Origin: Cryptosporangium aurantiacum
GTDB taxonomy: Bacteria; Actinomycetota; Actinomycetes; Mycobacteriales; Cryptosporangiaceae
NCBI RefSeq assembly: GCF_900143005.1
Contig: NZ_FRCS01000006.1
Coordinates: forward strand, 434,001 to 498,000
Direction of reading: 5' to 3'
DNA length: 64,000 nt
Below the pieces are notes generated by a model. The model worked only from the letters and a program-made list of their open reading frames with translations. It searched no databases and had not been told where the DNA came from. Position numbers and translations under genes: made by a program. Within the stretch, counting starts at the first letter, position 1. Every line of letters starts with the position of its first letter. Of the stretch, positions 1-64,000 are shown in pieces.

Positions 1-1131
1 CTGGCCGGCGCCGATCGGCAGCGGCACGTCCTTCGCCGCCCGAAGAGCGGCGAGGATCGTCTGGGGAGTGGCGTCGCCGGTCAATCCGCCCGCGTTGACG
101 GCCCGGACGAAACCGAGCATCGAGAGGAACCCGACCGGAGTGAGACCACCGGTCGGTGCTTTCGACGCGTACTCCTGCATCACGGCCCGGTAGAGCTGGG
201 CTTCCTTGTCGTCGCTGAGGGTGTCGCCGTTGGCGAACAGAACGGTGCGATCGATACCGGCTTCACCCACGGCGTCGATGACCTCCGGCGAGACGCAGGC
301 CGCGTTCACCATCTTCGGCTGGGTCGCTCCGACGGTCGCGATGGCGGACAACACCGCCTGGCATCCGGTGGCGTCGGCGACGATCGACAGCGCATCCGGA
401 TTCCGCCGCGTGGCCGCCGCGACCTGTGAGCTCGCGTCTGCCGTTCCCTGCGGCACGGTGACGAGGTCGAGGGTCACGCCCTGGCTCTGGAACAGCGGCT
501 TGCCGACACCGTTCACCGCGGCCACGACCTGGGGATTCTCCGACCCCATCATCGTCACGCGCTTCCAACCCTGCTTCTTCGCGTACACGGCCTCACCGGC
601 GAGCAGCCCGATGAACCCGGACGAGAAGAAGAAGGCGTCGGTGTTGCCGAGCTCCGAAGGCGCGGCCGGCGACGAGCCGACCCACGGAATCCCGGCGCCG
701 CGCACCGTCGGCACGATCTGGTCGGCGGTCGCGGGCTGACCGGTCACCACCGCCGCCACCCGCTCCTGGACGAAGGTGTTGCCGCAGGCCGCGGCCGACG
801 CTCCGTCGGCTTTGTCACCGCACCGCACGATCTCGATCCGGTGGCCGCCAAGGCCACCCAGATAGTCGTTGGCGTACGAGGCGGCTGCCGCGGCCGCATC
901 AGCGATCTCCGGACTGCTGACCGCCGATCCACCCTCGACGTTGAACAGACCAATCTTCACCGGGCTGCCGGTCGCGGCCTTCTTCTCCCCCAGCACGGCG
1001 GTGTCGACCGGGGTCGACGAGCTCGACGAGTCGCTCGGCCCGCTGTTCCCGCTGCAGCCGCTGAGCAGGGCAGCCGCCGCCGCGAGGACCGCGACCGCGG
1101 CCTGTCCCCGTTTCCACCCGACATCGCGCAC
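1..1131 (-). CDS. Branched-chain amino acid type ABC transporter substrate-binding lipoprotein (3' end outside window)
   Basis: Partial gene read from a GTG at 1131, preceded by AAAGGAG at 1139-1145 (7-base spacing); no stop before the window edge. About 377 residues are visible. The N-terminus has Arg/Lys, an Ala/Val/Leu hydrophobic core and a lipobox ending LLSGC (Cys near residue 26), then a Ser-rich linker, so the mature protein should be lipid-anchored outside the membrane. The rest resembles type I periplasmic binding proteins of the Leu/Ile/Val family (PVKIGLFNVEGG, then alternating helices and strands). It probably captures a small organic substrate for an ABC importer whose other genes would lie left of the window. 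It is divergent from the SDR gene at 1330; the shared gap holds two copies of the left-block promoter motif. Confidence 0.88.
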   Translation of the reverse strand, partial: MRDVGWKRGQAAVAVLAAAAALLSGCSGNSGPSDSSSSSTPVDTAVLGEKKAATGSPVKIGLFNVEGGSAVSSPEIADAAAAAASYANDYLGGLGGHRIEIVRCGDKADGASAAACGNTFVQERVAAVVTGQPATADQIVPTVRGAGIPWVGSSPAAPSELGNTDAFFFSSGFIGLLAGEAVYAKKQGWKRVTMMGSENPQVVAAVNGVGKPLFQSQGVTLDLVTVPQGTADASSQVAAATRRNPDALSIVADATGCQAVLSAIATVGATQPKMVNAACVSPEVIDAVGEAGIDRTVLFANGDTLSDDKEAQLYRAVMQEYASKAPTGGLTPVGFLSMLGFVRAVNAGGLTGDATPQTILAALRAAKDVPLPIGAGQ

Positions 1132-1152
1132 CGCTCGACTCCTTTGCCGAAA

Positions 1153-1188
1153 GGGGACACTCATCTGTGGGAGAGTAGGACACTCAAT
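1153..1188. promoter_or_regulatory. Left-block promoter motif, two copies in a divergent promoter
   Basis: GGGGACACTCATC at 1153-1165 and AGGACACTCAAT at 1177-1188, 23 bases apart, between the binding-protein start (1131) and the SDR start (1330). Both fit the motif GGNNANCTCAAT seen at the other left-block promoters. Whether it is an operator or a core promoter element is not settled. Confidence 0.5.
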
Positions 1189-1329
1189 CGAGTGGCGTCG
1201 AGATCTCTCTCACTTTTTACCGATCGATGCGGGGAAGAGACGATCACGATCGAACGACCCTCGCTAACCAGCAGGCGGATGAGTAACCTCAATCCGGACG
1301 GAAGGTCGTCCCACTATCTCAGGAGCGCG

Positions 1330-2184
1330 ATGAAGACTCCGGACAGAACCGGCCTGCCCTTGGCGATCGTCATCGGCGGCAGCGGCGGCATGGGCCAGGC
1401 GTGCGCACGGCGGCTGGGCGAGCGACACGCCGTAGTCCTCGCCAACCGAAACGTGGGAAAGGGCGAGGAGGTCGCCGACGACCTCCGCAGCGAGGGAATC
1501 GTCGCGACACCGATCGCGTGCGACCTCACCGATCCCCCGTCAGTGAAAGCGATGGTCGACGAGGCCGTCGGACGATTCGGACCGGTCCGGGTACTCGCCG
1601 GAGTGGCCGGGTTGTCGCCGAGCATGGGCGACGCACGCCGGATCCTCGCGGTGAACCTGGGCGGTACCGCCACCGTCCTCGAGGCGGCGCTTCCCCACAT
1701 GGCAGCGGGCGGTGCGGCAGTCGTCGTCTCGTCGATCGCAGGCGTCACGAGCGCTCCCGCTGCGGAGGTCACCGCCCCTCTGGACGACCCGCTCTCGCCG
1801 ACGCTGGTCGACGACGTCGAGGCGGCCCTGGGTCGAGAGATGACAACCGAAGACGCCTATCGGCTGTCGAAGTTCGGCGAGAACCGGATGGTGCGCCGGT
1901 CCGTCGTGCGCTTCGCCGAGCGCGGTGCCCGCATCGTCTCCCTGACCCCCGGTCTCATCCGTACCCCGATGGGGGCCAGGGAGTTCGAGCGGATGCCGGC
2001 GAAGTGGGACCTGCTCCGCCGCATCCCACTGGGCCGGGAGGGCATGCTCACCGAAATCTGCGACGCGCTGGAGTTCCTCGTCTCTGACCGTGCGTCCTAC
2101 ATCACGGGCACCGATCTGGTCATCGACGGGGGGATCGTCTCGGCCCTCGAGTTCGGGCTGGGCCGAGACGCCGAGCCTCGGTGA
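1330..2184 (+). CDS. Short-chain dehydrogenase/reductase, hydroxysteroid dehydrogenase/carbonyl reductase-like
   Basis: 284 residues. The frame stays open far upstream, but AGGAG at 1321-1325 just before ATG 1330 fixes the start, and the cofactor site begins right after it. The Rossmann signature is GGSGGMG; the later NAG position reads AGVAG. Catalytic Ser lies in VVSSIAG and the Tyr/Lys pair in YRLSK. Between Ser and Tyr there is an insertion of about 35 residues, as in the 3-alpha-hydroxysteroid dehydrogenase/carbonyl reductase branch. It is expected to oxidise or reduce a hydroxyl/keto group with NAD(P)H. It converges on the fused acyl-CoA dehydrogenase with a 9-base gap. The substrate is unknown. 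Confidence 0.85.
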   Translation: MKTPDRTGLPLAIVIGGSGGMGQACARRLGERHAVVLANRNVGKGEEVADDLRSEGIVATPIACDLTDPPSVKAMVDEAVGRFGPVRVLAGVAGLSPSMGDARRILAVNLGGTATVLEAALPHMAAGGAAVVVSSIAGVTSAPAAEVTAPLDDPLSPTLVDDVEAALGREMTTEDAYRLSKFGENRMVRRSVVRFAERGARIVSLTPGLIRTPMGAREFERMPAKWDLLRRIPLGREGMLTEICDALEFLVSDRASYITGTDLVIDGGIVSALEFGLGRDAEPR

Positions 2185-2193
2185 GCCCTTCCC

Positions 2194-4296
2194 CTACTTC
2201 ACCGCCTCGCGCGGCAGGCCGAGGATCCGTTCCGCGATGACGTTACGAGTGACCTCCGACGTGCCGCCCGCGATCGTCAGGGCGCGAGTGAAGAGGTAGT
2301 CGTGTGCCAGCTCCGGTTCTCCGCCGGCCACCCCGGCGGGGCCGGCGATCCGCATGCCCAGCTCTCGGATGGCCTGAGCCTGCTCGGCGGAGAGCAGCTT
2401 GGTCATGTTGCCCTCCACGGACGGCGCCGCACCCACCACGGCTCGCTCCACGCTCCGCAGGTTGAGCAGACGCGCCGACTCCTGTGCGGCGATCAGACGA
2501 CCGACCTCGCGACTCAAGCCGGCATCCCAGGGAGCGTGTGCGGCCAGCAGGTCGATCAGGTCGAGTGCCGTGCCTCGACGGCTTCCGTTCCGTGCCCCGC
2601 CGATGCTCACCCGCTCGTTGCCCAGCGTCGCCCGCGCGACCGCCCAACCGGCGCCGGGCTCCCCGACGACGTCGTCGTCCGGGATGAAGACGTCGTCGAG
2701 GAACACCTCGTTGAACACGGCCTCGCCGGTGATTTCCCGCAGCGGGCGCACCGTGACTCCCGGCGCGGCCAGGTCGACCACCACCGTGGTCACGCCTTTG
2801 TGTTTCAGGGCAGCCGGGTCGGTGCGGATCGTGGCCAGGCCCCGGTTGCAGTTCTGCGCGTTCGAGGTCCACGCCTTCTGCCCGGTCACCCGCCAGCCGC
2901 CGTCCACCTTGACCCCTCGGGTCTGCACCGCGGCGGCGTCCGAGCCGGCGTTCGGCTCACTGAACAGCTGGCAGAACGTCAGGTCGCCGAGCAGCCCCGG
3001 CCGCACCCACCGCTCGATCTGGTCGGGCCTCGCCGTCTGGGTCAGCGTGAGCAGCACCCAACCACCGATCCCCAGGTCGGGGACGTCGATCTCGGCGAAT
3101 TCCTGCTCGATGACCAGTTGCTCCACCGGCCCGGCCGCGCGACCCCACGGCTTCGGCCAGTGCGCCATGAGATACCCGGAGTCCACCAGCAGCCGCCGAC
3201 GGTCACCAGGTGCCGAGTTCGCGTACTGCTCGCGGAAAGCCCGCACCTCGGCGCGGAACAGCTCGGCCTCCGGTGGCAGCTCGACCGCGACATCGCGGGT
3301 CACACCGCGGACCGACAGCGCCGCGACGTCGTCAGCGGCGGAGTCCGGCGCGCCGGCCAACGCAGCCAACGCGGTGGCACGGCGCAGGTACAGGTGGGCG
3401 TCGTGCTCCCAGGTGAATCCGATCCCGCCGTGGATCTGGATGTTCATCCGAGCGTTCTGCGTGTAGGCGTCGAGCGCGATCACCGCGGCGACGGCCGCGG
3501 CGAACTCGGCTTCCTCCTCGTTCCCGACGACCCGCGCCGCGTCCCAGGCCGCTGCCACCGCCTGCTCACTACGGACCAGCATGTTCGCCAGGTGGTGCTT
3601 GACCGCCTGGAAACTGCCAATCGGACGTCCGAACTGCTCGCGCACCTTCGCGTAGTCCAGCGCCATGTCCAAGCAGGCACGAGCGCCGCCCGCCGCCTCG
3701 GCGGCGGCCAAGGTCCGGAGTACCGTCCGGGCGGCCTGCACACCCCCGGACAGTACTTCTCCGGTCACCGCGCCGGCCGGCAGCCGCGCGAGCCCCAGCG
3801 AGGGATCCAGTCCGCCGACTGCTTCCACCACGCCTGCCGCGTCTGCCTCGATGACGACCAGGTCCTCACCGGAGGGGACGAGATGCAGCCGCGCCCACAC
3901 ACCACCCAGCAATAACCCGCCGTCGATGCCGACCGACGCGGTGGTCGAACCATCCGCCAGACGCGGGAGCAGCGCGCTCCGCTGGTCCGGTGTACCCACG
4001 CGGTCGATCACCGCCGATGCCAGCGTGGTCGCGAGCAGCGGTCCCGAGGCGACGGTGGCGCCCAATGCCTCGAGCACGACGGCGAGTTCGGCCAGTCCGT
4101 ACCCGGAGCCGCCGTGCTCCGCCGGCAGGTGTAGACCGGCCCAGCCGAGGTCCCCGATTCGCGACCACACGACTCCCGGCTCGGCAGAGAGCTTGTCGAG
4201 CGCGCCGCGGGTCTCGTGCCGCAAGCCTTCCCCGTGGGCGAAGGACCGGACCACATCGGCCAGTTCGCGATGGTCGGCAGTGATGGCCAGGGACAT
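2194..4296 (-). CDS. Tandem-fused acyl-CoA dehydrogenase (two ACAD domains, FadE34-like)
   Basis: 700 residues, about twice the usual ACAD length. Start is ATG 4296 with GGAG about 9 bases upstream; a TTG two codons earlier is less likely. Domain 1 (about 1-330) carries REQFGRPIGSFQAVKH and QIHGGIGFTWEHD; domain 2 (about 345-700) carries CQLFSEPNAGSD, GQKAWTSNAQ and the C-terminal IAGGTSEVTRN FAD-binding motif. The layout matches FadE34-type proteins, where one chain replaces the alpha and beta subunits of the heteromeric ACADs used on sterol side chains. It would introduce an alpha,beta double bond into a bulky acyl-CoA using FAD. It is second in an operon behind the ACAD at 4324 (27-base gap). 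Confidence 0.92.
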   Translation of the reverse strand: MSLAITADHRELADVVRSFAHGEGLRHETRGALDKLSAEPGVVWSRIGDLGWAGLHLPAEHGGSGYGLAELAVVLEALGATVASGPLLATTLASAVIDRVGTPDQRSALLPRLADGSTTASVGIDGGLLLGGVWARLHLVPSGEDLVVIEADAAGVVEAVGGLDPSLGLARLPAGAVTGEVLSGGVQAARTVLRTLAAAEAAGGARACLDMALDYAKVREQFGRPIGSFQAVKHHLANMLVRSEQAVAAAWDAARVVGNEEEAEFAAAVAAVIALDAYTQNARMNIQIHGGIGFTWEHDAHLYLRRATALAALAGAPDSAADDVAALSVRGVTRDVAVELPPEAELFRAEVRAFREQYANSAPGDRRRLLVDSGYLMAHWPKPWGRAAGPVEQLVIEQEFAEIDVPDLGIGGWVLLTLTQTARPDQIERWVRPGLLGDLTFCQLFSEPNAGSDAAAVQTRGVKVDGGWRVTGQKAWTSNAQNCNRGLATIRTDPAALKHKGVTTVVVDLAAPGVTVRPLREITGEAVFNEVFLDDVFIPDDDVVGEPGAGWAVARATLGNERVSIGGARNGSRRGTALDLIDLLAAHAPWDAGLSREVGRLIAAQESARLLNLRSVERAVVGAAPSVEGNMTKLLSAEQAQAIRELGMRIAGPAGVAGGEPELAHDYLFTRALTIAGGTSEVTRNVIAERILGLPREAVK

Positions 4297-4323
4297 CGGC
4301 AACTCTCCGTCTCGTGGGTTAGC

Positions 4324-5490
4324 TCAGGCCGGGTCGCGCGGAAGGCCGAGTGCCCGCTCGGCGACGACGTTGCGGAGAACCTCATTGGCGCCGCCGGCGA
4401 TCGTGTAGGCGCGGGCGTACAGGTAGGCGTCCTGCCACCAGCCGTCGGCGATCGCACCCGGATCGCCCTCGGTGAGCAGGCCGTCGACTCCCTGCAGGCT
4501 CATGCCGGCCACCGCGAGGTCATGGTTGATCTCGCTGAAGAAGATCTTGGCCAGCGGGGCATCCGCCGGCGTCTCGGTGCGGGCCAGCATGCGGGATCGG
4601 ACCAGACCGGTCACCGCCTGGTTGACCAGCACGCGCGTGGCCAGTTCCCCGATGGTTTCCCGCACGTCGGAGAATTCGACGGTCGGACCGGCCACGGCCA
4701 GCAGGTCCTCCAGCTGGAGTTGCAGTTCGACTCCGCTGGCACCGACGCCCGAGCGCTCGTGGACGAGACTGGAGTTGGCCACGCGCCAGCCGTTGTCGAC
4801 CTCGCCGATCACGTTCGCCGCGGGGATCCGGACGGAGTCGAAAAAGACCTCATTGAAGTCGGACGTTCCGGTGATCTCGCGCAGCGGTCGCACGTCGACG
4901 CCCGGCGTGCGCATGTCCAGCGCGAACGCGGTGATGCCGCGGTGCTTGGGGGCATCGGGATTCGTGCGCGCGAGCAGGTACCCCACGTCAGCGTGCTGGC
5001 CGTTCGTGGTCCACACCTTCTGCCCGTCCACCACGAACTCGTCGCCGTGCCGCACCGCCCGCGTCTGCAGGGAGGCCAGATCGCTGCCGGCGCCCGGCTC
5101 GCTGAACAGCTGGCACCAGATGTCCTCACACCGCCGGATCCGCGGCAGGAAGTGGGCCTGCTGCTCCGGCGTGCCGAACTCGAGGATCGCCCCGGCGGCG
5201 AGCGAGGCCGCGCCGATCGGGGGCCACGTGCGTGCCCGGGCGATCTCCTCGGCCACGATGAACGCCTCGAGCGGGTGCGCGTCGGGACGACCACCGAATT
5301 CTTTCGGCCAGCCGATCCCCAGGTAACCCGCCTCGTAGAGTGCGGCGGTCCACCGGCGGATCGCGGGGATGAGCTCGGCTTCGGGCGCCCGCACGCCGGT
5401 GTGCTTCTTGGTCCCGGGAGCGTGCTCGGCGATGAACGCCCGCACCTCCGCCCGGAAGACCTCGAGCTCTCGGGGGGATTCCAGCCTCAT
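4324..5490 (-). CDS. Acyl-CoA dehydrogenase
   Basis: 388 residues from ATG 5490, which has GGAGGAG 7 bases upstream; a longer in-frame start at 5532 has no such site. ACAD landmarks: WPKEFGG, CQLFSEPGAGSDLA (FAD/substrate loop), GQKVWTTNGQ and the C-terminal IAGGANEVLRNVVAERALGLPRD. It resembles the catalytic-type half of the fused protein downstream rather than the QIHGG-type half, so it may be a homomeric enzyme or pair with another subunit. First gene of a two-gene operon with 2194-4296. The motif AGGGTACTCAAT lies 65 bases upstream, in the gap shared with the isochorismatase-like gene. Confidence 0.92.
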   Translation of the reverse strand: MRLESPRELEVFRAEVRAFIAEHAPGTKKHTGVRAPEAELIPAIRRWTAALYEAGYLGIGWPKEFGGRPDAHPLEAFIVAEEIARARTWPPIGAASLAAGAILEFGTPEQQAHFLPRIRRCEDIWCQLFSEPGAGSDLASLQTRAVRHGDEFVVDGQKVWTTNGQHADVGYLLARTNPDAPKHRGITAFALDMRTPGVDVRPLREITGTSDFNEVFFDSVRIPAANVIGEVDNGWRVANSSLVHERSGVGASGVELQLQLEDLLAVAGPTVEFSDVRETIGELATRVLVNQAVTGLVRSRMLARTETPADAPLAKIFFSEINHDLAVAGMSLQGVDGLLTEGDPGAIADGWWQDAYLYARAYTIAGGANEVLRNVVAERALGLPRDPA

Positions 5491-5554
5491 CGGTGCTCTC
5501 CTCCAGGCCGGGACGGGCGGCAACAGACCCAAGCGTAACGCTCCGACACCCTAA

Positions 5555-5567
5555 GAGGGTACTCAAT
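5555..5567. promoter_or_regulatory. Left-block promoter motif
   Basis: GAGGGTACTCAAT between the divergent genes starting at 5490 (minus) and about 5635 (plus). It is a close match to the sites at 1177, 9821, 22031 and 26451. Confidence 0.5.
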
Positions 5568-5634
5568 GCGGCATCTCCACCGTCAATGGAGGGAAAGACT
5601 GGCAATGCAGTGCACTCTTTGCGATGCTCGCGGC

Positions 5635-6267
5635 ATGAGCGTACGAGGGTTGGACAACGGGGAACACGCCGCGCTGATCATCAACGAGTGCCAGAACAGC
5701 ATGGTGAACCCGGAGATCGGCGGCAGGGACGGCCTGGCGGGCGAGGCCGCGCGCCGGCATCTCGTCCCGCGGCTGGCCGAGCTGGCGCAGGCGTGCCGTG
5801 AAGCGGGCGTGCTGGTGGTGCACACGACGATCGTGCCGCGCCGGGACTACGCCGGCACGATGCGTAACTGTCTGCTGCTCGCCTCGCTGGTGAAGAAGGG
5901 GACCGTGGTCGCCGGATCCCCGGCCGCGCAGATCCACCCGGACCTCGCGCCGCAGGACGGCGACGTCGTCTCGGAGCGGGTGCACGGGCTGTCGCCGTTC
6001 CACTCCACCGAACTGGAGCCGATCCTGCGTTCCCGTGGGGTGCAGACGGTGATGATCGCCGGCGTCTCGACCAACATCGGCGTGCCGGGCGCCTGCCTCG
6101 AGGCGGTGAACCGCGGCTTCAACGTCGTCGTTCCCGAGGACTGCACCGCGGGCGCCTGGCCGGAGGCGCACGAGTTCCAGGTGACGCACACGCTGCCGCT
6201 GCTCGCTACCGTGACGACGAGCGACGCGATCCGCACGGTGCTGGCCGGACGTACCGTCCGGGCATGA
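5635..6267 (+). CDS. Isochorismatase-fold (cysteine hydrolase-like) protein with altered catalytic residues
   Basis: 210 residues from ATG 5635. Upstream in-frame ATGs at 5605 (GGAGGG 11 bases before it) and 5566 are possible; I chose 5635 because the fold begins about 10 residues later. Core landmarks are ALIINECQNSM, VVHTTIVPR, LVKKGT and the GVSTNIGVPG turn. In cysteine hydrolases (nicotinamidase, carbamoylsarcosine hydrolase) the first motif has Asp and the turn has the nucleophilic Cys. Here they are Glu (NECQN) and Gly (TNIGV). Gly at that place is also seen in true isochorismatases. The reaction is unknown. It is divergent from the ACAD operon and ends in a hairpin terminator. Confidence 0.8.
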   Translation: MSVRGLDNGEHAALIINECQNSMVNPEIGGRDGLAGEAARRHLVPRLAELAQACREAGVLVVHTTIVPRRDYAGTMRNCLLLASLVKKGTVVAGSPAAQIHPDLAPQDGDVVSERVHGLSPFHSTELEPILRSRGVQTVMIAGVSTNIGVPGACLEAVNRGFNVVVPEDCTAGAWPEAHEFQVTHTLPLLATVTTSDAIRTVLAGRTVRA

Positions 6268-6271
6268 GTAA

Positions 6272-6299
6272 ACGGCGGGTGCCGTCCGGCACCCGCCGT
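6272..6299. terminator. Hairpin terminator between convergent genes
   Basis: Perfect 12-bp stem ACGGCGGGTGCC with a 4-base loop, directly after the stop at 6267 and just before the end of the opposing gene at 6303. No U-tract, as is usual in high-GC actinobacteria. It can serve both directions. Confidence 0.75.
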
Positions 6300-6302
6300 C
6301 AC

Positions 6303-7490
6303 TCAGGAACGCGCCAGCGCCAGCGCGTCGTCGTAGCTTCCGCCCTCGGAGAGCAACGACCGCATCCGCATGACCCAGCGCGGTGCGGCCGCCCCCACTA
6401 CCCCGGTGACCCGGCCGTCACGGCCGTACACCGCGACCAGCCCTTTCCCGGCCGGGCCGACGGACACGAGGGTCACCTCGTCGTCCGGTTCCGGCCGGCC
6501 GAGCATCTGCCACTTGCGCTCGTACTGGTCGCTCCAGAAGTAGGGAACCTCGTCGAGAGGCTTGCCCTGTCCGACCAGATCGCGGGCGATCGCCCTGCCC
6601 TGGTCGGCCGCGCTCGTCCAGTGCTCCACGCGGGCACGCTCGCCGGTCCGGGGGTTCTGCCACCGGGCGATGTCGCCGGCAGCCCAGACCGACGGCACCG
6701 AGGTGCGCCCGACGTCGTCGCACAGCACGCCGTCGTCGACCGCGACCCCCGAGCCCTCCAGCCATCCGGTGTCCGGAACGACACCGAGTCCGACCAGCAC
6801 CACGGTCGCGTCCACGGTCGATCCGTCGGAGAGCAGCAGCTCCCGGCGTCCGTCGCGCACCCTGGCCTCGACCACGGCGGTACCGCAGCGCAACTCGACG
6901 CCTGCCCGCTCGTGCTCCGCAGCCACCTCCGCGCCCACCCTGGTACCGAGGACGCGGGCCAGCGGCGTGGGCAACGTCTCCACGAGCGTGACCGTCGCGC
7001 CCGTGCTCCGGGCGCTCGCCGCTGCCTCGCAGCCGATGAACCCGCCGCCGACCACCGTCAGCCGACCGTGCTCGACGAGGTCACGCCGGAGCGCCAGGGC
7101 GTCGTCGAGCGTCCGGATGACGTGCACGCCGTCGCCGGCCAGGCCGGGTAGGGTGCGCGGCGTCGCGCCGGTGGCGATGACCAGCGCCTCGTAGCTCAGC
7201 TCCTCGCCGTCGTCGAGGAGCACCGATCGGCGGTCCGGGTGCAGCGCGGTCGTCCGCCGGCCCAACCGGAACTCGACGCCGAGCGACGACCACTCCTCGC
7301 GCAGCGGCACCGCGTCGTGCTCACCGCGCAGCACGGACTTGCTCAGCGGTGGCCGGTCATAGGGAAGGTGCGGTTCAGCCGCGACGACAACGACCGGACC
7401 ACTGCCGTCCAGCCGCCGGTACTCCTCGATCACCCGGGTGGCGGCGAGCCCTCCCCCGACGACGACGAGCCGCCCGACCTCGGTGCTCAA
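6303..7490 (-). CDS. FAD-dependent ferredoxin reductase (P450 electron transfer)
   Basis: About 395 residues. FAD-binding VVVGGGLAATR at the N-terminus, PYDRPPLSK, a second dinucleotide fold TVVGGGFIGCEAAAS near the middle for NAD(P)H, and the VWAAGDIA motif of BphA4/ThcD-type reductases. It would pass electrons from NAD(P)H to the ferredoxin at 8721 and on to the P450 at 7487. Start: TTG 7490 has GGAG five bases upstream and overlaps the P450 stop as TTGA, suggesting translational coupling; GTG 7496 overlaps that GGAG. Last gene of the SDR-ferredoxin-P450-reductase operon, ending at the hairpin at 6272-6299. Confidence 0.9.
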   Translation of the reverse strand: MSTEVGRLVVVGGGLAATRVIEEYRRLDGSGPVVVVAAEPHLPYDRPPLSKSVLRGEHDAVPLREEWSSLGVEFRLGRRTTALHPDRRSVLLDDGEELSYEALVIATGATPRTLPGLAGDGVHVIRTLDDALALRRDLVEHGRLTVVGGGFIGCEAAASARSTGATVTLVETLPTPLARVLGTRVGAEVAAEHERAGVELRCGTAVVEARVRDGRRELLLSDGSTVDATVVLVGLGVVPDTGWLEGSGVAVDDGVLCDDVGRTSVPSVWAAGDIARWQNPRTGERARVEHWTSAADQGRAIARDLVGQGKPLDEVPYFWSDQYERKWQMLGRPEPDDEVTLVSVGPAGKGLVAVYGRDGRVTGVVGAAAPRWVMRMRSLLSEGGSYDDALALARS

Positions 7491-8698
7491 TCCCACTCCA
7501 GCGGGAGCCCGGTGAATCCGGCGACGACCCCGACGTACTCAGTGAACTCGGTGCCCTCCGGAATCCGGTAGTCGGGCAGCCGCTTGTGCCACTCCTCGAT
7601 CGCGACCTTCATCTCCAGCCGGGCCAGGTGCGAACCGAGGCAGCGGTGCGGCCCGGCGCCGAAGGCCGTGTGCCGGTTGGGCTTGCGATCGGGGATGAAC
7701 GTGTCGGGGTCCGGAAACTGCTCCGGGTCGCGGCTGGCGGCTGCGGAGCAGTACATGACGCGGTCGCCGGCCTTGATCCGGACGCCCCCGAGCTCGGTGT
7801 CGCGAGTGACGACACGAGCGCCCGACGCGATCGAGTAGTACCGCAGAAACTCCTCCACGGCGTCCGGGATCATCTCCGGCTTCTCGGTCAGCGTGCGCCG
7901 TAAGTCGGGGTTCTCGGCCAGGTGCTTGAACGTATAGGTGAGCATGTTCGCAACCGTGTCGAGCCCGGCGAGATAGAGCAGGAAGCCCATCGCGTAGAAG
8001 TCGGCTTCCGTGATCGGCTGGCCGTCGATGGTCTGCGCGAGCAGGTGGGAGATGACGTCGTCCTTCGGCTCCGCCCGGCGCTCTTCCATCACGGCCGCGA
8101 TGTCCGCGATGATCTCCGCGGCCGCTGTCTGGCGGATCGAGCCGTCCGGGTCGGTGGCCCCGGTCATGCGCATCATCGTGTTCGCGCGGTCGATGAACTC
8201 GTCCCGCCGCTCGACCGGCATCCCCATCATCCGCAGGAAGATCGTGGTGGGGAACTTCAGGGCGAAGTCCTCCCGGAAGTCGCCACCACCCTTCGCGACG
8301 AACTCGTCGATCAGCTGTCCGCAGAACTCGCGGATCTCACCCTCCCGCGCGCGCACCTCGTTCGGAGCGAACGGAGCGGCGAGCGTACGCCGGTACTTCG
8401 TGTGCTCCGGCGGGTCGAGCTCCTCCGGGATCATCTTCTGGTGCGGCTCGTCCAGGTACTGGACGGAACTGCTGGAGAAGGTCGCCGGGTCCTGGAGCGC
8501 CGTCAAGTTGTCGGCGTAGCGCGTCAGGTAGAAGATGTCGTACTTGTCGGTGAGGTCGCTGCGGAAGATCGGGGTCTCGGTGCGGAGACGGTTCCACGTC
8601 TCCCGGTGATGGGCGAGCAGTTCCGGGTCGGTGTAGTGATCGAAACCCGGGCGCAGCGGCGCCTCGCCGGCGGCGGCAGGGCTGGTCTGTGTGTCCAT
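7487..8698 (-). CDS. Cytochrome P450 monooxygenase (class I)
   Basis: 403 residues from ATG 8698, with AGGA six bases upstream; the frame is open further up but that part overlaps the ferredoxin. Landmarks: I-helix LAGLDTV (oxygen activation Asp-Thr), K-helix EEFLR (ExxR), and the heme-binding FGAGPHRCLGS with the proximal Cys. No membrane segment, so a soluble bacterial P450 served by a ferredoxin and reductase, both encoded next to it. It probably hydroxylates the substrate or an intermediate, making an alcohol for the dehydrogenases nearby. The gap to the ferredoxin is 22 bases; the reductase start overlaps its stop. Confidence 0.95.
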   Translation of the reverse strand: MDTQTSPAAAGEAPLRPGFDHYTDPELLAHHRETWNRLRTETPIFRSDLTDKYDIFYLTRYADNLTALQDPATFSSSSVQYLDEPHQKMIPEELDPPEHTKYRRTLAAPFAPNEVRAREGEIREFCGQLIDEFVAKGGGDFREDFALKFPTTIFLRMMGMPVERRDEFIDRANTMMRMTGATDPDGSIRQTAAAEIIADIAAVMEERRAEPKDDVISHLLAQTIDGQPITEADFYAMGFLLYLAGLDTVANMLTYTFKHLAENPDLRRTLTEKPEMIPDAVEEFLRYYSIASGARVVTRDTELGGVRIKAGDRVMYCSAAASRDPEQFPDPDTFIPDRKPNRHTAFGAGPHRCLGSHLARLEMKVAIEEWHKRLPDYRIPEGTEFTEYVGVVAGFTGLPLEWD

Positions 8699-8720
8699 GC
8701 GGGGTCCTAACTCGGGTCGA

Positions 8721-8909
8721 TCAGGCGAGGACGATGGCTCGCTCGGGGCAGGACTCGGCGCCATCGCGCGCCTTTTCCTCGAGTTCCGGCGGGATCTCTC
8801 CGTCCAACGGCAGGGCGTAACCGTCGTCGTCGAGGTCGTAGACCTCCGGAGCCAGCGCGTTGCAGCGCGCGTGGCCCGCACATTTCGCGGTGTCGATGCT
8901 GACCTTCAC
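8721..8909 (-). CDS. [3Fe-4S] ferredoxin
   Basis: 62 residues from GTG 8909 with AGGAGG five bases upstream. Cluster ligands are Cys10 and Cys16 in CAGHARC and Cys54 in SCPERA: three cysteines with a His where a fourth would be, the pattern of [3Fe-4S] ferredoxins that feed actinobacterial P450s. It is acidic, as expected for docking to a P450. It sits between the mycofactocin-type SDR and the P450. Confidence 0.95.
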   Translation of the reverse strand: MKVSIDTAKCAGHARCNALAPEVYDLDDDGYALPLDGEIPPELEEKARDGAESCPERAIVLA

Positions 8910-8934
8910 GTGACCTCCTGGACGTCGTCGCGGT

Positions 8935-9765
8935 TCAGCGCACCGAGAACCCGGCGTCGAGGGGCAGCTGTACGCCGGTCATGTAGTACGCCTGGTCGGA
9001 CACCAGCCACGCCACGGCGTTGGCGATGTCCTCGGCCTGCAAGATCTGGATCGGCAGCGCGTTCTGCATCGCCGAGATCGCGTTGTCGTTGGACGCGGCC
9101 GCCTCGGCCATCAGGCGCGCCATCGTCTCGTTCTGCGTCATGCCCGAGATGACGCCGGTGGGATGGATCGTGTTGACCCGGATCGACTCCGGGGCCAGGT
9201 CGTTGGCGAGCGTCTGCATGTAGCCGACCAACCCGCGCTTGGCCGCGGCGTACGCTTGTGCGCTGGCGTACGCGGATCCGGTGCCCTTCAGGCCGGCACT
9301 CGAGCTCGTAATCACGATGGAGCCGCCGCGGCCACCTTCGCGCAGCGCGGGAAGCGCGGCGTGCACCGTGTGGAAGACGCCGGTGAGGTTGGTGTCGATG
9401 ACGTCCTGCCACTCCCCGAGAGGGTCCACCTCGTCACCGAGGCGGATGATGCCGGCGTTGGCGATGATGATGTCGACCCGCCCGAACTCGGCGTAGCCCT
9501 CGTCGAATGCGGCCTTCAGCTGGGCGTAGTCGCGAACGTCCGCTTTGCGGGCGACGATCCGACGATCTTCCTTCTCGACCAGGGCAACGGTCTCCTGCAG
9601 ATCCTCGGGTGTCGCGTTGGGGTAGTTCATCCGCGGGTAGTTCTCGCAGATGTCCACGCCGATGATGTCGACACCCTCGCGGGCCAGCCGCACGGCGTGC
9701 GCCCGGCCTTGGCCTCGGGCCACACCGGTAATGAACGCGACGCGTCCGGAGAGGGATCCGGCCAT
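8935..9765 (-). CDS. Mycofactocin-type SDR family oxidoreductase
   Basis: 276 residues, ATG 9765 with AAGGAG seven bases upstream. The N-terminus GRVAFITGVARGQGRAHAV and the insert after GVDIC are typical of the mycofactocin-coupled SDRs (TIGR03971 family). In those, NAD is held tightly and electrons are thought to go to the peptide-derived redox cofactor mycofactocin. Catalytic residues: Ser in VITSSSAG and Tyr/Lys in YAAAK. It probably oxidises an alcohol, possibly made by the P450 of the same operon. First gene of the operon; its promoter region holds the palindromic motif at 9821-9836. A second member of the family lies at 36957. Confidence 0.9.
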   Translation of the reverse strand: MAGSLSGRVAFITGVARGQGRAHAVRLAREGVDIIGVDICENYPRMNYPNATPEDLQETVALVEKEDRRIVARKADVRDYAQLKAAFDEGYAEFGRVDIIIANAGIIRLGDEVDPLGEWQDVIDTNLTGVFHTVHAALPALREGGRGGSIVITSSSAGLKGTGSAYASAQAYAAAKRGLVGYMQTLANDLAPESIRVNTIHPTGVISGMTQNETMARLMAEAAASNDNAISAMQNALPIQILQAEDIANAVAWLVSDQAYYMTGVQLPLDAGFSVR

Positions 9766-9820
9766 GGAGAACTCCTTCGTTCGCCGAGCGCCCTGCCGCT
9801 GTTGTGATCAGCGGCGCAGC

Positions 9821-9836
9821 ATTGAGGATCCTCATT
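9821..9836. promoter_or_regulatory. Left-block promoter motif, palindromic form
   Basis: ATTGAGGATCCTCATT, containing the perfect 12-bp palindrome TGAGGATCCTCA, 56-71 bases upstream of the SDR start at 9765. It is the most symmetric copy, which suggests the other sites are degenerate two-fold sites. Besides this site I see nothing in the 155-base gap 9766-9920. Confidence 0.55.
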
Positions 9837-9920
9837 CAAGCCGAATCCGCGCGCGATCTCCATTGCCATCTGGGAAACGGCGGGTTTCACGATCCGCAAT
9901 GCCGCCCGGCGGAAGACCGC

Positions 9921-10835
9921 TCAGTCCGGCTGTCCGCCGCCGGGCCAGTGTGCGGACACGGCCGCCAGCACCGTGGCGAGAGGCTCGTCTGCCTGCCGAT
10001 CGCCGCGCCAGCCGACACCCACGATCATCTCCGGGCCGTCGGCGACCGGCAGCACACAGAACGCGGGTTCGTAGAAGACTCGCGTCGCGCCGGTACGGAC
10101 ATTGACGAACGACAGTGCCAGGTCACCGGTACGCCGGATGTGCTCGGCCAGCGCGACGACGTCCGACGCCGGGAACAGGCGAACATCGCGCGCGCCGCGT
10201 TCCTCCAGCTGGTGACGGAGGTGCCCCACACTGGCGGGCGCCGGAGTGGCCGAGGGGAGCTGGATCGTGCGATCCGCGACGTCGGCCATGCTCAACCGGG
10301 ACCGCTCGGCGAGTGGGTCGCCGGCGCGCATCGCGATTCCCATCCGGTAGGTGACCACCGTGCGAGACCGCAGGGCCGGACGGCCGAGCGGGAGATAGGC
10401 GACCGCCAGATCCAGGACACCGAGCTCGAGCATGCCCTGGAGCTCGACCGGCGCGCAGAGTTCGACCACGACCTCCCGGTCGGGAACCGCCTTGCGGACG
10501 ACCTCGACGACCGCGTCGACGACCTCCGGCTCGGTCAGGTGGGTGCTGCCCACCCGGACCACCCGTCGCTGCAGATCCACCGTGGCGCGCACGTCCGGCA
10601 GCAGGGCGTCGAAGGCCTCGAGCACGACGGCGCCCCGCTCGGCCAGGCGGACGCCCGCCGGCGTCGGCGTGACCTCGCGCGAGCCGCGGACGAGCAGCTG
10701 GGCGCCGATCTCCCGTTCGAGCTCGCGCACGGCTCGGCTCACCGGCGACGTCGTCAAGTGCAGTCGCTCGGCAGCGCGGCCGAAATGCCCCTCCTGGACC
10801 ACCGCGAGGAAGCACCGCAGGTGATGAACATCCAC
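9921..10835 (-). CDS. LysR family transcriptional regulator
   Basis: 304 residues from GTG 10835, which puts the winged helix-turn-helix at the very N-terminus (VDVHHLRCFLAVV, then AAERLHLTTSPVSRAVRELE) as usual for the family. The upstream part of the open frame reads as non-coding. The C-terminal part is the effector-binding domain of two alpha/beta lobes. Total length is typical. It follows the ACAD gene at 10895 on the same strand (59-base gap), so it may be co-transcribed with the 15088-10895 operon. Targets cannot be told; T-N11-A sites were not searched for systematically. Confidence 0.9.
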   Translation of the reverse strand: MDVHHLRCFLAVVQEGHFGRAAERLHLTTSPVSRAVRELEREIGAQLLVRGSREVTPTPAGVRLAERGAVVLEAFDALLPDVRATVDLQRRVVRVGSTHLTEPEVVDAVVEVVRKAVPDREVVVELCAPVELQGMLELGVLDLAVAYLPLGRPALRSRTVVTYRMGIAMRAGDPLAERSRLSMADVADRTIQLPSATPAPASVGHLRHQLEERGARDVRLFPASDVVALAEHIRRTGDLALSFVNVRTGATRVFYEPAFCVLPVADGPEMIVGVGWRGDRQADEPLATVLAAVSAHWPGGGQPD

Positions 10836-10894
10836 GCGATCACCCTCTCCGGATCCCCAATCTACCGGCGGCGGCTGCCCGGCCGGCCGGCCGC

Positions 10895-12088
10895 CTACCG
10901 CGGCGGCATCGCGGGATCGTGGGGCAGCTTCAGCACCTGTTCGGCGATCGTATTGCGCTGGATCTCGGCCGTGCCTGCGCCGATCGTCGAGGCGCGGGTA
11001 CGCAGGAATCCCCATACCCAGCGACCGCGCTGCACGGCGTGCGGGTCACGACTGCCGAGCGCACCGTACTCGCCGAGCAGGTCGACGGCGATTTCGTGGA
11101 GGTCCTGCTCGAACTGGACGATGAACAGCCGCGACGTCGAGGACGCCGGGCCGGGTTCGCCCTTGACCAGGATGTCGGAGATCGTCCGCATCCCGGTCAG
11201 CCGCATGATCCGCAGCCGGATCTCGAGGTCGGCGAGCGTGTCTCGCACCACGGGATCGGCGGCGAGCCCGCGCTCCTGTGCCAGGGTGACCAACTCGGTG
11301 AGCACGCGACGGTACGTGGCCGCCTGGTTCATCGCACCAGCGGCACGTTCGTGACCCAGGCTGGTCCGCGCCAGCTTCCAGCCCTCGTTCTCCGCGCCGA
11401 TCCGGTCGGCGACCGGAGCCCGCGTGTCCTCGAAGAAGATCTCGGTGAAGTGCGTCGCGCCGGTGAGGTCCCGCAGCGGCCGAATCGTGACGCCCGGCGC
11501 GTGGGCGTCGATGATCAGGTAGCTGATGCCTTTCTGACGCGAGTCCTGACCGCCCGTCCGCACCAGCGCGAACAGGATGTCGGCGAGGTCGGCCTGGCTG
11601 TTCCAGACCTTCTGGCCGTTCACCACGTACTCGTCGCCGTCGCGGCGTGCGGTGGTGCGCAAGGCCGGCAGGTCCGACCCCGCCTCCGGCTCGGAGTACG
11701 CCTGGGCCCAGATCACGTCGCCGCGCAGCATGGGTGCCAGCCAGCGCTCTTTCTGCTCGGGGGTGCCGTAGGTGATGATCGTCGGTGCCGCGATCCCCAG
11801 GCCGGTGCCCAGTGGGCCAGGCACGCGGGCGCGCGCGTATTCCTCCTGCCAGATGACCTGCTTGCCGAAGTCCAGGTCGAGGCCGCCGTGCTCCCGCGGC
11901 CAGCTCGGACCGGCCCAGCCGGCGTCGTACAGGGAGGCCAGCCACTTCTTCTGCCAGGCGAGCTTCTCGTCGCGGTCCTTCGGTGGGCGGCCGGGGTGGT
12001 GCTCGGCGAGGAAGGCGCGGAAGCGGGTGCGGAACTCCTCGTCGGTCAGCTGCCGGAGATCCGGGCGGGTCGTCAGCGCGTCGGTCAT
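10895..12088 (-). CDS. Acyl-CoA dehydrogenase, catalytic-type subunit of a two-gene enzyme
   Basis: 397 residues from ATG 12088 with GAGGAGG six bases upstream. Landmarks: WPREHGG, WAQAYSEPEAGSDLPA, GQKVWNSQ, and C-terminal GAGTAEIQRNTIAEQVLKLPHD. It lies 11 bases after the gene at 12100, which encodes the QIHGG-type partner. Adjacent unlike FadE genes of this sort form alpha2-beta2 heterotetramers in mycobacterial cholesterol catabolism (ChsE1-ChsE2, ChsE4-ChsE5), with substrates that are CoA esters attached to rings. The two subunits correspond in order to the two halves of the fused protein at 2194. Confidence 0.92.
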   Translation of the reverse strand: MTDALTTRPDLRQLTDEEFRTRFRAFLAEHHPGRPPKDRDEKLAWQKKWLASLYDAGWAGPSWPREHGGLDLDFGKQVIWQEEYARARVPGPLGTGLGIAAPTIITYGTPEQKERWLAPMLRGDVIWAQAYSEPEAGSDLPALRTTARRDGDEYVVNGQKVWNSQADLADILFALVRTGGQDSRQKGISYLIIDAHAPGVTIRPLRDLTGATHFTEIFFEDTRAPVADRIGAENEGWKLARTSLGHERAAGAMNQAATYRRVLTELVTLAQERGLAADPVVRDTLADLEIRLRIMRLTGMRTISDILVKGEPGPASSTSRLFIVQFEQDLHEIAVDLLGEYGALGSRDPHAVQRGRWVWGFLRTRASTIGAGTAEIQRNTIAEQVLKLPHDPAMPPR

Positions 12089-12099
12089 TGTCCGCCTCC

Positions 12100-13215
12100 T
12101 CAGATGCCGACGAGGTCGGCCAGCCGGCTCCGGTGCTGCCGGGGAGAACCGAACAGCGCCTCCGACGATTTGGCTCGCCGGAGATGGAGGTGCGCGTCGT
12201 GCTCCCAGGTGTAGCCGATGCCGCCGTGGATCTGGATGTTTTCCTTGGCCGCGTGGGTATACGCCTCGGCGCAGTAGGAACCGGCTACGGTGGCGGAGAC
12301 CGGCAACTCGGCCGGATCCTCGGCCGCGTTCCACGCGGCCGAGTACGCCGCCGACCGTGCCGCTTCGACCTCCAGCAAGAGGTCGGCGCACTTGTGCTTG
12401 ATCGCTTGGAAGGAGCCGATCGGGCGGTTGAACTGCACTCGGATCTTCGCGTACTCCACCGCGGCGTCCAGGCACGCCGCGGCGCCACCCACCTGCTCGT
12501 GCGCCTGCGCGACGACGGCGAGATCGAGCATCCGCCGCAGGAACTCGGTGGCATCGCCCGCCGGACCGACGCGGACAGCCGGCGTACCGTCGAGTTCGAC
12601 CCGGCCGAGGCGGCGGGTCAGGTCCAAGGCGTCCAGCCGGGTGCGGGTGACCCCGCCGGCCGTGCCTTCCACGGTGAAGAGCCCGAGACCGTCGTCGGCG
12701 CGGGCCACCACGAGCAGCAGGCCGGCCGAGTCGCCGTCGACGACGAACATCTTCGTTCCGGTCAGCGTCCACGCGGAGCCGTCCGGCGTGGCGGTCGTGG
12801 CCACGGCGTCGAGCGACGTTCCACCGCGCTCCTCGCTCACGGCGACGGTCGCGGTGAGCGTTCCCTCGGCGATCGCGGGCAGCCAGCGTGCCTGCGCCTC
12901 ACGATCACCACTCGCGGTCAGTGCCTGGCCGGCGAGCGCGACGGTGGCGAAGAACGGCGAGGGCAGCAGCGCCCGGCCCATCTCTTCCAGGACGATGCCG
13001 AGCTCGACCGGCCCGAAGCCGGCACCGCCGTGCTCCTCGGGAACGGCGATGCCCTGAAGGCCGAGCTGACCGGCCATCTGCTGCCAGAGCGCTTCGTCGT
13101 GACCGAGGTCGGACTCCGACCAGCGGCGCACGGCCTCGCTGGGCGCCTTGTCGGTGAGGAAGCGGCGCACCGACGCGCGCAGTTCCTCCTGCTCCTCGCT
13201 GAAGGTGAGGTTCAC
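12100..13215 (-). CDS. Acyl-CoA dehydrogenase, QIHGG-type partner subunit
   Basis: 371 residues from GTG 13215, preceded by AAGGA with 4-base spacing; a longer open frame upstream is the antisense of the CoA ligase. Landmarks: PEEHGGAGFG, RVQFNRPIGSFQAIKHKCAD and ENIQIHGGIGYTWEHDAHLHLRRA. The middle part lacks the usual SEPxAGSD loop (SEERGGTS instead), as in non-catalytic partner subunits. Expected to form a complex with the product of 10895. Gaps are 31 bases to the CoA ligase upstream and 11 to the partner downstream. Confidence 0.9.
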   Translation of the reverse strand: MNLTFSEEQEELRASVRRFLTDKAPSEAVRRWSESDLGHDEALWQQMAGQLGLQGIAVPEEHGGAGFGPVELGIVLEEMGRALLPSPFFATVALAGQALTASGDREAQARWLPAIAEGTLTATVAVSEERGGTSLDAVATTATPDGSAWTLTGTKMFVVDGDSAGLLLVVARADDGLGLFTVEGTAGGVTRTRLDALDLTRRLGRVELDGTPAVRVGPAGDATEFLRRMLDLAVVAQAHEQVGGAAACLDAAVEYAKIRVQFNRPIGSFQAIKHKCADLLLEVEAARSAAYSAAWNAAEDPAELPVSATVAGSYCAEAYTHAAKENIQIHGGIGYTWEHDAHLHLRRAKSSEALFGSPRQHRSRLADLVGI

Positions 13216-13246
13216 GGTTCCTTCTGTCCCTCGGTCCGCGGCGCGA

Positions 13247-14755
13247 TCAGGACGCGGCGACGGGCTGGATGTGGGGCTCGAGCCGGGCGACGACCTCGCG
13301 GCGAAGCAGCTTGCCGGTGACCGTCCGCGGCAACTCGGCCCAGAACGCGATCCCGTCGGGCGTCTTGGAGCTGCGCAGGCGCTCGCGCACGTAAGCGCGT
13401 AACTGGTCGGGAGTGATCTCACCTCCGGGCCGGACCACGACCGCCGCCCGGATCCGCTGGCCCCACTCGTCGTCGGGGACGCCGACCACCACGGCGTCGA
13501 CGACGTCGGGGTGCAGCAGCAGGACGTCCTCGATCTCGGCCGGGGCGATGTTCTCGGCACCGCGGATGATCGTGTCGTCGACGCGACCCTCGACGAACAG
13601 GTAACCGTCCGAGTCCAGGCGGCCCTGGTCACGGGTGAAGAAGAATCCGCGGGCATCCACGGACGGACCCTGACCGGCGTACTCGCCGGACACCTGGTCG
13701 CCGCGGATCCAGATCAGGCCCGGCGTGCCCGGCGGTACCGGCCGGTCCTCCTCGTCGCGTATCTCGATCTCGATCCCCGGGACCGCGCGGCCGGCCGAGG
13801 CGAGCCTGGCCCGGATCGCGGGATCGTCGTCGGCCAGAGCGGTTCGGTGGTCCTCCGGCCCCAGGACGGTCACCGTGGAGCTGGTCTCGGTCAGACCGTA
13901 GGCGTTGACGAAGTCGACGTGCGGCCATTCGCGCAGTGCTCGCTCGATCACTCGGGTCGGCATCTTCGCGCCGCCGTAGGCCAGCGATCGCAGGCTCGGC
14001 ACCGAACGGTCGACGCCCGCGCAGTCCATGATCCGCCCGAGCATCGTCGGCACGACCATCGCGTTGGTGACTCGCTCTTCGCGAACCAGCTCGAGCCACC
14101 TCTCCGGGGTGAAGTTCTCCAGGACGAGCACCCGGCGGCCCGCATACAGGTTCGTCAGCGCGTTGGAGACCGCGGCGACGTGATAGGGCGGCACGCTCAT
14201 CAGCGCCGCGTCGTCGGCGTCGGCGTCGGCGAACTCCACCGTGCCCAGGACGTAGGACACCAGGTTCTCGTGGCGCAGCAGCACACCCTTGGGGGCCGAC
14301 GTGGTCCCGCTGGTGTAGATGATCACCGCCGGGGCCGCAGACTCGGCTTCCTCCGGTTCCGCGTCGCCGGACTCCGCGGCGGCCGCGATCCATTCCTCCG
14401 GCGTCCGGCAGGCCAGGCCGGACTCGGCCACGGCGCCGGTGGCCGATTCATCGACGATCGCGAGCGCTCGAGGATGATTGGCCAGCAGCGCGTCGATCTG
14501 CTCCTGGCCGAGCCGGTAGTTCAAGGGCACCAGCGGTACCCCCGCGTAGGCCGCGCTGAACAGCGCCACCTGGAAGGCCGGCCCGTTCACAGCCAGGTAG
14601 ACGATCGCGTCCGCGTCAGCCTTTCGGACCACTGCGGCGCCGCCGGCGGCCAACTGCCGGAGGCGGGCAGCCGTGAGCCCGTCGCGCCGGGAACCGACGA
14701 CGACGCGGTCGCCGAAACCGTCGACGGCCATGTCGAGCAGAATGTTCAGCTTCAT
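13247..14755 (-). CDS. Acyl-CoA synthetase (AMP-forming, FadD-type)
   Basis: 502 residues; ATG 14755 with GGAGAG four bases upstream. ANL-superfamily motifs: P-loop YTSGTTSAPKG, AYGLTETS (A5), GRVDDTIIRGAENIAP (A8 hinge), and catalytic Lys in TVTGKLLRR near the C-terminus. It activates a carboxylate to its CoA ester with ATP. Followed by the two-subunit ACAD genes, so it probably supplies their acyl-CoA, and preceded by the small protein at 14777. The acid cannot be inferred. Confidence 0.93.
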   Translation of the reverse strand: MKLNILLDMAVDGFGDRVVVGSRRDGLTAARLRQLAAGGAAVVRKADADAIVYLAVNGPAFQVALFSAAYAGVPLVPLNYRLGQEQIDALLANHPRALAIVDESATGAVAESGLACRTPEEWIAAAAESGDAEPEEAESAAPAVIIYTSGTTSAPKGVLLRHENLVSYVLGTVEFADADADDAALMSVPPYHVAAVSNALTNLYAGRRVLVLENFTPERWLELVREERVTNAMVVPTMLGRIMDCAGVDRSVPSLRSLAYGGAKMPTRVIERALREWPHVDFVNAYGLTETSSTVTVLGPEDHRTALADDDPAIRARLASAGRAVPGIEIEIRDEEDRPVPPGTPGLIWIRGDQVSGEYAGQGPSVDARGFFFTRDQGRLDSDGYLFVEGRVDDTIIRGAENIAPAEIEDVLLLHPDVVDAVVVGVPDDEWGQRIRAAVVVRPGGEITPDQLRAYVRERLRSSKTPDGIAFWAELPRTVTGKLLRREVVARLEPHIQPVAAS

Positions 14756-14776
14756 CGCGCTCTCCGGTCGGAGCGA

Positions 14777-15088
14777 TCAGTCGGAGGCGGGCAGCGGCTT
14801 GGCGTCACGCAGCGGAATCGGTATCCCGTTCACCGCCAGCGTTCCCTTTCCACCCTTGGTGCACAGCAGTTCCAGGCCGAGCCCGTCGTCGGCGTAGCGC
14901 TTACCCAACAGAGAACCACCGAGCTGGGACGGATCGGGGTCGCCCGTCGGAGCCGGGACGCCGCTCTTCGCGTCGTAGAGCAACACACCGGCGCAGGTCA
15001 GCTCGACTTCTGCGGCGGGCGTCCGGACGACGATCACCGTGGTGGTGTCGACCGGACTCGAGAGGGTCTGGCCGGCGCGAAGCTTCAT
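14777..15088 (-). CDS. Small conserved-type protein of unknown function upstream of a CoA ligase
   Basis: 103 residues from ATG 15088 (AAAGG about 8 bases upstream; GTG 15094 also in frame). It begins MKLRAGQTLSSPVDTTTVIVV and looks mostly beta-stranded. There are two cysteines: one in LTCAG and one in LLCTKGG. No signal peptide or membrane segment. Gap to the CoA ligase is 21 bases, so co-translated and probably linked to it. I do not recognise an enzymatic family. First gene of the 15088-9921 transcription unit; promoter motif 33-45 bases upstream. Confidence 0.7.
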   Translation of the reverse strand: MKLRAGQTLSSPVDTTTVIVVRTPAAEVELTCAGVLLYDAKSGVPAPTGDPDPSQLGGSLLGKRYADDGLGLELLCTKGGKGTLAVNGIPIPLRDAKPLPASD

Positions 15089-15120
15089 GTCCACCCTTTC
15101 CGTGTTCAGGCGGGACGGGG

Positions 15121-15133
15121 AATTGAGTATACG
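15121..15133. promoter_or_regulatory. Left-block promoter motif
   Basis: AATTGAGTATACG on the plus strand; the minus strand reads CGTATACTCAATT toward the gene at 15088. It contains TATACT, a good -10 hexamer, so here the motif could overlap the core promoter. Confidence 0.5.
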
Positions 15134-15154
15134 GAAATTCCGCCGAGGCGACGC

Positions 15155-16654
15155 CTAACCGGCTGCGAAAAGATCGAGCAGGTCTGGCCGACTCACCTTC
15201 ATCGACGGTCCGCGCGGCAGCTGCTCGACGACGAGTACCTCGGTCGGTACCTCGTAAGGGATCAGGTGCTGCCGGCAGAGGGCGATCAGCTCAGCCGGAT
15301 CCGGCGGACGCGCGCCGACCCGCAACTCCACGGCCGCGACCGGGACCTGACCGAGCCGGCGATCCGGTTTGCCCGCCACGGCCGCCTCGAGCACGGCGGG
15401 GTGTCGCTCGAGGACGGTCTTCACCGCGTCCGGGTGGATCTTGAAGCCGCCCCGGATGATCGCGTCGTCAGCGCGGCCCCGAATCCACAGGAAACCGTCC
15501 TCGTCGATCTCGGCCAAGTCGCTCGTGCGCTGCCAGTGCCCGGCGCCACCGGGCGCCTGCGCGGACCGGATCTCGAGGATGCCCACCGTACCGGCCGGCA
15601 GTTCCTCACCGCTGTCGGGCGACACGACCCGCAGCTGCGCCCCGGGGAACGCGCGGCCGGCGCTGCCCTTCTTGCGATCCCACCACTCGACGTTCAACGG
15701 CAGCGTCCATCCCGCGACGGCACCGGCGAACTCGGTGGCGCCGTACGTGGTGAGCACGCGGATGCCGTACATGTTCTGGAACTTGTCGGCGACCTCGGGC
15801 GGGCACGGGGCGGTGCCGCTGGTGATCGCCTTCAGACTGGACAGCTTTTCGCGCGGAACGTCGGCGTCGATGACCGTGCGCAGCGCGGCAGGAACCAATC
15901 CGGACGCCCGGGGCCGGTACTTCTCGATCGCGGACACCCACGTCTCGAGCACCCATCGGGGGAAGAGCACCGCGCGGCGCCCGACGTAGAGCGTCGCGAG
16001 GATGCCCCACAGACCGCCGATGTGGACCAGCGGTGTGTGAACGAGGCTGACGCCGCTGCGCAACAGCTTGTCCGCCGGCGGCGCCTGCCCGCCGGAAACC
16101 ATGCCCGCGTCCAGCTGGCGGTCACTCAGCCGCACTCGCTTGGGTGGCCCGGTGGTCCCGGACGTGAGCATCTCCACCGCGGTGCCCGGACTCGGCACGG
16201 GCTCGGCAGGCATCGCTCCGGCGGCCCGCTCGATCCGTCCGCCGGAGTCCAGACGCAGGACGAGTCCGGAAGCCGCGGCCGCATCCTGGACACCGGGCCG
16301 CGCGAGGACGTCGGGAGATGCGATCAGGATCGGGACCGTGCTCCGGCCGATGTCGGCCGCCAGACGCTCCGGCGGCTGGAGCGGGCTCATCGTCACCAGA
16401 CAGCGGTCCGAGGTGAGGATGGCCAGTACGGCGCACACGTGCTCCGGCCGGTTCTCGAGCACGACGCCGACGCGTCCCGCCGGGCCGAGGCCGGCCGCGC
16501 GCAGCTCAGCCGCGATGCCGGCGACGGCGGACCGAATCGCCGCCCAGGTCCACCACCGGCCCTCGAACTCGATCGCCTCTGCGTCGTCCGGCGCGTCCCG
16601 GAGCAGCTGGGCGAGCCGACTGCGGACCGCCGATTCCATTTCCAGCGTTGCCAC
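15155..16654 (-). CDS. Acyl-CoA synthetase-like (AMP-binding) protein
   Basis: 499 residues if started at GTG 16654; TTG 16672 and ATG 16639 are alternatives and none has a clear ribosome site. ANL motifs: P-loop LTSGTTGPPKR (Arg replaces the usual final Gly), TYGATEF, GRADDAIIRGGFKIHP hinge, and a C-terminal Lys in GPSMKVSRP. Likely activates an organic acid as CoA ester. Monocistronic on the minus strand, with a promoter motif at 16671-16686 just ahead of it, facing the amidohydrolase at 16969. The P-loop change is conservative enough that activity is likely. Confidence 0.85.
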   Translation of the reverse strand: MATLEMESAVRSRLAQLLRDAPDDAEAIEFEGRWWTWAAIRSAVAGIAAELRAAGLGPAGRVGVVLENRPEHVCAVLAILTSDRCLVTMSPLQPPERLAADIGRSTVPILIASPDVLARPGVQDAAAASGLVLRLDSGGRIERAAGAMPAEPVPSPGTAVEMLTSGTTGPPKRVRLSDRQLDAGMVSGGQAPPADKLLRSGVSLVHTPLVHIGGLWGILATLYVGRRAVLFPRWVLETWVSAIEKYRPRASGLVPAALRTVIDADVPREKLSSLKAITSGTAPCPPEVADKFQNMYGIRVLTTYGATEFAGAVAGWTLPLNVEWWDRKKGSAGRAFPGAQLRVVSPDSGEELPAGTVGILEIRSAQAPGGAGHWQRTSDLAEIDEDGFLWIRGRADDAIIRGGFKIHPDAVKTVLERHPAVLEAAVAGKPDRRLGQVPVAAVELRVGARPPDPAELIALCRQHLIPYEVPTEVLVVEQLPRGPSMKVSRPDLLDLFAAG

Positions 16655-16968
16655 GCCGTGAGTCAACCACAAATCAGTATCCCGTTAAAGGCAGATGGCG
16701 AGTACCACCCCGCGGTGCACGCGGGTCGATACCCACGTGCGCGGCTGACGACCGGGTCGGCCGCAGGCGAGCCGGGACCGTCGGCCCGCGCGCCGATGTG
16801 CCGTCGAAAGAGCGTCGCGAACTGCTGTTATACCGCCAAGCTCCGGCGTCACGATGCCCAGAGGAGCCCTGGAGCACCCCGTGTCCCACAGGAAAGACTC
16901 CGACCGTAACCGGGAACGCTTCCTGAGAAATGAGTACGATATTTACGTCGTCCAGCGATGGGAGTCAC
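16655..16968. promoter_or_regulatory. Divergent intergenic region with two copies of the left-block motif
   Basis: Gap of about 310 bases. It holds AAATCAGTATCCCGTT at 16671-16686 (minus strand GGGATACTGATTT), next to the CoA ligase start, and AAATGAGTACGAT at 16928-16940 (minus strand CGTACTCATTT), 29-41 bases before the amidohydrolase start. The second copy is the only clear one pointing away from its nearest gene. I see no gene or RNA in the rest. Confidence 0.45.
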
Positions 16969-18687
16969 ATGTCCCTGCACGATGTCGTCATCAGAGGCGG
17001 AACCGTGGTCGACGGTACCGGTGCTCCGCGCCGTACCGCCGACGTAGCGCTCTCGGACGGGGTGATCACCGAGGTCGGCCGGGTGTCCGGCAGTGGCCAC
17101 CGGGAGATCGACGCGGACGGAGCCCTCGTGATACCCGGCTTCGTCGACATGCACACCCACTACGACGGCCAGGCTACGTGGGACACCCGGCTGCAGCCCT
17201 CGGCCTGGCACGGCGTGACCACCGTGGTGTCGGGCAACTGCGGGGTCGGCTTCGCTCCCGTGGTACCCGCCTACCAGCAGAAGCTGATCGACTTGATGGA
17301 AGGCATCGAGGACATCCCCGGCACGGCCCTGCACGAGGGTCTGCCCTGGACCTGGGAGACCTTCGAGGAGTACCTGGACTTCCTCGGCGGCCGTCGCTTC
17401 GACCTGGATCTCGGCACGCAGGTGCCGCACGCGGCGCTCCGGGTACGGGTGATGGGCGACCGCGCGATCGCCGGAACCACGGCGACCGACGCGGAAAAGC
17501 GGGAGATGGCACGGCTCGCCGCGGCCGCGGTACGCGCCGGCGCGCTCGGCTTCTCGACGTCCCGCACGCTCAACCACAAGACGGTCGCCGGCGCCCTCAC
17601 GCCGTCCTACGACGCCGGCTCGGACGAGCTGGTGGCGATCGCGGAGGCGGTCGGTGCGACCGGCCGTGGCGTTTTACAGGTCGTCACGGACTTCCTCGAC
17701 ATCGACGCCGACATGACCATCCTGCGGTCCATGGTCCGGGTCTCGGGACGTCCGCTGACCGTGTCCCTGGCGCAGAACCACTACGACCCGGCCGGCTACC
17801 GGACCGTCCTCCGGCGGATCGGGGAGGCGGACGCCGAAGGGCTGCCGATCCGCGCGCAGGTCGCAGTGCGGGGCATCGGTCTGGTAATGGGTCTGGACCT
17901 CACCCTGCACCCCTTCATGACGAATCCCGCGTGGCAGCGCATCGCGGGATTTCCGCCGGCCGAACGCACCGCCCGGCTCGCGCGGCCGGAGACCAAGGCC
18001 GCGGTCTTGGCCGCCCAAACCCGGGAGAAGGCCGAGACGCGCATCGGCGGCAGGCTGATCGACAAGTTCCACCTGATGTACGAGCTCACCGACCCACCGC
18101 AGTACGAACCGGACCCGCAGGACTCGGTGGCCGCCCGCGCCGAGCGTGAGGGACGCGAGCCGGTCGAGCTCGCCTACGATCTGCTCGCCGCGGGTGCCAT
18201 GCTCTACGTGATGGTGCTGAACTGGGAGAACCGCTCGCTGGAACCGGTGCGCGAGATGCTGGCGAGCCCATGGACGCTGCCGGGCCTCTCGGACGGCGGC
18301 GCTCACGTCGGCTCGATCTGCGACGGATCGTTCCCCACCACCCTGCTGCAGCACTGGGGTCGGGATCGCCCGGCCGGCCGTCTCGAGCTCGAGTACCTGG
18401 TCCGCCGGCAGTGCCGGGACACTGCCACAGCGATCGGGCTGGACGACCGCGGGCTGCTCGCGCCCGGATACCGGGCCGACCTCAACGTGATCGACCTGGA
18501 CAGCCTGCGGCTGCACCGCCCGGAGGTGCACCGAGACCTTCCGGCCGGCGGATCCCGGTTGCTGCAACGGGCCGACGGCTACCGGCACACCTTCGTCCGC
18601 GGCGTGGAGACCTATGCCGATGGACAGGAGACCGGTGAGCTGCCCGGAAGGCTGATCCGTGGCCCGCAGCCGGCACCCGCCGGCTGA
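16969..18687 (+). CDS. Amidohydrolase, N-acyl-D-amino-acid deacylase-like
   Basis: 572 residues from ATG 16969 (GGGAG five bases upstream); an in-frame ATG at 16930 overlaps a promoter motif and lacks a ribosome site. Order: small beta domain VVIRGGTVVDGTG, then FVDMHTHYDGQATWD with the first metal-binding His pair, a TIM-barrel body, and SDGGAHVGSICDG near residue 440 with the catalytic Asp. This is the Amidohydro_3/D-aminoacylase type, which cleaves amide or related C-N bonds. In a CoA-pathway setting the true substrate may differ. The next gene, a TetR regulator, starts inside its 3' end. Confidence 0.85.
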   Translation: MSLHDVVIRGGTVVDGTGAPRRTADVALSDGVITEVGRVSGSGHREIDADGALVIPGFVDMHTHYDGQATWDTRLQPSAWHGVTTVVSGNCGVGFAPVVPAYQQKLIDLMEGIEDIPGTALHEGLPWTWETFEEYLDFLGGRRFDLDLGTQVPHAALRVRVMGDRAIAGTTATDAEKREMARLAAAAVRAGALGFSTSRTLNHKTVAGALTPSYDAGSDELVAIAEAVGATGRGVLQVVTDFLDIDADMTILRSMVRVSGRPLTVSLAQNHYDPAGYRTVLRRIGEADAEGLPIRAQVAVRGIGLVMGLDLTLHPFMTNPAWQRIAGFPPAERTARLARPETKAAVLAAQTREKAETRIGGRLIDKFHLMYELTDPPQYEPDPQDSVAARAEREGREPVELAYDLLAAGAMLYVMVLNWENRSLEPVREMLASPWTLPGLSDGGAHVGSICDGSFPTTLLQHWGRDRPAGRLELEYLVRRQCRDTATAIGLDDRGLLAPGYRADLNVIDLDSLRLHRPEVHRDLPAGGSRLLQRADGYRHTFVRGVETYADGQETGELPGRLIRGPQPAPAG

Positions 18688-19324
18688 ACCGCGGTCCGGG
18701 CGGATCCTCTACGCTCCGAACGTGGCATCCCCGGATCCTTCCGAGCGCGCGCGGATCATGGATGCGGCGTCTCGGCTTCTCTCCGCAGGCCGTGGCCTGG
18801 GTGTCACGGACGTGCTCGACGGCGCCGGACTGTCCACGCGGGCGTTCTACCGCCACTTCGAATCCAAGGACGCCCTTCTGCTGGCCCTGTTCCGCCGCGA
18901 CAGCGAGCGGGTGAACGCCCAGCTGGAGGCCGCGATCGACGCCGCCGACACGCCGCGGGCGGCGCTGGTGGCGTGGATCGAGGGCACGCTCGGACTCATC
19001 GCCGACCCTCGGCGCCGGCAGCGCATCCTGGCGTTCGGTTCGGAGGACGTCACCCGGGCGCGCGGGCTTGCCGCCGAGCGTCGGCGTCTGCAGGAGACCA
19101 GGGTGGCGGCGCTGATTCGGATCATCGCCGCCGGACAGGCTGATGGCTCCTTCGGCCAGGCAGTGCTGCCCGGCGACGCACGGGCGATCCAAGCAGCGTG
19201 TAGCCAGGCGTTCGACGACCAGATCAACCAGGTGGCCGCGGTGCCCGCAGCAGAAGCCGCCGCCGAAATCGCCGATTTCGCGCTTCGGGCCCTCGGCGCG
19301 CTGGAGCGCACCGACCGCGTGTGA
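18659..19324 (+). CDS. TetR family transcriptional regulator (left block)
   Basis: 221 residues if started at GTG 18659, which has GGAAGG eight bases upstream and overlaps the amidohydrolase by 29 bases. GTG 18722 (200 residues) is an alternative that starts closer to the DNA-binding domain. Helix-turn-helix: ERARIMDAASRLL ... GVTDVLDGAGLSTRAFYRHFESKDALL. The ligand-binding half is Ala/Leu-rich helical. By position it is the best candidate for the protein that reads the left-block motif, but no copy of the motif lies directly ahead of it; it would be expressed from the amidohydrolase promoter. Confidence 0.9.
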   Translation: MARSRHPPAEPRSGRILYAPNVASPDPSERARIMDAASRLLSAGRGLGVTDVLDGAGLSTRAFYRHFESKDALLLALFRRDSERVNAQLEAAIDAADTPRAALVAWIEGTLGLIADPRRRQRILAFGSEDVTRARGLAAERRRLQETRVAALIRIIAAGQADGSFGQAVLPGDARAIQAACSQAFDDQINQVAAVPAAEAAAEIADFALRALGALERTDRV

Positions 19325-19356
19325 CCCCGGTCTCCGCTCGGGAAGCCGGCCGATTC

Positions 19357-19411
19357 TTGACAGCGCTCGGGCCACGTCATCTACTGGGCCCGGAAAACGG
19401 TATTCTCATTT
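19357..19411 (+). promoter_or_regulatory. Sigma70-like promoter followed by left-block motif
   Basis: TTGACA at 19357-19362, a 17-base spacer, then TCTACT at 19380-19385. The motif ACGGTATTCTCATTT at 19397-19411 would lie just after the predicted start of transcription, a usual place for a repressor site. The leader to the 13-residue frame at 19547 is about 155 bases. Confidence 0.45.
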
Positions 19412-19546
19412 AGCCCGGCGAGGGGCGCTTGGCATACCCGAACGGCCCTCTGCGGCCAACCTCGGTAGCGTTCCGCTGCGAACCGCCCACTCATTTCCCT
19501 GAGTGACGCCTTCCCCGTCATGGCCGATCCCGAGGAGGATTACACG

Positions 19547-19588
19547 ATGACGTGCTCCGCTGAGAGTGCCCCGGACGGTCGCGCGTGA
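19547..19588 (+). CDS. Putative 13-residue leader peptide coupled to the aldolase gene
   Basis: ATG 19547 has a strong CGAGGAGG site six bases or so upstream, whereas the aldolase GTG at 19585 has none of its own. The frame reads MTCSAESAPDGRA and its TGA overlaps the GTG of the next gene (GTGA). Ribosomes ending here would restart on the aldolase. Expression is inferred only from this geometry. Confidence 0.45.
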   Translation: MTCSAESAPDGRA

Positions 19589-20778
19589 CAACTGCCCCGG
19601 ACGTTGCCATCGTCGGTGTCGGCGCCACGGACTACTACCGGCGCGGCCAGTCGTGGCCGCGGACCGTCACCGAGCTGGCCGGTGACGCGATCCTCGCCGC
19701 CTGTGAGGAGGCCGGACTCTCGGTCACCGACATCGACGGGTTCGCTTATTACTCCGGGGCCAGCGCCGGCTACACCGACCAGATGGACACCGCGGAGTTC
19801 ATGGAGACCCTCGGCATCCCCGAGGTGACCTTCAGCGCGGCGATCACCTCGGGCGGCGGCGGGGCCGCGGGCTCCATCGGGCTGGCCCGTGCCGCGATCC
19901 TGGCCGGCGACGCCAACGTCGTCGTGACCGTCATGGCCGTACAGCAGGCCCGCTCGCGGCTGGGCAGCGTCGGGGCGGTGTCCCCCGCCACCCCGCTCAG
20001 CTCGTTCCTGAAGCCCGCGGGCCTCTCCGGGCCGGGCCATCTGATGTCGGTACTCACTCGCCGGCACATGCACGACTACGGCACCCGCCGGGAGGCCTTC
20101 GCGGAGATCGCGGTCTCCCAGCGGCAGAACGCGCTGAACCGCCCGAAAGCGATCATGCGCGACAAGCCGATCTCCACCGAGGATTACTTCAACGCCCGCA
20201 TGATCGCGGACCCGCTGTGCCTGCTGGACTTCTGCCTGGAGACCGATGGCGCGATCGCGGTGATCACCACCAGCCTGGCCCGGGCGAAGGACCTCCGGCA
20301 GAAGCCAGTGCCGGTGCTCGCGTCCACGCACGGCGGTGCTATCGAGTGGGGTCGGGCCTTCGGCTGGATGGGGATGCCGGCCGAGACGTTCGCCTCCTCC
20401 GGACACGCCTCCGTCGCCAAGCACCTGTACCGCCGCGCCGGCGTCGGACCCGAGGACATCGACGTCGCGCTGCTCTACGACCACTTCAGCCCGATGGTGC
20501 TCATGCAGCTGGAGGACTACGGATTCTGCAAGAAGGGCGAGGGCGGCCCGTTCGTGGAGAGTGGCGCGATCCGGTACCGGGGCGGTTCGATCCCGGTCAA
20601 CACCCACGGCGGCCAGCTCTCCGAGGCCTACATCATCGGCATGACCCACATCAAGGAGGCGGTCGAGCAGATGCGCGGCACCGCGATCAACCAGGTGGAC
20701 GGCGCGGAGCTCGCGCTGAGCACCGGCGGCCCCGCCCACCTGCCGGTGAGCGGACTGATCCTCGGCAAGGCCCTCTGA
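19585..20778 (+). CDS. Thiolase-like protein, Ltp2-type retro-aldolase candidate
   Basis: 397 residues from GTG 19585. Thiolase fold (VAIVGVGATDYYRRG at the start; NTHGGQLSEAY and TGGPAHLPVSG near the end). The position of the nucleophilic Cys reads AAITSGGGGAAG and the second catalytic Cys is also missing, so it should not do thiolysis. Cys-less thiolase-like proteins that work with a DUF35 partner are known as Ltp2-type aldolases, which cleave beta-hydroxyacyl-CoAs with a tertiary alcohol in sterol side-chain degradation. The partner is the next gene, overlapping as TGATG. ALLYDHFS contains a Tyr also present in the fusion at 61062. Confidence 0.88.
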   Translation: MTTAPDVAIVGVGATDYYRRGQSWPRTVTELAGDAILAACEEAGLSVTDIDGFAYYSGASAGYTDQMDTAEFMETLGIPEVTFSAAITSGGGGAAGSIGLARAAILAGDANVVVTVMAVQQARSRLGSVGAVSPATPLSSFLKPAGLSGPGHLMSVLTRRHMHDYGTRREAFAEIAVSQRQNALNRPKAIMRDKPISTEDYFNARMIADPLCLLDFCLETDGAIAVITTSLARAKDLRQKPVPVLASTHGGAIEWGRAFGWMGMPAETFASSGHASVAKHLYRRAGVGPEDIDVALLYDHFSPMVLMQLEDYGFCKKGEGGPFVESGAIRYRGGSIPVNTHGGQLSEAYIIGMTHIKEAVEQMRGTAINQVDGAELALSTGGPAHLPVSGLILGKAL

Positions 20779-21203
20779 TGGCCGGGCTCGCTCAGGCACT
20801 GCCGGCCGAGCACGTGCGGATCGCCACCAACCCGGACACCGAACCGTTCTGGGAGGCAGCCAAGGAGAACCGGCTCGTCGCGTGCGCGTGCGGCAGCTGC
20901 GGCGCGTTCCGGATGCCGCCCACCCCGTTCTGCCCGAGCTGCCGGTCGAAGGCGAAGAACTGGGTCGAACTCTCCGGCCGCGCAACGGTCTTCTCGTACT
21001 CGATCGTGCACGGATATCCAGGGATCAAGGACATCGTGATCGCCGCCGCCGTACTCGACCTGGAGGGCGCGCCCGGCGCCCGCCTGGTCAGCGACATCAT
21101 CGACGTCGACCCGGACGACGTCCACATCGGCCTTGGGGTGGAGGTCGTGTTCTCCCCCGTCGCCGACGGCTGGAAGCTCCCCCTGTTCAAGCCCGTCGCC
21201 TGA
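20778..21203 (+). CDS. DUF35 / OB-fold zinc-ribbon partner of the aldolase
   Basis: 141 residues. ATG 20778 overlaps the aldolase stop by one base, so the two are translationally coupled. The zinc ribbon CGSC ... CPSC lies near residues 37-56, followed by an OB-fold (GRATVFSYSIVH). In the Ltp2-ChsH2 system the DUF35 domain binds the aldolase and is needed for activity. Here it is a stand-alone protein without the MaoC domain of ChsH2. A hairpin terminator follows. Confidence 0.92.
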   Translation: MAGLAQALPAEHVRIATNPDTEPFWEAAKENRLVACACGSCGAFRMPPTPFCPSCRSKAKNWVELSGRATVFSYSIVHGYPGIKDIVIAAAVLDLEGAPGARLVSDIIDVDPDDVHIGLGVEVVFSPVADGWKLPLFKPVA

Positions 21204-21207
21204 CCGC

Positions 21208-21242
21208 GTGCGGCAGCGTCTCGATCCGGGACGCTGCCGCAC
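21208..21242. terminator. Hairpin terminator between convergent genes
   Basis: Perfect 13-bp stem GTGCGGCAGCGTC with a 9-base loop, filling the gap between the DUF35 gene (ends 21203) and the SDR on the other strand (ends 21248). Confidence 0.75.
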
Positions 21243-21247
21243 GGCGG

Positions 21248-22015
21248 TCAGCGCACGTTGAAACGCAGGGCACCGTCGAGACGGATGACCTCGCCGTTCA
21301 AGAAGTCGTTCTCGGCGATCTCCAGCGCCAGCCGGGCGTACTCGTCAGGCCGTCCCATCCGCTTGGGGTTGGGCACCATCGGGCCGAACTGCTGCTCCGC
21401 CGCCACGGGGTCGGAGTAGGCGTTGGTGAGGAACGTGCCCGGCGCGATGCACATGACCCGGATGCCCAACGGCGCGAGGTCGCGGGCCGCGGTGAGGTTC
21501 ATCCCGATGACGCCACCCTTCGCGGCCGAATAATCGGTCTGGCCCACGGCCCCTTCCAGGCCGGCGATGCTCGCCGTCGTGATGACCACGCCCCGCTGAC
21601 CGCTGTCCAGCGGCTCGTTGGTGGACATCTGCGCGGCCGCCTGGCTCAGCACGTTGAACGTACCGGTGAGGAAGATCTCGACGGTCCGCCGGAAGGTGTC
21701 GAGGGGGTAGGGCTTGCCCTGCCGGTTGACCACCCGCGCACCCGCTGCCGGCCCACCGTGGACGACCACGGCCACCCGCAGCGGCCCCAGCTCCGCCGCC
21801 GCGACGATCGCCGCGGCCACCGACTCCTCGCTGGTGACGTCCGTCTTCACGAAGCGCACGGCGTCGCCCAGTTCCTTGACCAACGTCTCGGCGCGGTCCT
21901 CGGCCAGGTCCGCGATGACCACCCGTGCTCCGGCCGCCACCAACCGGCGGGTAGTCGCCGCACCGAATCCGCCTGCTCCCCCGGTCACGACGGCCGAGGC
22001 GCTCGTCAGATCCAT
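21248..22015 (-). CDS. SDR, 3-hydroxyacyl-CoA dehydrogenase type 2-like
   Basis: 255 residues; ATG 22015 with AAGGAG five bases upstream. NAD site VVTGGAGGFGAAT with acidic D in VVIADLAED, catalytic Ser in TTASIAG, Tyr/Lys in YSAAK, and the C-terminal GEVIRLDGALRF. The pattern VTGGAGGFG with a long loop near residue 90-110 resembles the HSD17B10 / short-chain L-3-hydroxyacyl-CoA dehydrogenases, so it probably makes the 3-ketoacyl-CoA for the thiolase encoded divergently at 22119. Confidence 0.88.
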   Translation of the reverse strand: MDLTSASAVVTGGAGGFGAATTRRLVAAGARVVIADLAEDRAETLVKELGDAVRFVKTDVTSEESVAAAIVAAAELGPLRVAVVVHGGPAAGARVVNRQGKPYPLDTFRRTVEIFLTGTFNVLSQAAAQMSTNEPLDSGQRGVVITTASIAGLEGAVGQTDYSAAKGGVIGMNLTAARDLAPLGIRVMCIAPGTFLTNAYSDPVAAEQQFGPMVPNPKRMGRPDEYARLALEIAENDFLNGEVIRLDGALRFNVR

Positions 22016-22030
22016 GTCTCTCCTTCAATA

Positions 22031-22043
22031 AAGGACACTCAAT
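22031..22043. promoter_or_regulatory. Left-block promoter motif
   Basis: AAGGACACTCAAT, 16-28 bases before the SDR start at 22015 and 76 bases before the thiolase GTG at 22119. One site for two divergent operons; the 10-base core GGACACTCAAT is identical to the copy at 1178. Confidence 0.55.
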
Positions 22044-22118
22044 ACTGTTCCTCACGGTACTATCGCATCAGCACCCGGCCGTCCACCGCGGCCTCGTCCC
22101 GGATCTCCTGGAGTCGTC

Positions 22119-23294
22119 GTGCCCGAGGCTTTCATCGTCAGCGCCGTCCGCACGCCCATCGGCACCGCCCGTAAGGGGACCCTCGCCGACACCAGCGCGC
22201 TGGACCTGGCGCAGCTCGTCGTCGAAGAGGCCGCTCGCCGCTCCGGCCTGAGTGCGGACCGGTTCGACGACCTGATCCTCGCCGAGTCGGGCTGGGGCGG
22301 GGGTGACATCGCCCGCCACGCGGCGGTGGCCGCCGGTATGACGCAGGTTCCGGGCCAGGCGGTCAACCGCCACTGCGCCGGAAGCCTCACCTCGGTGGGT
22401 AACGCCGCGGCGACGATCCGGGCGGGCATGGACGCCGCGGTGATCGCCGGTGGAGTCCACTCGTCGTCGACCGCGCCGGTGCTCCGCCGGCGCGTCCCGG
22501 GCACCGTCGATCAGTTCGAGGACCATTGGTCGAGCCCCAGCCACCCGGACCGCCCGGACGCACCCAACCGCGACATGTCCATCTGCGTGGGCTGGAACAC
22601 CGCCGTCGAAGCCGGTCTGACCCGCGAGCAGCAGGATGCGTGGGCCCTCCGGTCCCACCAGCGGGCGATCGCCGCACTCGACTCCGGCGTCTTCGCCGAC
22701 GAGATCGTCCCGGTGAAGGCCCCGCAGAAGGACGGTTCGCTGATCGACTTCGTCGCTGACGAACATCCGCGCCGGACCACCACACCGGAGAAACTGGCCG
22801 CGCTCCCTGTACTGCATCCGGAGATCGACGGCTTCTCGATCACCGCGGGCAACGCCAGCGGGGTCAACGATGCCGCCGCGGCGCTCGCACTGGTCAGCGA
22901 CGAGCTCGCCTATCGCGAGGGGCTGACACCGCTGGCGACGGTCCGCGCCTGGGCGGCGCACGGCGTCGACCCCGCGCGCACGGGGATGGCCGCTGTCGAG
23001 ATCATTCCGAAGCTCCTGGCCCGCGCCGGTCTGGCGCAGGAGGACGTGACGCTCTGGGAGATCAACGAGGCGTTCGCCTCGGTCCCGGTCGCCGCGTGCA
23101 AGCTGCTCGGGCTCGACGAGGACAAGGTCAACCCGTTCGGCAGCGGCTGCAGCCTCGGCCACCCGATCGCGGCGTCCGGCGCGCGGATGCTCACGACGCT
23201 GACGCACGCGCTGCGCCGGCGCGGTGGCGGCATCGGCGTCGCCACGATGTGCGCGGGCGGAGGTCAGGCCGGCGGCGTGCTCATCGAGGTCTGA
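22119..23294 (+). CDS. Acetyl-CoA acyltransferase (thiolase)
   Basis: 391 residues from GTG 22119 (GGAG seven bases upstream). All catalytic landmarks are present: nucleophilic Cys in NRHCAGS near residue 88, NEAFAS, GHPIAASGAR with the catalytic His, and the second Cys in CAGGGQAGG. It splits 3-ketoacyl-CoA with free CoA, the last step of a beta-oxidation turn. It is the only protein in the window with an intact thiolase active site. Its operon continues with the SDR at 23297 (2-base gap). Confidence 0.95.
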   Translation: MPEAFIVSAVRTPIGTARKGTLADTSALDLAQLVVEEAARRSGLSADRFDDLILAESGWGGGDIARHAAVAAGMTQVPGQAVNRHCAGSLTSVGNAAATIRAGMDAAVIAGGVHSSSTAPVLRRRVPGTVDQFEDHWSSPSHPDRPDAPNRDMSICVGWNTAVEAGLTREQQDAWALRSHQRAIAALDSGVFADEIVPVKAPQKDGSLIDFVADEHPRRTTTPEKLAALPVLHPEIDGFSITAGNASGVNDAAAALALVSDELAYREGLTPLATVRAWAAHGVDPARTGMAAVEIIPKLLARAGLAQEDVTLWEINEAFASVPVAACKLLGLDEDKVNPFGSGCSLGHPIAASGARMLTTLTHALRRRGGGIGVATMCAGGGQAGGVLIEV

Positions 23295-23296
23295 CG

Positions 23297-24163
23297 ATGC
23301 TCGCCATCGATCTGAGCGGCCAGGTCGCGCTGGTCACCGGAGGGGGTGCCGGCATCGGCCGGGGAATCGCCGTCTCCCTGGCCGAGGCCGGTGCCGACAT
23401 CGTTCTCGCCGAGATCGACCCGGCCCGGGCGGAGCAGACCGCGGACCTGGTGCGCAAGACCGGCCGGGAGGTGCTGGCCGTCACTACCGACGTGATGGAC
23501 ACCGATCAGATCCGCGACGCCGTAGCGGCGGCGGCCGAGCAGTTCGGCCGGTTGGACATCCTGGTCAACAACGCCGGCGGGGTGAGCGGCCGGCGCTTCA
23601 CCGTCCAGTCCGAGCGCAGCTGGCGCCGGCACATCGACATCAACCTGATGAGCGTTCTGGCCGCGACCTCGGCGGCGGTGCCGCTGATGATCCGTGGCGG
23701 CCGGGGCGGATCCATTGTCAACGTGAGCAGCATCGAGGCCACACGCGCGGCGCCGATGTTCGCCGTGTACGCCGCCTGCAAGGCCGCGGTGAACAGTTTC
23801 ACGCGCACGATGGCCGTCGAACTCGCCGAACACCACATCCGCGTGAACGCGATCGATCCGGACATGACGATCACCCCCGGCAACCACGGGCAGCTCACCG
23901 GGCCGGTCGACGAGTCGACGTTCCTCGTCCGCGAATCGGCCGATCAGGATGCTCTGGAACGGTACATCCCACTCGGGCGGGAGGGCACGACCGACGAGTG
24001 CGGCGCGGCCGTCGCGTTCCTGTGCTCGCCGTTGGCGTCCTATCTCACCGGAGCGATCGTGCCGGTCGACGGCGGTACGTGGGCCTCCAGCGGATGGGTC
24101 CGGAACGCGGAACGCGGCGGCTGGGCACTCGGCGCCTTTCCGGTCACCCGAGAGGAGGGCTGA
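23297..24163 (+). CDS. Short-chain dehydrogenase/reductase
   Basis: 288 residues from ATG 23297, directly after the thiolase stop. NAD(P) site VTGGGAGIGRG, NNAGG, Ser in VNVSSIEA, Tyr/Lys in YAACK, C-terminal LTGAIVPVDGGTW. A classical SDR likely acting on a 3-hydroxyacyl-CoA or ring hydroxyl group; the sequence does not tell which. Co-transcribed with the thiolase. The C-terminus is about 25 residues longer than the usual end after VDGG. Confidence 0.88.
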   Translation: MLAIDLSGQVALVTGGGAGIGRGIAVSLAEAGADIVLAEIDPARAEQTADLVRKTGREVLAVTTDVMDTDQIRDAVAAAAEQFGRLDILVNNAGGVSGRRFTVQSERSWRRHIDINLMSVLAATSAAVPLMIRGGRGGSIVNVSSIEATRAAPMFAVYAACKAAVNSFTRTMAVELAEHHIRVNAIDPDMTITPGNHGQLTGPVDESTFLVRESADQDALERYIPLGREGTTDECGAAVAFLCSPLASYLTGAIVPVDGGTWASSGWVRNAERGGWALGAFPVTREEG

Positions 24164-24179
24164 CCCACCGCCGGGTGGT

Positions 24180-24234
24180 TTGGTATCCGCAATTCGGGTC
24201 AACGCTTGACAAGGAGGCCGCCCGGACGTTCACT
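24180..24234 (+). promoter_or_regulatory. Promoter region of the 24270 operon with a left-block motif
   Basis: TTGGTATCCGCAATT at 24180-24194 is a divergent copy of the motif. A -35-like TTGACA follows at 24206-24211, with a weak -10 (TTCACT at 24229-24234) 17 bases on. If used, the motif lies upstream of the promoter, not downstream as at 19397. Confidence 0.35.
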
Positions 24235-24269
24235 GAAAACGTCATTTTCACTCGACGAGGAGAACGCGC

Positions 24270-25400
24270 ATGGAGAAGATCTGGGCCAACTCGGGTGACT
24301 CACACTTCCTCGAGCCCGAAGACCTGTGGCGTGAGAATCTGCCGCCCCGTCTGGCCGAACTGGTGCCGAGGGCGGAGAAGGACCCCGACGGCCAGTGGGA
24401 GACCGTACACATCGACGGCATGAGCTTCCGCCGCAAGCTGCCGACGATGAAGGCCCAGGAGTTCATGGAATCCTCCCAGCGTGCTCCTGGCGCCCGCGAC
24501 GTCGACCTCCGGATGCAGGACCTCGACCAAGAGGGGATCTGGAACGAACTCGTCTTCCCGTCCCTGGGCATGTGGAGTTCTTCCTTCCGCACCCCGGAGG
24601 TGCTGCGGGAAGCCCTGAAGGTCAGCAACGACTGGGCCTACGAGGCGATCGACAAGAAGCAGCCGCGGTTAATCTCGACCGCCCAGGTCTCGACGCTCGA
24701 CGTGGGCGACGCCGTCGCCGAACTCGAGCGCTGCGCGGAACTCGGCTACCGCGCGGTCTTCATGCCGACGCAGCCGCACCCGCTGCAGAAGGACTGGAAC
24801 GACGATGCCTGGGAGCCGTTCTGGGCGGCTGCGGAAGCGGCGAACATCGTGCTCGCGTTCCACATCGGCACCGACCCGATCGATCTCAGCAAGGGCGGCG
24901 CGGCCGGCATTCTTTACCGTGGCCCCGGTGGGGCGGTCCTCAACTACACCGAGACCACATTCGGCGGCCAGCGGGCGGTCATGAAGATGGTCGCCTCCGG
25001 CGCGCTCGACCGGCACGAGAACCTCAAGGTGCTGGTATCCGAGGGCGGCGCGACCTGGGTCCCGTTCATCGCCGACCGCATGATCGAGGGGTACCGGCAG
25101 CACGCCATCGCCGTGCGACCGAAGCTGAAGCGCGACATCAAGGAGATCATCTACACCCAGGTCTACGCGTCGTTCCAGCACGACGAGTCGGCCGTGGCCG
25201 TCGCGGAGCACCTGGGGTACAAGAACGTCATGTGGGGTAGCGACTACCCCCACATGGAGGGCACCTACGGGCACACCCAGGAGACGCTGCACGGCCTCTT
25301 CGACCGGGTGGACCCGGAGATCCGGCACCGGATCACGATCGGCGCCTTCAACGAGCTGTTCCCCGGCCTGCCGCCGGTGCCCACCGCGGCCGCGGCCTGA
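24270..25400 (+). CDS. Metal-dependent amidohydrolase (Amidohydro_2 / ACMSD-type)
   Basis: 376 residues, ATG 24270 with CGAGGAG upstream. Metal-binding landmarks of the TIM-barrel family: DSHFLEP at the N-terminus (DxH), a barrel His in LAFHIGTDP, and the catalytic Asp in MWGSDYPHMEG. Members hydrolyse C-N bonds, decarboxylate, or hydrolyse C-C bonds. In a CoA-catabolic cluster a ring-opening C-C hydrolase role is possible but unproven. A related protein is encoded in the right block at 47860. It leads an operon with the small protein at 25430. Confidence 0.87.
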   Translation: MEKIWANSGDSHFLEPEDLWRENLPPRLAELVPRAEKDPDGQWETVHIDGMSFRRKLPTMKAQEFMESSQRAPGARDVDLRMQDLDQEGIWNELVFPSLGMWSSSFRTPEVLREALKVSNDWAYEAIDKKQPRLISTAQVSTLDVGDAVAELERCAELGYRAVFMPTQPHPLQKDWNDDAWEPFWAAAEAANIVLAFHIGTDPIDLSKGGAAGILYRGPGGAVLNYTETTFGGQRAVMKMVASGALDRHENLKVLVSEGGATWVPFIADRMIEGYRQHAIAVRPKLKRDIKEIIYTQVYASFQHDESAVAVAEHLGYKNVMWGSDYPHMEGTYGHTQETLHGLFDRVDPEIRHRITIGAFNELFPGLPPVPTAAAA

Positions 25401-25429
25401 CCAGGGAACGAGCGGAGAGCGGGTACCGA

Positions 25430-25645
25430 ATGAGTGACGACAACGTCATGTACGACTCCCCCCTCGAGTTCATGCACGAGGTGGCGGAGAAGAAGGGCGA
25501 GTGCGTGGCCCAGTCCGTGCTCCCGCTGGGCGACGGCACCTACCGATGCGCGTGTTCCTGCGAGAACTGGGACGTCATCGCACCGGATCGGGAGAAGGGC
25601 CTGGAGATGGCCCGCGAGCACACCGGAACGCTGGTGTCCTCCTGA
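25430..25645 (+). CDS. Small cysteine-containing protein of unknown function
   Basis: 71 residues from ATG 25430. Acidic, with Cys24 and the closely spaced CACSC near residues 40-44, followed by an amphipathic C-terminal helix. Three or four cysteines could bind a metal ion. It follows the amidohydrolase by 29 bases and ends at a hairpin terminator, so the pair forms one unit. Family not recognised. Confidence 0.7.
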   Translation: MSDDNVMYDSPLEFMHEVAEKKGECVAQSVLPLGDGTYRCACSCENWDVIAPDREKGLEMAREHTGTLVSS

Positions 25646-25666
25646 GGGCGGATGCCGAGAGACCGA

Positions 25667-25698
25667 ATGGGCGCCGGGAGTCCACTCCCGGCGCCCAT
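25667..25698 (+). terminator. Hairpin terminator
   Basis: Perfect 15-bp stem ATGGGCGCCGGGAGT around a CC loop, after the stop at 25645. The thioesterase gene starts only 21 bases downstream on the same strand, so read-through would be needed unless it has its own start of transcription. Confidence 0.7.
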
Positions 25699-25718
25699 CG
25701 CTGTGCTGAGGAGGACAT

Positions 25719-26378
25719 GTGAGCACCGACGAGAACGCCGCGGAAGAGCTCCTGCGCGGCCCGGAGGGGCTGGGCCGGCGCGACATGCCCACCTCGTGGA
25801 CGCGGCGGCCGGGGATCGAACCAACGCCTGACTTCCTCGCGATGATCGATGCCCTGCGCGCCTTGCAGGACGACGTCACCGCTGCCGTCCCGCCGCCGGA
25901 CGTGCTGGTCGACACCACCAAGACGCTGAGCGAGCTCTCCGAACGGCTCCGCGCCTACGCGGCGCCCGAGCGCGACCAGCTCACCGGCCGCCTGATCACC
26001 GTGCCGGGACGTGGGCAGACGATGTCGCCGGTCCTGCACCTCGACGAGTGGAGCGAGCACCACGCGCGGGGCCACGTGACCTTCGGCCGCTTCTATCTCG
26101 GTGGCAACGGCGCCGTCCACGGGGGTGCGATTCCCCTGCTCTTCGACGAAATCCTCGGTCGCCTCGCCAACACCGGCGGACGCCGACCGTCACGCACGGC
26201 CTTCCTCCACGTCAATTACCGCAGCATTACGCCGATAGGCGTGGAATTGCAGATCGAGGGCCGGTTCGAGCGGGAAGAGGGGCGCAAGCGCTTCCTCACC
26301 GCCGAGCTACGGCACGGCGACACGCTGTGCGCGGACGCCGAAGGGCTGTTCGTTCAGCTCAAGCCCGGCCAACCGTGA
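25719..26378 (+). CDS. PaaI-type hotdog thioesterase
   Basis: 219 residues from GTG 25719 with GAGGAGG upstream. The hotdog core is in the C-terminal two thirds: GHVTFGRFYLGGNGAVHGGAIPLLFDEILG, with the NGAVHGG helix-cap typical of PaaI-like acyl-CoA thioesterases and the Asp/Glu of the central helix, then FLHVNYRSITPIG. The first 80 residues are an extra helical segment. It likely releases CoA from stalled acyl-CoA esters. It follows the amidohydrolase unit beyond a hairpin. Confidence 0.88.
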   Translation: MSTDENAAEELLRGPEGLGRRDMPTSWTRRPGIEPTPDFLAMIDALRALQDDVTAAVPPPDVLVDTTKTLSELSERLRAYAAPERDQLTGRLITVPGRGQTMSPVLHLDEWSEHHARGHVTFGRFYLGGNGAVHGGAIPLLFDEILGRLANTGGRRPSRTAFLHVNYRSITPIGVELQIEGRFEREEGRKRFLTAELRHGDTLCADAEGLFVQLKPGQP

Positions 26379-26450
26379 ATCGCATGTAGGACACGGTTTT
26401 CAGTACGAAACCCGCGTAGGTGGTTTCCTAACGCCTCTCAGCGTTTAATA

Positions 26451-26463
26451 GAGGATGCTCAAC
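26451..26463. promoter_or_regulatory. Left-block promoter motif
   Basis: GAGGATGCTCAAC, 64-76 bases before the oxidoreductase start at 26527. TTTAAT at 26444-26449 just ahead could be a -10 element, which would place the motif at the start of transcription. Confidence 0.45.
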
Positions 26464-26526
26464 TGTTGACCCGCCGGTTGCACTGCGGCAACATGCCCCT
26501 CAGTGATGGGCTAAAGGGAGGCAACA

Positions 26527-27660
26527 ATGCGAGTTGGCATGATCGGCGCCGGAATGTTCGGCGACTCGTCCATCGCCCGTTTCCACGACGCCGGCGCCGA
26601 GGTCGTGAGCGTGTGCGACGTCGTTCCCGATCGAGCGCGGGCGTCCGCCGAGAAGTACGGCATCGCGCACTTCTCCGACAAGGTGAGTGAGCTCCTCGCG
26701 CGAGACGACATCGACCTGGTGCACGTCGCCGTTCCGCCGAACCACCTGTACGAGGTCGTGTCCGCGACGATTGCGGCGGGAAAGAACGTCCTCTCTGAGA
26801 AGCCACTGACGACCAGCGCTCAGGACGCGCGCAAGCTCTTCGAGGAAGCGACTGCCGCGGGCGTCGTCCACGCGGTCGACCACGAGATGCGCTACGACCC
26901 GCTGCACTGCCACGTCCGCAACCTCGTTCGCGAGGGCTTCATCGGGCGTCCACGGGTCTTCAGCGTCCGCGACTTCCAGCGGTACGCGCGGGATCAGCGT
27001 TACCCGACCTACTACGCCACCTGGACGGCCTTCCGGGAGGCCGGCGGCGGTGTCGGGCAGCAGCATCTCTCGCACACGCTCGACCTCGCGCAGAGCATCG
27101 TCGGATGGCTGAAGCCGGAAACGGCCGTGGGGCACTCGGTGACCTACATGCACCAGCGGCCGGTGCTCGATCCCTCGGTCACCCCGGTCGCGCTGTTCGG
27201 ACTCGGCGATCAGGCCCCGACGACGGGCCTCGCCGACGTGAACGGCGACGATGTAGCGACGGTCAGCGGCCTCACGTCGACCGGCGTCGTCCTTCACGTG
27301 GTCTCCGGCTGGACGGTGCACCACCCCACCGGGCTGACCTGGGAGCTCTACGGCGACGAGGGGACCCTCACCCTCAACTCGGCCGGCGAGCTCTACGGCG
27401 CCAGGCACGATCAGGAGGTCCAGCGGATCGTCGCCCCGCCGGAACTGGCGCTCCCCCACGGTCCTTCGCTGCTCGAACAGTCCGGCCTGGGCGTGCTCGA
27501 GGGCCAGTGCGTGGGATTCATGTTCGAGGCACTGGCGCAGAACCTCGCCCGGACAACTTCTGGCGCGTCCACCGAGCACGTCTACTGCACGTTCGACGAG
27601 GCCCTGGTGACCCGGACCGTTCTCGACAGTCTGGCGCAGTCCGTCATCACCGGCGAGTAG
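26527..27660 (+). CDS. Gfo/Idh/MocA family oxidoreductase
   Basis: 377 residues, ATG 26527 with GGGAGG six bases upstream. N-terminal Rossmann fold (VGMIGAGMFGDSS, then VVSVCDV), the family EKP motif in LSEKPLTT near residue 93, and a C-terminal alpha/beta domain with QQHLSHTLDLA supplying the conserved His. It oxidises or reduces a hydroxyl/keto group with a tightly held NAD(P). Members act on sugars, cyclitols and related rings. Last left-block gene, followed by a long palindromic terminator. Confidence 0.88.
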   Translation: MRVGMIGAGMFGDSSIARFHDAGAEVVSVCDVVPDRARASAEKYGIAHFSDKVSELLARDDIDLVHVAVPPNHLYEVVSATIAAGKNVLSEKPLTTSAQDARKLFEEATAAGVVHAVDHEMRYDPLHCHVRNLVREGFIGRPRVFSVRDFQRYARDQRYPTYYATWTAFREAGGGVGQQHLSHTLDLAQSIVGWLKPETAVGHSVTYMHQRPVLDPSVTPVALFGLGDQAPTTGLADVNGDDVATVSGLTSTGVVLHVVSGWTVHHPTGLTWELYGDEGTLTLNSAGELYGARHDQEVQRIVAPPELALPHGPSLLEQSGLGVLEGQCVGFMFEALAQNLARTTSGASTEHVYCTFDEALVTRTVLDSLAQSVITGE

Positions 27661-27672
27661 TTCTCCGGAGCC

Positions 27673-27720
27673 ACGCAGGGCTGATCCCGGTCGCGATCGC
27701 GACCGGGATCAGCCCTGCGT
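27673..27720 (+). terminator. Long perfect-palindrome terminator
   Basis: 48 bases forming a perfect 24-bp inverted repeat with no loop bases (centre GCGA/TCGC), starting 12 bases after the oxidoreductase stop. Marks the right end of the left block. Confidence 0.75.
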
Positions 27721-27760
27721 GCCGAGCGCTCGCAGGCCCAGGGAACAGTAGAAACATCCC

Positions 27761-27824
27761 GTCCTATTAGGACCGAATAGCCACTTTGGCCCCGCTGGAC
27801 ACGCTGAGGGCTCGTCTATAGGGT
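27761..27824 (+). promoter_or_regulatory. Permease promoter region with its own palindrome
   Basis: GTCCTATTAGGAC at 27761-27773 is a 5-bp inverted repeat around TAT/ATT and is followed by CGAATAG, giving an overlapping CTATT-N7-AATAG repeat. TATAGG at 27818 may be a -10 element. Neither block motif is present here, so the permease appears to be regulated separately. Confidence 0.35.
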
Positions 27825-27900
27825 GCACCCAATTCCTGCCGCGCTGCGGGCTGTTCCGCCGGCAGCGCGTCCTCTCACCGCAGTCGGGAGCCGCATCCTC

Positions 27901-29454
27901 ATGCGCGAGCACTCCAGCCAAAGATCGCCGAGCCGCCCATACCCCGCACCTACGTATTCCGCCCCACCGGCGCAATCCTCCGGGGGGCGAGTACCGAAGA
28001 CACGGATCGGGCTGCGCTCGCTGGTCCTCCTACTCGTGGTGACGCAAGGCCCGCTCAGCTTCATCTGGGTCGCGATGCCGGCCATCTACCAATACAGCGG
28101 TACGGTCGCGACCCCACTCGTCGTCGGAATCGCGGGGCTGGCGCTCATCGCCTACTCGATCGGCTACGCCGGAATGGCGCAGCGGATCAAGCATCCGGGT
28201 GGTGTCTACGCGTTCGTCGCCCAGGGGCTGAGCCCGGCGGCCGGCCTGGCCTCCGCAGCCCTCGCCCTCACCGTCTACGTGCTCTTCGGTGCGGCCACCA
28301 CGGTTGCCCTGGCAGGGAGCATGTCCGGCCTGTTGGACAGCGTCTTCGGCCTCGACCTCCCGGTCGAGGCCGCCGTCGTTCTCGGCACGGCGATGATCTT
28401 CGCGACGGCGTGCCTTCGTCTGCGCGTGTTCCTGTGGACGATCGTGTGCGCCGGCGCCATCGAAGCGCTCACGATTCTCGTGCTGGACTTCTCGGCGCTC
28501 GGCAATCCGGCCGACGGAAAGGTCTCCTTCGAATCCCTGGACCCCGCCTGGCTGCTGTCCGGCTCGTTCGCGCTCGCCCTGAGCCTCTGCCTGACCTCGA
28601 CGCTCGGCATCGAGACCGCCGCCAACTACGCGGACGATGTCCGCCAACCCCGGCGGACGATCCCCCGCGCCGTCATGATCGCCTACACGACGACCACGAT
28701 CATGCTCACGTTCAGCGGCTGGGCCGTGAGCGTCGCGGCCGGCTCGGAGAACACCGTGGCCCTCGCGTCGGGGGGTCTGCAGTCGTTGACCGAGAGCGGC
28801 GGCGGCCAGGCCTTCATCCTCGCCGTGCTCTCCGCCGTGGTCGGCGCCGACCAGATCGCGCTGACGGTGAAGCTGATCACCGCAGCGCTCGTCCTCAGCT
28901 CGCTGGTCGCCGCCGTCCTGATCGCGGGCGCGGTGGTCCGGATCCTGGCCGGGCTGGCTCAGGACGGCGTGCTGCCGCCGACCTTCGGCGTCGGTGCGGA
29001 CGGGCGGCCCCGGAAGAGCATGGCCCTCGCGGTCAGCGTCGTGACCGGGCTCATCGCGCTCGTCGCCGCAGCCCCGGACACACCGACCGGCACGGTCTTC
29101 ATCGGAATCACGTCCGGTGTCGGCGTCACCTGCCTCATCGCGATCAGCTCGCTGGCGACGATCGCCTGGTTCCTTCGGAGCTCGGACGAGGATTCGGGCT
29201 TCCTGGGCTGGGAGGGTCGCGTGGTCGCGGCCGGCTTCGCCCTGGTCACGATGGGATTCGTCGCGGTGTTCGCCACGTATCGGCTCCCCGGCCTGATGCC
29301 GGTGGGAGACTTCTACGGATGGGCACTCCCGCTCGTCCTTGGCGGCTCGTTCGCTTGCGGCCTCATCGTCGCAGCAGTGCTGAAGTCCCGCGACCCCCGT
29401 GCGATCGCCCAGGTCGGACGTAGCAGCGACCCCGAGGAATCCCCCCTCGGCTGA
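27901..29454 (+). CDS. APC superfamily permease
   Basis: 517 residues from ATG 27901 (GGGAG ten bases upstream); an in-frame GTG at 27823 would add 26 residues. A polar N-terminal tail of about 40 residues is followed by roughly twelve hydrophobic segments, with the APC-type first helix SLVLLLVVTQGPLSFIWVAMPAIYQYSG split here by a Gly-Pro break. DVRQPRRTIPRAV after the sixth helix is the typical amino-acid/polyamine permease loop. Probably imports an organic anion or amino-acid-like substrate with H+. It stands alone between two terminators. Confidence 0.88.
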   Translation: MREHSSQRSPSRPYPAPTYSAPPAQSSGGRVPKTRIGLRSLVLLLVVTQGPLSFIWVAMPAIYQYSGTVATPLVVGIAGLALIAYSIGYAGMAQRIKHPGGVYAFVAQGLSPAAGLASAALALTVYVLFGAATTVALAGSMSGLLDSVFGLDLPVEAAVVLGTAMIFATACLRLRVFLWTIVCAGAIEALTILVLDFSALGNPADGKVSFESLDPAWLLSGSFALALSLCLTSTLGIETAANYADDVRQPRRTIPRAVMIAYTTTTIMLTFSGWAVSVAAGSENTVALASGGLQSLTESGGGQAFILAVLSAVVGADQIALTVKLITAALVLSSLVAAVLIAGAVVRILAGLAQDGVLPPTFGVGADGRPRKSMALAVSVVTGLIALVAAAPDTPTGTVFIGITSGVGVTCLIAISSLATIAWFLRSSDEDSGFLGWEGRVVAAGFALVTMGFVAVFATYRLPGLMPVGDFYGWALPLVLGGSFACGLIVAAVLKSRDPRAIAQVGRSSDPEESPLG

Positions 29455-29460
29455 CCTGAA

Positions 29461-29507
29461 CGCGAAAAGGCGGGCCGCCGGATTTGTCCGGCGGCCCGCC
29501 TTTCGCG
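29461..29507. terminator. Bidirectional hairpin terminator
   Basis: Stem of about 21 bp (CGCGAAA, one bulged A, GGCGGGCCGCCGGA) with a TTTG loop, between the permease stop (29454) and the end of the opposing aldehyde dehydrogenase gene (29514). Confidence 0.8.
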
Positions 29508-29513
29508 TGCGAA

Positions 29514-30965
29514 TCAGACCTTGATGCCGATCGCGCGGACCCGCAGGAACTCGTAGAGCCCGTCGCGGCCGCCCTCCTTGCCCAGTCCCGACAGCCCGAA
29601 GCCCCCGAAGGGACGCGACACTTCCAGGGCGTTGGCGTTGTTGATGATCGTCTGACCCGCGTCGAGCTCCGCTGCGACCTTCAGCGCGCGGTTGAGGTTG
29701 GTGGTCTGGATGTACGAGCTCAGGCCGTACCGGGTCTTGTTCGCGATCGCGACCGCCTCCTCGTCCGTGGAGAAGCGGAACAGACAGAGCACGGGCCCGA
29801 AGACCTCGTTCTGCGCGATCTCGCTGTCCGGATCCACATCGGTCAGCACGGTCGGCTCGACATAGTAGCCGGGCCGATCGAGGCGACGGCCGCCGGTCAG
29901 GACGGTGGCGCCCTGTTCCTTGGCCCGCTCCACCATGCCGACGATCCGCTCGACGGCGGCCTCGTTGATCACCGGACCGAAGACCACCCCTGGCTCGAGC
30001 GGGTCGCCGGGCACGATGCTCTCGGCGATCCGCTTCACCCGCTCCACCACCTCGTCGTAGACGGAGTCCTCGATCAGCATCCGCGTCGGGAACGCGCATC
30101 CCTGTCCGGACAGCACGATGAGGGAGAACTGCGTCCCGTGCTGGCAGGCGGCATCGAGGTCGGCGTCCGCAAAGATGATCTGCGCCGACTTTCCGCCCAG
30201 TTCGAGCACGGCCGGCTTCATGTCCGGAGCACAGCCCTGGAGGATCTTCGTCGCGGTCGCCGGGCCCCCGGTGAACGTGACTTTTTTGACCAGCGGGTGA
30301 CCGACCAGCTGAGCGCCCGCCTCGGCGGTGCCGGGAAGAATGTTGACGACGCCGGCCGGAATCCCGGCCTGCTCCACGAGGTCCATGAAGAGTTCGCCGG
30401 CGAACGGGGTCAGCTCCGAGGGCTTGACCACCACGGTGTTCCCCGCCGCGAGAGCCGCCGGGATCTTCATGGCGAGCGAGATGAGAGGCCCGTTCCACGT
30501 GATGATGATCGCCACCACGCCGTACGGCTGAGCGACCGTGTAGCCCAGCTCGCCCAGGTCCTCCGGCTTGCCGGTGAGCTCACCGGTGATCTTGTCGGCC
30601 CAACCGGCGTAATAACGGGTCCACTCCGCGGCTAACAGCGGGCTGCCCGCGGCGATGGCTAGGGGCGTGCCGTTGTCGAGAGCGCCGAGGCGGGCGAACT
30701 CCTCGGCATTGGCCTCGATCAGGTCCGCGAGCTTTTGCAGCAGACGGCGGCGCTCCGCCGGCGGCGTCTTGCGCCACGTCAGGAACGCCTCGTGCGCCTT
30801 CGTGACGGCGAGGTCGATCTCCTGCTTGTCGGCCAGCGGAATCCGGGCGTTGACCTCACCGGTCGCGGGGTAGATGTGGTCGTACGTTCCTCCGGAGCCC
30901 GCCTTGAGCTTCTCGCCATTGATCCTCAGGTGGACCGTCGGCGGGGTGGGGTCGACGTCGGACAT
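29514..30965 (-). CDS. Aldehyde dehydrogenase
   Basis: 483 residues from ATG 30965 (GGGAGG four bases upstream). NAD-binding PYGVVAIIITWNGPL, catalytic Glu in LELGGKSAQ near residue 250, catalytic Cys in SGQGCAFPTR near 285, and ALDH C-terminal PFGGFGLSGLGKEGG. Oxidises an aldehyde to the acid, which a CoA ligase can then activate. Last gene of the 35978-29514 operon, 50 bases after the ACAD gene. One of three ALDHs in the right block. Confidence 0.93.
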   Translation of the reverse strand: MSDVDPTPPTVHLRINGEKLKAGSGGTYDHIYPATGEVNARIPLADKQEIDLAVTKAHEAFLTWRKTPPAERRRLLQKLADLIEANAEEFARLGALDNGTPLAIAAGSPLLAAEWTRYYAGWADKITGELTGKPEDLGELGYTVAQPYGVVAIIITWNGPLISLAMKIPAALAAGNTVVVKPSELTPFAGELFMDLVEQAGIPAGVVNILPGTAEAGAQLVGHPLVKKVTFTGGPATATKILQGCAPDMKPAVLELGGKSAQIIFADADLDAACQHGTQFSLIVLSGQGCAFPTRMLIEDSVYDEVVERVKRIAESIVPGDPLEPGVVFGPVINEAAVERIVGMVERAKEQGATVLTGGRRLDRPGYYVEPTVLTDVDPDSEIAQNEVFGPVLCLFRFSTDEEAVAIANKTRYGLSSYIQTTNLNRALKVAAELDAGQTIINNANALEVSRPFGGFGLSGLGKEGGRDGLYEFLRVRAIGIKV

Positions 30966-31015
30966 CGTGCCTCCCTGTGGGATTGCGTACAACGTGGCGT
31001 GGCCGCCGATCGAGG

Positions 31016-32164
31016 TCAGAGACCGAGATCGCGCCCGATAACTTCCTTCATGATTTCGGTCGTTCCGCCGTAGATGCGGGTGATCCGGGCGTCGGCATAG
31101 GCCCGCGTGATCGCGTACTCCGACATGAACCCGTACCCGCCGTGCAGCTGAACCCCGAGGTCCACCGCACGCCCCTGCAGTTCGGTGCACCACCACTTCG
31201 CCTTCGCCGCGTCCACGGCCGTCAGCTCACCGACGTTGAGGGCCCTGATGCAGTCGTCGACGTAGTGCCGCGCGATGTCGACCTCGGTGTCCAGCTCGGC
31301 CAGTTTGAAGCGGCTGTTCTGGAAGGCGCCGATCGACTGGCCGAACGCTTTCCGGGACTTCACGTACTCCAACGTCCAGCCGAGCGCAGCCGCGGCGCTC
31401 GCGACCCCGGCCACGGCGATCCCCAACCGCTCCTGCGGCAACCGGTCGACGAGATGGGCGAACGCGCGGCCTTCCTGGCCGAGCAGGTTCGCCACCGGCA
31501 CCCGGACGTCGGTGAACGACAACTCTGCCGTGTCCTGCGCGTGCTGTCCCAGCTTGTCGAGGTTGCGGCCGCGCTCGAAGCCGGGCATACCGCGCTCGAG
31601 GACGAGCAGACTCATTCCCTTGTGGCGCTGGGACGGGTCGGTTTTCACGGCCACGACGATCAGGTCGGCGTTGATGCCGTTGGTGATGAACGTCTTCGCG
31701 CCGTTGACGACGTAGTGATCGCCGTCCCGGCGGGCCGTGGTGCTGATCGAGGCGAGGTCGGAGCCGGCACCGGGTTCGGTCATCGCGATGGCGGTGATCA
31801 GCTCACCGGCAGCGATCCCCGGCAGCCAGCGCTGTTTCTGTTCCGGCGTGGCGAGGTCGAGGAAGTACGGCAGGCAGACATCGTTGACCAGCGTCAACCC
31901 GTTCCCGGACCCGGCAACACCGGCCGCGCAGATCTCCTCGACGAGCACGGCGTTGAACCGGAAGTCGGCCACGCCCGAGCCGCCGTACTCCTCCGGGATC
32001 GCCCACCCGATCAGGCCCTGTGCGGCCGCGGCGGCGAACAGCTCACGCGGCACGATCCCGGCGGTGTTCCACTCGGCATCGTTCGGAGTGATCTCCTTGG
32101 CGACGAACGCGCGCACGGTGTCCCGGTACGCGTCGTGGTCCGCTTCGTAGAGTGACCGGCGCAT
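31016..32164 (-). CDS. Acyl-CoA dehydrogenase
   Basis: 382 residues from ATG 32164 with GGGAGG upstream. A classical single-chain ACAD: IPEEYGGSG, AMTEPGAGSDLASI, GAKTFITNGINAD, RKAFGQSIGAFQNSRFKLAEL, QLHGGYGFMSEY and RIYGGTTEIMKEVIGRDLGL. Unlike the two-gene enzymes it has all usual motifs in one chain, although the SCAD-type catalytic Glu position (YEGT) is YGGT, so the base is probably elsewhere, as in isovaleryl-CoA dehydrogenase. Ten bases after the MaoC-type gene in the same operon. Confidence 0.93.
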   Translation of the reverse strand: MRRSLYEADHDAYRDTVRAFVAKEITPNDAEWNTAGIVPRELFAAAAAQGLIGWAIPEEYGGSGVADFRFNAVLVEEICAAGVAGSGNGLTLVNDVCLPYFLDLATPEQKQRWLPGIAAGELITAIAMTEPGAGSDLASISTTARRDGDHYVVNGAKTFITNGINADLIVVAVKTDPSQRHKGMSLLVLERGMPGFERGRNLDKLGQHAQDTAELSFTDVRVPVANLLGQEGRAFAHLVDRLPQERLGIAVAGVASAAAALGWTLEYVKSRKAFGQSIGAFQNSRFKLAELDTEVDIARHYVDDCIRALNVGELTAVDAAKAKWWCTELQGRAVDLGVQLHGGYGFMSEYAITRAYADARITRIYGGTTEIMKEVIGRDLGL

Positions 32165-32174
32165 GTTTTCCTCC

Positions 32175-33434
32175 CTACTGGACCGCGTACTTGTCCAGTT
32201 CGTGCGCCACCATGCCGTCCAGGTCGTCCGCCGGGGGTGTCGGCAGGGCGACCGGCGCGCTCCGGGTGGGCAGCAGGACGACGGCGGTTCCGGGCGTGGT
32301 GATCTCGCCACGCTGGTTCTCGCAGCGCACTTCCAGGTGCACCTCGTTGCGGCCGTCGACCTGCCGCTTGTCCACCACGGCGCCACGCACCCAGGTGGTG
32401 TCACCGCTGTAGTTGAACTTCCGGTGCTCGCACCGGAGCGTGAACAGCCAGCCGTCGTCGCCCATCCAGTCGGTCAGGGCGTGACAGAGCCAGGTCTCCC
32501 GCATGCCCCCGTAGTCGTACGGGTACGGCAACCCCAACTCGCGAGCGCGCTCGGGCTCCCAGTGCAGCCGCTGAACCGTGTCCGGAATGTTCAGCTGGTT
32601 CGGTGGGTAGAGCCCTGGCGCTTTCCGGCGGACGTTGTACGCCAACCGGAACGCCCCCGGAGGAGTGAGCTGCATGCCCCAGCCCAGGTGCCACACCACC
32701 ACGTCGCTGATCACCAGCGGGCCCTTGGCACGCGGCTGGATCTCGTCGCCGATCGCCACGTCCTCCCAGTAGCGCGGCTCGGCGCCGCGCCGGGTCTCCG
32801 CCGCGTACGCGGCGTCGATCTCGGCGAGTTGCTCCGGCGAGTACGGCTCGATGACCACCTTCTCCTTGGCACGCTTCTGCGACGTGTGCCGCTCGGCGTT
32901 GATCCAGGTCCCCCGGCGAACGCCATGGATCTGGCCCTCGCCGTTGGCGTAGATGTAGTCGAGCGTGACGTGCGCCGTGCGGCCGCCGAAGCGCGAGGTC
33001 TTGGGCTGCACGCCGACCTGGGTGGCCAGCACCTTGCAGCGGTCACCGAGCTGGAGCGGCCGGTACCACTCGTACTCCATGACCGCTTGGTAGGAGCCCA
33101 ACCCGGCGAACGGGTCGCCCTTCAGCAGCACCTTCGTGTCGGCGTCCGGTTTCGGCGCCGCGTCCTCACCCATCGTGTAGTGGAACGTCGGCGGCGCGAT
33201 CAGCCGGCCCCAGCGCGTCCCGGCCGCATAGTCCGGGTCGCAGTACAGCGGGTTGTCGTCGCCGTAGCCGTAGGCGAAGTGCCGGACGCCGTCCCAGGTG
33301 ACCTCGTAGTTGTGCGGCGGGTTGCGCTGCGGCTGCGACACGCCGAGCCGTTTCCGCGACCGCTCGAACGCCGCCTCGGTCAGGACACCGAACTGCTCGC
33401 CCGACGACGTGGGCCGGGACTCAGTGGATGTCAC
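32175..33434 (-). CDS. MaoC / FAS1-like dehydratase domain protein (double hotdog)
   Basis: 419 residues from GTG 33434, 6 bases after the crotonase stop. Two hotdog domains: N-terminal with YGYGDDNPLYCDPDYA (about residues 55-70), C-terminal from about 225 onward with ISDVVVWHLGW and WLCHALTDWMG. In hydratase-2 enzymes the signature is GDxNPLH with catalytic Asp and His. Here Asp and Asn are kept but the His is Tyr, as often in FAS1-like dehydratases. Predicted to hydrate an enoyl-CoA or dehydrate the 3-hydroxy form. The ribosome site is weak. Confidence 0.85.
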   Translation of the reverse strand: MTSTESRPTSSGEQFGVLTEAAFERSRKRLGVSQPQRNPPHNYEVTWDGVRHFAYGYGDDNPLYCDPDYAAGTRWGRLIAPPTFHYTMGEDAAPKPDADTKVLLKGDPFAGLGSYQAVMEYEWYRPLQLGDRCKVLATQVGVQPKTSRFGGRTAHVTLDYIYANGEGQIHGVRRGTWINAERHTSQKRAKEKVVIEPYSPEQLAEIDAAYAAETRRGAEPRYWEDVAIGDEIQPRAKGPLVISDVVVWHLGWGMQLTPPGAFRLAYNVRRKAPGLYPPNQLNIPDTVQRLHWEPERARELGLPYPYDYGGMRETWLCHALTDWMGDDGWLFTLRCEHRKFNYSGDTTWVRGAVVDKRQVDGRNEVHLEVRCENQRGEITTPGTAVVLLPTRSAPVALPTPPADDLDGMVAHELDKYAVQ

Positions 33435-33440
33435 GAGCGT

Positions 33441-34205
33441 CTACCGTCCTTTCCATACCGGCTTGCGCTTCTCGGCGAACGCCGTGGCGCCCTCGCGAGC
33501 GTCGTCACTGACGAGCACCGGTGCGATCAGGTCGTCCTGCTCCCGCCAGCCCTGGTCGAACGTCCAGTCGGCGCTCCCCCGAGCGATCGCCTTGGTCGCG
33601 GCCATGGCCAGCGGACCGTTCTCCGCCATCCGCGCGGCAAGCTCGAGTGCGACGCCGAGCGCGCCCCCTTCGGGCGTCAGCCGGTTGACCAGTCCGACCT
33701 CGGCGGCCCTGGGCGCCGAGATCGGATCGCCCACCAGGAGCATCTCGAGCGCGAGCGCGCGCGGCATCCGGCCCGGAAGGAGCAGGGCCGCCCCGCCACC
33801 CGCGACCAGCGCCCGCTTGACCTCGGGCACGCCGAAGCGGGCCGTCTCGGCGGCGACGACGAGGTCACAGGCCAACAGCAACTCGAAGCCGCCGGCCAAC
33901 GCCCAGCCTTCGACCGCGCCGATCAGCGGCTTGCGCGGCGGGGTCTCGGTGATCCCGCACAGCCCTCGACCTTTGATGTGCGGGGTCTCCCCCCGCACGT
34001 AGGCCTTGAGATCCATACCGGCGGAGAACACGCCGCCCGCACCCGTCAGCACGCCGACCCGGAGGTCGTCGAGCTCGTCGAGCTCATCGGCGGCGGCCGC
34101 CAAACCCTCGGCGACGGCACGGTTGAGGGCGTTCTTCGCCTCCGGCCGGTTGATCGTCATGACCAGTACGCCGTCGCGCCGGTCGATCAGTAACTCGTCC
34201 GCCAC
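33441..34205 (-). CDS. Enoyl-CoA hydratase/isomerase (crotonase)
   Basis: 254 residues from GTG 34205 with GAGGAG five bases upstream. Oxyanion-hole regions FSAGMDLKAY and GWALAGGFELLLACD; both catalytic Glu positions are filled (GGFEL and FGVPEV), so it should be a working syn-hydratase. C-terminus AFAEKRKPVWKGR is the usual trimer-forming helix of EchA-type proteins. Upstream gap to the next crotonase is 101 bases. Confidence 0.93.
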   Translation of the reverse strand: MADELLIDRRDGVLVMTINRPEAKNALNRAVAEGLAAAADELDELDDLRVGVLTGAGGVFSAGMDLKAYVRGETPHIKGRGLCGITETPPRKPLIGAVEGWALAGGFELLLACDLVVAAETARFGVPEVKRALVAGGGAALLLPGRMPRALALEMLLVGDPISAPRAAEVGLVNRLTPEGGALGVALELAARMAENGPLAMAATKAIARGSADWTFDQGWREQDDLIAPVLVSDDAREGATAFAEKRKPVWKGR

Positions 34206-34306
34206 CGGGACTCCTCTTCTCGTGCGGGTCGGACACTTCGATGCGGCTCGTGCGCGCCGGTGGTTCGCCGGGCAGGGACCCCGGCGGCGGCCCCCAGCGG
34301 CGCCGG

Positions 34307-35092
34307 TCAGCGCCCGTGAAAGACCGCCTTGCGCGGGCCGTGCTTCAGCAGGGACTCGACGCCGGTACGCAGATCCTCGGTCGCGAACGGCCGGCCGGTC
34401 ACGGCCGCCGTCAGGGCGTCTGCGGCAGCGACGCCGTGGTCGCGCGCGGCCTTCAACAGCTCCTTGCCGGCCGCGATGGCCAGCGTCGGTCCGGCCGCGA
34501 GCCGATCGGCGAACTCGCGGACGTCCGCGAGTAGCGTCTCGGCCGGCCGCAGCCGGTTCACCACGCCCCACTCGTACAGCTCCCGAGCCGGGTAGATGTC
34601 GCCGGTGATGATCAGCTCGGCCGCACGGGCAACGCCCGCTCGCGCCACCAGCCGCTGGGTGCCGCCGCCACCCGGCGTCAACCCGACGGAGGACTCGACC
34701 AGTCCGAACGACGATTCCTCGGCGGCCCACACGAGGTCGGTCGCGAGGGCGATCTCCATCCCGATCGTCAGGTTCAGCGCGTGCACGGCGGCGACGGTCG
34801 GCACCGGGAGCGCTTCCAGGACCGTGCTCAGCCCGAGGAAGCGAGCCATCAGCTGCCCACCCGCTGCCTGGCCGAGCTGCTGGAACTCGTGCACGTCCAC
34901 GCCGCCGCAGAACACCTTGCCCTCCGCACGAACCAGGACCGCGCGGACCGCACCGGACTCGGCCTTCGGGACGAGCTCGTCGAGCACTCGCTCGAAGTCG
35001 GCGACCAGGGCCAGATCGAACAGGTTCAGCGGCGGTGCGTCGAGAACGATCTCGGCGACGTCGCCGCGCTGGTCGAGCCGGACTTTGGGCAT
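34307..35092 (-). CDS. Enoyl-CoA hydratase/isomerase (crotonase)
   Basis: 261 residues from ATG 35092 with AGGAG five bases upstream. Motifs: FCGGVDVHEF, NLTIGMEIALATD (first Glu) and FGLVESSVGLTPGGGGTQRL (second Glu and the GGTQRL loop). Both acidic residues are present, so a hydratase or isomerase is likely. The gene lies 16 bases after the SDR at 35109 in the same operon. Confidence 0.92.
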   Translation of the reverse strand: MPKVRLDQRGDVAEIVLDAPPLNLFDLALVADFERVLDELVPKAESGAVRAVLVRAEGKVFCGGVDVHEFQQLGQAAGGQLMARFLGLSTVLEALPVPTVAAVHALNLTIGMEIALATDLVWAAEESSFGLVESSVGLTPGGGGTQRLVARAGVARAAELIITGDIYPARELYEWGVVNRLRPAETLLADVREFADRLAAGPTLAIAAGKELLKAARDHGVAAADALTAAVTGRPFATEDLRTGVESLLKHGPRKAVFHGR

Positions 35093-35108
35093 GTGATCTC
35101 CTGATTGG

Positions 35109-35978
35109 TCAATCGGATGAGTCGGCGAGGTGGTCGGCGATCGGGACGTACGGGGGCATGCTGAACCCGTGCCGCCGGTGCCAGTTGGCACCGTCGATGA
35201 CGAAGTGGTGACCCGACACGTAGGCCGCGAACGGTGAGCACAGGTAGGTGGCCGCCCAGCCGAGTTCGTGCGGCTGCCCGACCCGTCCGGCTGGGACCGT
35301 CGCCGCGCGGGCGGCCGACTCGGCCTCCTTGCCCGCACCCCAGTGCGCGTCCTGATCGTCGTGCGGAAAGACGCCGGGGGCTAGGCTGTTCACGCGGATT
35401 CCGTACCGGCCCCACTCCACCGACAGCGTCTGCGTCAGGTTCGCCACGGCGGCCTTCGCCGCCGCCGAATGCGCCGCACCGGGACCACCGGTCCAGCCGT
35501 AGGTGGCACCGATGTTGAGGATCGCCCCGGGCGCATCGACCGCGATGCGCCGCTGCGCGAACTCGCGGGAACAGAAATAGGTACCGTCCAGCACGATCGA
35601 CGTGACCGCCCGCCACGCGTTCGGGCTCATCGACTCGGCCGGCACCTGGAAGTTGCCTGCCGCGTTGTTGACGAGCACCGAGACCGGACCGAGCGTGTCC
35701 TCGGCCGCGTCGAAGGCGGCCGTGATGCTCGCCGGATCGCGCACGTCCGCCCCGATGCCCAGTCCCGTGCCGCCGGCGCGTTCGATCGCCGCGACCCCGG
35801 CGGCGCGGTGGCCCTCGTCGCGGCTCACGACCGCCACGCGGGCCCCGAGCCGGGCGAACTCCCCTGCCATCGCCCGGCCGAGGCCGGTGCCGCCCCCGGT
35901 GACCAGCACGACGTCGCCCGCGTACGTACCCGGCGGCAGCATTGCCGTGCCGCGCGGAGGCGGCTCAGGGAGAGGCAT
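35109..35978 (-). CDS. SDR, 2,4-dienoyl-CoA reductase-like
   Basis: 289 residues from ATG 35978 (weak ribosome site; ATG 35942 is possible). NADP site VTGGGTGLGRAMAG, then NNAAGNFQVPAE, a hallmark of 2,4-dienoyl-CoA reductases. The usual YxxxK is HSAAAK: Ser in place of Tyr and Lys kept, also seen in that family. It would remove conjugated double bonds from an acyl-CoA with NADPH. First gene of the operon running to 29514. A close paralogue is at 54732. Confidence 0.88.
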   Translation of the reverse strand: MPLPEPPPRGTAMLPPGTYAGDVVLVTGGGTGLGRAMAGEFARLGARVAVVSRDEGHRAAGVAAIERAGGTGLGIGADVRDPASITAAFDAAEDTLGPVSVLVNNAAGNFQVPAESMSPNAWRAVTSIVLDGTYFCSREFAQRRIAVDAPGAILNIGATYGWTGGPGAAHSAAAKAAVANLTQTLSVEWGRYGIRVNSLAPGVFPHDDQDAHWGAGKEAESAARAATVPAGRVGQPHELGWAATYLCSPFAAYVSGHHFVIDGANWHRRHGFSMPPYVPIADHLADSSD

Positions 35979-36030
35979 GAGAACCCGTCTTCTCGAAATC
36001 AGTAGCCTCTTTTTATCGTCTGCGACTGAG

Positions 36031-36040
36031 TCTGTACAGA
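36031..36040. promoter_or_regulatory. TGTACA palindrome upstream of the 35978 operon
   Basis: TCTGTACAGA, a perfect 10-bp palindrome 53 bases before the SDR start. The same CTGTACA core lies at 38694 and 50360 beside the right-block motif. ACTGA precedes it, but a full right-block 14-mer is not visible. Confidence 0.35.
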
Positions 36041-36087
36041 TCGAGCGGAGAAATCGTGAGAACGGGCACCTACTCCGCGGCGGCTAC

Positions 36088-36945
36088 TCAGACGTCGAGC
36101 ATCCCCCGCTGCATTGCCCAGGCACGCACGGAACCGTCGGCTGCGAGCACCACCCCCCGGGCCGCGCCGTACTGTGCGCTGGGGTTCCCCTCGATCTGCA
36201 CTCGCCGCCACGCAGTCGTCAGCGGTTCCTCCGCCCAGGCGACCTGGAGATCGATGCTGAACGCCTCGGTGAGCGAGGTTCCCGATGAGCGGAGCACCCC
36301 GTCGAGCAGGTGGGCATCCGCTATCGCCACGTCGGCGACCTGCTCGGAGAGCGCATCGCCGCAGAACACCGGATCGAGTGCTTTGACCCACAGATCGATC
36401 GTGGTGCTCCCGTCGCAGAACTTCTCGAGGGACTCGGGGTAGTCGACGGCGCGCTCGTCGAAGTTGGCGGCGAAGGGCCAGGTCTCGGCAAGGTAATCCA
36501 AGGTCGGCAGGTCAGCCGGGGGTTCGATCGGCTCAACGCTCGCCGGCGCCGGGTCCGTGCCCGACGGCGCGACCGCGAGCGTCGAGGAGATGACCTGGCG
36601 ATCGTCCTGTCTCCCGATGCCGGTGAGCCAGGTGACACGTCGCCCGCGGCGTACCTCGCCGACCTCGAACTCGATCTCGCCCGCCCGAACCGGCGCGAGG
36701 AACGCGATCGTCGCCGACAGCAACTGCCTGCTCTCCGGTTCGACCGGCTCGGAGCCCTCCGCCGCCAACGTCGCCGCGCAGCACAGCGCCGCGCTGTATC
36801 CGCCGAAGACCCGGTCGGGCAGGCTCCACCGGGGCGAGATGCTCGCCCGCCATCGATTCCCGGAGGTACGTGTGAGCCCCCACCGCCCTGCCCAGGCGTC
36901 GCGCACCGGGAGATCCATCACGTCAGAACGGTCCTCGGTAGTCAT
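36088..36945 (-). CDS. Acyl-CoA thioesterase family protein (TesB-like double hotdog)
   Basis: 285 residues from ATG 36945; GTG 36954 is in frame, but GAGG is better placed for the ATG. RWSLPDRVFGGYSAALCCAATLA carries the FGG turn of the TesB/4HBT_3 family, and the second half (about 150-285) repeats the fold with FSIDLQVAWAEEP. Related to the protein at 50377. Presumably hydrolyses an acyl-CoA to free the pool when the pathway stalls. Eleven bases after the mycofactocin-type SDR, in the 38626-36088 operon. Confidence 0.82.
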   Translation of the reverse strand: MTTEDRSDVMDLPVRDAWAGRWGLTRTSGNRWRASISPRWSLPDRVFGGYSAALCCAATLAAEGSEPVEPESRQLLSATIAFLAPVRAGEIEFEVGEVRRGRRVTWLTGIGRQDDRQVISSTLAVAPSGTDPAPASVEPIEPPADLPTLDYLAETWPFAANFDERAVDYPESLEKFCDGSTTIDLWVKALDPVFCGDALSEQVADVAIADAHLLDGVLRSSGTSLTEAFSIDLQVAWAEEPLTTAWRRVQIEGNPSAQYGAARGVVLAADGSVRAWAMQRGMLDV

Positions 36946-36956
36946 TCTGCCCACCC

Positions 36957-37826
36957 TCAGAAAGCCGGTCGCTGCGGACGGTTCTTGACGTAGGCGCCTG
37001 CGTCGACCCGCATCTGCATTCCGGTGACGTAGCGCGACTCGTCGGAAACGAGGAACAGTGCCATCGCGGCGATGTCGGCGGGCTCGACGTAGCCCACCGG
37101 CATCGCGTTCATGGCCGGGAACGCACGCAGTGCGTCGTCGCGGGTCGGGTGTGCCAGATCCGGTCGGAACTGGCGGTACATCACGTCACTGTTGAGCATC
37201 TCGGTGTTGCAGTTGGTCGGATGGATCGCGTTGACCCGGATGCTGCGCGGCGCGAGGACCAGCGACAGGTCGTGCACGAACGAGGCGACGGTGCGCTTCG
37301 CGAGCGAGTAGCCGATACCACCGGGGCCGAGCGCGGGGTTGTCGGTCTTGCCGGACAGCAGCCCGGCGACCGACCCCGTGCAGATGATCGACCCGCCGTC
37401 GACCAGATATGGCAACGCGACGTCGACCGCGTTCACCACGCCGTTGAAGTCCACGCTCACCGCGTCGAGGAACGCCTGCCCGTCGCCGCGCGGACGGCCG
37501 AGCGGGCAGATCCCGGCCTGCGCGATCACCGCGTCGAGCCGCCCGCCCTGTTCGGCGACCGCCTCCGCGACCGCCTCCGCCAGGGTCCCCCGATCCCGCA
37601 CGTCCGCCTGGCGGACCGCGATCCGCCGACCGAGTTTCTCCACCAGGCGCACGGTCTCGTCGAGGTCCGCCCGCGACGCCAGCGGATACTCGTTGCTGGC
37701 GATGTCCTCGAGAACGTCTACCCCGACGATGTCGGCGCCTTCCTCGGCCAGTCGCACCGCGTGCGCCCTACCCTGGCCGCGAGCCACTCCCGTAATCAGT
37801 ACTACCTTGCCCGCGATGCGTCCCAT
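36957..37826 (-). CDS. Mycofactocin-type SDR family oxidoreductase
   Basis: 289 residues from ATG 37826 with AAGGAG upstream. The N-terminus GKVVLITGVARGQGRAHAVRL, the loop after GVDV, and the C-terminal YVTGMQMRVDAGAYVK place it with the mycofactocin-coupled SDRs, like the protein at 8935. Catalytic Ser in CTGSVAG and Tyr/Lys in YSLAK. Probably oxidises an alcohol intermediate and hands electrons to mycofactocin instead of free NAD. The biosynthetic genes for that cofactor are not in the window. Confidence 0.9.
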   Translation of the reverse strand: MGRIAGKVVLITGVARGQGRAHAVRLAEEGADIVGVDVLEDIASNEYPLASRADLDETVRLVEKLGRRIAVRQADVRDRGTLAEAVAEAVAEQGGRLDAVIAQAGICPLGRPRGDGQAFLDAVSVDFNGVVNAVDVALPYLVDGGSIICTGSVAGLLSGKTDNPALGPGGIGYSLAKRTVASFVHDLSLVLAPRSIRVNAIHPTNCNTEMLNSDVMYRQFRPDLAHPTRDDALRAFPAMNAMPVGYVEPADIAAMALFLVSDESRYVTGMQMRVDAGAYVKNRPQRPAF

Positions 37827-37855
37827 CCCGGCTCCTTCCTCGTCGAAGCAAGCGC

Positions 37856-38626
37856 TCAGGGCCGGTTTCCGCCCCGGGTCGCGGCGCCGCCGAGCACCCG
37901 CTGGGCGAACTCGCGGAACCGGTCCGAGGCGATCAAGCCCGATTGGATCCGGGCCGACTCCGCGAAGTGCGCGTCCGGTGGCCACGTGGCATCGCGGTCG
38001 AGTCGCACGTAGTGTCCGAGGACGTCCCGGGGCAGGGCGCCGAAGACGTTCGCCCGCTCGACGGCCGCCTCGCGCGCGGTGCCCTCGACGGCCGTGGCGA
38101 TTCCCAGACGGTCGCAGTCACCCGGTCCGATCCGATCGCCGGTCGAGAGCAGCTCCCAGAGCAGCCCTGGCCGGATCCGGCCGAGCAGTCCCACTCCACC
38201 GGTGCCGGCCACCAAGCCGGCGCGGGCCCAGCCCTGCTGCACCCAGCCCTTCTCGCCCACCAGCCGCACGTCACACGCGAGGGCCAGGTCCAGTCCGAGC
38301 CCGATGGCGGCCCCGTCGACGGCCGCGACCGTCGGCACCGGGCATTCCCTCAGCGCCCGGATCATCCCCTGGAACCGGCCGTACACGGTCTCGCGGATCT
38401 GCTCCTGGGTATGGGTACGCGACAATTCCGCGATGACGGGGAGGTGGCCGCCCGAACAGAAGACGCCCTCGCCGGTGAGGACGACGGCGCCCCGGGCACG
38501 TTCCCCGGCGTCGCGAACGGCGCCGGCCAGCTCGTCGGCCTCGTCGGGGCCGATCGCGTTGCGCGTCTCGGGCCAGGACAGCGTCACGACGACGGCCGCA
38601 GCCGACTCCTCGATGCGGATGCTCAT
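37856..38626 (-). CDS. Crotonase-fold protein lacking the catalytic glutamates
   Basis: 256 residues from ATG 38626. Oxyanion-hole parts are kept (FCSGGHLPVI; AAIGLGLDLALACD), but the first Glu position is Asp (LGLDLA) and the second (usual PE) reads QQGWARAG. So it is probably not a simple hydratase; isomerase, C-C cleaving or dehalogenase-like chemistry are known alternatives in the fold. First gene of the 38626-36088 operon and divergent from the TetR gene, sharing its operator-rich promoter. Confidence 0.88.
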   Translation of the reverse strand: MSIRIEESAAAVVVTLSWPETRNAIGPDEADELAGAVRDAGERARGAVVLTGEGVFCSGGHLPVIAELSRTHTQEQIRETVYGRFQGMIRALRECPVPTVAAVDGAAIGLGLDLALACDVRLVGEKGWVQQGWARAGLVAGTGGVGLLGRIRPGLLWELLSTGDRIGPGDCDRLGIATAVEGTAREAAVERANVFGALPRDVLGHYVRLDRDATWPPDAHFAESARIQSGLIASDRFREFAQRVLGGAATRGGNRP

Positions 38627-38660
38627 CAGATTCCGAACCTTTCGACGAGGGTGTCTTCAG

Positions 38661-38702
38661 ATCGACGTCAGTTACTGACGCTCCGACCACATTCTGTACA
38701 GT
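38661..38702. promoter_or_regulatory. TetR promoter/operator: right-block motif overlapping -35 and -10
   Basis: CGTCAGTTACTGACG (38666-38680) is a perfect inverted repeat with a TTA centre. Its right arm CTGACG (38675-38680) can serve as -35; TACAGT (38697-38702) is a -10 after 16 bases, and lies in the palindrome CTGTACAG (38694-38701). Transcription would start at the ATG itself (38709). The region is shared with the divergent crotonase at 38626. Confidence 0.6.
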
Positions 38703-38708
38703 TGCGTC

Positions 38709-39419
38709 ATGACCGACTTGCAAGACGTTCCTGCCGAGGCTCGTACCTCGGGCCGACGACGTACGCTCCGTGACGAGCAGAAGGAAGCGACGCGGCGCAA
38801 GCTGCTCGACGCAGCCCGCGTGGTCTTCCAGGAACGGGGGTTCACCGCCGCGACCATCGACGACATCGTGGAGGGCGCGGGGGCAAGTCGCGGAACCTAT
38901 TACCTGTACTTCAAGAACAAGAGCGAGGTGATCGCCGAGCTTGCCGCCGAGTACCAGGCTGACGCCGAGCGCCTCCTGGCCTCCCTGACCGAGCTCACCG
39001 ATCCCACCGCGGCCGACCTCCGGAACTGGGTGCAGTCGTACGCGGACCTCGTGGCCACCCACCGCTCGACGATCCGGTCCTGGATCCAGGCGGAGAGCGC
39101 CGCGAAGGACCTGCGGACGGCAAGCGACGCTCAGATGAGCGGCTACCTCGACTCGCTCGCCGACTGGATCGGCGCCGTCCGGACGAGCCGTGGCCTCGCG
39201 GAGGACCCCGAGGTCACGCGCACCCGGGCCACGGCACTCCTGCTCCAGATCGAACGACTCTGCTTCTTCTGGCTGATCCGGGGCTGGGAGATGGACCGGA
39301 CGATCGTGGTCGACGTTCTGGCCGACGCCTGGCAGTCGGCCCTCGGCACGCCGGCCGAAGCCGCTCCGGCGAAGCCTTCCACGCGGAAGGCGACGAAGAA
39401 GAAGCGCGCCGCGAACTGA
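38709..39419 (+). CDS. TetR family transcriptional regulator (right block)
   Basis: 236 residues from ATG 38709. No ribosome site precedes it, and a -10 ends seven bases before the ATG, so a leaderless mRNA is likely. DNA-binding domain: RRKLLDAARVVFQERGFTAATIDDIVEGAGASRGTYYLYFKNKSEV. The ligand domain is helical and rich in aromatic residues. The C-terminus is a Lys/Arg-rich tail (STRKATKKKRAAN), unusual for the family and perhaps an extra DNA contact. Its promoter lies in the right-block palindromes, so it probably represses itself and the right-block operons, released by an acyl-CoA or pathway intermediate. Confidence 0.92.
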   Translation: MTDLQDVPAEARTSGRRRTLRDEQKEATRRKLLDAARVVFQERGFTAATIDDIVEGAGASRGTYYLYFKNKSEVIAELAAEYQADAERLLASLTELTDPTAADLRNWVQSYADLVATHRSTIRSWIQAESAAKDLRTASDAQMSGYLDSLADWIGAVRTSRGLAEDPEVTRTRATALLLQIERLCFFWLIRGWEMDRTIVVDVLADAWQSALGTPAEAAPAKPSTRKATKKKRAAN

Positions 39420-39434
39420 CGCCGGGTACGACAC

Positions 39435-41006
39435 CTAGATCGGCTCGCGTGCGGCGGGCTCCCCCACCACGGCGCTCTCCCGGGTGAGCAGGATTCCGGC
39501 CACCTCCCGGTCCCAGGTGCCGGGCGAGTTGCCGCGCTCCCGCAGTTCCGCTTTCCGGACCTTCATCGTCGGCGTCTTCGGCAGCTCGTCGACGACCTCC
39601 ACGAAGCGCGGCACCATGTGGTACGGCATCCGCGGCACGAGGAAGTGGATCAGCGCCTCGGGATCGAGGTCCTCGCCCGCGCGGGGCACGACAAAAACCT
39701 TGACCTCGTCGCCCCCGTAGCCGTCCGACGCCGCGACACACGCGACCTCCTCCACTGCCGGATACGCCGCTACCTCCCGCTCGACCTCGAAGCTGGAGAT
39801 GTTCTCGCCGCGGCGTCGCAGCGAGTCCTTGATCCGGTCGCTGAAGTACAGGTAACCGTCGGCGTCCATCACGAACTGGTCGCCGGTGTGGAACCAGCCG
39901 TTGCGCCATGCCCGGGCCGTGGCTTCGTGCAGGTTCAGATAGCCGTACGTGATCTCCCACGGATCGTCGGTACGCAACACCAGCTCGCCCGGAGTGCCGA
40001 CGGGCACCTCTTCGTCGTGTTCGTCGACGAGACGCAGCTCAGCGCCCGGTCGCACCCGGCCGGCCGTCCCGGGCCGGTCGATGTGCGGTCCGCGGACGGT
40101 CATGCCGGTGCCGACCTCGGTCATCCCGAACGCGGCGACCATCTCGCTCAGCCCGAATCGCCGCGCGAACGCGGCCGAGTCGGCCACCATCGGGACGGCC
40201 ATCACCAGGCGCAGCGGGTTGTCGGCGTCGTCCGGCTTCTCCGGCATCGCGTCGAGCACGGCCGCCATCGTGCCGACCAGCAGCGTCATCGTCGCCCCCG
40301 ACTCACGGACGACGTCGAGGAACTTCGATGCGCGGAAGCTGTCGCGCAACGCCACACAGCCGCCCCCGATCCAGGCGCCCATGCTGATCACCTGGCCTCC
40401 GCAGTGGAATAGCGGCGACGTGGTGAGCAGCACGTCATCGACGGTCGCCCGCCAGTCGTTGTGGAGCGCGGCGGCGAAGGAGTGCCGGTAGGTGGTGAGG
40501 ACGCCCTTGGCCGGTCCGGTCGTCCCCGAGGTGTAGTTGATCGTGTGCAGGTCCCACGGTGCCGGCGGGGGATCGAGGACGACGGGGTCGGCGGATCCGG
40601 TGGCCAGCACCGAGGAGTCGATCACGGTGGCGAGCCCGCCGATCTCCGCGAAGCGCGGCTCCAGCTCCACCGGTCCGATCACGCGTCTCAGCTCGGCGTC
40701 GCGCACCACGTGCTCGAGGGTCGTTCCGCGCAGTGCCGGGTTGATCGGCACCATCACCGCGCCGAGCGAGACCAGACCCCACCACGCCCGGAGCCAGTCC
40801 GCGCTGTTGGGCATCATGATGCCGATGCGATCGCCGCGCCGGACGCCGAGTCCGTGCAGCGCGTTGGCGGCCCGATAGGTCTCGATTTCGGCATCGGCCC
40901 AGGTCCACTTCTCGTCGCCCCCGAAGGTGACGCACAGGTTGTCCGGCACCCGGGCGGCGAAATAACGGACGAGCTCGGTGACGACGATGGGGACGGGTGT
41001 GCTCAT
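39435..41006 (-). CDS. Acyl-CoA synthetase (AMP-forming, CaiC/FadD-type)
   Basis: 523 residues; ATG 41006 with GGAGGG upstream, overlapping the stop of the preceding gene (ATGA). Motifs: NYTSGTTGPAKGVLTTY P-loop, AFGMTEVG, WFHTGDQ, DRIKDSLRRRGENISS hinge, and PTMKVRKAELR with the catalytic Lys. The hinge and layout resemble crotonobetaine/carnitine-CoA ligase-like enzymes. A close paralogue is at 59386. Coupled to the unknown protein at 41003, whose product or substrate it may activate. Confidence 0.93.
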   Translation of the reverse strand: MSTPVPIVVTELVRYFAARVPDNLCVTFGGDEKWTWADAEIETYRAANALHGLGVRRGDRIGIMMPNSADWLRAWWGLVSLGAVMVPINPALRGTTLEHVVRDAELRRVIGPVELEPRFAEIGGLATVIDSSVLATGSADPVVLDPPPAPWDLHTINYTSGTTGPAKGVLTTYRHSFAAALHNDWRATVDDVLLTTSPLFHCGGQVISMGAWIGGGCVALRDSFRASKFLDVVRESGATMTLLVGTMAAVLDAMPEKPDDADNPLRLVMAVPMVADSAAFARRFGLSEMVAAFGMTEVGTGMTVRGPHIDRPGTAGRVRPGAELRLVDEHDEEVPVGTPGELVLRTDDPWEITYGYLNLHEATARAWRNGWFHTGDQFVMDADGYLYFSDRIKDSLRRRGENISSFEVEREVAAYPAVEEVACVAASDGYGGDEVKVFVVPRAGEDLDPEALIHFLVPRMPYHMVPRFVEVVDELPKTPTMKVRKAELRERGNSPGTWDREVAGILLTRESAVVGEPAAREPI

Positions 41007-42046
41007 GCCGGTCCCTCCGTCTCGTCCCGGCCGACGACGCGCGGAAGGACCTCGGCGTACCCGTACGACGACACGATCTCCCGATCGGAGCCGAGTTCGC
41101 GGCAGGAGCCGAACATCCAGATGTAGCTAGGGTTGCGCGGCGAGGTCAGCGACGCCGGGTTCTCCGCCGTCCACTCCCAGGTCCGGGCACCGTCGGACCA
41201 CCGCACGCGCGCCGGTGTCCGATCCGCGTCGAGGTCGACCTCCGACCGCAGGCCGCGAAGCGCCGCGCTCGTTCCGTCGGTCGTCAGCTTTCCCACACCG
41301 GTGCCCTGCGCGTTCGCGTACAGCGCTGCGCCCTCCACACCGCCGTCGGCGTAGTGGGTCACGTAGATCATCCAGATGTCTTCGCAGCGCCGGGGGACGG
41401 GAAGCTCACGCCAGTCGAGCGAACCGTTGGACCACGCGAGCTCCCATCCGCCCGCGCCGACGACCGGGTCACCGAGGACGTGCCCGCTGATCTCGCAGAC
41501 GGTCGCGAGGTAGTACCAGTCGTGCTCGGGGTCGGGGTGGTACATCTGCATGGCGGACCCGGTCTGCACCATCGTCAGATCCAGGATTCCGTTCTCCACC
41601 CAGCGCGCGACCTTCCCCGGCTCGACGTCCAGGGAGAACCCACGATCCGGCTTGCCCCGCGAGCTCAGGAGCCAGCGATCGCCGACGACGTCGTTCGTCG
41701 TATAGCCGTAGAAGCTCCGCAGCGCTTCCGGCGCGTCCGCCGACAGGCCGCCCAGTGGGGTGACCGGAAGGTGCAAGCGCGGAGTCATCGACACGTGGTT
41801 GAAGCGGACCGGCATGTAGTAGTTGCCGGATTCACCGCGGAGCGCCCCGTACGTCGCCTGCCACAGCGGAGCGAGCCCGTACGGCGTCGGCCGGGAACGG
41901 TCGAGATCGGCCACGCCGGCGTCGAAGACACCGATCAGCGTGGTGTCTCCGTAATAGAACTTACGGCCCTCCGGCGCCCGGCCACGGGTGGCCGTACCGA
42001 GTGCCGGGGAAGGGGGTTGGCCTCGCAGGGCGTCCAGGGACGTCAC
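41003..42046 (-). CDS. Protein of unknown function, paralogue of 42204-43295
   Basis: 347 residues from GTG 42046 (GAGG five bases upstream; GTG 42052 also in frame). No signal peptide, membrane segment or recognised domain. Landmarks shared with the neighbour: FYYGDTTL, PYGLAPLWQATYG, RFNHVSMTPRLHL, FYGYTTNDV, MYHPDPE, the Trp-rich block AWSNGSLDWRELPVPRR, and TSPRNPSYIW. The beta-rich pattern with many Trp/Tyr suggests a lipocalin-like or CrtC/AttH-like barrel that binds a hydrophobic ligand, but this is a guess. Its stop overlaps the CoA ligase start. The promoter has three right-block motif copies. Confidence 0.75.
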   Translation of the reverse strand: MTSLDALRGQPPSPALGTATRGRAPEGRKFYYGDTTLIGVFDAGVADLDRSRPTPYGLAPLWQATYGALRGESGNYYMPVRFNHVSMTPRLHLPVTPLGGLSADAPEALRSFYGYTTNDVVGDRWLLSSRGKPDRGFSLDVEPGKVARWVENGILDLTMVQTGSAMQMYHPDPEHDWYYLATVCEISGHVLGDPVVGAGGWELAWSNGSLDWRELPVPRRCEDIWMIYVTHYADGGVEGAALYANAQGTGVGKLTTDGTSAALRGLRSEVDLDADRTPARVRWSDGARTWEWTAENPASLTSPRNPSYIWMFGSCRELGSDREIVSSYGYAEVLPRVVGRDETEGPA

Positions 42047-42075
42047 TGTCACCTCGCAACGTTGGAGACAACTAT

Positions 42076-42201
42076 GGTCACTCCGTCAGCGAATGTTTAC
42101 GCCGTCAGTGGAGTTGTCGTCACGGTACCCGCCGGCAGAGGCGCGGACAACGCTTAGCGACTAGTAAATGGGCATCTGATCATTCGCTGACGGCGCGTCA
42201 G
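42076..42201. promoter_or_regulatory. Three right-block motif copies, including a 12-bp inverted pair
   Basis: GGTCACTCCGTCAG (42076-42089) and GTTTACGCCGTCAG (42095-42108) are direct copies 19 bases apart. CTGACGGCGCGTCAG (42187-42201) is inverted and itself palindromic. CCGTCAGCGAAT (42083-42094) and ATTCGCTGACGG (42182-42193) are perfect inverted repeats 87 bases apart. All lie ahead of the gene at 42046. Confidence 0.6.
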
Positions 42202-42203
42202 TA

Positions 42204-43295
42204 TCAGTGCGGGCGGCCGGGTAGCTGGTAACCCATCGCCGTGTACGCGCGGGGAAGGGTCTCGCACCAGGCCCGTGCGCGGACCACCGGACGGTCGTCG
42301 TGTATCCGGCGGATCCCGCCGAGTTGCCACAGATAGCTGGGGTTGCGCGGCGAGGTGGTCGAGGCCGTCTCGGTCCGCACCTCCCATTCGTCGTCCCCGT
42401 GGCTCCACCGGATCCGGGCGGGCAGCCCGTCCGGCCGCCGGTCGAACTCGCTGCGCAGGCCGTGCAGCGCGGATGAACCCGACTCCGTCGCCACGTGGCC
42501 GGTACCGGTGCCGGCGCGGTTGAGGTAGAGGCTCGCGACCTCGTAGCCACCGTCGGCGTACTCGATCACGTAGAGCACCCAGTGCTCCTCCAGCCGCCGG
42601 GCGATCGGCATCTCTCGCCAGTCCAGGGCCCCGTTCGCCCAGGCCTGCTCGTAGCCGCCGACGCCGGAGACCTTCTCCCCGAGGATGGTGCCCTCCAGGA
42701 TCGAGACGACCCCGATGTAGTAGAAGGACTCGTCGGGATCCGGGTGGTACATCTGGAGGGCGGTGCCCGAGGGGTCGGACAGCCGCATGTCCAGGATGCC
42801 GCGTTCGGTCCAGTGGGCGTCGGCTCCGGGGACGGCCTCGAATCGCATGGCCCGGCTCGCCTTGCCCCGCGACGCGACGACCCACGCGTCGCCCTGGATG
42901 TCGCTGGAGGTGTAGCCGTAGAAGCTCGACCGCGCCTCGGCCACGTCCTCGGCCGGGCTTTCGCCGTCGGAGCGGGTCAGGTGCAGCCGCGGCGTCATCA
43001 TGACGTGGTTGAACCGCAGCACGTTGTAGTACAGCCCGGAGTCGCTCCGCACGATGCCGTACCACGCCTGGTAGAGCGGGTTGAGTCCGTAGGGCGGCGG
43101 CTGCAACCGGTCGAAGTCGGCCAGGGTGGGCCGGAATCCACCGCACAGCGTGACGTCACCGTAGAAGAACTTGCTCGACGACGGTGCTTCATCCGTCCGC
43201 GCCGTGCTGAGCGCCACCTGGTCGGAAAGTACGTTCGTCATCTGGCCATCCCGCAGCTCCCGGGGCGTTTCGCCCGTCGATGGTTCGTCATTCAC
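42204..43295 (-). CDS. Protein of unknown function, paralogue of 41003-42046
   Basis: 363 residues from GTG 43295, which overlaps the crotonase stop as GTGA (ATG 43241 is an alternative start). It shares with the neighbour FFYGDVTL, PYGLNPLYQAWYG, RFNHVMMTPRLHL, FYGYTSSDI, MYHPDPD, AWANGALDWREMPIARR and TSPRNPSYLW, so the two arose by duplication, yet they are in different transcription units. No signal peptide or known catalytic motif. A soluble ligand-binding barrel or an enzyme acting on a hydrophobic alcohol or alkene are possibilities; neither is shown. Confidence 0.75.
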   Translation of the reverse strand: MNDEPSTGETPRELRDGQMTNVLSDQVALSTARTDEAPSSSKFFYGDVTLCGGFRPTLADFDRLQPPPYGLNPLYQAWYGIVRSDSGLYYNVLRFNHVMMTPRLHLTRSDGESPAEDVAEARSSFYGYTSSDIQGDAWVVASRGKASRAMRFEAVPGADAHWTERGILDMRLSDPSGTALQMYHPDPDESFYYIGVVSILEGTILGEKVSGVGGYEQAWANGALDWREMPIARRLEEHWVLYVIEYADGGYEVASLYLNRAGTGTGHVATESGSSALHGLRSEFDRRPDGLPARIRWSHGDDEWEVRTETASTTSPRNPSYLWQLGGIRRIHDDRPVVRARAWCETLPRAYTAMGYQLPGRPH

Positions 43296-44074
43296 CGGCC
43301 CCGGAGAGCGGGAACCCGGTCCTCGCGCCGCGCCGCCCTGATCTCCTGGTAGTCGGCCGACGCGAAGCAGACCGCCTGCGCCAACGCCTCACGGTGCATC
43401 GCCCGCTCGTAGACCGCGGCGTCGATCTCGTCGAGTACTTCGCGCGCGAGTCGGATCGCCAGCGGCGAGCGTTGCGCGAGAGTTCGTGCGATCTCCTGGG
43501 CGCGGCCGTCGAGTTCCTCGGCCGGGACCACCCGGGAGACGACGCCGGCGGTCAGCGCTTCGGCCGCCGTGAGAACCCGCCCGGTCAGGACCATGTCCTT
43601 CGCCAGGCCGGGGCCGGCCAGCGCGCGCAGCCGCGCGGCACCGCCGGTGTCAGGGATGAGCCCGAAACCCACTTCGGGAAGGGCCATTCGCGCGTCCTCG
43701 GCCGCGATCCGGATGTCACAGTGCAGCGCCCGCTCGAACGAGCCACCGAGCACCCAGCCTTTCAGCGCGGCGACCACCGGAAACGGCATCGTCGACAGCA
43801 GCGAGATCGCCCGCTGAGCCGCGACGACGTGTTCCAGGTCGGTCTGCCCCCGCGCCCGTGTGCCCAGCGCGGTCGTATCCCGGCCGGAGGAGAACGACGG
43901 CCCCTCGCCGCGGAGCACGACCGCGCGTACGTCCGGTGTGCCGTGCAATCCGCGCAGCAGGTCGCCGAGGTGCGCAGCCGTCGGGTCGTCGACCGCGTTG
44001 TGCTTGTGGGGACGGTTGAAGCTGACGGTCGCGACCCCGTCCTCCACGTCGAGTAGCACGGTGTCTCCGGTCAT
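43292..44074 (-). CDS. Enoyl-CoA hydratase/isomerase (crotonase)
   Basis: 260 residues from ATG 44074 with GGAGG five bases upstream; a longer frame has no ribosome site. Motifs: FSSGRDTTAL, GWVLGGSFERALHCD (first Glu) and MALPEVGFGLIPDTGGAARL (second Glu). Both acidic residues are present, so hydratase or isomerase activity is likely. It heads a two-gene operon with the unknown protein at 42204 and is divergent from the crotonase at 44185, with the right-block motif between. Confidence 0.92.
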   Translation of the reverse strand: MTGDTVLLDVEDGVATVSFNRPHKHNAVDDPTAAHLGDLLRGLHGTPDVRAVVLRGEGPSFSSGRDTTALGTRARGQTDLEHVVAAQRAISLLSTMPFPVVAALKGWVLGGSFERALHCDIRIAAEDARMALPEVGFGLIPDTGGAARLRALAGPGLAKDMVLTGRVLTAAEALTAGVVSRVVPAEELDGRAQEIARTLAQRSPLAIRLAREVLDEIDAAVYERAMHREALAQAVCFASADYQEIRAARREDRVPALRGR

Positions 44075-44139
44075 ACCGGCCTCCCTCCGACCGCTCGGGA
44101 CATCGAGCGGATACGCGGATACTAGACTAGCCAATCATT

Positions 44140-44162
44140 CAGTGACAGGCTGTCAGTCACTG
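44140..44162. promoter_or_regulatory. Right-block motif between divergent crotonase genes
   Basis: CAGTGACAGGCTGTCAGTCACTG: inner palindrome TGACAGGCTGTCA (44143-44155) inside an outer CAGTGAC/GTCACTG repeat. It is 66-88 bases from the 44074 start and 23 from the 44185 start, so it can serve both. Confidence 0.6.
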
Positions 44163-44184
44163 CGAGAGTGGAAAGGCGGTACGC

Positions 44185-44958
44185 GTGGGGGACTACGAGA
44201 CCATCCTGGTCGAGCTCTCCGATCACATCGCCACGGTCACGCTGAACCGGCCGGAGCGGCTGAACGCCTTCGACCAGACGATGTGCGACGAGTTCAGCCG
44301 GCTCTGGGCCTGGGTACGCACCACCGACGACGTCCACGTCGTCGTGCTGCGGGCAGCCGGCGACCGCGCGTTCTGCAGCGGGGTGGACCAGACGGACGGC
44401 GGGCTGCCGAAGGAGTCAAACCCGTGGAGCCAGCTCGACCCCGGACGACAGCTGGGACCGAAGGCCAACGACGTCTGGAAGCCGGTCGTGTGCGCGGTCC
44501 ACGGCATGTGCGCCGGCGGGGCGTTCTACTGGATCAACGAAGCCGACATCGTGATCTGCTCGGCTGACGCGACGTTCTTCGATCCGCACCTCACCTACGG
44601 GATGGTCTCGGCGCTGGAGCCGATGGGGCTCTCCCGCCGGATCCCGTACGGCGAGGCGATGCGCTGGGCGCTGCTCGGCCTGGACGAGCGCATGTCGGCG
44701 ACGCGCGCCCACGGCATCGGGCTGGTCAGTGAGGTGGTGCACCGCGACGACCTACACGGCAGGGCCGCCGATATCGCCGGCAAGATCGCGGCGAAACCGG
44801 CAGCCGCCGTCCAGGGCACGGTGCGGGCGGTATGGCAGGGCTTCGAGCTGAGCCCTCGGCAGGCACAAGCGATCGGGTACTCCTTCACGCAGTTGGGCAA
44901 TCCGATCGCCCGGGTGGGCTTCCGGGACGTTCCGCGGCCACAGTGGGAGTTGCGGTGA
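44185..44958 (+). CDS. Crotonase-fold protein lacking the catalytic glutamates
   Basis: 257 residues from GTG 44185 with AAAGGCGG upstream. FCSGVDQTDG and MCAGGAFYWINEADIV keep the oxyanion hole, but the two Glu positions read Tyr (GGAFYW) and His (FFDPHLTYGMV). The DPH-TYG-LEP pattern marks a subgroup of actinobacterial EchA proteins of unclear chemistry. Start of a plus-strand operon with the aldehyde dehydrogenase (GTGA overlap) and a small protein. Confidence 0.88.
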   Translation: MGDYETILVELSDHIATVTLNRPERLNAFDQTMCDEFSRLWAWVRTTDDVHVVVLRAAGDRAFCSGVDQTDGGLPKESNPWSQLDPGRQLGPKANDVWKPVVCAVHGMCAGGAFYWINEADIVICSADATFFDPHLTYGMVSALEPMGLSRRIPYGEAMRWALLGLDERMSATRAHGIGLVSEVVHRDDLHGRAADIAGKIAAKPAAAVQGTVRAVWQGFELSPRQAQAIGYSFTQLGNPIARVGFRDVPRPQWELR

Positions 44959-46427
44959 GCGGCACGGACCTGAGCTACCGCCTCTACATCGACGGCACCT
45001 GGACCGACGCCTCGGGCACCGAGGTCACGGAGGTGCTCGATCCGGCGACCGAGGAGGTCATCGGGCGGGTCCCGCAGGCGGACGCCACCGACGTCCGGCG
45101 AGCCGTCGCCGCTGCCCGCCGCGCGTTCGACGAGGGGCCGTGGCCCCGGACGGGTCCCCGCGAGCGCGGCGCCGTGCTGCTGCGCATGGCCGAGATCATG
45201 GAGCGCCGCACGCCCGAGCTGATCGAACTGACGATGCGCGAGGCCGGCAGCACCCGGTCGCTCGCCCGCGGCATGCAGGTCGGTGTCCCGGTCGCCCACC
45301 TGCGGGACATGGTCGAACGGGTGCTGCCGTCCTTCGCCTGGGAAACCCCGTTGCCGCCCTCGGTCGGGCGCGGAATCGGCCAGGGTGTGCTGCTCCGGGA
45401 GCCGTTCGGGGTCGCCGCGCTGATCTCGGCCTACAACTTCCCGTTCTTCCTCAACGTCCTGAAGCTCGCTCCGGCGCTGGCCGCGGGCTGCACCACGGTG
45501 CTCAAGCCGGCACCGACCACGCCGCTCGAGGCTTTCGTGCTCGCGGAGATCGGCGAAGAGGCCGGGCTCCCGGCCGGAGTGCTCAACGTGGTGACCGGGG
45601 ACATCGACGCCGGCCGCGAACTCACCACGAACCCGCAGGTGGACCTGGTCAGTTTCACCGGGTCGGACCTGGTAGGCAGGCAGGTCTACGAGCAAGCGGC
45701 GCCCACCCTGAAGAAGGTCGTCCTCGAGCTCGGTGGGAAATCCGCCGCGATCATCTGCGAGGACGCGGACCTCACCCGCGCCGTGGCCGACGTGGTGGGC
45801 GGCATCACCACGCACGCGGGGCAGGGCTGCGGTCTGCTCACCCGTACGCTCGTGCACCGGTCGCGTCACGACGAGCTGATCGAGCGGGTCACCCGCACCC
45901 TCGACCGGGTGGTGGTCGGCAACCCGTTCGACGAGGGCGTGCGGATGGGTCCGCTCATCTCGGCCGCCCAGCGGGCGAAGGTGGAGCAGCTCATCCGGTG
46001 CGGCCGGGAGGAGGGCGCCCGGGTGGCCTACGGCGGTGGCCGGCCCGCCGGGCTGGACCGCGGCTTCTTCCTCGAGCCGACGCTCTTCACTGGAGTCGAC
46101 AACACGATGAGCATCGCGCGGACGGAGTTCTTCGGCCCGGTCGGTGTCGTCATCCCCTTCGACGACGACGACGAGGCGGTGCACATCGCCAACGACAGCC
46201 CGTACGGGCTCGCGGGTTCGGTGTGGGCACACGACCCCGCCCGCGCCTACGCGCTCGCCCGGCGAATCCGGACCGGCCTGATCACGATCAACGGAGGCAG
46301 CGCGCTGACTCCTTACGCCGCCTTCGGCGGTTACAAGCAGAGCGGTCTCGGACGCGAGTGGGGCGAGCACGGGCTGTCCGAGTTCCTGCAGACCAAGTCG
46401 GTCACCTGGAGCGTCGCGACCGGCTGA
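44955..46427 (+). CDS. Aldehyde dehydrogenase
   Basis: 490 residues from GTG 44955 overlapping the crotonase stop (GTGA), with GGGAG upstream. EPFGVAALISAYNFPF, SFTGSDLVGRQ, catalytic Glu in LELGGKSAA, catalytic Cys in GQGCGLLTR, and AFGGYKQSGLGREWG at the C-terminus. NAD(P)-dependent oxidation of an aldehyde to an acid (or, for some relatives, to an acyl-CoA). Coupled translation with a crotonase suggests that the aldehyde arises within the pathway. Confidence 0.93.
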   Translation: MSGTDLSYRLYIDGTWTDASGTEVTEVLDPATEEVIGRVPQADATDVRRAVAAARRAFDEGPWPRTGPRERGAVLLRMAEIMERRTPELIELTMREAGSTRSLARGMQVGVPVAHLRDMVERVLPSFAWETPLPPSVGRGIGQGVLLREPFGVAALISAYNFPFFLNVLKLAPALAAGCTTVLKPAPTTPLEAFVLAEIGEEAGLPAGVLNVVTGDIDAGRELTTNPQVDLVSFTGSDLVGRQVYEQAAPTLKKVVLELGGKSAAIICEDADLTRAVADVVGGITTHAGQGCGLLTRTLVHRSRHDELIERVTRTLDRVVVGNPFDEGVRMGPLISAAQRAKVEQLIRCGREEGARVAYGGGRPAGLDRGFFLEPTLFTGVDNTMSIARTEFFGPVGVVIPFDDDDEAVHIANDSPYGLAGSVWAHDPARAYALARRIRTGLITINGGSALTPYAAFGGYKQSGLGREWGEHGLSEFLQTKSVTWSVATG

Positions 46428-46463
46428 CCCGGCCTCCGTCCACCTACCCGAAAGGACCGCACG

Positions 46464-46685
46464 ATGGAGAAACCGACGCCGGAACCCCGGCCGGAGGCTA
46501 CCCGCTCGGACTGGACCGATCAGGACCTGCTGACCCGCCACGAGGCCCTCCCGCGTCTGGAGCGGGCCATCGCGGAAGCCAGCGCCGAGTACCAGGCCGA
46601 GCCGGACGAGCTCAGCCGCGCCGCGATCGGCGACCGGCTCGGCCGGATGCGAGCCGCCCGGGACGAGTTGCTCGCCGGCGGATGA
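46464..46685 (+). CDS. Small helical protein of unknown function
   Basis: 73 residues from ATG 46464 with AAAGGA upstream. Pro-rich start, then two charged amphipathic helices (LLTRHEALPRLERAIAEA; IGDRLGRMRAARDELL). No cysteines or membrane segment. It follows the aldehyde dehydrogenase by 36 bases and is followed by a terminator, so it belongs to that operon. Function not recognisable; a small accessory or assembly protein is possible. Confidence 0.7.
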   Translation: MEKPTPEPRPEATRSDWTDQDLLTRHEALPRLERAIAEASAEYQAEPDELSRAAIGDRLGRMRAARDELLAGG

Positions 46686-46696
46686 GTTGCACCGAT

Positions 46697-46730
46697 GCCT
46701 ACGCCCGGACCGATCGGTCCGGGCGTAGGC
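46697..46730. terminator. Bidirectional hairpin terminator
   Basis: Perfect 17-bp inverted repeat (GCCTACGCCCGGACCGA and its complement) between the small gene ending at 46685 and the opposing gene ending at 46739. Confidence 0.78.
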
Positions 46731-46738
46731 GTTCCGGG

Positions 46739-47851
46739 TCAGGCGAGCTCGGTACGCCCACCCACGGAGCGCCGCATCACCAGGTAGTCCCCGCGATAGC
46801 CGCGGTGTTCCCAGGGGCCCAGCGTGATGTAGGTGCCGGGCGCACCGGCGGCGGCGGGCAGGAGCCGGACTCTCTCCAGACCGTCCGCGACCGCCTCGGG
46901 CATCCGGAACCGGGCCCGCGCGAGCCCGCGGGCCATGGTGGCTCCGAGGTCGAAGCCGCACGGCGCCATCGCGTTCGCCGGGCGCCGGCCGTACACCTTC
47001 TCGAACCGCTCGACGAAGCCGACGAACTCGGGGTTGTCCTCGTGGAACTGGTCGACCCCGACCCAGCCGTCCAACGCGTTCGCCCACCGCTCCCCCATTG
47101 ACGCGGTGACGAACGCGGTGGTCATCAACTTCACTGGCGGAGCCCAGCCGCTCTCGTCGAGCGCCGGGTTCAGGCGGGTGTTGTTGTGTCCCAGGCCCAG
47201 GTACACCAGGGCCTGCGGCCGGGCGGCGGCGAACCGTCGGAACTCCTCCGCGAGCCGGTCGACGGTCGCGTCGACCGGAACCTGGGTGGAGAGCGACACG
47301 ACCGAGACGCCGAACTCGGCCATGTCGGCCATGAATCCGAGCAGGTACTCGTGGCCGATCTGGTTGTTCTCCGCCAGCACCGCGCAGGTGTCGATCCCGT
47401 GCCGGCGCATCCAGCGCAACATGAACGGAGGCTCGTCCATCAAACTGCCCTGGTTCAGCACGAACACCCGTGGCCCCACCATGGAGGCGCTGCCGCACAT
47501 GGAGATCAGGGGTACGGCCAGGCGCTCGACCTCGCCGCGTACCGAGAGGCTGTCGTCCGACTTCATCGGACCGATCACCCCCAGCACCTGTTCCTCGGCC
47601 ACCAGCTCCCGGTAAGCCGCGGCCATCGGCAGCCCGGATTGGTAGGGGTGGCCGTAGACGTCCCGGCGAACCAGTTCGACCGGCCGGTCCAGCAGTCCGT
47701 GCTCGGAAGCCTCGTCGACCGCGAGGCGGATGCCGTCGAACCAGTCGTCGGCGAGCGAACCCGCGACGCCGGGGAAGTCGTTGATCACGCCGATCCGGTG
47801 CGGATGGCGGTCCCACGGCCGCAGTGCGCGCGGCTCGGCCGGTGTGGTCAC
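46739..47851 (-). CDS. Periplasmic-binding-fold (Leu/Ile/Val-type) protein without signal peptide
   Basis: 370 residues from GTG 47851. The body is a type I binding-protein fold: HRIGVINDFPGVAGSLADDW, VIGPMKSDD, ISMCGSASM, LAENNQIGHEYLLGFM, and KLMTTAF in the second lobe. Unlike the transporter protein at 1-1131 it has no signal peptide or lipobox, only a short polar N-terminus, so it should stay in the cytoplasm. Cytoplasmic relatives such as AmiC act as ligand sensors. It lies 8 bases after the amidohydrolase in an operon with a P450. Substrate sensing is my inference. Confidence 0.82.
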   Translation of the reverse strand: MTTPAEPRALRPWDRHPHRIGVINDFPGVAGSLADDWFDGIRLAVDEASEHGLLDRPVELVRRDVYGHPYQSGLPMAAAYRELVAEEQVLGVIGPMKSDDSLSVRGEVERLAVPLISMCGSASMVGPRVFVLNQGSLMDEPPFMLRWMRRHGIDTCAVLAENNQIGHEYLLGFMADMAEFGVSVVSLSTQVPVDATVDRLAEEFRRFAAARPQALVYLGLGHNNTRLNPALDESGWAPPVKLMTTAFVTASMGERWANALDGWVGVDQFHEDNPEFVGFVERFEKVYGRRPANAMAPCGFDLGATMARGLARARFRMPEAVADGLERVRLLPAAAGAPGTYITLGPWEHRGYRGDYLVMRRSVGGRTELA

Positions 47852-47859
47852 TCGTCCCC

Positions 47860-49011
47860 CTAGCCCGGGAAGTTGTAGAGCCGGCGGGTGTTGGTCTCGA
47901 CCATCATCCGCACCTCGTCGTCCGGCACGTCCCGGAAGGCTTGCTCGGCGCGCTTGCGACTGTGCGGCCAGTGCGAGTCGGAGTGCGGGTAGTCACACTC
48001 CCAGGTGATGGTTTCCACGCCGATCCGGTGCCGCTGCTCCACGCCGAAGTCGTCGTCGATGAAGCAGCCGTGGAAATGCTTGCGGAACAGCTCCGACGGC
48101 CGCACGCGGGAGTCGATGTTCTGGTACCAGCGGTGCTTCTCCCAGACGTAGTCCGCCCGCTCCATCAGGTAGGGGATCCAGCCGATCCCCCCTTCGGACA
48201 GCCCGAACTTCAGCTCCGGGTGCTTGTGGAGCACGGGCGAGAACAGCAGGTCCGACGCCGCGTACATGGAGTTGCAGCCGAACAGCGTGATCATCACGGC
48301 CATCGGCGCCTCGGGTGCGGTCGTCGGCGCTTGGCCGGAACTGCCGAAGTGGATCGCCAGCGGCATCCCGGTCTGGGTGGCGGCCCGGAAGACGGGGTCC
48401 CAGTGGTCGGTGTGGAAGGACGGCAGGCCGCGCGGAACCGGATTCTCCGGAAAGCCGATCGCCTTCGCCCCCTTGGCGGCCGTCCGGTGGATCTCGGCGA
48501 CGCACGCGTCGACGTCCCAGAGCGGCAGGATGACAAGGGGAAGCAGCCGGTCCGGCGCGGCGGCGCACCACTCGTCGAGCACGTAGTCGTTGTAGGCGCG
48601 GACGCACGCGAGGCGCAGTTCCTCCGGACCGCGATGCAGGAACACCGTGCCCGCGAATCCGGGGAAGGACGGGAAGCACAACGCGCCCCACACCCCGTCG
48701 AGATCCATGTCGGCCAGCCGGGCTTTGGGGTCGTAACAGCCCGGGATCATCTCGTCGAAGCGCACCGGATCCACGCCGAACTGGTCCGGGCTCTTGCCCG
48801 CCACCGCGTTCAGTCCGATGGACGGATAACGCTGACCGGCGTAGTGCCAGACCTGCGCCGGTGGTGCGGACGGGTCTTCGACCGAGGGCTCCTCGACGAT
48901 TCGCGGACCCTCCGCGAGCCACTTGCGTGGCAGCCGGTCGGCCCAGACGCGCGGGTGCTCGACGAGATGGTCGTCGGTGGAGATCAGCTTCATGTCCGGC
49001 TGCAGCGGCAC
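47860..49011 (-). CDS. Metal-dependent amidohydrolase (Amidohydro_2 type)
   Basis: 383 residues from GTG 49011 with GAGGAGG upstream. Metal-binding landmarks: STDDHLVEHP (DxH) at the N-terminus, LAIHFGSSG for the barrel His, and WECDYPHSDS for the late Asp. Same family as the left-block protein at 24270, which also has the LADMDLDGV-like motif (LRMQDLDQEG). It sits between the P450 (9-base gap) and the binding-fold protein. It could open a ring after oxidation, or hydrolyse an ester or amide. Confidence 0.87.
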   Translation of the reverse strand: MPLQPDMKLISTDDHLVEHPRVWADRLPRKWLAEGPRIVEEPSVEDPSAPPAQVWHYAGQRYPSIGLNAVAGKSPDQFGVDPVRFDEMIPGCYDPKARLADMDLDGVWGALCFPSFPGFAGTVFLHRGPEELRLACVRAYNDYVLDEWCAAAPDRLLPLVILPLWDVDACVAEIHRTAAKGAKAIGFPENPVPRGLPSFHTDHWDPVFRAATQTGMPLAIHFGSSGQAPTTAPEAPMAVMITLFGCNSMYAASDLLFSPVLHKHPELKFGLSEGGIGWIPYLMERADYVWEKHRWYQNIDSRVRPSELFRKHFHGCFIDDDFGVEQRHRIGVETITWECDYPHSDSHWPHSRKRAEQAFRDVPDDEVRMMVETNTRRLYNFPG

Positions 49012-49020
49012 GGTTCCTCC

Positions 49021-50325
49021 TCACGCCACCAGGCTGGGTGCCCGGGTGGTGAACGTGATCTCGATGGGTTCGCCCGGCACCGCGGTCTGCCCGCGGTGGA
49101 TCCGGGGCGGGTTCTGGTTGACGGCGGTGAAGTCGAAGCGGCGGTAGACCTGGACCAGTAGCTCGCCCATCTCGACCTTGGCGAACGGCATTCCCAGGCA
49201 CACTCGGGGCCCGCCGGCGAACCCGATCAGGGCGTACCGGTGACGCCGGTGCTCGGCGCGCGGCTCCGCGAACCGGTCCGGATCGAACATGTCCGGGTCG
49301 GCGAACAGTTCCGGGAGCCGGTGGGTGGCCGCGGGTGAGAGCTGGATGAACGTTCCGGCGGGGATGGTGAATCCGGCGAACTCGACGTCCCGGGACACCG
49401 CCCGGCCGATGATCGGCAACGGAGGGTAGAGACGTTCGGTCTCCATCAGCACGTCGTTGAGGTACGGGCTGCGCCGGAGGATCCCCACGCTGGTCTCGTC
49501 CGGCAGCGTGTCGATCTCCTCCCGCACGCGCTGCGACTGCTCCGGATGTGCGCCGAGCAGCCACAGCAGGAACGACGAGACCGAGGCCGTCGTCTCGTGC
49601 CCGGCGAGCATCAGCACGAGGACCTGCGCGGCGATCGCCTCCGGGTCGAGCGGAGCGCCCGTCTCGTCTGCCGTGGTCGCCAGCACCTCGAGTACGTTGT
49701 CCTGCGTCCCACGGTCCCGGGCGCTCGCGATCAGCGGTCGCAGCATTCCCCGGACCCGCGCACCGGCTTCGCCGTCCATCCCGAAGGACGCGTCGACCAT
49801 CGGATCGGTGCCCGCCGCCATCATCCGCTCGTACTCGGTGGTGAACTCGCGCATGAGCCCCACGTCGGTGATCCCGCAGAACGCCCGCGCGGCGACCTCG
49901 AAGATCATGTGGCGCAGCGCGTCGTCCACGGCCACCGCGCGGTCGGCCCAGCCGTCGAGGTGCTTGGCGATGACCTCGCGCATCATCCCGAACTGCCGCA
50001 TGAGTGCACCGCCGGTGACCCCGGGCTGCATCGTTTTGCGCCAGCTGCGGTGGGGCGGACCGTCGAGCGCGACCAGCGCCTCCTCGCCCCACACCTTCCG
50101 GACGGGGGCGTACACCGGTCCCCACTGGAACGTGTCGACGTCCTTCAGGACGAGTTCGTTGGCCTCGGCTCCGATCAGGAAGACCATGCCGGGGTTGGCG
50201 TTCGGCACGTTCAGGCCGAACAGCGGACCGACAGTCTCGTACCCCCGCACGAAATGCGGTACGGGGTCCTCGGCGTACTCGGGCCGCCACTCGATCCGGG
50301 GCAACTCGGCGAGCTCCCTACCCAT
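49021..50325 (-). CDS. Cytochrome P450 monooxygenase
   Basis: 434 residues from ATG 50325 with AAAGGGA upstream. I-helix LMLAGHETTAS, ExxR in METERLYPP, meander PDMFDPDRF, heme-binding FAGGPRVCLGM. Not closely like the left-block P450. No ferredoxin or reductase is encoded in the right block, so it probably shares the left-block pair or others in the genome. First gene of the 50325-46739 operon; its promoter region holds the right-block motif. Confidence 0.94.
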   Translation of the reverse strand: MGRELAELPRIEWRPEYAEDPVPHFVRGYETVGPLFGLNVPNANPGMVFLIGAEANELVLKDVDTFQWGPVYAPVRKVWGEEALVALDGPPHRSWRKTMQPGVTGGALMRQFGMMREVIAKHLDGWADRAVAVDDALRHMIFEVAARAFCGITDVGLMREFTTEYERMMAAGTDPMVDASFGMDGEAGARVRGMLRPLIASARDRGTQDNVLEVLATTADETGAPLDPEAIAAQVLVLMLAGHETTASVSSFLLWLLGAHPEQSQRVREEIDTLPDETSVGILRRSPYLNDVLMETERLYPPLPIIGRAVSRDVEFAGFTIPAGTFIQLSPAATHRLPELFADPDMFDPDRFAEPRAEHRRHRYALIGFAGGPRVCLGMPFAKVEMGELLVQVYRRFDFTAVNQNPPRIHRGQTAVPGEPIEITFTTRAPSLVA

Positions 50326-50352
50326 ATTCGGTCCCTTTCATCAGACTGACCG

Positions 50353-50378
50353 ACACTGACTGTACACTCCGTCAGTGT
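50353..50378. promoter_or_regulatory. Right-block motif in a divergent promoter
   Basis: ACACTGAC (50353-50360) and GTCAGTGT (50371-50378) form a perfect inverted repeat around TGTACACTCC. The minus strand of 50362-50375 reads CTGACGGAGTGTAC, the same 14-mer as at 42076. TACACT (50363-50368) can be a -10 for the thioesterase, whose GTG follows 9 bases on without a ribosome site. Confidence 0.58.
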
Positions 50379-51243
50379 GACGTTCCATGGCATCGGGGAG
50401 CGACTCCCCACGCTCGTCCCGGACGGCCCCGCACACCTCGGGACGGTGCCGCCGTTCTGGGCCTTCGCCGGACGCGCGTTCGGCGGATTCAGCTCCGCGG
50501 CGGCCCTCACCGGCGCCGCCGCGTTCGCACCATCGGGCTCGGTCGCGCTCGCCGCCCGGATCTCGTTCGTCTCCCCCACGCTGGTCGGACCGTTCCGGAT
50601 CGAGGCGACCGACGTCCGGCTCGGCCGTTCCTCGAGCGCGGTCAACGTCCGGCTCACCCAGGACGGCCAGACGCGCGTGACCCTCGCGTCGTGGTTCGTC
50701 CGGCCGGACCTGCTCCCCGCTCCGGAGCCCACCCCGCCGCCGCGGGCCGACCCGTCCGCGTGCCCCGGCACCTGGCGGGACACGAAGAACGCCTTCGACA
50801 GCGCCTTCGAGCGACGGACGATCCACTTCCCCGCGACGTCCGACGCGTTCGCACTCCACGGGCCGCGGGTAGAGCTGTGGATCCGACGATCGGGCGGCCC
50901 GCCTCCGGACGCGGTGAGTCGCCAGGCGGACGATCTGATGCTGTTCGACGCTCACTTGGCCGAGACCGTCATCGAGGGCCTGCACGCGGATCGCACCCGC
51001 TCGTTCAGCATCGATCTGTCGGTGACCTGGGCGGGCGGCCCGTGGATCCGGTCCGCCACACCGGAGGGCGCGGACGACGGAGGTGACGCCTGGCGACGCC
51101 TGACCACCGTCGGGTCGGCCGCCGGCCGCATCGGAACCTCCGGCGGAACCCTCACCGACGTCTCCGGCTCCACGATCGCGACGGCGACGCAACTCGTCGC
51201 CGTCGGTCCCCCGCGCTCGGACGAAGGAGGACGGAAGCGATGA
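50377..51243 (+). CDS. Acyl-CoA thioesterase family protein (TesB-like)
   Basis: 288 residues from GTG 50377. No ribosome site is visible and a -10 lies just ahead, so the mRNA may be leaderless. FWAFAGRAFGGFSSAAALTGA carries the FGG turn; the second hotdog begins near residue 150 (LHGPRVELWIRR, later FSIDLSVTWAGGPW). Same family as 36088. Presumably an acyl-CoA hydrolase. First gene of an operon with the CoA transferase (ATGA overlap) and a two-gene acyl-CoA dehydrogenase. Confidence 0.82.
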   Translation: MTFHGIGERLPTLVPDGPAHLGTVPPFWAFAGRAFGGFSSAAALTGAAAFAPSGSVALAARISFVSPTLVGPFRIEATDVRLGRSSSAVNVRLTQDGQTRVTLASWFVRPDLLPAPEPTPPPRADPSACPGTWRDTKNAFDSAFERRTIHFPATSDAFALHGPRVELWIRRSGGPPPDAVSRQADDLMLFDAHLAETVIEGLHADRTRSFSIDLSVTWAGGPWIRSATPEGADDGGDAWRRLTTVGSAAGRIGTSGGTLTDVSGSTIATATQLVAVGPPRSDEGGRKR

Positions 51244-52451
51244 CGAAGGTGTTCGAGGGCATCCGGGTACTCGAGCTCGCGACCTGGGGATACATCCCGT
51301 CCGCCGGGGTAGCGCTGGCGGATTGGGGCGCCGAGGTCATCAAGATCGAGCATCCGGCCCACGGAGATCCGATGCGCGGCCTGGTGCTCTCCGGATTGGC
51401 CGGCGCCGACGTCGACTTCATGTTCCAGCTGATGAGCCGGGGCAAACGCAGCGTCGGGCTGGACCTCACCCGACCCGAGGCACGGGAGGTGCTGCTCGCA
51501 CTGGCGGCCACCGTCGACGTCTTCCTGACCAACTACCTGCCGCCGGTGCGCCGCAAGCTCGGCGTCGACGTGGACGACCTGCGGGCGGCGAATCCCCGGC
51601 TCATCTATGCCAAGGGCAGCGGGCTGGGTCCCCAGGGCGCGGAGGCGGATGTCGGTGGCTTCGACTTCGCCTCCTACTGGGCACGCGGTGGACTGGCCTT
51701 CGTCTCCGACACGGGCCTCGAGAACGGGCCACCGCCGATGCCGGGTGGCGCGTTCGGCGATCTGCAGGCCGGTCTGTACACCGCCGGTGGGGTGGCGGGG
51801 GCGCTGTTCCACCGGGAGCGCACCGGACAGGCACCGGTCGTCGACACCAGCCTCCTCGGCGCGGCCGTCTGGGCGACCGCGCCCCACATCGCGGCGTCCG
51901 GCCTGTACGGGATCGACGCGGCTCCCCGGCCGCAGCACGATCGGCCGCCCAACGTGCTCTCCAACACCTACGCCACGGCGGACGGCAGGCACGTCACTCT
52001 CGTGATGCTCGAATCCGACCGGTTCTGGGCACCGCTGATGGAGGTCGTCGGAAGGCGCGACCTGGCCGACGACCCCCGGTTCGCCGACGCCGCCGCCCGT
52101 CGGGAGAACAACACCGCCTGCGTCCGCGAGCTGGAGGCGATCTTCGCCGCCCGTCCGCTGGACGAGTGGCGGGACGTCCTGAGCAGGCAACGCGGAGTCT
52201 GGTCGGTCGTCCAGTCCCCACGGGAAGTCGCGGCCGACCCGCAGGTCCGGGCCAACGGCTACACCCGCACGCTGCCGCTCGACGGCGGACGCACGGTCGA
52301 CGTCGTCACCCCGCCGATCCAGTTCGACGGCGCCCGGCCCGACCCCGTCCCCGCCCCCGCGCTCGGCGCCGACACGGAGTTGGTGCTGCTGGAATCGGGC
52401 CTGGACTGGGACCGGATCGCCGCGCTCAAGGAGGCCGGGGCGATCACCTGA
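51240..52451 (+). CDS. CaiB/BaiF family (class III) CoA transferase
   Basis: 403 residues; ATG 51240 overlaps the thioesterase stop. Family landmarks: GIRVLELATWGYIPSAGVALADWGAEVIKIEHP, GKRSVGLDL, DVFLTNYLPPVRRKLGVD, and the catalytic Asp in GGAFGDLQAGLYTAGG. It moves CoA from one acyl-CoA to another acid without ATP. It probably supplies the acyl-CoA for the dehydrogenase pair that follows, and may recycle CoA from a pathway product. CaiB-type enzymes can also act as epimerases of 2-methylacyl-CoA (Amacr); GDP-type spacing does not rule this out. Confidence 0.92.
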   Translation: MTKVFEGIRVLELATWGYIPSAGVALADWGAEVIKIEHPAHGDPMRGLVLSGLAGADVDFMFQLMSRGKRSVGLDLTRPEAREVLLALAATVDVFLTNYLPPVRRKLGVDVDDLRAANPRLIYAKGSGLGPQGAEADVGGFDFASYWARGGLAFVSDTGLENGPPPMPGGAFGDLQAGLYTAGGVAGALFHRERTGQAPVVDTSLLGAAVWATAPHIAASGLYGIDAAPRPQHDRPPNVLSNTYATADGRHVTLVMLESDRFWAPLMEVVGRRDLADDPRFADAAARRENNTACVRELEAIFAARPLDEWRDVLSRQRGVWSVVQSPREVAADPQVRANGYTRTLPLDGGRTVDVVTPPIQFDGARPDPVPAPALGADTELVLLESGLDWDRIAALKEAGAIT

Positions 52452-52497
52452 TCAGCCCACGCGCGTTTTCGATTCCCAGATACGGAGGAGTTGGACG

Positions 52498-53673
52498 GTG
52501 GACCTCGCGCTGACCGCGGCGGAACGCGACTTCCGGGAACAGGTGCGCTCCTGGCTCGCCGAACACGTACCCAAACAGGCGCGCCCGCTCGACCTGGCCG
52601 AGCGCCGGGAGTACGACCTGGCCTGGCAGCGAACCCAGTACGACGGCGGCTGGGCGGGCATCGCGTGGCCCACCGAGTACGGCGGGCGCGGGCTCGATCT
52701 GCTGGAGCAGATGATCTGGTACGAGGAGTACGCCCGTGCCGAGGCACCACCGCTGGGCACCTGCTTCGTGGGGCTCGCCCATGCCGGGCCCACGCTGATC
52801 AGCCGCGCGACGGCTGCGCAGAAGGCCGCGTACCTGCCTCCGATCCTGCGCGGCGAACACATCTGGTGCCAGGGATTCAGCGAGCCCGGCGCCGGATCCG
52901 ACCTCGCCTCTCTCTCGACCCGCGCCGTCGTCGACGGAGACGACCTCGTCGTCAACGGCACCAAGATCTGGACCAGCTACGCGAGCGTCGCCGACTATCA
53001 GGAGCTGCTGGTCCGGACCGACCCGCAGGCGCCGAAACACCGCGGCATCAGCTGGGTCGTGTGCGACATGCGGTCCCCCGGAATCACCATCCGTCCCATC
53101 CCGACGCTCAACGGCGAACTGGATTTCTGCGAAGTCTTCTACGACGACGTCCGGATTCCGCTGGCGAACGTGGTGGGCGAGATCAACGCGGGCTGGTCGG
53201 TGGCGATGTCGACGCTGTCGTTCGAGCGCGGCACCGCGTTCATGGCCGAGCAGATCGAGCTCGCCCGGCAAGTCGAGGACTTGCTCGACGCGGCCCGGGT
53301 GCTTCCCGGCCCGGACGGCGCACGCCCCGCGATCTCCGACGACGGCATCGCGCGCGAGCTGGCCAGGGTCCGCGCCGAAGTCGCGTCGCTACGGGCGATG
53401 ACGTACCTCGGCATCTCCCGGATCGCGCGCAGCGGAGCGCCGGGTCCGGAGGGCTCGATGCTGCGGTACCACTACAGCACCGTGTGGCAGCGCGTCTACC
53501 GGCTGGCGATGGACGTCGTCGGCGACGGCGCCGTGCTCGGCGGTCGCGACGGCGACGGCCGGTGGACCCATGCCTACCTCAACAGCCTGCGTTCGACCAT
53601 CGCCGCGGGCACCAAGGACATCCAGCGCACGATCATCGCGGAGCGGGTCCTCGGCCTGCCCCGCGCGAGCTGA
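52498..53673 (+). CDS. Acyl-CoA dehydrogenase, catalytic-type subunit of a two-gene enzyme
   Basis: 391 residues from GTG 52498 with GGAGGAG upstream. Landmarks: WPTEYGGRGLD, WCQGFSEPGAGSDLASL, GTKIWTSYA and the C-terminal IAAGTKDIQRTIIAERVLGLPR. It resembles the left-block subunit at 10895, and its partner gene (53684) follows after 10 bases. Together they should form a heteromeric ChsE-like dehydrogenase. The order here is catalytic-type first, opposite to the left-block pair and to the fused protein. Confidence 0.92.
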   Translation: MDLALTAAERDFREQVRSWLAEHVPKQARPLDLAERREYDLAWQRTQYDGGWAGIAWPTEYGGRGLDLLEQMIWYEEYARAEAPPLGTCFVGLAHAGPTLISRATAAQKAAYLPPILRGEHIWCQGFSEPGAGSDLASLSTRAVVDGDDLVVNGTKIWTSYASVADYQELLVRTDPQAPKHRGISWVVCDMRSPGITIRPIPTLNGELDFCEVFYDDVRIPLANVVGEINAGWSVAMSTLSFERGTAFMAEQIELARQVEDLLDAARVLPGPDGARPAISDDGIARELARVRAEVASLRAMTYLGISRIARSGAPGPEGSMLRYHYSTVWQRVYRLAMDVVGDGAVLGGRDGDGRWTHAYLNSLRSTIAAGTKDIQRTIIAERVLGLPRAS

Positions 53674-53683
53674 GGGAGCCCCG

Positions 53684-54718
53684 ATGGATCTGCTTCCCGA
53701 CGTCGAAGAACGACAGATCGTCGACGCCATCGGCGCGTTCCTCGACGATCGCCTGCCGCTCGATCGGGTGCGGGCGCACAACGACGAGCCCGGTGACGCT
53801 CGTCCCGTCAGCCGAGCCGCGTGGGCGGGGTTCGCCGAGCTGGGCCTGTTCGGGCTGGGCCTGAGCGAGGAGGCAGGCGGCGCAGGCTACGGGATCGCCG
53901 AAGAGCTGCTGGTGGCCCGCGAGCTCGGGCGGCGCCTCACTCCCGGCCCGGTCGTATCCACGGTGCTGGCAGCACACCTCGCGGCGGCGGCGGGGAACAC
54001 CGCCCTGGTGGCGGAGCTGACGGGCGACGACGCCCCGGCCGCCCTCGCGGAGCCCTTCCGGGATCCGCGCGCTCGCGGCGGCGCCGCGGTGAGCGGCCGG
54101 TTCCTGGTGTCCGACCGGCCCGGCGCCCGCTACGTGCTGGCCGTCGTGGAGTCCGACTTCGCGCTGCTGCGCGCTGCGGACCTGCCTCCGACGACCCTGG
54201 TGCAGGGGCTCGACCGCGGTGTGCGGCTGACGCTGGCCGATCTCGACGGCGCCCGGCCGGTGGTGCACGGCCGCTATCCGGCACTGCGGTGGCGTGCGGA
54301 AGTACTGACCGCGGCGACGTCGTGCGGCGTCGCCGAGGCCGCACGGGACCGCTCGGTGGCGTACGCCGGCACCCGCCGTCAGTTCGGCCGGCCGATCGGC
54401 GCGTTCCAAGCCGTCGCCCACCGGTGCGCCGAGATGGGCGTTCGCTGCGAGTCCGCGACGGCGCAGACCATCTATGCCGGGCTCGTGCTGGCTGAAGGAC
54501 GGGAGGACGCCGCGTTCCAGGCCGCCGCCGCCAAGCTGGTCGCCACCGCCGCCGCGGTCGACAACGCCGCGGACGACGTGCAGAACCACGGCGGAATGGG
54601 ATTCACCGACGAGAGCGGCGCACACCTGTTCCTGCGTCGTGCCCGGCTGCTGGAGCACCGGTTCGGAGCCGGCCCGGTGCACGCCGGACGGCTGCTGACC
54701 GAGCCGGCTCCCGGCTGA
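53684..54718 (+). CDS. Acyl-CoA dehydrogenase, partner subunit
   Basis: 344 residues from ATG 53684 with GAGGGAG upstream. RRQFGRPIGAFQAVAHRCAEM and VQNHGGMGFTDESGAHLFLRRARLLE identify it; the QIHGG motif is QNHGG here, and the middle domain is short and lacks the SEPxAGSD loop, as in the partner at 12100. Ends the 50377-54718 operon, facing the SDR at 54732 with a 13-base gap and no obvious terminator. Confidence 0.9.
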   Translation: MDLLPDVEERQIVDAIGAFLDDRLPLDRVRAHNDEPGDARPVSRAAWAGFAELGLFGLGLSEEAGGAGYGIAEELLVARELGRRLTPGPVVSTVLAAHLAAAAGNTALVAELTGDDAPAALAEPFRDPRARGGAAVSGRFLVSDRPGARYVLAVVESDFALLRAADLPPTTLVQGLDRGVRLTLADLDGARPVVHGRYPALRWRAEVLTAATSCGVAEAARDRSVAYAGTRRQFGRPIGAFQAVAHRCAEMGVRCESATAQTIYAGLVLAEGREDAAFQAAAAKLVATAAAVDNAADDVQNHGGMGFTDESGAHLFLRRARLLEHRFGAGPVHAGRLLTEPAPG

Positions 54719-54731
54719 ACGGACGCCTGGC

Positions 54732-55562
54732 TCAGCGGAGCCCGCGCGCCACCATCTGCTGGGGGACCGTCTGGTATTCCGGCATCAGGTGGCCGCGGCG
54801 CAGCCAGTTGCCCCCGTCGACCACGAGGGTGTGACCGGTGACGTAGGCGGCGTCGTCGGAGGCCAGAAACACCGCGGCACGGCCCAGTTCGTGGACCTCA
54901 CCCGCCCGGCCGAGCGGCACCGTACGCGCCGCTCGCTCGCGGGCAGCGTCGAGCGACTCCTCCGCGTGCATCTGCGCCTGCACCGTGGGGTTCGGAAAGA
55001 CGCCGGGTGCGATCGCGTTGACCCGGATACCGTGCGCGCCCCACTCGACGGCCAGCGTCTGGGTGAGGTTGGCGACGCCGGCCTTGGCCGCAGCCGACGC
55101 GGCCACGCCGGGGCAGCCGCTGTAGATGTGCGTCGACACGATGTTGATGATCGAGCCGCCGTACCCCCGCGCGATCCAGTGCCGCGCAGCGGCCCAGGAA
55201 CACAGGAAAGTCCCGGTCAGGACGATGTCGACGATCGTCCGCCAGCCGTTGGGGGTGTAGTCCTCGGCCGGCACCACGAAGTTGCCCGCGGCGTTGTTGA
55301 CCAGCACGTCCAGCCTGCCGTGGGCGTCCACCACGTCGGCGACCAGTGCCTGCACCGCATCGGCGTCGCGGATGTCGACCACGCGGGCACTCGCGGATCC
55401 ACCGTCCTCGGTGATCACCCGGACCCCGGCCTCCAGATGTTCGGCGCGCCGGGAGGCGAGGACCACATGTGCGCCTTCCCTCGCCAACTCGCGGGCGATA
55501 CCGAGCCCCAGGCCGGTTCCGCCGCCGGTGACCAGCGCTACCCGGCCCGCCATCGTTACCAC
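54732..55562 (-). CDS. SDR, 2,4-dienoyl-CoA reductase-like
   Basis: 276 residues. GTG 55562 has GGGAGG six bases upstream; ATG 55553, three codons later, has none. VTGGGTGLGLGIARE, NNAAGNFVVPAEDYTPNGW, and Ser in place of Tyr at ASAAAKAG: the same features as the protein at 35109, with which it shares the C-terminal VTGHTLVVDGGNWLRRGH-like end. It should reduce a dienoyl-CoA with NADPH. It is monocistronic, and its promoter, with the right-block motif, is shared with the gene at 55671. Confidence 0.88.
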   Translation of the reverse strand: MVTMAGRVALVTGGGTGLGLGIARELAREGAHVVLASRRAEHLEAGVRVITEDGGSASARVVDIRDADAVQALVADVVDAHGRLDVLVNNAAGNFVVPAEDYTPNGWRTIVDIVLTGTFLCSWAAARHWIARGYGGSIINIVSTHIYSGCPGVAASAAAKAGVANLTQTLAVEWGAHGIRVNAIAPGVFPNPTVQAQMHAEESLDAARERAARTVPLGRAGEVHELGRAAVFLASDDAAYVTGHTLVVDGGNWLRRGHLMPEYQTVPQQMVARGLR

Positions 55563-55620
55563 AGTCGTCCTCCCTCGCCGGGCGGCCGTTCGCCACCCTC
55601 GCCAAAGACTAGACGCCATA

Positions 55621-55642
55621 GTCAGAGACTGACACGATGTCA
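55621..55642. promoter_or_regulatory. Right-block motif in a divergent promoter
   Basis: GTCAGAGACTGAC (55621-55633, same arm-N3-arm layout as 38666-38680) overlapping CTGACACGATGTCA (55629-55642), which contains the palindrome TGACA-CGA-TGTCA. Located between the SDR start at 55562 and the unknown gene at 55671. Confidence 0.58.
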
Positions 55643-55670
55643 TTAGATTCACACCTATACAGGAGGAACG

Positions 55671-56669
55671 ATGACCCGCAGCGATCGGCGCCCTGTCACC
55701 CGATCCGTCGGCTCCTTCGGTTTCCAGCCGGTCGTCGGGCTGGCCGCCCCGGACCCCGAGCGAGCGATTCGCAACGAGACCACGGTCATGGGGCTTCCCC
55801 TCGTCGGGCACTACCTCTATGGGGCGTTCGTCACCGAGGACGGATATCGCGCCGCTCCGCAGCGCCATATCCGCGACGAGGTCGCGGTCAGCCTCTTCTA
55901 CTACGAAGCCGACAAGCCGGATGCCGTGCTGGCCCACCGCGGATCGGCGAACCGTGCCCACCGCGGCATCTGCGAGGTCGGGCGCGACGCGGACGGCCGC
56001 TACGGCTGGTGGCATCCCGAGCCCGACCCGCGCTTCGTGTTCGTTGAGGACACCACATCGGCGCGGTGGCGCGACCGCGGCTTCGTCGAGGCCGAGGGCA
56101 CGCTGATCGGCGAGGTGATGCAGTACGCCATTCCGGACGCCGAGGAACCGCTGGTCTACACCTCACGGGTCTACCGCTGCCCCGAGGCCGTCGTGGACGG
56201 CCGGCCGGCCCGCGGTTACTTCTTCCACGACGAGGTCTACCTGCGCCAGGGGCACTCCTGGGTGGCCAGCCGTTATCTGCACGGTCTGGAGAGCGCGTGG
56301 ACCGCGTTCGTCACCGAGTTCGAGGACGGCGCCGTCCACGCCGGACACCTGATCTGGAGCAACGAGAACTTCCGCCTCGCGCTCATCCAGCGCACCGACG
56401 GTCCGCCGGTTCTGCAGACGGCCATCCCGGGTGAGGTGGAGCTGGACGATCAGGGCTACTACGCCCACGCACGGCACGACCTCGGCGACGACGGCGTCTG
56501 GGTCTGGCGACCGATCCACCCCGACGGCGGCCGGATGCCCCCCTCCCCGTTCGAGGACGGTCCCCGGTGGCGTGAGGGCCTGGTGACCCTCGAGGACGAG
56601 AAGCGCGCGGTCGTCGTCAACAACGCGTGGAGCGAGTCCTACCCGAAGTTCTTCGACCCGACCTCCTGA
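55671..56669 (+). CDS. Protein of unknown function, possibly distantly related to 41003 and 42204
   Basis: 332 residues from ATG 55671 with AGGAGG upstream. Soluble, beta-rich, with many Trp, Tyr and His. A central block YFFHDEVYLRQ ... SRYLHGLESAWTAFVTEF then EDGAVHAGHLIW has the same order of features as the Trp-rich block of the 41003/42204 proteins, but overall similarity is low and I call it only a possible relative. No catalytic motif recognised. It heads the operon with an aldehyde dehydrogenase and an alcohol dehydrogenase, so it may act on an alcohol or aldehyde stage. Confidence 0.7.
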   Translation: MTRSDRRPVTRSVGSFGFQPVVGLAAPDPERAIRNETTVMGLPLVGHYLYGAFVTEDGYRAAPQRHIRDEVAVSLFYYEADKPDAVLAHRGSANRAHRGICEVGRDADGRYGWWHPEPDPRFVFVEDTTSARWRDRGFVEAEGTLIGEVMQYAIPDAEEPLVYTSRVYRCPEAVVDGRPARGYFFHDEVYLRQGHSWVASRYLHGLESAWTAFVTEFEDGAVHAGHLIWSNENFRLALIQRTDGPPVLQTAIPGEVELDDQGYYAHARHDLGDDGVWVWRPIHPDGGRMPPSPFEDGPRWREGLVTLEDEKRAVVVNNAWSESYPKFFDPTS

Positions 56670-56722
56670 GCGTCTTCCGCTCGCGTCCCCGTTCGAGGAG
56701 AGCCTGGTTCAAAGGAGAGCCG

Positions 56723-58195
56723 ATGACCGCTACCCTGTCCCGCTCCGCCGCCGCCGAACGCTTCCGGGACCGGCCGGGCCGGCTGCTCATCGACGGTGAG
56801 CTCGTCGACGCCGCCCGCGGCGAGCGGTTCACCGTCATCGATCCCACCACCGAGGAGGAACTCGGCCAGGTCGCCAGGGCCGGCACCGAGGACGTCGACC
56901 GCGCCGTCACGGCCGCCCGGGCCGCCTTCGCCGACCGCCGGTGGAGCGGCCTGCCACGGGCCCGCCGCGAGGCGGTTCTCCACCGGCTGGCCGATCTGGT
57001 GGAAGGCGCCACTGCCGAGCTGGCCGCCCTCGACGTGCTCGAGAACGGCATGCCGCTCGCGTTCGCGCAGTACGAGATCGGCTCGGCCGTGGCGATGATC
57101 CGGTACTTCGCCGGGTGGCCGACGAAGGTGGAGAGCACCGTGCTCGCCACCGACGACCCGATCTTCGGTTACACCCGCCGGGAGCCGGTCGGCGTGTGCG
57201 CGGGCATCGCCCCGTGGAACGCTCCGGTGACCAATCCACTGCTGAAGATCGTCCCGGCACTGGCCTGCGGCAACACCGTGATCGCCAAGCCGGCTGAGCA
57301 GACACCCCTGACTGCCGTCCGGATCGCCGAACTGTGCCTGGAGGCCGGGATACCCCCGGGGGTGGTCAACGTCCTCCAGGGACCGGGCGACGTGGGCGCC
57401 GCGCTCGTCGCGCACCCCGGCGTCGACAAGATCGCCTTCACCGGCTCCACGGCGACCGGCAAGCTGATCCAGCGCGAGGCGGCCGCGACGTTGAAGCGGG
57501 TGACCCTGGAGCTGGGCGGGAAGAGCCCCAACATCCTCTTCGCCGACGCCGACCTCGAGGCGGCGATCCCCGGCGCGCTGATGGCCGTCTTCGCGAACTC
57601 CGGGCAGGTCTGCTTCGCCGGAACCCGGCTGTTCGTGGAACGCCCCATCCACGACGCCGTCGTCGAGGCGCTCGCGGCGGGCTCGGCGCAGATGGTGGTC
57701 GGCGACGGGTTCGATCCGGCGACGCAGCTCGGTCCGCTCGTGTCCGCCGCGCAGTTCGACCGCGTGCGGGGCTACATCGAGGCCGGTGTCGCGGGCGGGG
57801 CCACCCTCGCCCACGGCGGCGACCGGGTCGGCGACCGGGGGTACTTCGTGCGGCCGACCGTCTTCGCCGGCGCCGACAACACGATGCGCATCGCCCGCGA
57901 GGAGATCTTCGGCCCCGTCGTCACCGTGATCCCGTTCGACGACGAGTCCGAGGTCCTGCGACTGGCCGACGACACCAACTTCGGTCTCGGCGCGGGTGTC
58001 TGGACACGGGACCTCTCGCGTGCCCACCGGGTCGCGGCGTCGCTGCGGGCCGGAGTGGTCTGGGTCAACACCTACGGGGACCTCTCCGCCACCGTTCCGT
58101 TCGGTGGGTTCAAGCAGTCGGGGATCGGGCGGGAGTTCGGCACCGCCGCGCTCGACGCCTACACCGAGCACAAGAGCGTCCTGGTCAAGCTGTGA
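56723..58195 (+). CDS. Aldehyde dehydrogenase
   Basis: 490 residues from ATG 56723 with AAAGGAG four bases upstream. EPVGVCAGIAPWNAPV, AFTGSTATGK, catalytic Glu in LELGGKSPN, Cys in NSGQVCFAGTR, and PFGGFKQSGIGREFG near the C-terminus. A standard NAD-dependent ALDH. The next gene encodes the NDMA/mycofactocin-type alcohol dehydrogenase, so this pair can take an alcohol to an acid, ready for the CoA ligase at 59386. Confidence 0.94.
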   Translation: MTATLSRSAAAERFRDRPGRLLIDGELVDAARGERFTVIDPTTEEELGQVARAGTEDVDRAVTAARAAFADRRWSGLPRARREAVLHRLADLVEGATAELAALDVLENGMPLAFAQYEIGSAVAMIRYFAGWPTKVESTVLATDDPIFGYTRREPVGVCAGIAPWNAPVTNPLLKIVPALACGNTVIAKPAEQTPLTAVRIAELCLEAGIPPGVVNVLQGPGDVGAALVAHPGVDKIAFTGSTATGKLIQREAAATLKRVTLELGGKSPNILFADADLEAAIPGALMAVFANSGQVCFAGTRLFVERPIHDAVVEALAAGSAQMVVGDGFDPATQLGPLVSAAQFDRVRGYIEAGVAGGATLAHGGDRVGDRGYFVRPTVFAGADNTMRIAREEIFGPVVTVIPFDDESEVLRLADDTNFGLGAGVWTRDLSRAHRVAASLRAGVVWVNTYGDLSATVPFGGFKQSGIGREFGTAALDAYTEHKSVLVKL

Positions 58196-58217
58196 CGAGT
58201 CGGAGAGGGAGCCGCCG

Positions 58218-59327
58218 ATGAAGGTCGACGCCGCCGTCCTGTACGGCGTGGGTGAGCCGTACAAGATCGAGGAAATCGAGCTGGACGCGCCCCGCGAGCG
58301 CGAGGTGCTGGTCGAGCTGACCGCCTCCGGCCTGTGCCACTCCGACGACCACCTGGTCACCGGCGACGTCCCGCTGCCCGGACCGATGGTCGCCGGCCAC
58401 GAGGGTGCCGGAGTGGTGGTCGACGTCGGGTCGCAGGTGACCCGGGTGAAGCAGGGTGACCACGTCATCCTGCACCCGGTACCCAGCTGCGGGCAGTGCC
58501 GCTGGTGTGTGACCGGCCGGGCCAACCTGTGCGATCTGGGCGCGTTCGCGCTCACCGGATACGCCCCGGACGGCACCTACCGGCGCCACCTCAAGGGCGA
58601 GGACATCGGCGCCTTCTGCCAGCTGGGCACGTTCTCGCCCTACACGACGGTCTCGGAGACCCAGGTCGTCGCGATCGACGCGGACGTGCCGCTCGAGGTC
58701 GCGGCGCTGATCGGCTGCGGCGTGACGACCGGCGTCGGCGCCGCGACGAAGGTCGGCCGGGTACAGCCGGGCGACGTGGTGGTCGTGATCGGAGTGGGCG
58801 GTGTCGGCACCAGCGCGGTGCAGGGCGCCCGGATCGCGGGGGCGTCGACGATCGTGGCCGTGGAGCCGGGTGAGTACCGGCGACGGCGCGCCGCGGAGTT
58901 CGGTGCCACGCACTCCGCCGCGAGCGTCGAGGACGCCACCGGCCTGGTCCGCGACCTGACGCACGGTGTGATGGCGGACGTCGTCCTCATCACCGTGGGC
59001 GTGATGCACGGCGAGTTGCTCGGCCAGGCGCTCGCTCTCACCTCCAAGGGTGGCCGGTGCGTGATCACCTCGGTCGCCCCGCTCGCCGAGACGACCGCGG
59101 CGGTGTCACTGTTCGATTTCGCGATGTCGAACAAGCGCCTTCTCGGGCACGTCTACGGAGAGGCGAACCCGCAGGACGACTTCCGGCGGCTGGTGGATCT
59201 CTACCGCAGCGGCGCGCTGCGGCTGGACGAGATGATCACCCAGGAGTTCACGCTCGCGCAGATCAACGAGGGGTTCGCGGCCATGCACGCCGGCACCACG
59301 GTCCGCGGAGCGATTCGCTACCGCTGA
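58218..59327 (+). CDS. Zinc alcohol dehydrogenase, NDMA-dependent / mycofactocin-associated type
   Basis: 369 residues from ATG 58218 with GAGGGAG upstream. Catalytic zinc ligands in GLCHSDDH and GHEGAG; structural zinc loop CGQCRWCVTGRANLC; then GTYRRHLKGEDIGAFCQLGTFSPYTTV; NAD fold VIGVGGVGTSA. The structural-zinc loop and the block after it match the NDMA-dependent alcohol dehydrogenases (Rxyl_3153-type, TIGR03989), which hold NAD tightly and are reoxidised through mycofactocin. Oxidises a primary or secondary alcohol. Third mycofactocin-type enzyme in the window. Confidence 0.92.
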   Translation: MKVDAAVLYGVGEPYKIEEIELDAPREREVLVELTASGLCHSDDHLVTGDVPLPGPMVAGHEGAGVVVDVGSQVTRVKQGDHVILHPVPSCGQCRWCVTGRANLCDLGAFALTGYAPDGTYRRHLKGEDIGAFCQLGTFSPYTTVSETQVVAIDADVPLEVAALIGCGVTTGVGAATKVGRVQPGDVVVVIGVGGVGTSAVQGARIAGASTIVAVEPGEYRRRRAAEFGATHSAASVEDATGLVRDLTHGVMADVVLITVGVMHGELLGQALALTSKGGRCVITSVAPLAETTAAVSLFDFAMSNKRLLGHVYGEANPQDDFRRLVDLYRSGALRLDEMITQEFTLAQINEGFAAMHAGTTVRGAIRYR

Positions 59328-59335
59328 CGCATCAC

Positions 59336-59377
59336 GAAAAGCACCTCGCTTCCCGGCCGGGAAGCGAGGTGCTTTTC
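59336..59377. terminator. Bidirectional hairpin terminator with A/T flanks
   Basis: Perfect 21-bp inverted repeat starting GAAAAGCACCTCGC and ending GCGAGGTGCTTTTC, between the alcohol dehydrogenase stop (59327) and the opposing CoA ligase end (59386). The flanking A and T runs make a canonical intrinsic terminator in both directions. Confidence 0.88.
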
Positions 59378-59385
59378 TCGAACGG

Positions 59386-60921
59386 TCAGGCGCGGCGTAG
59401 CGTGATCCCGGCCGCCTCCCGGTCCCAGGTGGCCTCCGACACTCCCCGCTTACGCAGGTCGGTCTTGCGTACCTTCATCGTCGGCGTGCGGGGCAGCTCG
59501 TCGACCAGTTCGAAGTACCGGGGCACCGCGAAGTGCGCCAGCCGCTGCGACAGGAACGCCACCAGCTCGGGAAGGTCGATCGTGGCGTCCTCGCCCAGCA
59601 GGAGATAGGCCATGACTTCGTCCTCGCCGAACTCCGCCGGCACCGGGACGCACGCGGCTTCCCTGACCGCGGGATGGCGGACGATCTCCCGCTCGACCTC
59701 GAGGCTGGAGATGTTCTCGCCCCGCCGGCGGATCGCGTCTTTGATCCGGTCGACGAAGTGCACTTCGCCCCGCTCGTCCAGCCGCACCTGGTCGCCGGTG
59801 TGGAACCAGCCGTTCCGCCAGGCCCTGGCCGTCTCCTCCGGCTTGTTCAGGTACTCATGGGTGATCACCCACGGATCCTGAGCTCGAACGATCAGCTCGC
59901 CGGGCTCACCCGTGGGAACCGGGATGTCGTGCTCGTCGACGACCCGTAACTCGAACCCGGCCGACACCGGGCCGCACGAGGTGGGATCTGTGATCCGGCC
60001 GCGGGTGACGACCGGCGGCGGCAACTCGGTCATCGCGTGGACTTGGCAGAGCTCCTCGATCCCGTACCGCTGGAGGAAGCCGTCGACGTCTGCGGGCAGC
60101 GGCACCACGATCATCCGGCGGATCGGGTTGTCGGCGTCGGAGGGGGTGGGGGGCAACGACGCGAGGTACCCCGCCATGGGGCCGAGCAGGAACGCCATCG
60201 TGGTGCCGTAGCGGCGGGCGATGTCGAGGAAGCGCTTGCCCTCGAAGTGACTGCAGAGGACGAAGTTGCCCCGGAGCGCCCACACCGCGGTGAGCGGGAC
60301 CGTGCCGGAGATGTGGAACATCGGCATCACCGACAGATAGGTGTCGCCGGGCTCCAACCGGTCTTCCCACGGCGTACCGGTCGCGCGGACTTGGGTGTAG
60401 GTCGTGAGCACGCCCTTGGAGTCTCCGGTGGTACCGGACGTGTAGTTGACGGCTGCCAGGTCCCACGCCTCCAGCGGGGCGGTCAGCGCCGGCGGCTCGA
60501 CGGAGCCTTCCCGCAGCACCGCGGGGTCGACGAGGAGCTGGGGTGCGCCGTCGATCTCCGCGAACCGCTCTGCCAGTGCCCCCGCGCTGATGATGCGGAC
60601 GGGCGCGGTGTCCCGCACGAGGTACGCCAGCAGCGGGCCTCGGTAGGAGACGTTGACCGGGACGACGACGGCGCCCAGGAACGACACGCCGAGCCACGCC
60701 CGGATCCAGTCGGACCCGTTGGGCAGCATGATCATCACACGGTCGCCCCGGGCGACACCGAGCGTCCGGAGCGCGTTGGCCGCCCGGTACCCCTCGTCGC
60801 GAGCCGAGGCGCAGGTCCAGCTCGTGCCCTCCGGCTCCACGATCAAACACTCACGGTCAGGCGTCTCGAGCGCGTTGCGTTCGACCACGTCCCGCAGGAC
60901 GACGTCGTCACGTCGATGCAT
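59386..60921 (-). CDS. Acyl-CoA synthetase (AMP-forming, CaiC/FadD-type)
   Basis: 511 residues from ATG 60921 with GAAGGA six bases upstream; a longer frame back to 61029 overlaps the promoter. NYTSGTTGDSKGVLTTY P-loop, WFHTGDQVRLDERGE, DRIKDAIRRRGENISS hinge and PTMKVRKTDLRKRG with the catalytic Lys. Closely related to 39435 (same hinge and C-terminal pattern), so the right block has two ligases of one subfamily, likely for successive or alternative acids. Confidence 0.93.
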   Translation of the reverse strand: MHRRDDVVLRDVVERNALETPDRECLIVEPEGTSWTCASARDEGYRAANALRTLGVARGDRVMIMLPNGSDWIRAWLGVSFLGAVVVPVNVSYRGPLLAYLVRDTAPVRIISAGALAERFAEIDGAPQLLVDPAVLREGSVEPPALTAPLEAWDLAAVNYTSGTTGDSKGVLTTYTQVRATGTPWEDRLEPGDTYLSVMPMFHISGTVPLTAVWALRGNFVLCSHFEGKRFLDIARRYGTTMAFLLGPMAGYLASLPPTPSDADNPIRRMIVVPLPADVDGFLQRYGIEELCQVHAMTELPPPVVTRGRITDPTSCGPVSAGFELRVVDEHDIPVPTGEPGELIVRAQDPWVITHEYLNKPEETARAWRNGWFHTGDQVRLDERGEVHFVDRIKDAIRRRGENISSLEVEREIVRHPAVREAACVPVPAEFGEDEVMAYLLLGEDATIDLPELVAFLSQRLAHFAVPRYFELVDELPRTPTMKVRKTDLRKRGVSEATWDREAAGITLRRA

Positions 60922-60968
60922 GTCAGTTCCTTCAAGTCTCGCCCGGGCCACGCTGCCGGGAGGATTCA

Positions 60969-61003
60969 CTGACGGCGCGATATTGACTGATAGAGTGTTC
61001 AAT
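60969..61003. promoter_or_regulatory. Divergent promoter with a right-block half-site and a left-block-like site
   Basis: CTGACGGCGCGATA (60969-60982) matches the right-block 14-mer in its left half exactly as at 42187. TAGAGTGTTCAAT (60991-61003) resembles the left-block motif. It is the only place where both may coexist; the second could be chance. Confidence 0.4.
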
Positions 61004-61061
61004 GTAGCGTAGGTCACCTCCCCCAACAAGGAGGAGTTGCCGGCCGGGTGAGGGAGACAGC

Positions 61062-62741
61062 GTGACCGGAGACGATCGCCCCCTGCCGCAGCCGACCCTG
61101 GCGACCGCCGCCTTCTGGTCGTCCGGCGCCGACGGCACGTTGCGCATGTCGCGTTGTTCGGGCTGCCGGCGCTGGTTCCATCCGCCGATGCCGTGCTGTC
61201 CCACGTGCGGCAGCACCGAGATCGGGCTCGAGCCGACGAGCGGGCGCGGCACGGTGGTGGCGGTGACCGTCACCCGCCAAGCCTGGCTACGGTCCTTCCC
61301 TCCCCCGTTCGCGATCGCGATCGTGGCGATCGAGGAGTCCCCGGAGGCCCGCCTGACGACGAACGTGGTCGGCTGTCCGCCGGACGACGTCCGCATCGGC
61401 ATGCGGGTGCGCGTACGGTTCGACCATCGCCCGTCCCCGGAGGGGGACGTCTGGATCCCCGACTTCGAACCGGACCCGGACACCGAGCGCGAGCAGGGGC
61501 CCGGGCCGCTGCCCGAACCCCGTGACCTCACCCCCGCGCTGCGACGCACCACCGCCGCCGGCCGGGCGACCCGCTTCGAGGACCGGGTGGCGCTGACCGG
61601 GGTGGGCCAGTCCCGGGTGGGCCGGCGGCTCATGGTGGACCCGCTCGCGCTCACCGTCGAGGCTTGCCGGGCCGCGGTCGCCGACGCCGGTCTGACCCTC
61701 GCTGATATCGACGGCCTGTCCACCTACCCCGGCCCGTCCGCCCACATCGGGATGACCGAGGGGGGCGTCACGCCGGTATCGCAGGCGCTGGGGCTGGCCC
61801 CGGTGTGGGTCAACGGCGCCGGGGAGGTTCCCGGGCAGTCGGGATCGATCATCACCGCGATGCTCGCGGTCGCCTCCGGGCTCTGCCGGCACGTGCTCTG
61901 CTTCCGCACGGTGTGGGAGTCGTCGCTCACCGCGCTCCAGCGGTCCGGTCGATGGGCGGAGCCGCAGGCACGGGCGACCGGGCTGTCGGAGTGGCGGCTG
62001 CCCTTCGGCGCCTCGTCGGCCGCCCAGTGGATCGGGATGCACGCGTCGCACTACCTGCACCGTTACGCCGTCGGGCGGGAGGTCTTCGGACACATCGCGG
62101 TGACCGCGCGGGCCGGCGCCGCCCGGAATCCCGAGGCGGTCTACCGGGAACCGATCACGCTCGACGACTACTTCGCGGCGCGGCCGGTGTCGACACCGTT
62201 CGGACTCTACGACTGTGACGTCCCGGTGGACGGTGCCACCGCGGTGGTCGTGTCCGCGGTCGAGACCGCGGCGGATCTACCCACGCGTCCCGTCCTGGTG
62301 GAGGCCGTCGGCACGCAGATCCTCGAGCGGCTGTCCTGGGACCAGGACACCCTCGACCACCTCCCCCAGTCCCAGGGGCCGGCCGCCCACCTGTGGACCC
62401 GCACCGACCTCCGGCCGACCGACGTCGACGTGGCGCTGCTCTACGACGGGTTCACCTTCAACGCCGTGTCGTGGCTCGAAGGACTCGGGTTCTGCGGACC
62501 CGGCGAGGCCACGGACTTCGTGGCGGGCGGCAAGACCATCGCGCCGGACGGAGCACTACCGCTCAACCCGCACGGCGGCCAGTTGTCCGCCGGCAGGCTG
62601 CACGGTTACGGGTTCGTCCGGGAGGCGATGCTCCAGCTACGGGGGCAGGCGGGCGCCCGTCAGGTGCCGGATGCCCGGGTCGCCGTGGTGACCAACGGCG
62701 GCGGGGTGCCGTCGTGCGCGTTGCTGCTGCGATCCGCGTGA
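61062..62741 (+). CDS. Natural fusion of DUF35 zinc-ribbon/OB domain and Ltp2-type thiolase-like aldolase
   Basis: 559 residues from GTG 61062 with GAGGGAG upstream. Residues 1-135: zinc ribbon CSGC ... CPTC (about 32-50) and an OB-fold (GRGTVVAVTVTR). Then a Pro/acidic linker, and from about 175 a thiolase fold (VALTGVGQSRVGRR, LNPHGGQLSAGRLHG, VVTNGGG). The thiolase Cys position reads EVPGQSGSI and lacks Cys, like the left-block protein at 19585. So both domains of the left-block two-gene aldolase are in one chain here, in reverse order. Probably cleaves a 3-hydroxyacyl-CoA by retro-aldol reaction to a carbonyl compound and a short acyl-CoA. Confidence 0.9.
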   Translation: MTGDDRPLPQPTLATAAFWSSGADGTLRMSRCSGCRRWFHPPMPCCPTCGSTEIGLEPTSGRGTVVAVTVTRQAWLRSFPPPFAIAIVAIEESPEARLTTNVVGCPPDDVRIGMRVRVRFDHRPSPEGDVWIPDFEPDPDTEREQGPGPLPEPRDLTPALRRTTAAGRATRFEDRVALTGVGQSRVGRRLMVDPLALTVEACRAAVADAGLTLADIDGLSTYPGPSAHIGMTEGGVTPVSQALGLAPVWVNGAGEVPGQSGSIITAMLAVASGLCRHVLCFRTVWESSLTALQRSGRWAEPQARATGLSEWRLPFGASSAAQWIGMHASHYLHRYAVGREVFGHIAVTARAGAARNPEAVYREPITLDDYFAARPVSTPFGLYDCDVPVDGATAVVVSAVETAADLPTRPVLVEAVGTQILERLSWDQDTLDHLPQSQGPAAHLWTRTDLRPTDVDVALLYDGFTFNAVSWLEGLGFCGPGEATDFVAGGKTIAPDGALPLNPHGGQLSAGRLHGYGFVREAMLQLRGQAGARQVPDARVAVVTNGGGVPSCALLLRSA

Positions 62742-62783
62742 CCGGACGCGGGGGCCCCGGCTTCGCATCGGCTCGGAGTGGAG

Positions 62784-62834
62784 ATGATGAGGGAGAAGCA
62801 ACGATCCGGGACATATGAGGGGGGCACCTCGTGA
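62784..62834 (+). CDS. Possible 16-residue leader peptide coupled to the hydrolase gene
   Basis: ATG 62784 (or 62787) after GGAGTGGAG; the frame ends in a TGA that overlaps the GTG of the next gene (GTGA), the same layout as at 19547. The downstream GTG has a G-rich stretch upstream that may suffice as its own ribosome site, so this is only a possibility. Confidence 0.25.
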   Translation: MMREKQRSGTYEGGTS

Positions 62835-63946
62835 AGAGCAGCACTCGACGCGGGATCGCCGGGGCCGCCGCGGTGGCCGGAGTCAGCGCGATCCTCTGGG
62901 CGGCGCGAGACGTTCTGGGCGAGCTCGGTGCGAGGCCGTCGGGTGAGCGGGCCGAGCGGGTACGACGCTCGCCGCAGTACCGCGGCGGAGCGTTCCGCAA
63001 CCGCGTGCCGGCCAGCGTGCTCTCCAGCGGTCAGGCGCTGAAAATGCTTCGGGAGTGGGCGGCGAGCCGGCACCGCAGGCATCCGGCCGGCTCGGTGCCG
63101 GTCGTGACCACTGCCGCCGCCGACGTGCTCTCCCCCGACGGGCTGCACGTCACCTGGTACGGCCACTCCTCGGCGCTGGTGGAGATCGAAGGATGCCGGG
63201 TCCTGTTCGACCCGGTCTGGAGCGAGCGTTGCTCGCCGTCGTCCCTCGTCGGACCACGTCGGTTGCACCCGAACCCGGTGCCGCTGGCCCAGTTGCCGCG
63301 AGTCGACGCGGTGGTCATCTCCCACGACCACTACGACCATCTGGACGGGCCGACCGTGCGGGGGTTGGTCCGGCTGCAGGAGGTGCCGTTCCTGGTGCCG
63401 CTCGGCATCGGCGCGCATCTGGAGCGGTGGGGTGTCCCCGCTGACCGCATCGTGGAGCTGGACTGGGACGAGAGCGTCGTCGTCGCGGGAGTGCGGTTCA
63501 CCGCGACCGAGGCCCGCCACTTCTCGGGCCGCGCGTTCTCCCGGGACAACACGCTGTGGGCCTCGTGGGTGGTGGCCGGCGCGAAACGGCGCGTCTTCTA
63601 CACCGGTGACACCGGCTATTTCCCGGACTTCGCCGCCATCGGTGCGACCCACGGCCCGTTCGACGTCACGCTGATGCAGGTCGGCGCGTACGGGCCGAGC
63701 TGGCCGGACATCCACATGACGCCGGAAGAGGCGGTGGTCGCGCACCGCGACGTCCGCGGTGAGCTGCTGATCCCGCTGCACTGGGCCACGTTCAACCTCG
63801 CCCTCCACGACTGGGCGGAGCCGGCCGACCGCCTCTGGAAGGAGGCCAAAGCGCGTGAGGTCCGGCTGGCCGTGCCGCGACCGGGCGAGCGCGTCGACGT
63901 CGACGCGCCGCCGCAGGTCGACGGCTGGTGGCAGCTCCTGGCCTGA
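62831..63946 (+). CDS. Metallo-beta-lactamase-fold hydrolase with N-terminal anchor (NAPE-PLD/UlaG-like)
   Basis: 371 residues from GTG 62831. Residues about 8-27 (GIAGAAAVAGVSAILWAA) form a hydrophobic segment after a basic start: a membrane anchor or uncleaved signal. The MBL fold begins near 107 with VTWYGHSSALVEIEG; metal ligands in SHDHYDHLD, EARHFSGR, YTGDTGYF and PLHWATFN. The pattern resembles the N-acylphosphatidylethanolamine phospholipase D-like family of phosphodiesterases and lipases. It follows the aldolase by 89 bases. A pathway role is not evident. Confidence 0.85.
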   Translation: MKSSTRRGIAGAAAVAGVSAILWAARDVLGELGARPSGERAERVRRSPQYRGGAFRNRVPASVLSSGQALKMLREWAASRHRRHPAGSVPVVTTAAADVLSPDGLHVTWYGHSSALVEIEGCRVLFDPVWSERCSPSSLVGPRRLHPNPVPLAQLPRVDAVVISHDHYDHLDGPTVRGLVRLQEVPFLVPLGIGAHLERWGVPADRIVELDWDESVVVAGVRFTATEARHFSGRAFSRDNTLWASWVVAGAKRRVFYTGDTGYFPDFAAIGATHGPFDVTLMQVGAYGPSWPDIHMTPEEAVVAHRDVRGELLIPLHWATFNLALHDWAEPADRLWKEAKAREVRLAVPRPGERVDVDAPPQVDGWWQLLA

Positions 63947-63958
63947 GCGCCGGCGTAC

Positions 63959-64000
63959 CTACTTCGCGGGCACGCCGGACGCCCGGGAGATGAGGCTGTC
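63959..64000 (-). CDS. Possible 3' end of a minus-strand gene entering from the right
   Basis: The last 42 bases can be read on the minus strand as DSLISRASGVPAK and a TAG stop at 63959-63961, 12 bases after the hydrolase stop. Codon choice is G/C-ending like the neighbours, but 13 residues are too few to name a product. Confidence 0.3.
   Translation of the reverse strand, partial: DSLISRASGVPAK

Follow-up and report, generated by a model that had tools for sequence, protein, structure and literature searches.

Paralogous AttH/CrtC-fold proteins in a catabolic gene block of Cryptosporangium aurantiacum: members of a wide uncatalogued family of putative C-O lyases

Within a 64,000-nucleotide stretch of Cryptosporangium aurantiacum DNA (hereafter the window), two neighbouring genes encode paralogous proteins whose predicted fold places them in the superfamily of AttH, carotenoid hydratase CrtC, kievitone hydratase and 25-phosphosteroid lyase. 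We propose, with a probability of about 0.5, that they are intracellular C-O lyases or hydro-lyases that need no cofactor and work on a branched isoprenoid-type carbon in oxidative acyl-CoA catabolism. Beyond the pair itself, the analysis revealed a third copy in the same window, a wide and so far uncatalogued family, a relationship to 25-phosphosteroid lyase and an association with phosphotransferase genes. The family is large and is named neither by Pfam nor by NCBIfam, and the annotated records we inspected call its members “hypothetical protein”.

Three family members in one genome

The family genes of the window and the two enzymes coupled to the pair are the following:
39435..41006, minus strand: AMP-binding CoA ligase, its start overlapping the stop of paralogue A
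41003..42052, minus strand: paralogue A (P0001, 349 aa), assigned to the AttH/CrtC-fold family, GTG start
42204..43295, minus strand: paralogue B (P0002, 363 aa), two-barrel AttH-like fold in the model, GTG start
43292..44074, minus strand: crotonase, its stop overlapping the start of paralogue B
55671..56669, plus strand: third family member (P0003, 332 aa), found with the family profile (E 5e-64), AttH-like model

The paralogy claimed in the initial annotation was borne out: both open reading frames exist on the minus strand, and a single BLASTP comparison of P0001 with P0002 gave 51% identity over 324 aa (E=1e-115), far above chance. All four motifs listed at that time (FxYGDxTL, RFNHVxMTPRLHL, MYHPDP and TSPRNPSYxW) are found in both proteins. 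Its coordinates for the two frames stand except for the start of paralogue A, since the GTG at 42046 is an alternative start within a frame running from 42052 to 41003. Residues 1-34 of paralogue B are disordered, and an alternative ATG lies near 43238. Translational coupling to acyl-CoA enzymes, likewise proposed earlier, is visible as two 4-bp overlaps: an ATGA in which the TGA of paralogue A (41005-41003) overlaps the ATG of the CoA ligase (41006-41004), and a GTGA (43292-43295) in which the GTG of paralogue B (43295-43293) overlaps the TGA of the crotonase (43294-43292). As anticipated, neither protein matched a Pfam or NCBIfam family at E<1, and PHROGs likewise gave no match.

While the paralogy held, the count of two did not. 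P0003, located 12 kb off and diverged in sequence from the pair, was found via profile searches with distant homologues; a pattern scan of the genome contigs using P0002 alone had found no relatives. According to the profile search, the genome carries exactly three family copies. Phylogenetic analysis of 58 relatives sets the pair apart as a separate deep clade (support 100, on a stem of 1.63 changes per site), with P0003 on another branch; in three congeners the pair is absent and no syntenic block was found. The pair is therefore a deep orphan branch, produced by a duplication in an isolated lineage.

A putative regulon of oxidative and acyl-CoA enzymes

The remaining genes and regulatory elements of the block comprise:
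36957..37937, minus strand: mycofactocin-coupled SDR (TIGR03971 above cut-off)
38709..39419, plus strand: TetR-family regulator (EthR_C-like), with dyad GTCAGTTACTGAC upstream at 38667-38679
42053..42203: gap separating paralogue A from paralogue B; half-sites of the GTCAG type at 42085 and 42104, dyad CTGACGGCGCGTCAG at 42187-42201
44955..46427, plus strand: aldehyde dehydrogenase (Rv0768-like, under the curated cut-off)
47860..49011, minus strand: amidohydrolase-like protein (placed in this class by reading, with no match in NCBIfam)
49021..50325, minus strand: cytochrome P450
50356..50375: dyad CTGAC-N10-GTCAG in the gap between the P450 (49021) and a thioesterase (50377)
55621..55633: dyad GTCAGAGACTGAC, preceding the P0003 gene
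56627..58195, plus strand: aldehyde dehydrogenase whose gene overlaps that of P0003 and is coupled to it
58218..59327, plus strand: zinc-type alcohol dehydrogenase

Short-spacer dyads of the GTCAG/CTGAC type occur four times in the 64 kb. All four are intergenic, in a window with 6.5% intergenic DNA, and all four fall within this block, which supports a shared regulon; co-regulation of the block, including the third member, is plausible on this basis. The gap at 42053-42203 probably serves as promoter/operator for both paralogue A and the CoA ligase, and the TetR-family regulator is a candidate repressor of the block.

Predicted fold and sequence links to named families

AlphaFold models of P0002 (pLDDT 84.7, pTM 0.82) and P0003 (pLDDT 91.6, pTM 0.90) were built with genomic relatives and compared with the PDB using Foldseek. 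Both matched one superfamily alone with a probability of 1.00, and everything else scored at most 0.28. This superfamily comprises AttH NE1406, kievitone hydratase, the lipocalin-like Diels-Alderases (Fsa2/Phm7/CghA) and 25-phosphosteroid lyase, the last of which (9fzn) ranked fifth for P0003. Each modelled chain contains two orthogonal lipocalin-like barrels. Whole-chain TM-scores of the matches reached just 0.40-0.49 for P0002 and P0003, so the packing of the barrels differs somewhat from known structures. The AttH/CrtC-type barrel guessed initially therefore holds at the level of the fold, and no confident match to a well-characterised unrelated enzyme family emerged; whether the family represents enzymes or binding proteins, and whether the ligand is a terpenoid, is a matter of inference. 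A viral structure library yielded one match, an uncharacterised Catovirus protein.

At the sequence level, the family is linked to DUF7064-like and AttH-like proteins by a signal that is weak but above controls. In profile-profile comparisons, the family profile (alignment A9) scored 32.9 against the DUF7064-like set and 34.9 against the AttH-like set, with maxima of 18.6 and 20.9, respectively, among 30 column shuffles. Two distant relatives (L012, 19.7 bits; L017, 16.7 bits) match DUF7064 at E 0.001-0.009, under the gathering cut-off of 24.7. An earlier suspicion of a DUF7064 link is thus backed for the wider family by these sub-threshold matches and profile scores, but not for the window proteins, as P0001-P0003 gave no DUF7064 (PF23212) match in Pfam. 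Nor did the window proteins match the CrtC profile (PF07143), and a direct hhalign of family against CrtC was insignificant (3%). The linalool dehydratase-isomerase (Ldi) domain (PF18566) was likewise not detected in P0001-P0003 by Pfam. Against PDB sequences, the family profile found chance matches only and did not reach 25-phosphosteroid lyase; the DUF7064-like profile matches its structure 9fzn at E 6e-9. DUF7064 proteins are usually paired with DUF7065. The literature searched contained no paper on DUF7064 and none that dealt with AttH-like proteins in the degradation of terpenes.

A conserved acid as candidate proton donor

The alignment column of P0002 E216 holds Asp or Glu in 40/40 sequences of alignment A5 and in 28/29 of A9, with Glu in the pair and Asp in the third copy. 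An aromatic residue follows three positions later in 39/40, and W239 is kept in 38/40. Besides E216, the conserved columns of P0002 include W219, W239, Y193, R94 and D248; the invariant polar residues are R94, Y193, D248, R335 and E345, plus the acid at 216.

In CrtC (RgCrtC), D268 is the essential proton donor, and W283 and W285 stabilise the cation (PMC4717167; PMC12402844). In the CrtC sequence used here (P0004), “GYFDANFG” contains D268 and “YWTWGR” contains the two Trp residues. The AttH-like segment “WQDHQWG..GWDWF” aligns with CrtC in the D268 register, the DUF7064-like “RDHSWG” aligns with AttH (85%), and column 216 of the family falls on the Asp of the DUF7064-like set (RDHSW). In the superfamily, an Asp motif of the form DHxW, RDxSW or YxD closes the N-barrel. 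By this chain, the acid at column 216 is probably the counterpart of the CrtC proton donor. The assignment depends on an indirect series of alignments because the direct comparison with CrtC is insignificant and puts the CrtC Asp in another register, near residue 231 instead of 216. Of two structures of 25-phosphosteroid lyase, 9g4c differs from 9fzn in the aligned stretch by carrying Asn in place of exactly this Asp, which suggests that the depositors of 9g4c also singled it out.

Equating the invariant Y246-x-D248 with CrtC Y266-x-D268 on account of their matching spelling was considered and dropped, as the CrtC sequence P0004 and the AttH/DUF7064 sets argue against it. D248 more likely belongs to an Asp-Gly turn following the W239 strand.

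Relatives occupy catabolic gene clusters

The family spans Actinomycetota and Proteobacteria. Its genera include Mycobacterium, Nocardia, Nocardioides, Pseudonocardia and Rhodococcus, plus one Gammaproteobacterium, and plasmid-borne relatives, all annotated as “hypothetical protein”, were found in Mycobacterium, Paraburkholderia, Massilia and Caulobacter. Relatives lie in clusters for the degradation of hydrophobic compounds, with P450, aldehyde dehydrogenase, CoA ligase and crotonase genes, with SDR genes as further neighbours and, in some loci, several family copies per cluster. A census of 125 neighbours counted TetR regulators (15), SDRs (11), aldehyde dehydrogenases, CoA ligases and P450s (6 each), beta-keto acid cleavage enzymes (5) and thiolases (4). 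This gene context in many relatives backs the initial idea that the proteins act on, or carry, pathway intermediates. In Castellaniella, transposon insertion into CDM25297, a hypothetical gene of 1023 bp that might encode a homologue, yields a mutant unable to use monoterpenes (PMC4109377).

Two more specific associations were observed. Two relatives, L047 and one in genome G071, are immediate neighbours of Ldi genes. In Nocardia harenae, the family gene is flanked by two of them, and in G071 a family gene follows one at 0.4 kb, as part of an island of 120 kb that includes seven family genes. This island also encodes close homologues of the amidohydrolase-like protein, aldehyde dehydrogenase, SDR and substrate-binding protein of the window, and homologues of the amidohydrolase-like protein adjoin family genes in locus L049 as well. 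However, a family gene is adjacent at just 2 of about 20 Ldi loci, and co-occurrence at the genome level is restricted to one bacterial family and confounded by phylogeny; the Ldi link is real but limited.

The association with phosphotransferases is stronger. Half of the family genes (28/56) have a PEP-utiliser-domain phosphotransferase gene within 4 kb, often overlapping. Such open reading frames number 25 in 380 kb near family genes versus 2 in 460 kb of comparison loci, a figure that is only indicative because the comparison loci do not sample genomes at random and the family loci are related by descent. Two relatives lie near APH-type phosphotransferases.

Proposed function and alternative explanations

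Under the preferred reading, these proteins would be two-barrel enzymes whose substrate is a pathway intermediate with a branched carbon of isoprenoid type, tertiary or allylic, at which they make or break a C-O bond. The cavity between the barrels would hold the substrate and the chemistry would be of the acid-base kind: the carboxylic acid of column 216 would protonate an alkene or help a leaving group depart (water or, if there is a kinase, phosphate), and the conserved aromatics would stabilise the positive charge. The resulting alkene or alcohol could then pass to the P450 or dehydrogenases, the CoA ligase and the crotonases of the same block. The analysis shows the predicted fold, the paralogy, the couplings, the operator dyads, the conserved acid column and the catabolic context of relatives; catalysis itself, its direction, the leaving group, the substrate class and the identity of the active site are what we infer. 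In favour of the proposal are the fold matches of both models, the profile scores above controls, the acid column with its alignment chain, and the gene neighbours of relatives, among them Ldi and phosphotransferases. The proposal is weakened because the fold also includes Diels-Alderases and AttH has no assigned function, because of the low TM-scores and the insignificant direct CrtC alignment, and because Ldi adjacency is rare and neither a PEP-domain phosphotransferase nor Ldi was found in the window or in the rest of its genome.

Extending this reading, we tentatively suggest a widespread two-part dehydration system, in which a PEP-utiliser-domain phosphotransferase would activate isoprenoid alcohols, tertiary or allylic, for the neighbouring AttH/25-phosphosteroid-lyase-fold protein, which would drop the phosphate to leave an alkene. 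The window pair, with Glu for Asp, might then be a divergent branch that has no kinase and carries out hydration or dehydration directly.

The main rival, which we regard as rather unlikely, is that the proteins are non-catalytic lipocalin-like carriers passing hydrophobic intermediates between the coupled enzymes. The calycin-type double barrel found with Foldseek, the coupling to the CoA ligase and crotonase and the presence of several copies per cluster would suit such a role, and NE1406 has been proposed as a ligand-binding protein (PMC2954199). Yet the invariant polar residues R94, Y193, D248, R335, E345 and the acid at 216 fit catalysis better. Moreover, to our knowledge, all functionally characterised members of the AttH/CrtC fold are enzymes.

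Less probable still is that the window proteins, too, are phospho-lyases, eliminating the phosphate that a kinase, with its gene outside the window in the same genome, has placed on a tertiary alcohol. The Foldseek match to 9fzn, the phosphotransferases of both types near relatives and the kinase/lyase logic of the 25-hydroxysteroid kinase/25-phosphosteroid lyase tandem (PMC8449060) point in this direction, and the genome has APH-type homologues on other contigs. These are, however, distant (about 32%) and unlinked, the window contains no kinase candidate, and the genome search found no PEP-domain homologue. Isomerases or cyclases using the same fold (for a double-bond shift, ring closure or pericyclic step) seem similarly improbable: the structural neighbours Fsa2, Phm7 and CghA speak for this reading, but they are fungal and biosynthetic, whereas the window context is degradative.

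Enzymes that add water to unactivated isoprenoid carbons, or remove it, without a cofactor are rare and sought in biocatalysis, and the family shares its fold with the few that are known. Mycobacteria, nocardiae, Nocardioides and some Proteobacteria carry it in catabolic clusters, frequently beside an unexplained phosphotransferase, which makes it a candidate for an unassigned step in the breakdown of terpenoid or steroid-like compounds.

Comparison with known systems

CrtC (PF07143) would share the superfamily fold and the acid at the position reached by chained alignment, but the family differs from it in lacking a PF07143 match and a significant direct profile comparison, and no carotenoid genes were seen around family genes. 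AttH NE1406 (2ich, DUF2006/PF09410) is the best structural match of P0003 (E 2e-8) at only 13% identity; we know of no activity for it. DUF7064 resembles the family through the matches of L012 and L017 and a profile comparison in register, but the window proteins show no match and the relatives stay under the gathering score. Kievitone hydratase adds water to a prenyl C=C, without any nucleotide cofactor motif having been detected (PMC5805349); its structures (7a0q, 7a0t) match the fold with probability 1.00, whereas the enzyme is fungal, secreted and 8-9% identical. The tandem of 25-hydroxysteroid kinase and 25-phosphosteroid lyase acts in anaerobic sterol degradation (PMC8449060). Its kinase is described as a 40 kDa phosphotransferase, unlike the mostly PEP-utiliser-type kinases beside family relatives, and the lyase is not matched directly by the family profile, nor does the window hold a kinase. 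Nevertheless, 25-phosphosteroid lyase (PDB 9fzn, 9g2i, 9g4c) has the predicted fold in common with the family (probability 1.00), its sequence alignment with the DUF7064-like relatives covers the RDxSW acid motif and, as in the tandem, many family relatives adjoin a phosphotransferase.

Genomic context of the AttH/CrtC-fold family

Alcohol oxidation in the P450/ALDH/CoA-ligase/crotonase block of the window may depend on mycofactocin, as suggested by the mycofactocin-coupled SDR (TIGR03971, score above cut-off) encoded at 36957-37937. Further along, a perfect 17-bp inverted repeat at 46697-46730, which is flanked by convergent genes, is probably a bidirectional terminator. Outside the window, the same genome encodes a CrtC-like PF07143 protein (G000:C9:184449) and a DUF7064 protein (G000:C7:222884).

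Linalool dehydratase-isomerase (Ldi, PF18566) genes were found in family-bearing loci of relatives:

Ldi-bearing loci
L047 (Nocardia harenae), 6905-8857: Ldi gene
L047 (Nocardia harenae), 11412-13382: Ldi gene
G071 (another genome), C1:3212000-3332000 (L108-L113): 120-kb catabolic island

The two N. harenae genes are accompanied by an AveC-like spirocyclase, a thioesterase and an ACAD, and in the island, which also encodes branched-chain ABC transporters, seven family genes occur together with two Ldi genes. Family genes are also repeatedly adjoined (L033-L046, L050, L054-L056) by PEP-utiliser proteins of 540 aa and by fusion proteins of ~866 aa, which combine an NAD-epimerase/3beta-HSD-like domain with a PEP-utiliser mobile domain.

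Since one family member (L138, 8983-10017) is carried by a conjugative Caulobacter plasmid, the trait can pass from species to species. In Castellaniella defragrans, a transposon mutant in a hypothetical 1023-bp gene (CDM25297) did not grow on monoterpenes (PMC4109377).

Follow-up and report, generated by a model that had tools for sequence, protein, structure and literature searches.

The window analysed here, a stretch of 64,000 nucleotides of the Cryptosporangium aurantiacum genome, encodes on its plus strand a 559-aa protein that joins a DUF35 zinc-ribbon/OB domain to a thiolase-like domain (61062-62741 including the stop codon; coding 61062-62738). We predict, with a probability of about 0.58, that this fusion is a DUF35-dependent acyl-CoA retro-aldolase with an arginine-based enolate site. 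Interest centres on the active site, in which the catalytic base of the studied aldolases of this fold is kept and both of their known proton donors are gone; the joining itself is already known. Fusions of DUF35 homologues to members of the thiolase superfamily were reported in 2010 (PMC2954200), and therefore a DUF35-thiolase fusion as such is not new. Since just one of the residue pair needed by its studied relatives is retained, the protein is probably a third type of enzyme, as judged from its residues.

Domain architecture of the fusion and of the left-block pair

The gene starts with GTG, with GGTGAGGGAG a short way upstream. Residues 1-137 (61062-61472) make up the DUF35 part, with a C4 zinc ribbon (C32-x2-C35-x10-C46-x2-C49) and an OB fold, recognised by the Pfam models zf-ChsH2 (residues 19-53, 1.3e-9) and OB_ChsH2_C (residues 59-121, 9.1e-16), both over cut-off. 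The four ribbon cysteines are invariant across 27 fused proteins, and their spacing is that of the canonical C4 ribbon as given in section 6 of PMC12329534. A linker (residues 138-171; 61473-61574), which measures 25-34 residues in the 27 fusions and often contains PGPLP, leads to the thiolase-fold part (residues 172-559; 61575-62738), which lacks the nucleophilic Cys and is identified by Pfam (Thiolase_C_1 at residues 446-551, 2.8e-33, over cut-off) as well as by sequence and fold matches. The best solved sequence relatives of the two parts are the two chains of one complex, namely, Ltp2 of Thermomonospora curvata (TcLtp2, 6ok1_A; residues 176-556, 2.1e-58) and ChsH2(DUF35) (6ok1_B; residues 16-137, 1.4e-16). 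The single-chain AlphaFold model, for which 27 aligned fusions were the input, has a mean pLDDT of 80.9 and a pTM of 0.85, with weak stretches that include residues 159-168 in the linker, 419-438 and 508-510, the last adjoining Arg512. Foldseek ranks 6ok1_A first for this model; VIA-align, with matches covering the thiolase part only (residues 170-559), places 6ok1_C first (Z 41.3, rmsd 2.6, 369 aligned), followed by 4u4e (Z 39.2) and then 9myr_A (Z 37.8), with 34% identity in the fold match to TcLtp2. The preliminary description was thus right in the coordinates and domain calls of the fusion and in relating both domains to the Ltp2-ChsH2(DUF35) aldolase, a homology borne out by the sequence matches and, for the thiolase part, also by the fold.

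Fused relatives with 63-76% identity were confirmed in 15 cases on genome contigs of Pseudonocardia, Amycolatopsis, Streptomyces, Nocardia, Actinomadura, Nocardioides and a Streptosporangiales MAG. All 15 span both domains in one ORF, so that the architecture is not a chance product.

The left block of the window encodes, as had been described, the same two kinds of parts separately and in the reverse order, as a 397-aa thiolase-like protein (19585-20778, plus strand; Thiolase_C_1, 9.3e-37) and a stand-alone DUF35 protein of 141 aa (20778-21203, plus strand; OB_ChsH2_C, 3.7e-13; zf-ChsH2, 1.2e-12), the stop of the first gene and the start of the second overlapping as TGATG. These proteins match the TcLtp2 chain (1.2e-71) and the ChsH2(DUF35) chain (2.1e-18), respectively. 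The headline comparison of the preliminary description, in which this pair figured as a split version of the fusion, is nevertheless wrong in detail: the two enzymes are 36% identical, fall into different well-supported clades and carry different active-site residues, on which grounds the pair was rejected as a split form of the fusion.

Active site and phylogeny of the YDG/Arg class

According to PMC12329534, Tyr294 of TcLtp2 is the base, Tyr344 the acid, and His296 part of the oxyanion hole, whereas Sal of Comamonas testosteroni (CtSal) employs Tyr302 and Cys304, with Gln352 at the place of Tyr344 and Gly for the nucleophilic Cys; the base Tyr is essential in both enzymes (sections 9 and 11 of the same source). 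Alignment shows that the fusion keeps the base as Tyr461, within Tyr461-Asp462-Gly463 (62442-62450; TcLtp2 Tyr294-Asp295-His296), but has Gly463 in place of the oxyanion-hole His296 and reads YDGF, neither YDHF nor the YDCY of CtSal. The acid Tyr344 is replaced by Arg512, within Arg512-x-His514 (62595-62603; TcLtp2 Tyr344 and His346). The position of the nucleophile of degradative and SCP2-type thiolases, located by alignment with a Cys-bearing paralogue from the same genome, is occupied by Gly258 (61833-61835). The designation of the domain as Cys-less holds for this position alone: cysteines occur elsewhere in the protein, among them Cys385 and Cys478, which are invariant in 27 fusions. The left protein shares the LLYD Tyr with the fusion, as noted in the preliminary description; what was overlooked there is the second catalytic residue of TcLtp2, which the left protein retains as Tyr349 and for which the fusion has Arg512. 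With both catalytic tyrosines (Tyr298 and Tyr349) and His300, the left enzyme is, by its sequence, of the Ltp2 type; the residues at these sites agree with the Ltp2 scheme in the left protein and with neither of the known schemes in the fusion. Catalysis by the fusion in the manner of Ltp2 is doubtful because Tyr344 and His296 are both replaced.

We aligned the thiolase-like proteins that cover at least 300 profile positions in 73 loci, together with TcLtp2 and CtSal (77 rows). Tyr-Asp-Gly occupies positions 294-296 (TcLtp2 numbering) in 66 of the 77 rows, a proportion that is not a census because most rows had been collected for their similarity to the fusion. Position 344 is Arg in all 66 and position 346 is His in 65, whereas Arg344 occurs in none of the 11 rows outside this YDG class. 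Both the fused rows (YDGF and Arg in 43/43, His in 42/43) and their unfused kin (YDG and Arg in 23/23) follow the pattern. Across the class, the nucleophile position holds Gly in 59 rows, Ala in 5, Asn in 1 and a gap in 1, while Tyr461, Asp462, Arg512, Glu521 and Gln534 are conserved in 66/66 rows and His514 in 65/66. Residues conserved in the class and rare outside it include Asp386, Gln428, Thr448, Trp471 and Arg512; residues invariant in the fusions and rare in the unfused kin include Glu233, Thr430, His433, His443 and Asn467.

In a tree built with the motif columns left out, a single branch separates all 43 fused rows from the rest (100/100; recovered in 100% of 200 bootstrap trees), and the resulting clade is nested within the YDG class (100/96 for its 66 rows). 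The fusion is conserved and of single origin among the sampled rows, no independent fusions being seen, and the combination of Gly296 and Arg344 represents a single inherited state rather than a repeated co-change, as it maps to one branch. The left protein groups with an 81%-identical paralogue and then with TcLtp2 and the other Ltp2-like protein of the genome (99/95). The deep joins of the tree are unsure because several long branches meet there. The Sphingobium V4 match, which tblastn covers in one piece, was rejected as a fusion because it resolved into separate ORFs in an ORF scan; its translation in one frame contained several stops, that frame not being the coding one. Gene order does not serve to mark the class, given three YDG-class loci scored as thiolase-then-DUF35 (L038, L069 and L070).

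The claim of a direct and obligate complex is supported as to a probably direct association of DUF35 with the thiolase-like domain, the two parts lying in one chain, but not as to obligacy: in 4 of the 66 class rows (L068, L073, L078 and L079) no DUF35 was found within 400 nt on the same strand, so that the partner is not always adjacent and may lie elsewhere. Three of these are plasmid genes (L078, 2486-3679; L073, 2483-3667; L079, 2486-3661).

Paralogues, distribution and gene neighbourhood

The 9.58-Mb genome of C. aurantiacum contains 24 OB_ChsH2_C matches, all over cut-off, and encodes three fusions and four DUF35-then-thiolase pairs, that is, pairs in the order of the fusion. In their thiolase parts these four share 49-53% identity with the fusion, and they are nearer unfused counterparts than the left pair; their junctions overlap as ATGA or GTGA (4/4 read), which fits 1:1 partners. 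Among 26 aligned thiolase-like proteins of the genome, nine have YDG with Arg (three fused, six unfused), three YDH with Tyr and one YDCY; several of the remaining 13 bear a nucleophilic Cys. One gene scores 458.9 bits with PRK07937, whose cut-off is 419; judging by the length of the model and the order of the genes, we take it to be Ltp4 and its neighbour Ltp3. Neither has YDG or Arg, so that, if both genes are rightly named, Ltp3 and Ltp4 do not hold this site in this genome. Many DUF35/thiolase-like pairs reside on contig C3 (L018-L020, L024, L101, L102, L105-L107), some as near-duplicates (C3:336208 and C3:554685; C3:357064 and C3:543695).

At a threshold of 1e-100, full-length fused matches were found in 7 of 119 genomes sampled from the phylum, and at 1e-95 in 18 of 150 sampled from the order, thresholds that would miss weaker fusions. 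One carrier of a fused gene is S. fulvoviolaceus NRRL B-2870, a laboratory Streptomyces. Among 146 plasmid records, 62 have a single place that spans 80% or more of the fusion query, although such places may join neighbouring genes. Unfused genes of the YDG class are present on plasmids of Sphingopyxis, Caulobacter, Massilia and Sphingomonas; on a Sphingopyxis plasmid, one unfused pair of the class (L049, 3715-6300) adjoins genes for a 2-hydroxyacyl-CoA dehydratase and an activase.

Divergent from the fusion lies a gene for an AMP-binding acyl-CoA ligase (59386-61029, minus strand; Pfam), preceded on the plus strand by genes for an NDMA-dependent alcohol dehydrogenase (58218-59327; TIGR03989, over cut-off), a likely aldehyde dehydrogenase (56723-58195; named by its sequence cluster with window 44955-46424, Pfam Aldedh), an acyl-CoA dehydrogenase pair (52498-53673 and 53684-54718), a family III CoA-transferase (51240-52451) and a 4HBT_3 hotdog protein (50377-51243) that is 48% identical to the product of a gene beside an Amycolatopsis fusion. 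A cytochrome P450 (49021-50325) and an Amidohydro_2 protein with relatives beside several fused genes (47860-49011) are encoded on the minus strand, and an SDR is also found among the genes around the fusion. Such a neighbourhood would fit the degradation, via CoA thioesters, of a compound that is oxidised, branched or cyclic. Over 18 fused loci (the window, counted over all 64 kb, and L001-L017), an SDR cluster recurs in 12, the CoA-transferase (cluster 4) in 9, acyl-CoA dehydrogenase in 9 and Amidohydro_2 in 6. In Pseudonocardia pini, relatives of the window proteins 53684 (73%) and 54735 (84%) adjoin the fusion, and in the Amycolatopsis locus (L002) the fusion is accompanied by relatives of the ligase (50%), the substrate-binding protein (58%) and the hotdog protein of the window. 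No recognised MaoC hydratase was found beside the window fusion; the hotdog protein has one loose match only to D-x-[NF]-x-x-H, which we take to be the hydratase motif.

Amidohydro_2 or amidohydrolase-family proteins are repeatedly found near fused genes (window 47860-49011, L008, L013, L015, L016, L017 and the plasmid loci L044 and L045), in many cases immediately next to them. A protein of about 700 aa (2197-4296, minus strand) contains two acyl-CoA dehydrogenase stretches in one chain, against the adjacent pair 52498/53684 of the right block, which is the reverse of the DUF35/thiolase pattern. Three proteins of 332-347 aa beside catabolic genes (55671-56666, 41006-42046 and 42207-43217) have no Pfam match at 1e-3.

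Predicted reaction and relation to known systems

Most likely, the fusion would cleave a 3-hydroxyacyl-CoA by a retro-aldol reaction, yielding a ketone or aldehyde and a shorter acyl-CoA, at a point in the pathway where ordinary beta-oxidation cannot pass a branched or ring carbon. Tyr461 is the likely base acting on the beta-hydroxyl. The proton donors of TcLtp2 (Tyr344) and CtSal (Cys304) are both absent from every fusion examined; we infer that the thioester enolate is instead stabilised by Arg512, which would occupy the room created by the His296-to-Gly and Tyr344-to-Arg changes, with the proton perhaps coming from water or His514. The DUF35 part would be a built-in equivalent of the ChsH2 or Shy DUF35 partner, bracing and shaping the acyl-binding cleft; a DUF35 domain is described as indispensable for aldolase activity in PMC12502768.

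It is rather unlikely that Tyr461 and Arg512 instead serve a different acyl-CoA reaction, such as aldol- or Claisen-type bond formation, decarboxylation or attack on a beta-diketone. Thiolase-like proteins do vary, TbSLP weakly decarboxylating malonyl-CoA (PMC12329534), and the Amidohydro_2 proteins near fusions (6/18 loci and plasmid L044 and L045) lie outside the Ltp2 pathway as described; however, the window cluster looks catabolic (ligase, acyl-CoA dehydrogenase pair, CoA-transferase), and the base Tyr of both characterised aldolases is invariant. We regard as improbable an ordinary Ltp2-type aldolase in one chain, a counterpart of the left pair with the same catalytic residues: the domains, the best solved match to Ltp2-ChsH2(DUF35) and the common LLYD Tyr agree with it, but Arg512 and Gly463 replace Tyr344 and His296 in 43/43 fusions, and it is the left protein, 36% identical to the fusion, that belongs to the TcLtp2 clade (99/95). 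Equally improbable is a non-catalytic scaffold or CoA-binding subunit, by analogy with PhlA, described as inactive (PMC2954200), which would accord with the missing nucleophile and the absence of the two known proton donors but not with the strict retention of Tyr461, Asp462, Arg512, Glu521, Gln534 and His514, unlike a dead site.

Beyond the retro-aldolase predicted here, the YDG/Arg class as a whole, fused and unfused, might be a third catalytic solution for DUF35-dependent cleavage of acyl-CoA C-C bonds, one in which Arg replaces the Tyr or Cys donor and which extends across catabolic clusters of actinobacteria and proteobacteria, no characterised member having been found; we put this forward tentatively, at slightly less than even odds. 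The parts of the open-licence literature searched yielded no description of the class. The two dissected aldolases of the thiolase fold use different proton donors and the class has neither, so that a small set of point mutants could show directly what retro-aldol cleavage on this fold requires; as the protein is a single chain, no partner should have to be co-expressed. Database entries call such proteins 'OB-fold domain-containing protein' or 'thiolase family protein', a naming in need of correction, as thiolase chemistry is not expected of proteins that lack the nucleophilic Cys. For a soil-type actinobacterium, the fusion would be a one-piece form of a carbon-chain-cutting enzyme that normally comes in two pieces.

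With its DUF35 domain fused, the protein belongs to the broad group of DUF35-dependent thiolase-like enzymes, defined by a fused or adjacent DUF35. The 2010 fusions (section 3.4 of PMC2954200) join the same two families; we found no fused member named and no analysis of the active site there. IpfDE of the ibuprofen pathway, described as a thiolase (PMC9195938), was considered as a possible characterised member of the class and compared with the fusion by description only. Ltp3 and Ltp4 are, like the fusion, thiolase-like, being lipid-transfer proteins of sterol catabolism, but the putative pair of this genome differs in its site. An aldolase with a stand-alone DUF35 partner, Atf1-ChsH4 of Mycolicibacterium neoaurum, encoded in one operon, is described in PMC10398937; by that description, not by sequence, it resembles the left pair, and it differs from the fusion in its separate genes. 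Sal-Shy(DUF35) of C. testosteroni (PDB 9MYR) is similarly DUF35-partnered, with the base Tyr, Gly at the nucleophile position and Gln in place of Tyr344, but has Cys304 of YDCY where the fusion has Gly, a partner with a MaoC domain, and a C3H1 zinc site that the invariant C-x2-C-x10-C-x2-C of the 27 fusions does not match. Ltp2-ChsH2(DUF35) of T. curvata (PDB 6OK1) is like the fusion in both domains, the missing nucleophilic Cys, the base Tyr and the C4 ribbon; it differs in its two chains, in the attachment of the ChsH2 DUF35 to a MaoC domain, in its separate clade and in having His296 and the acid Tyr344 where the fusion has Gly and Arg.
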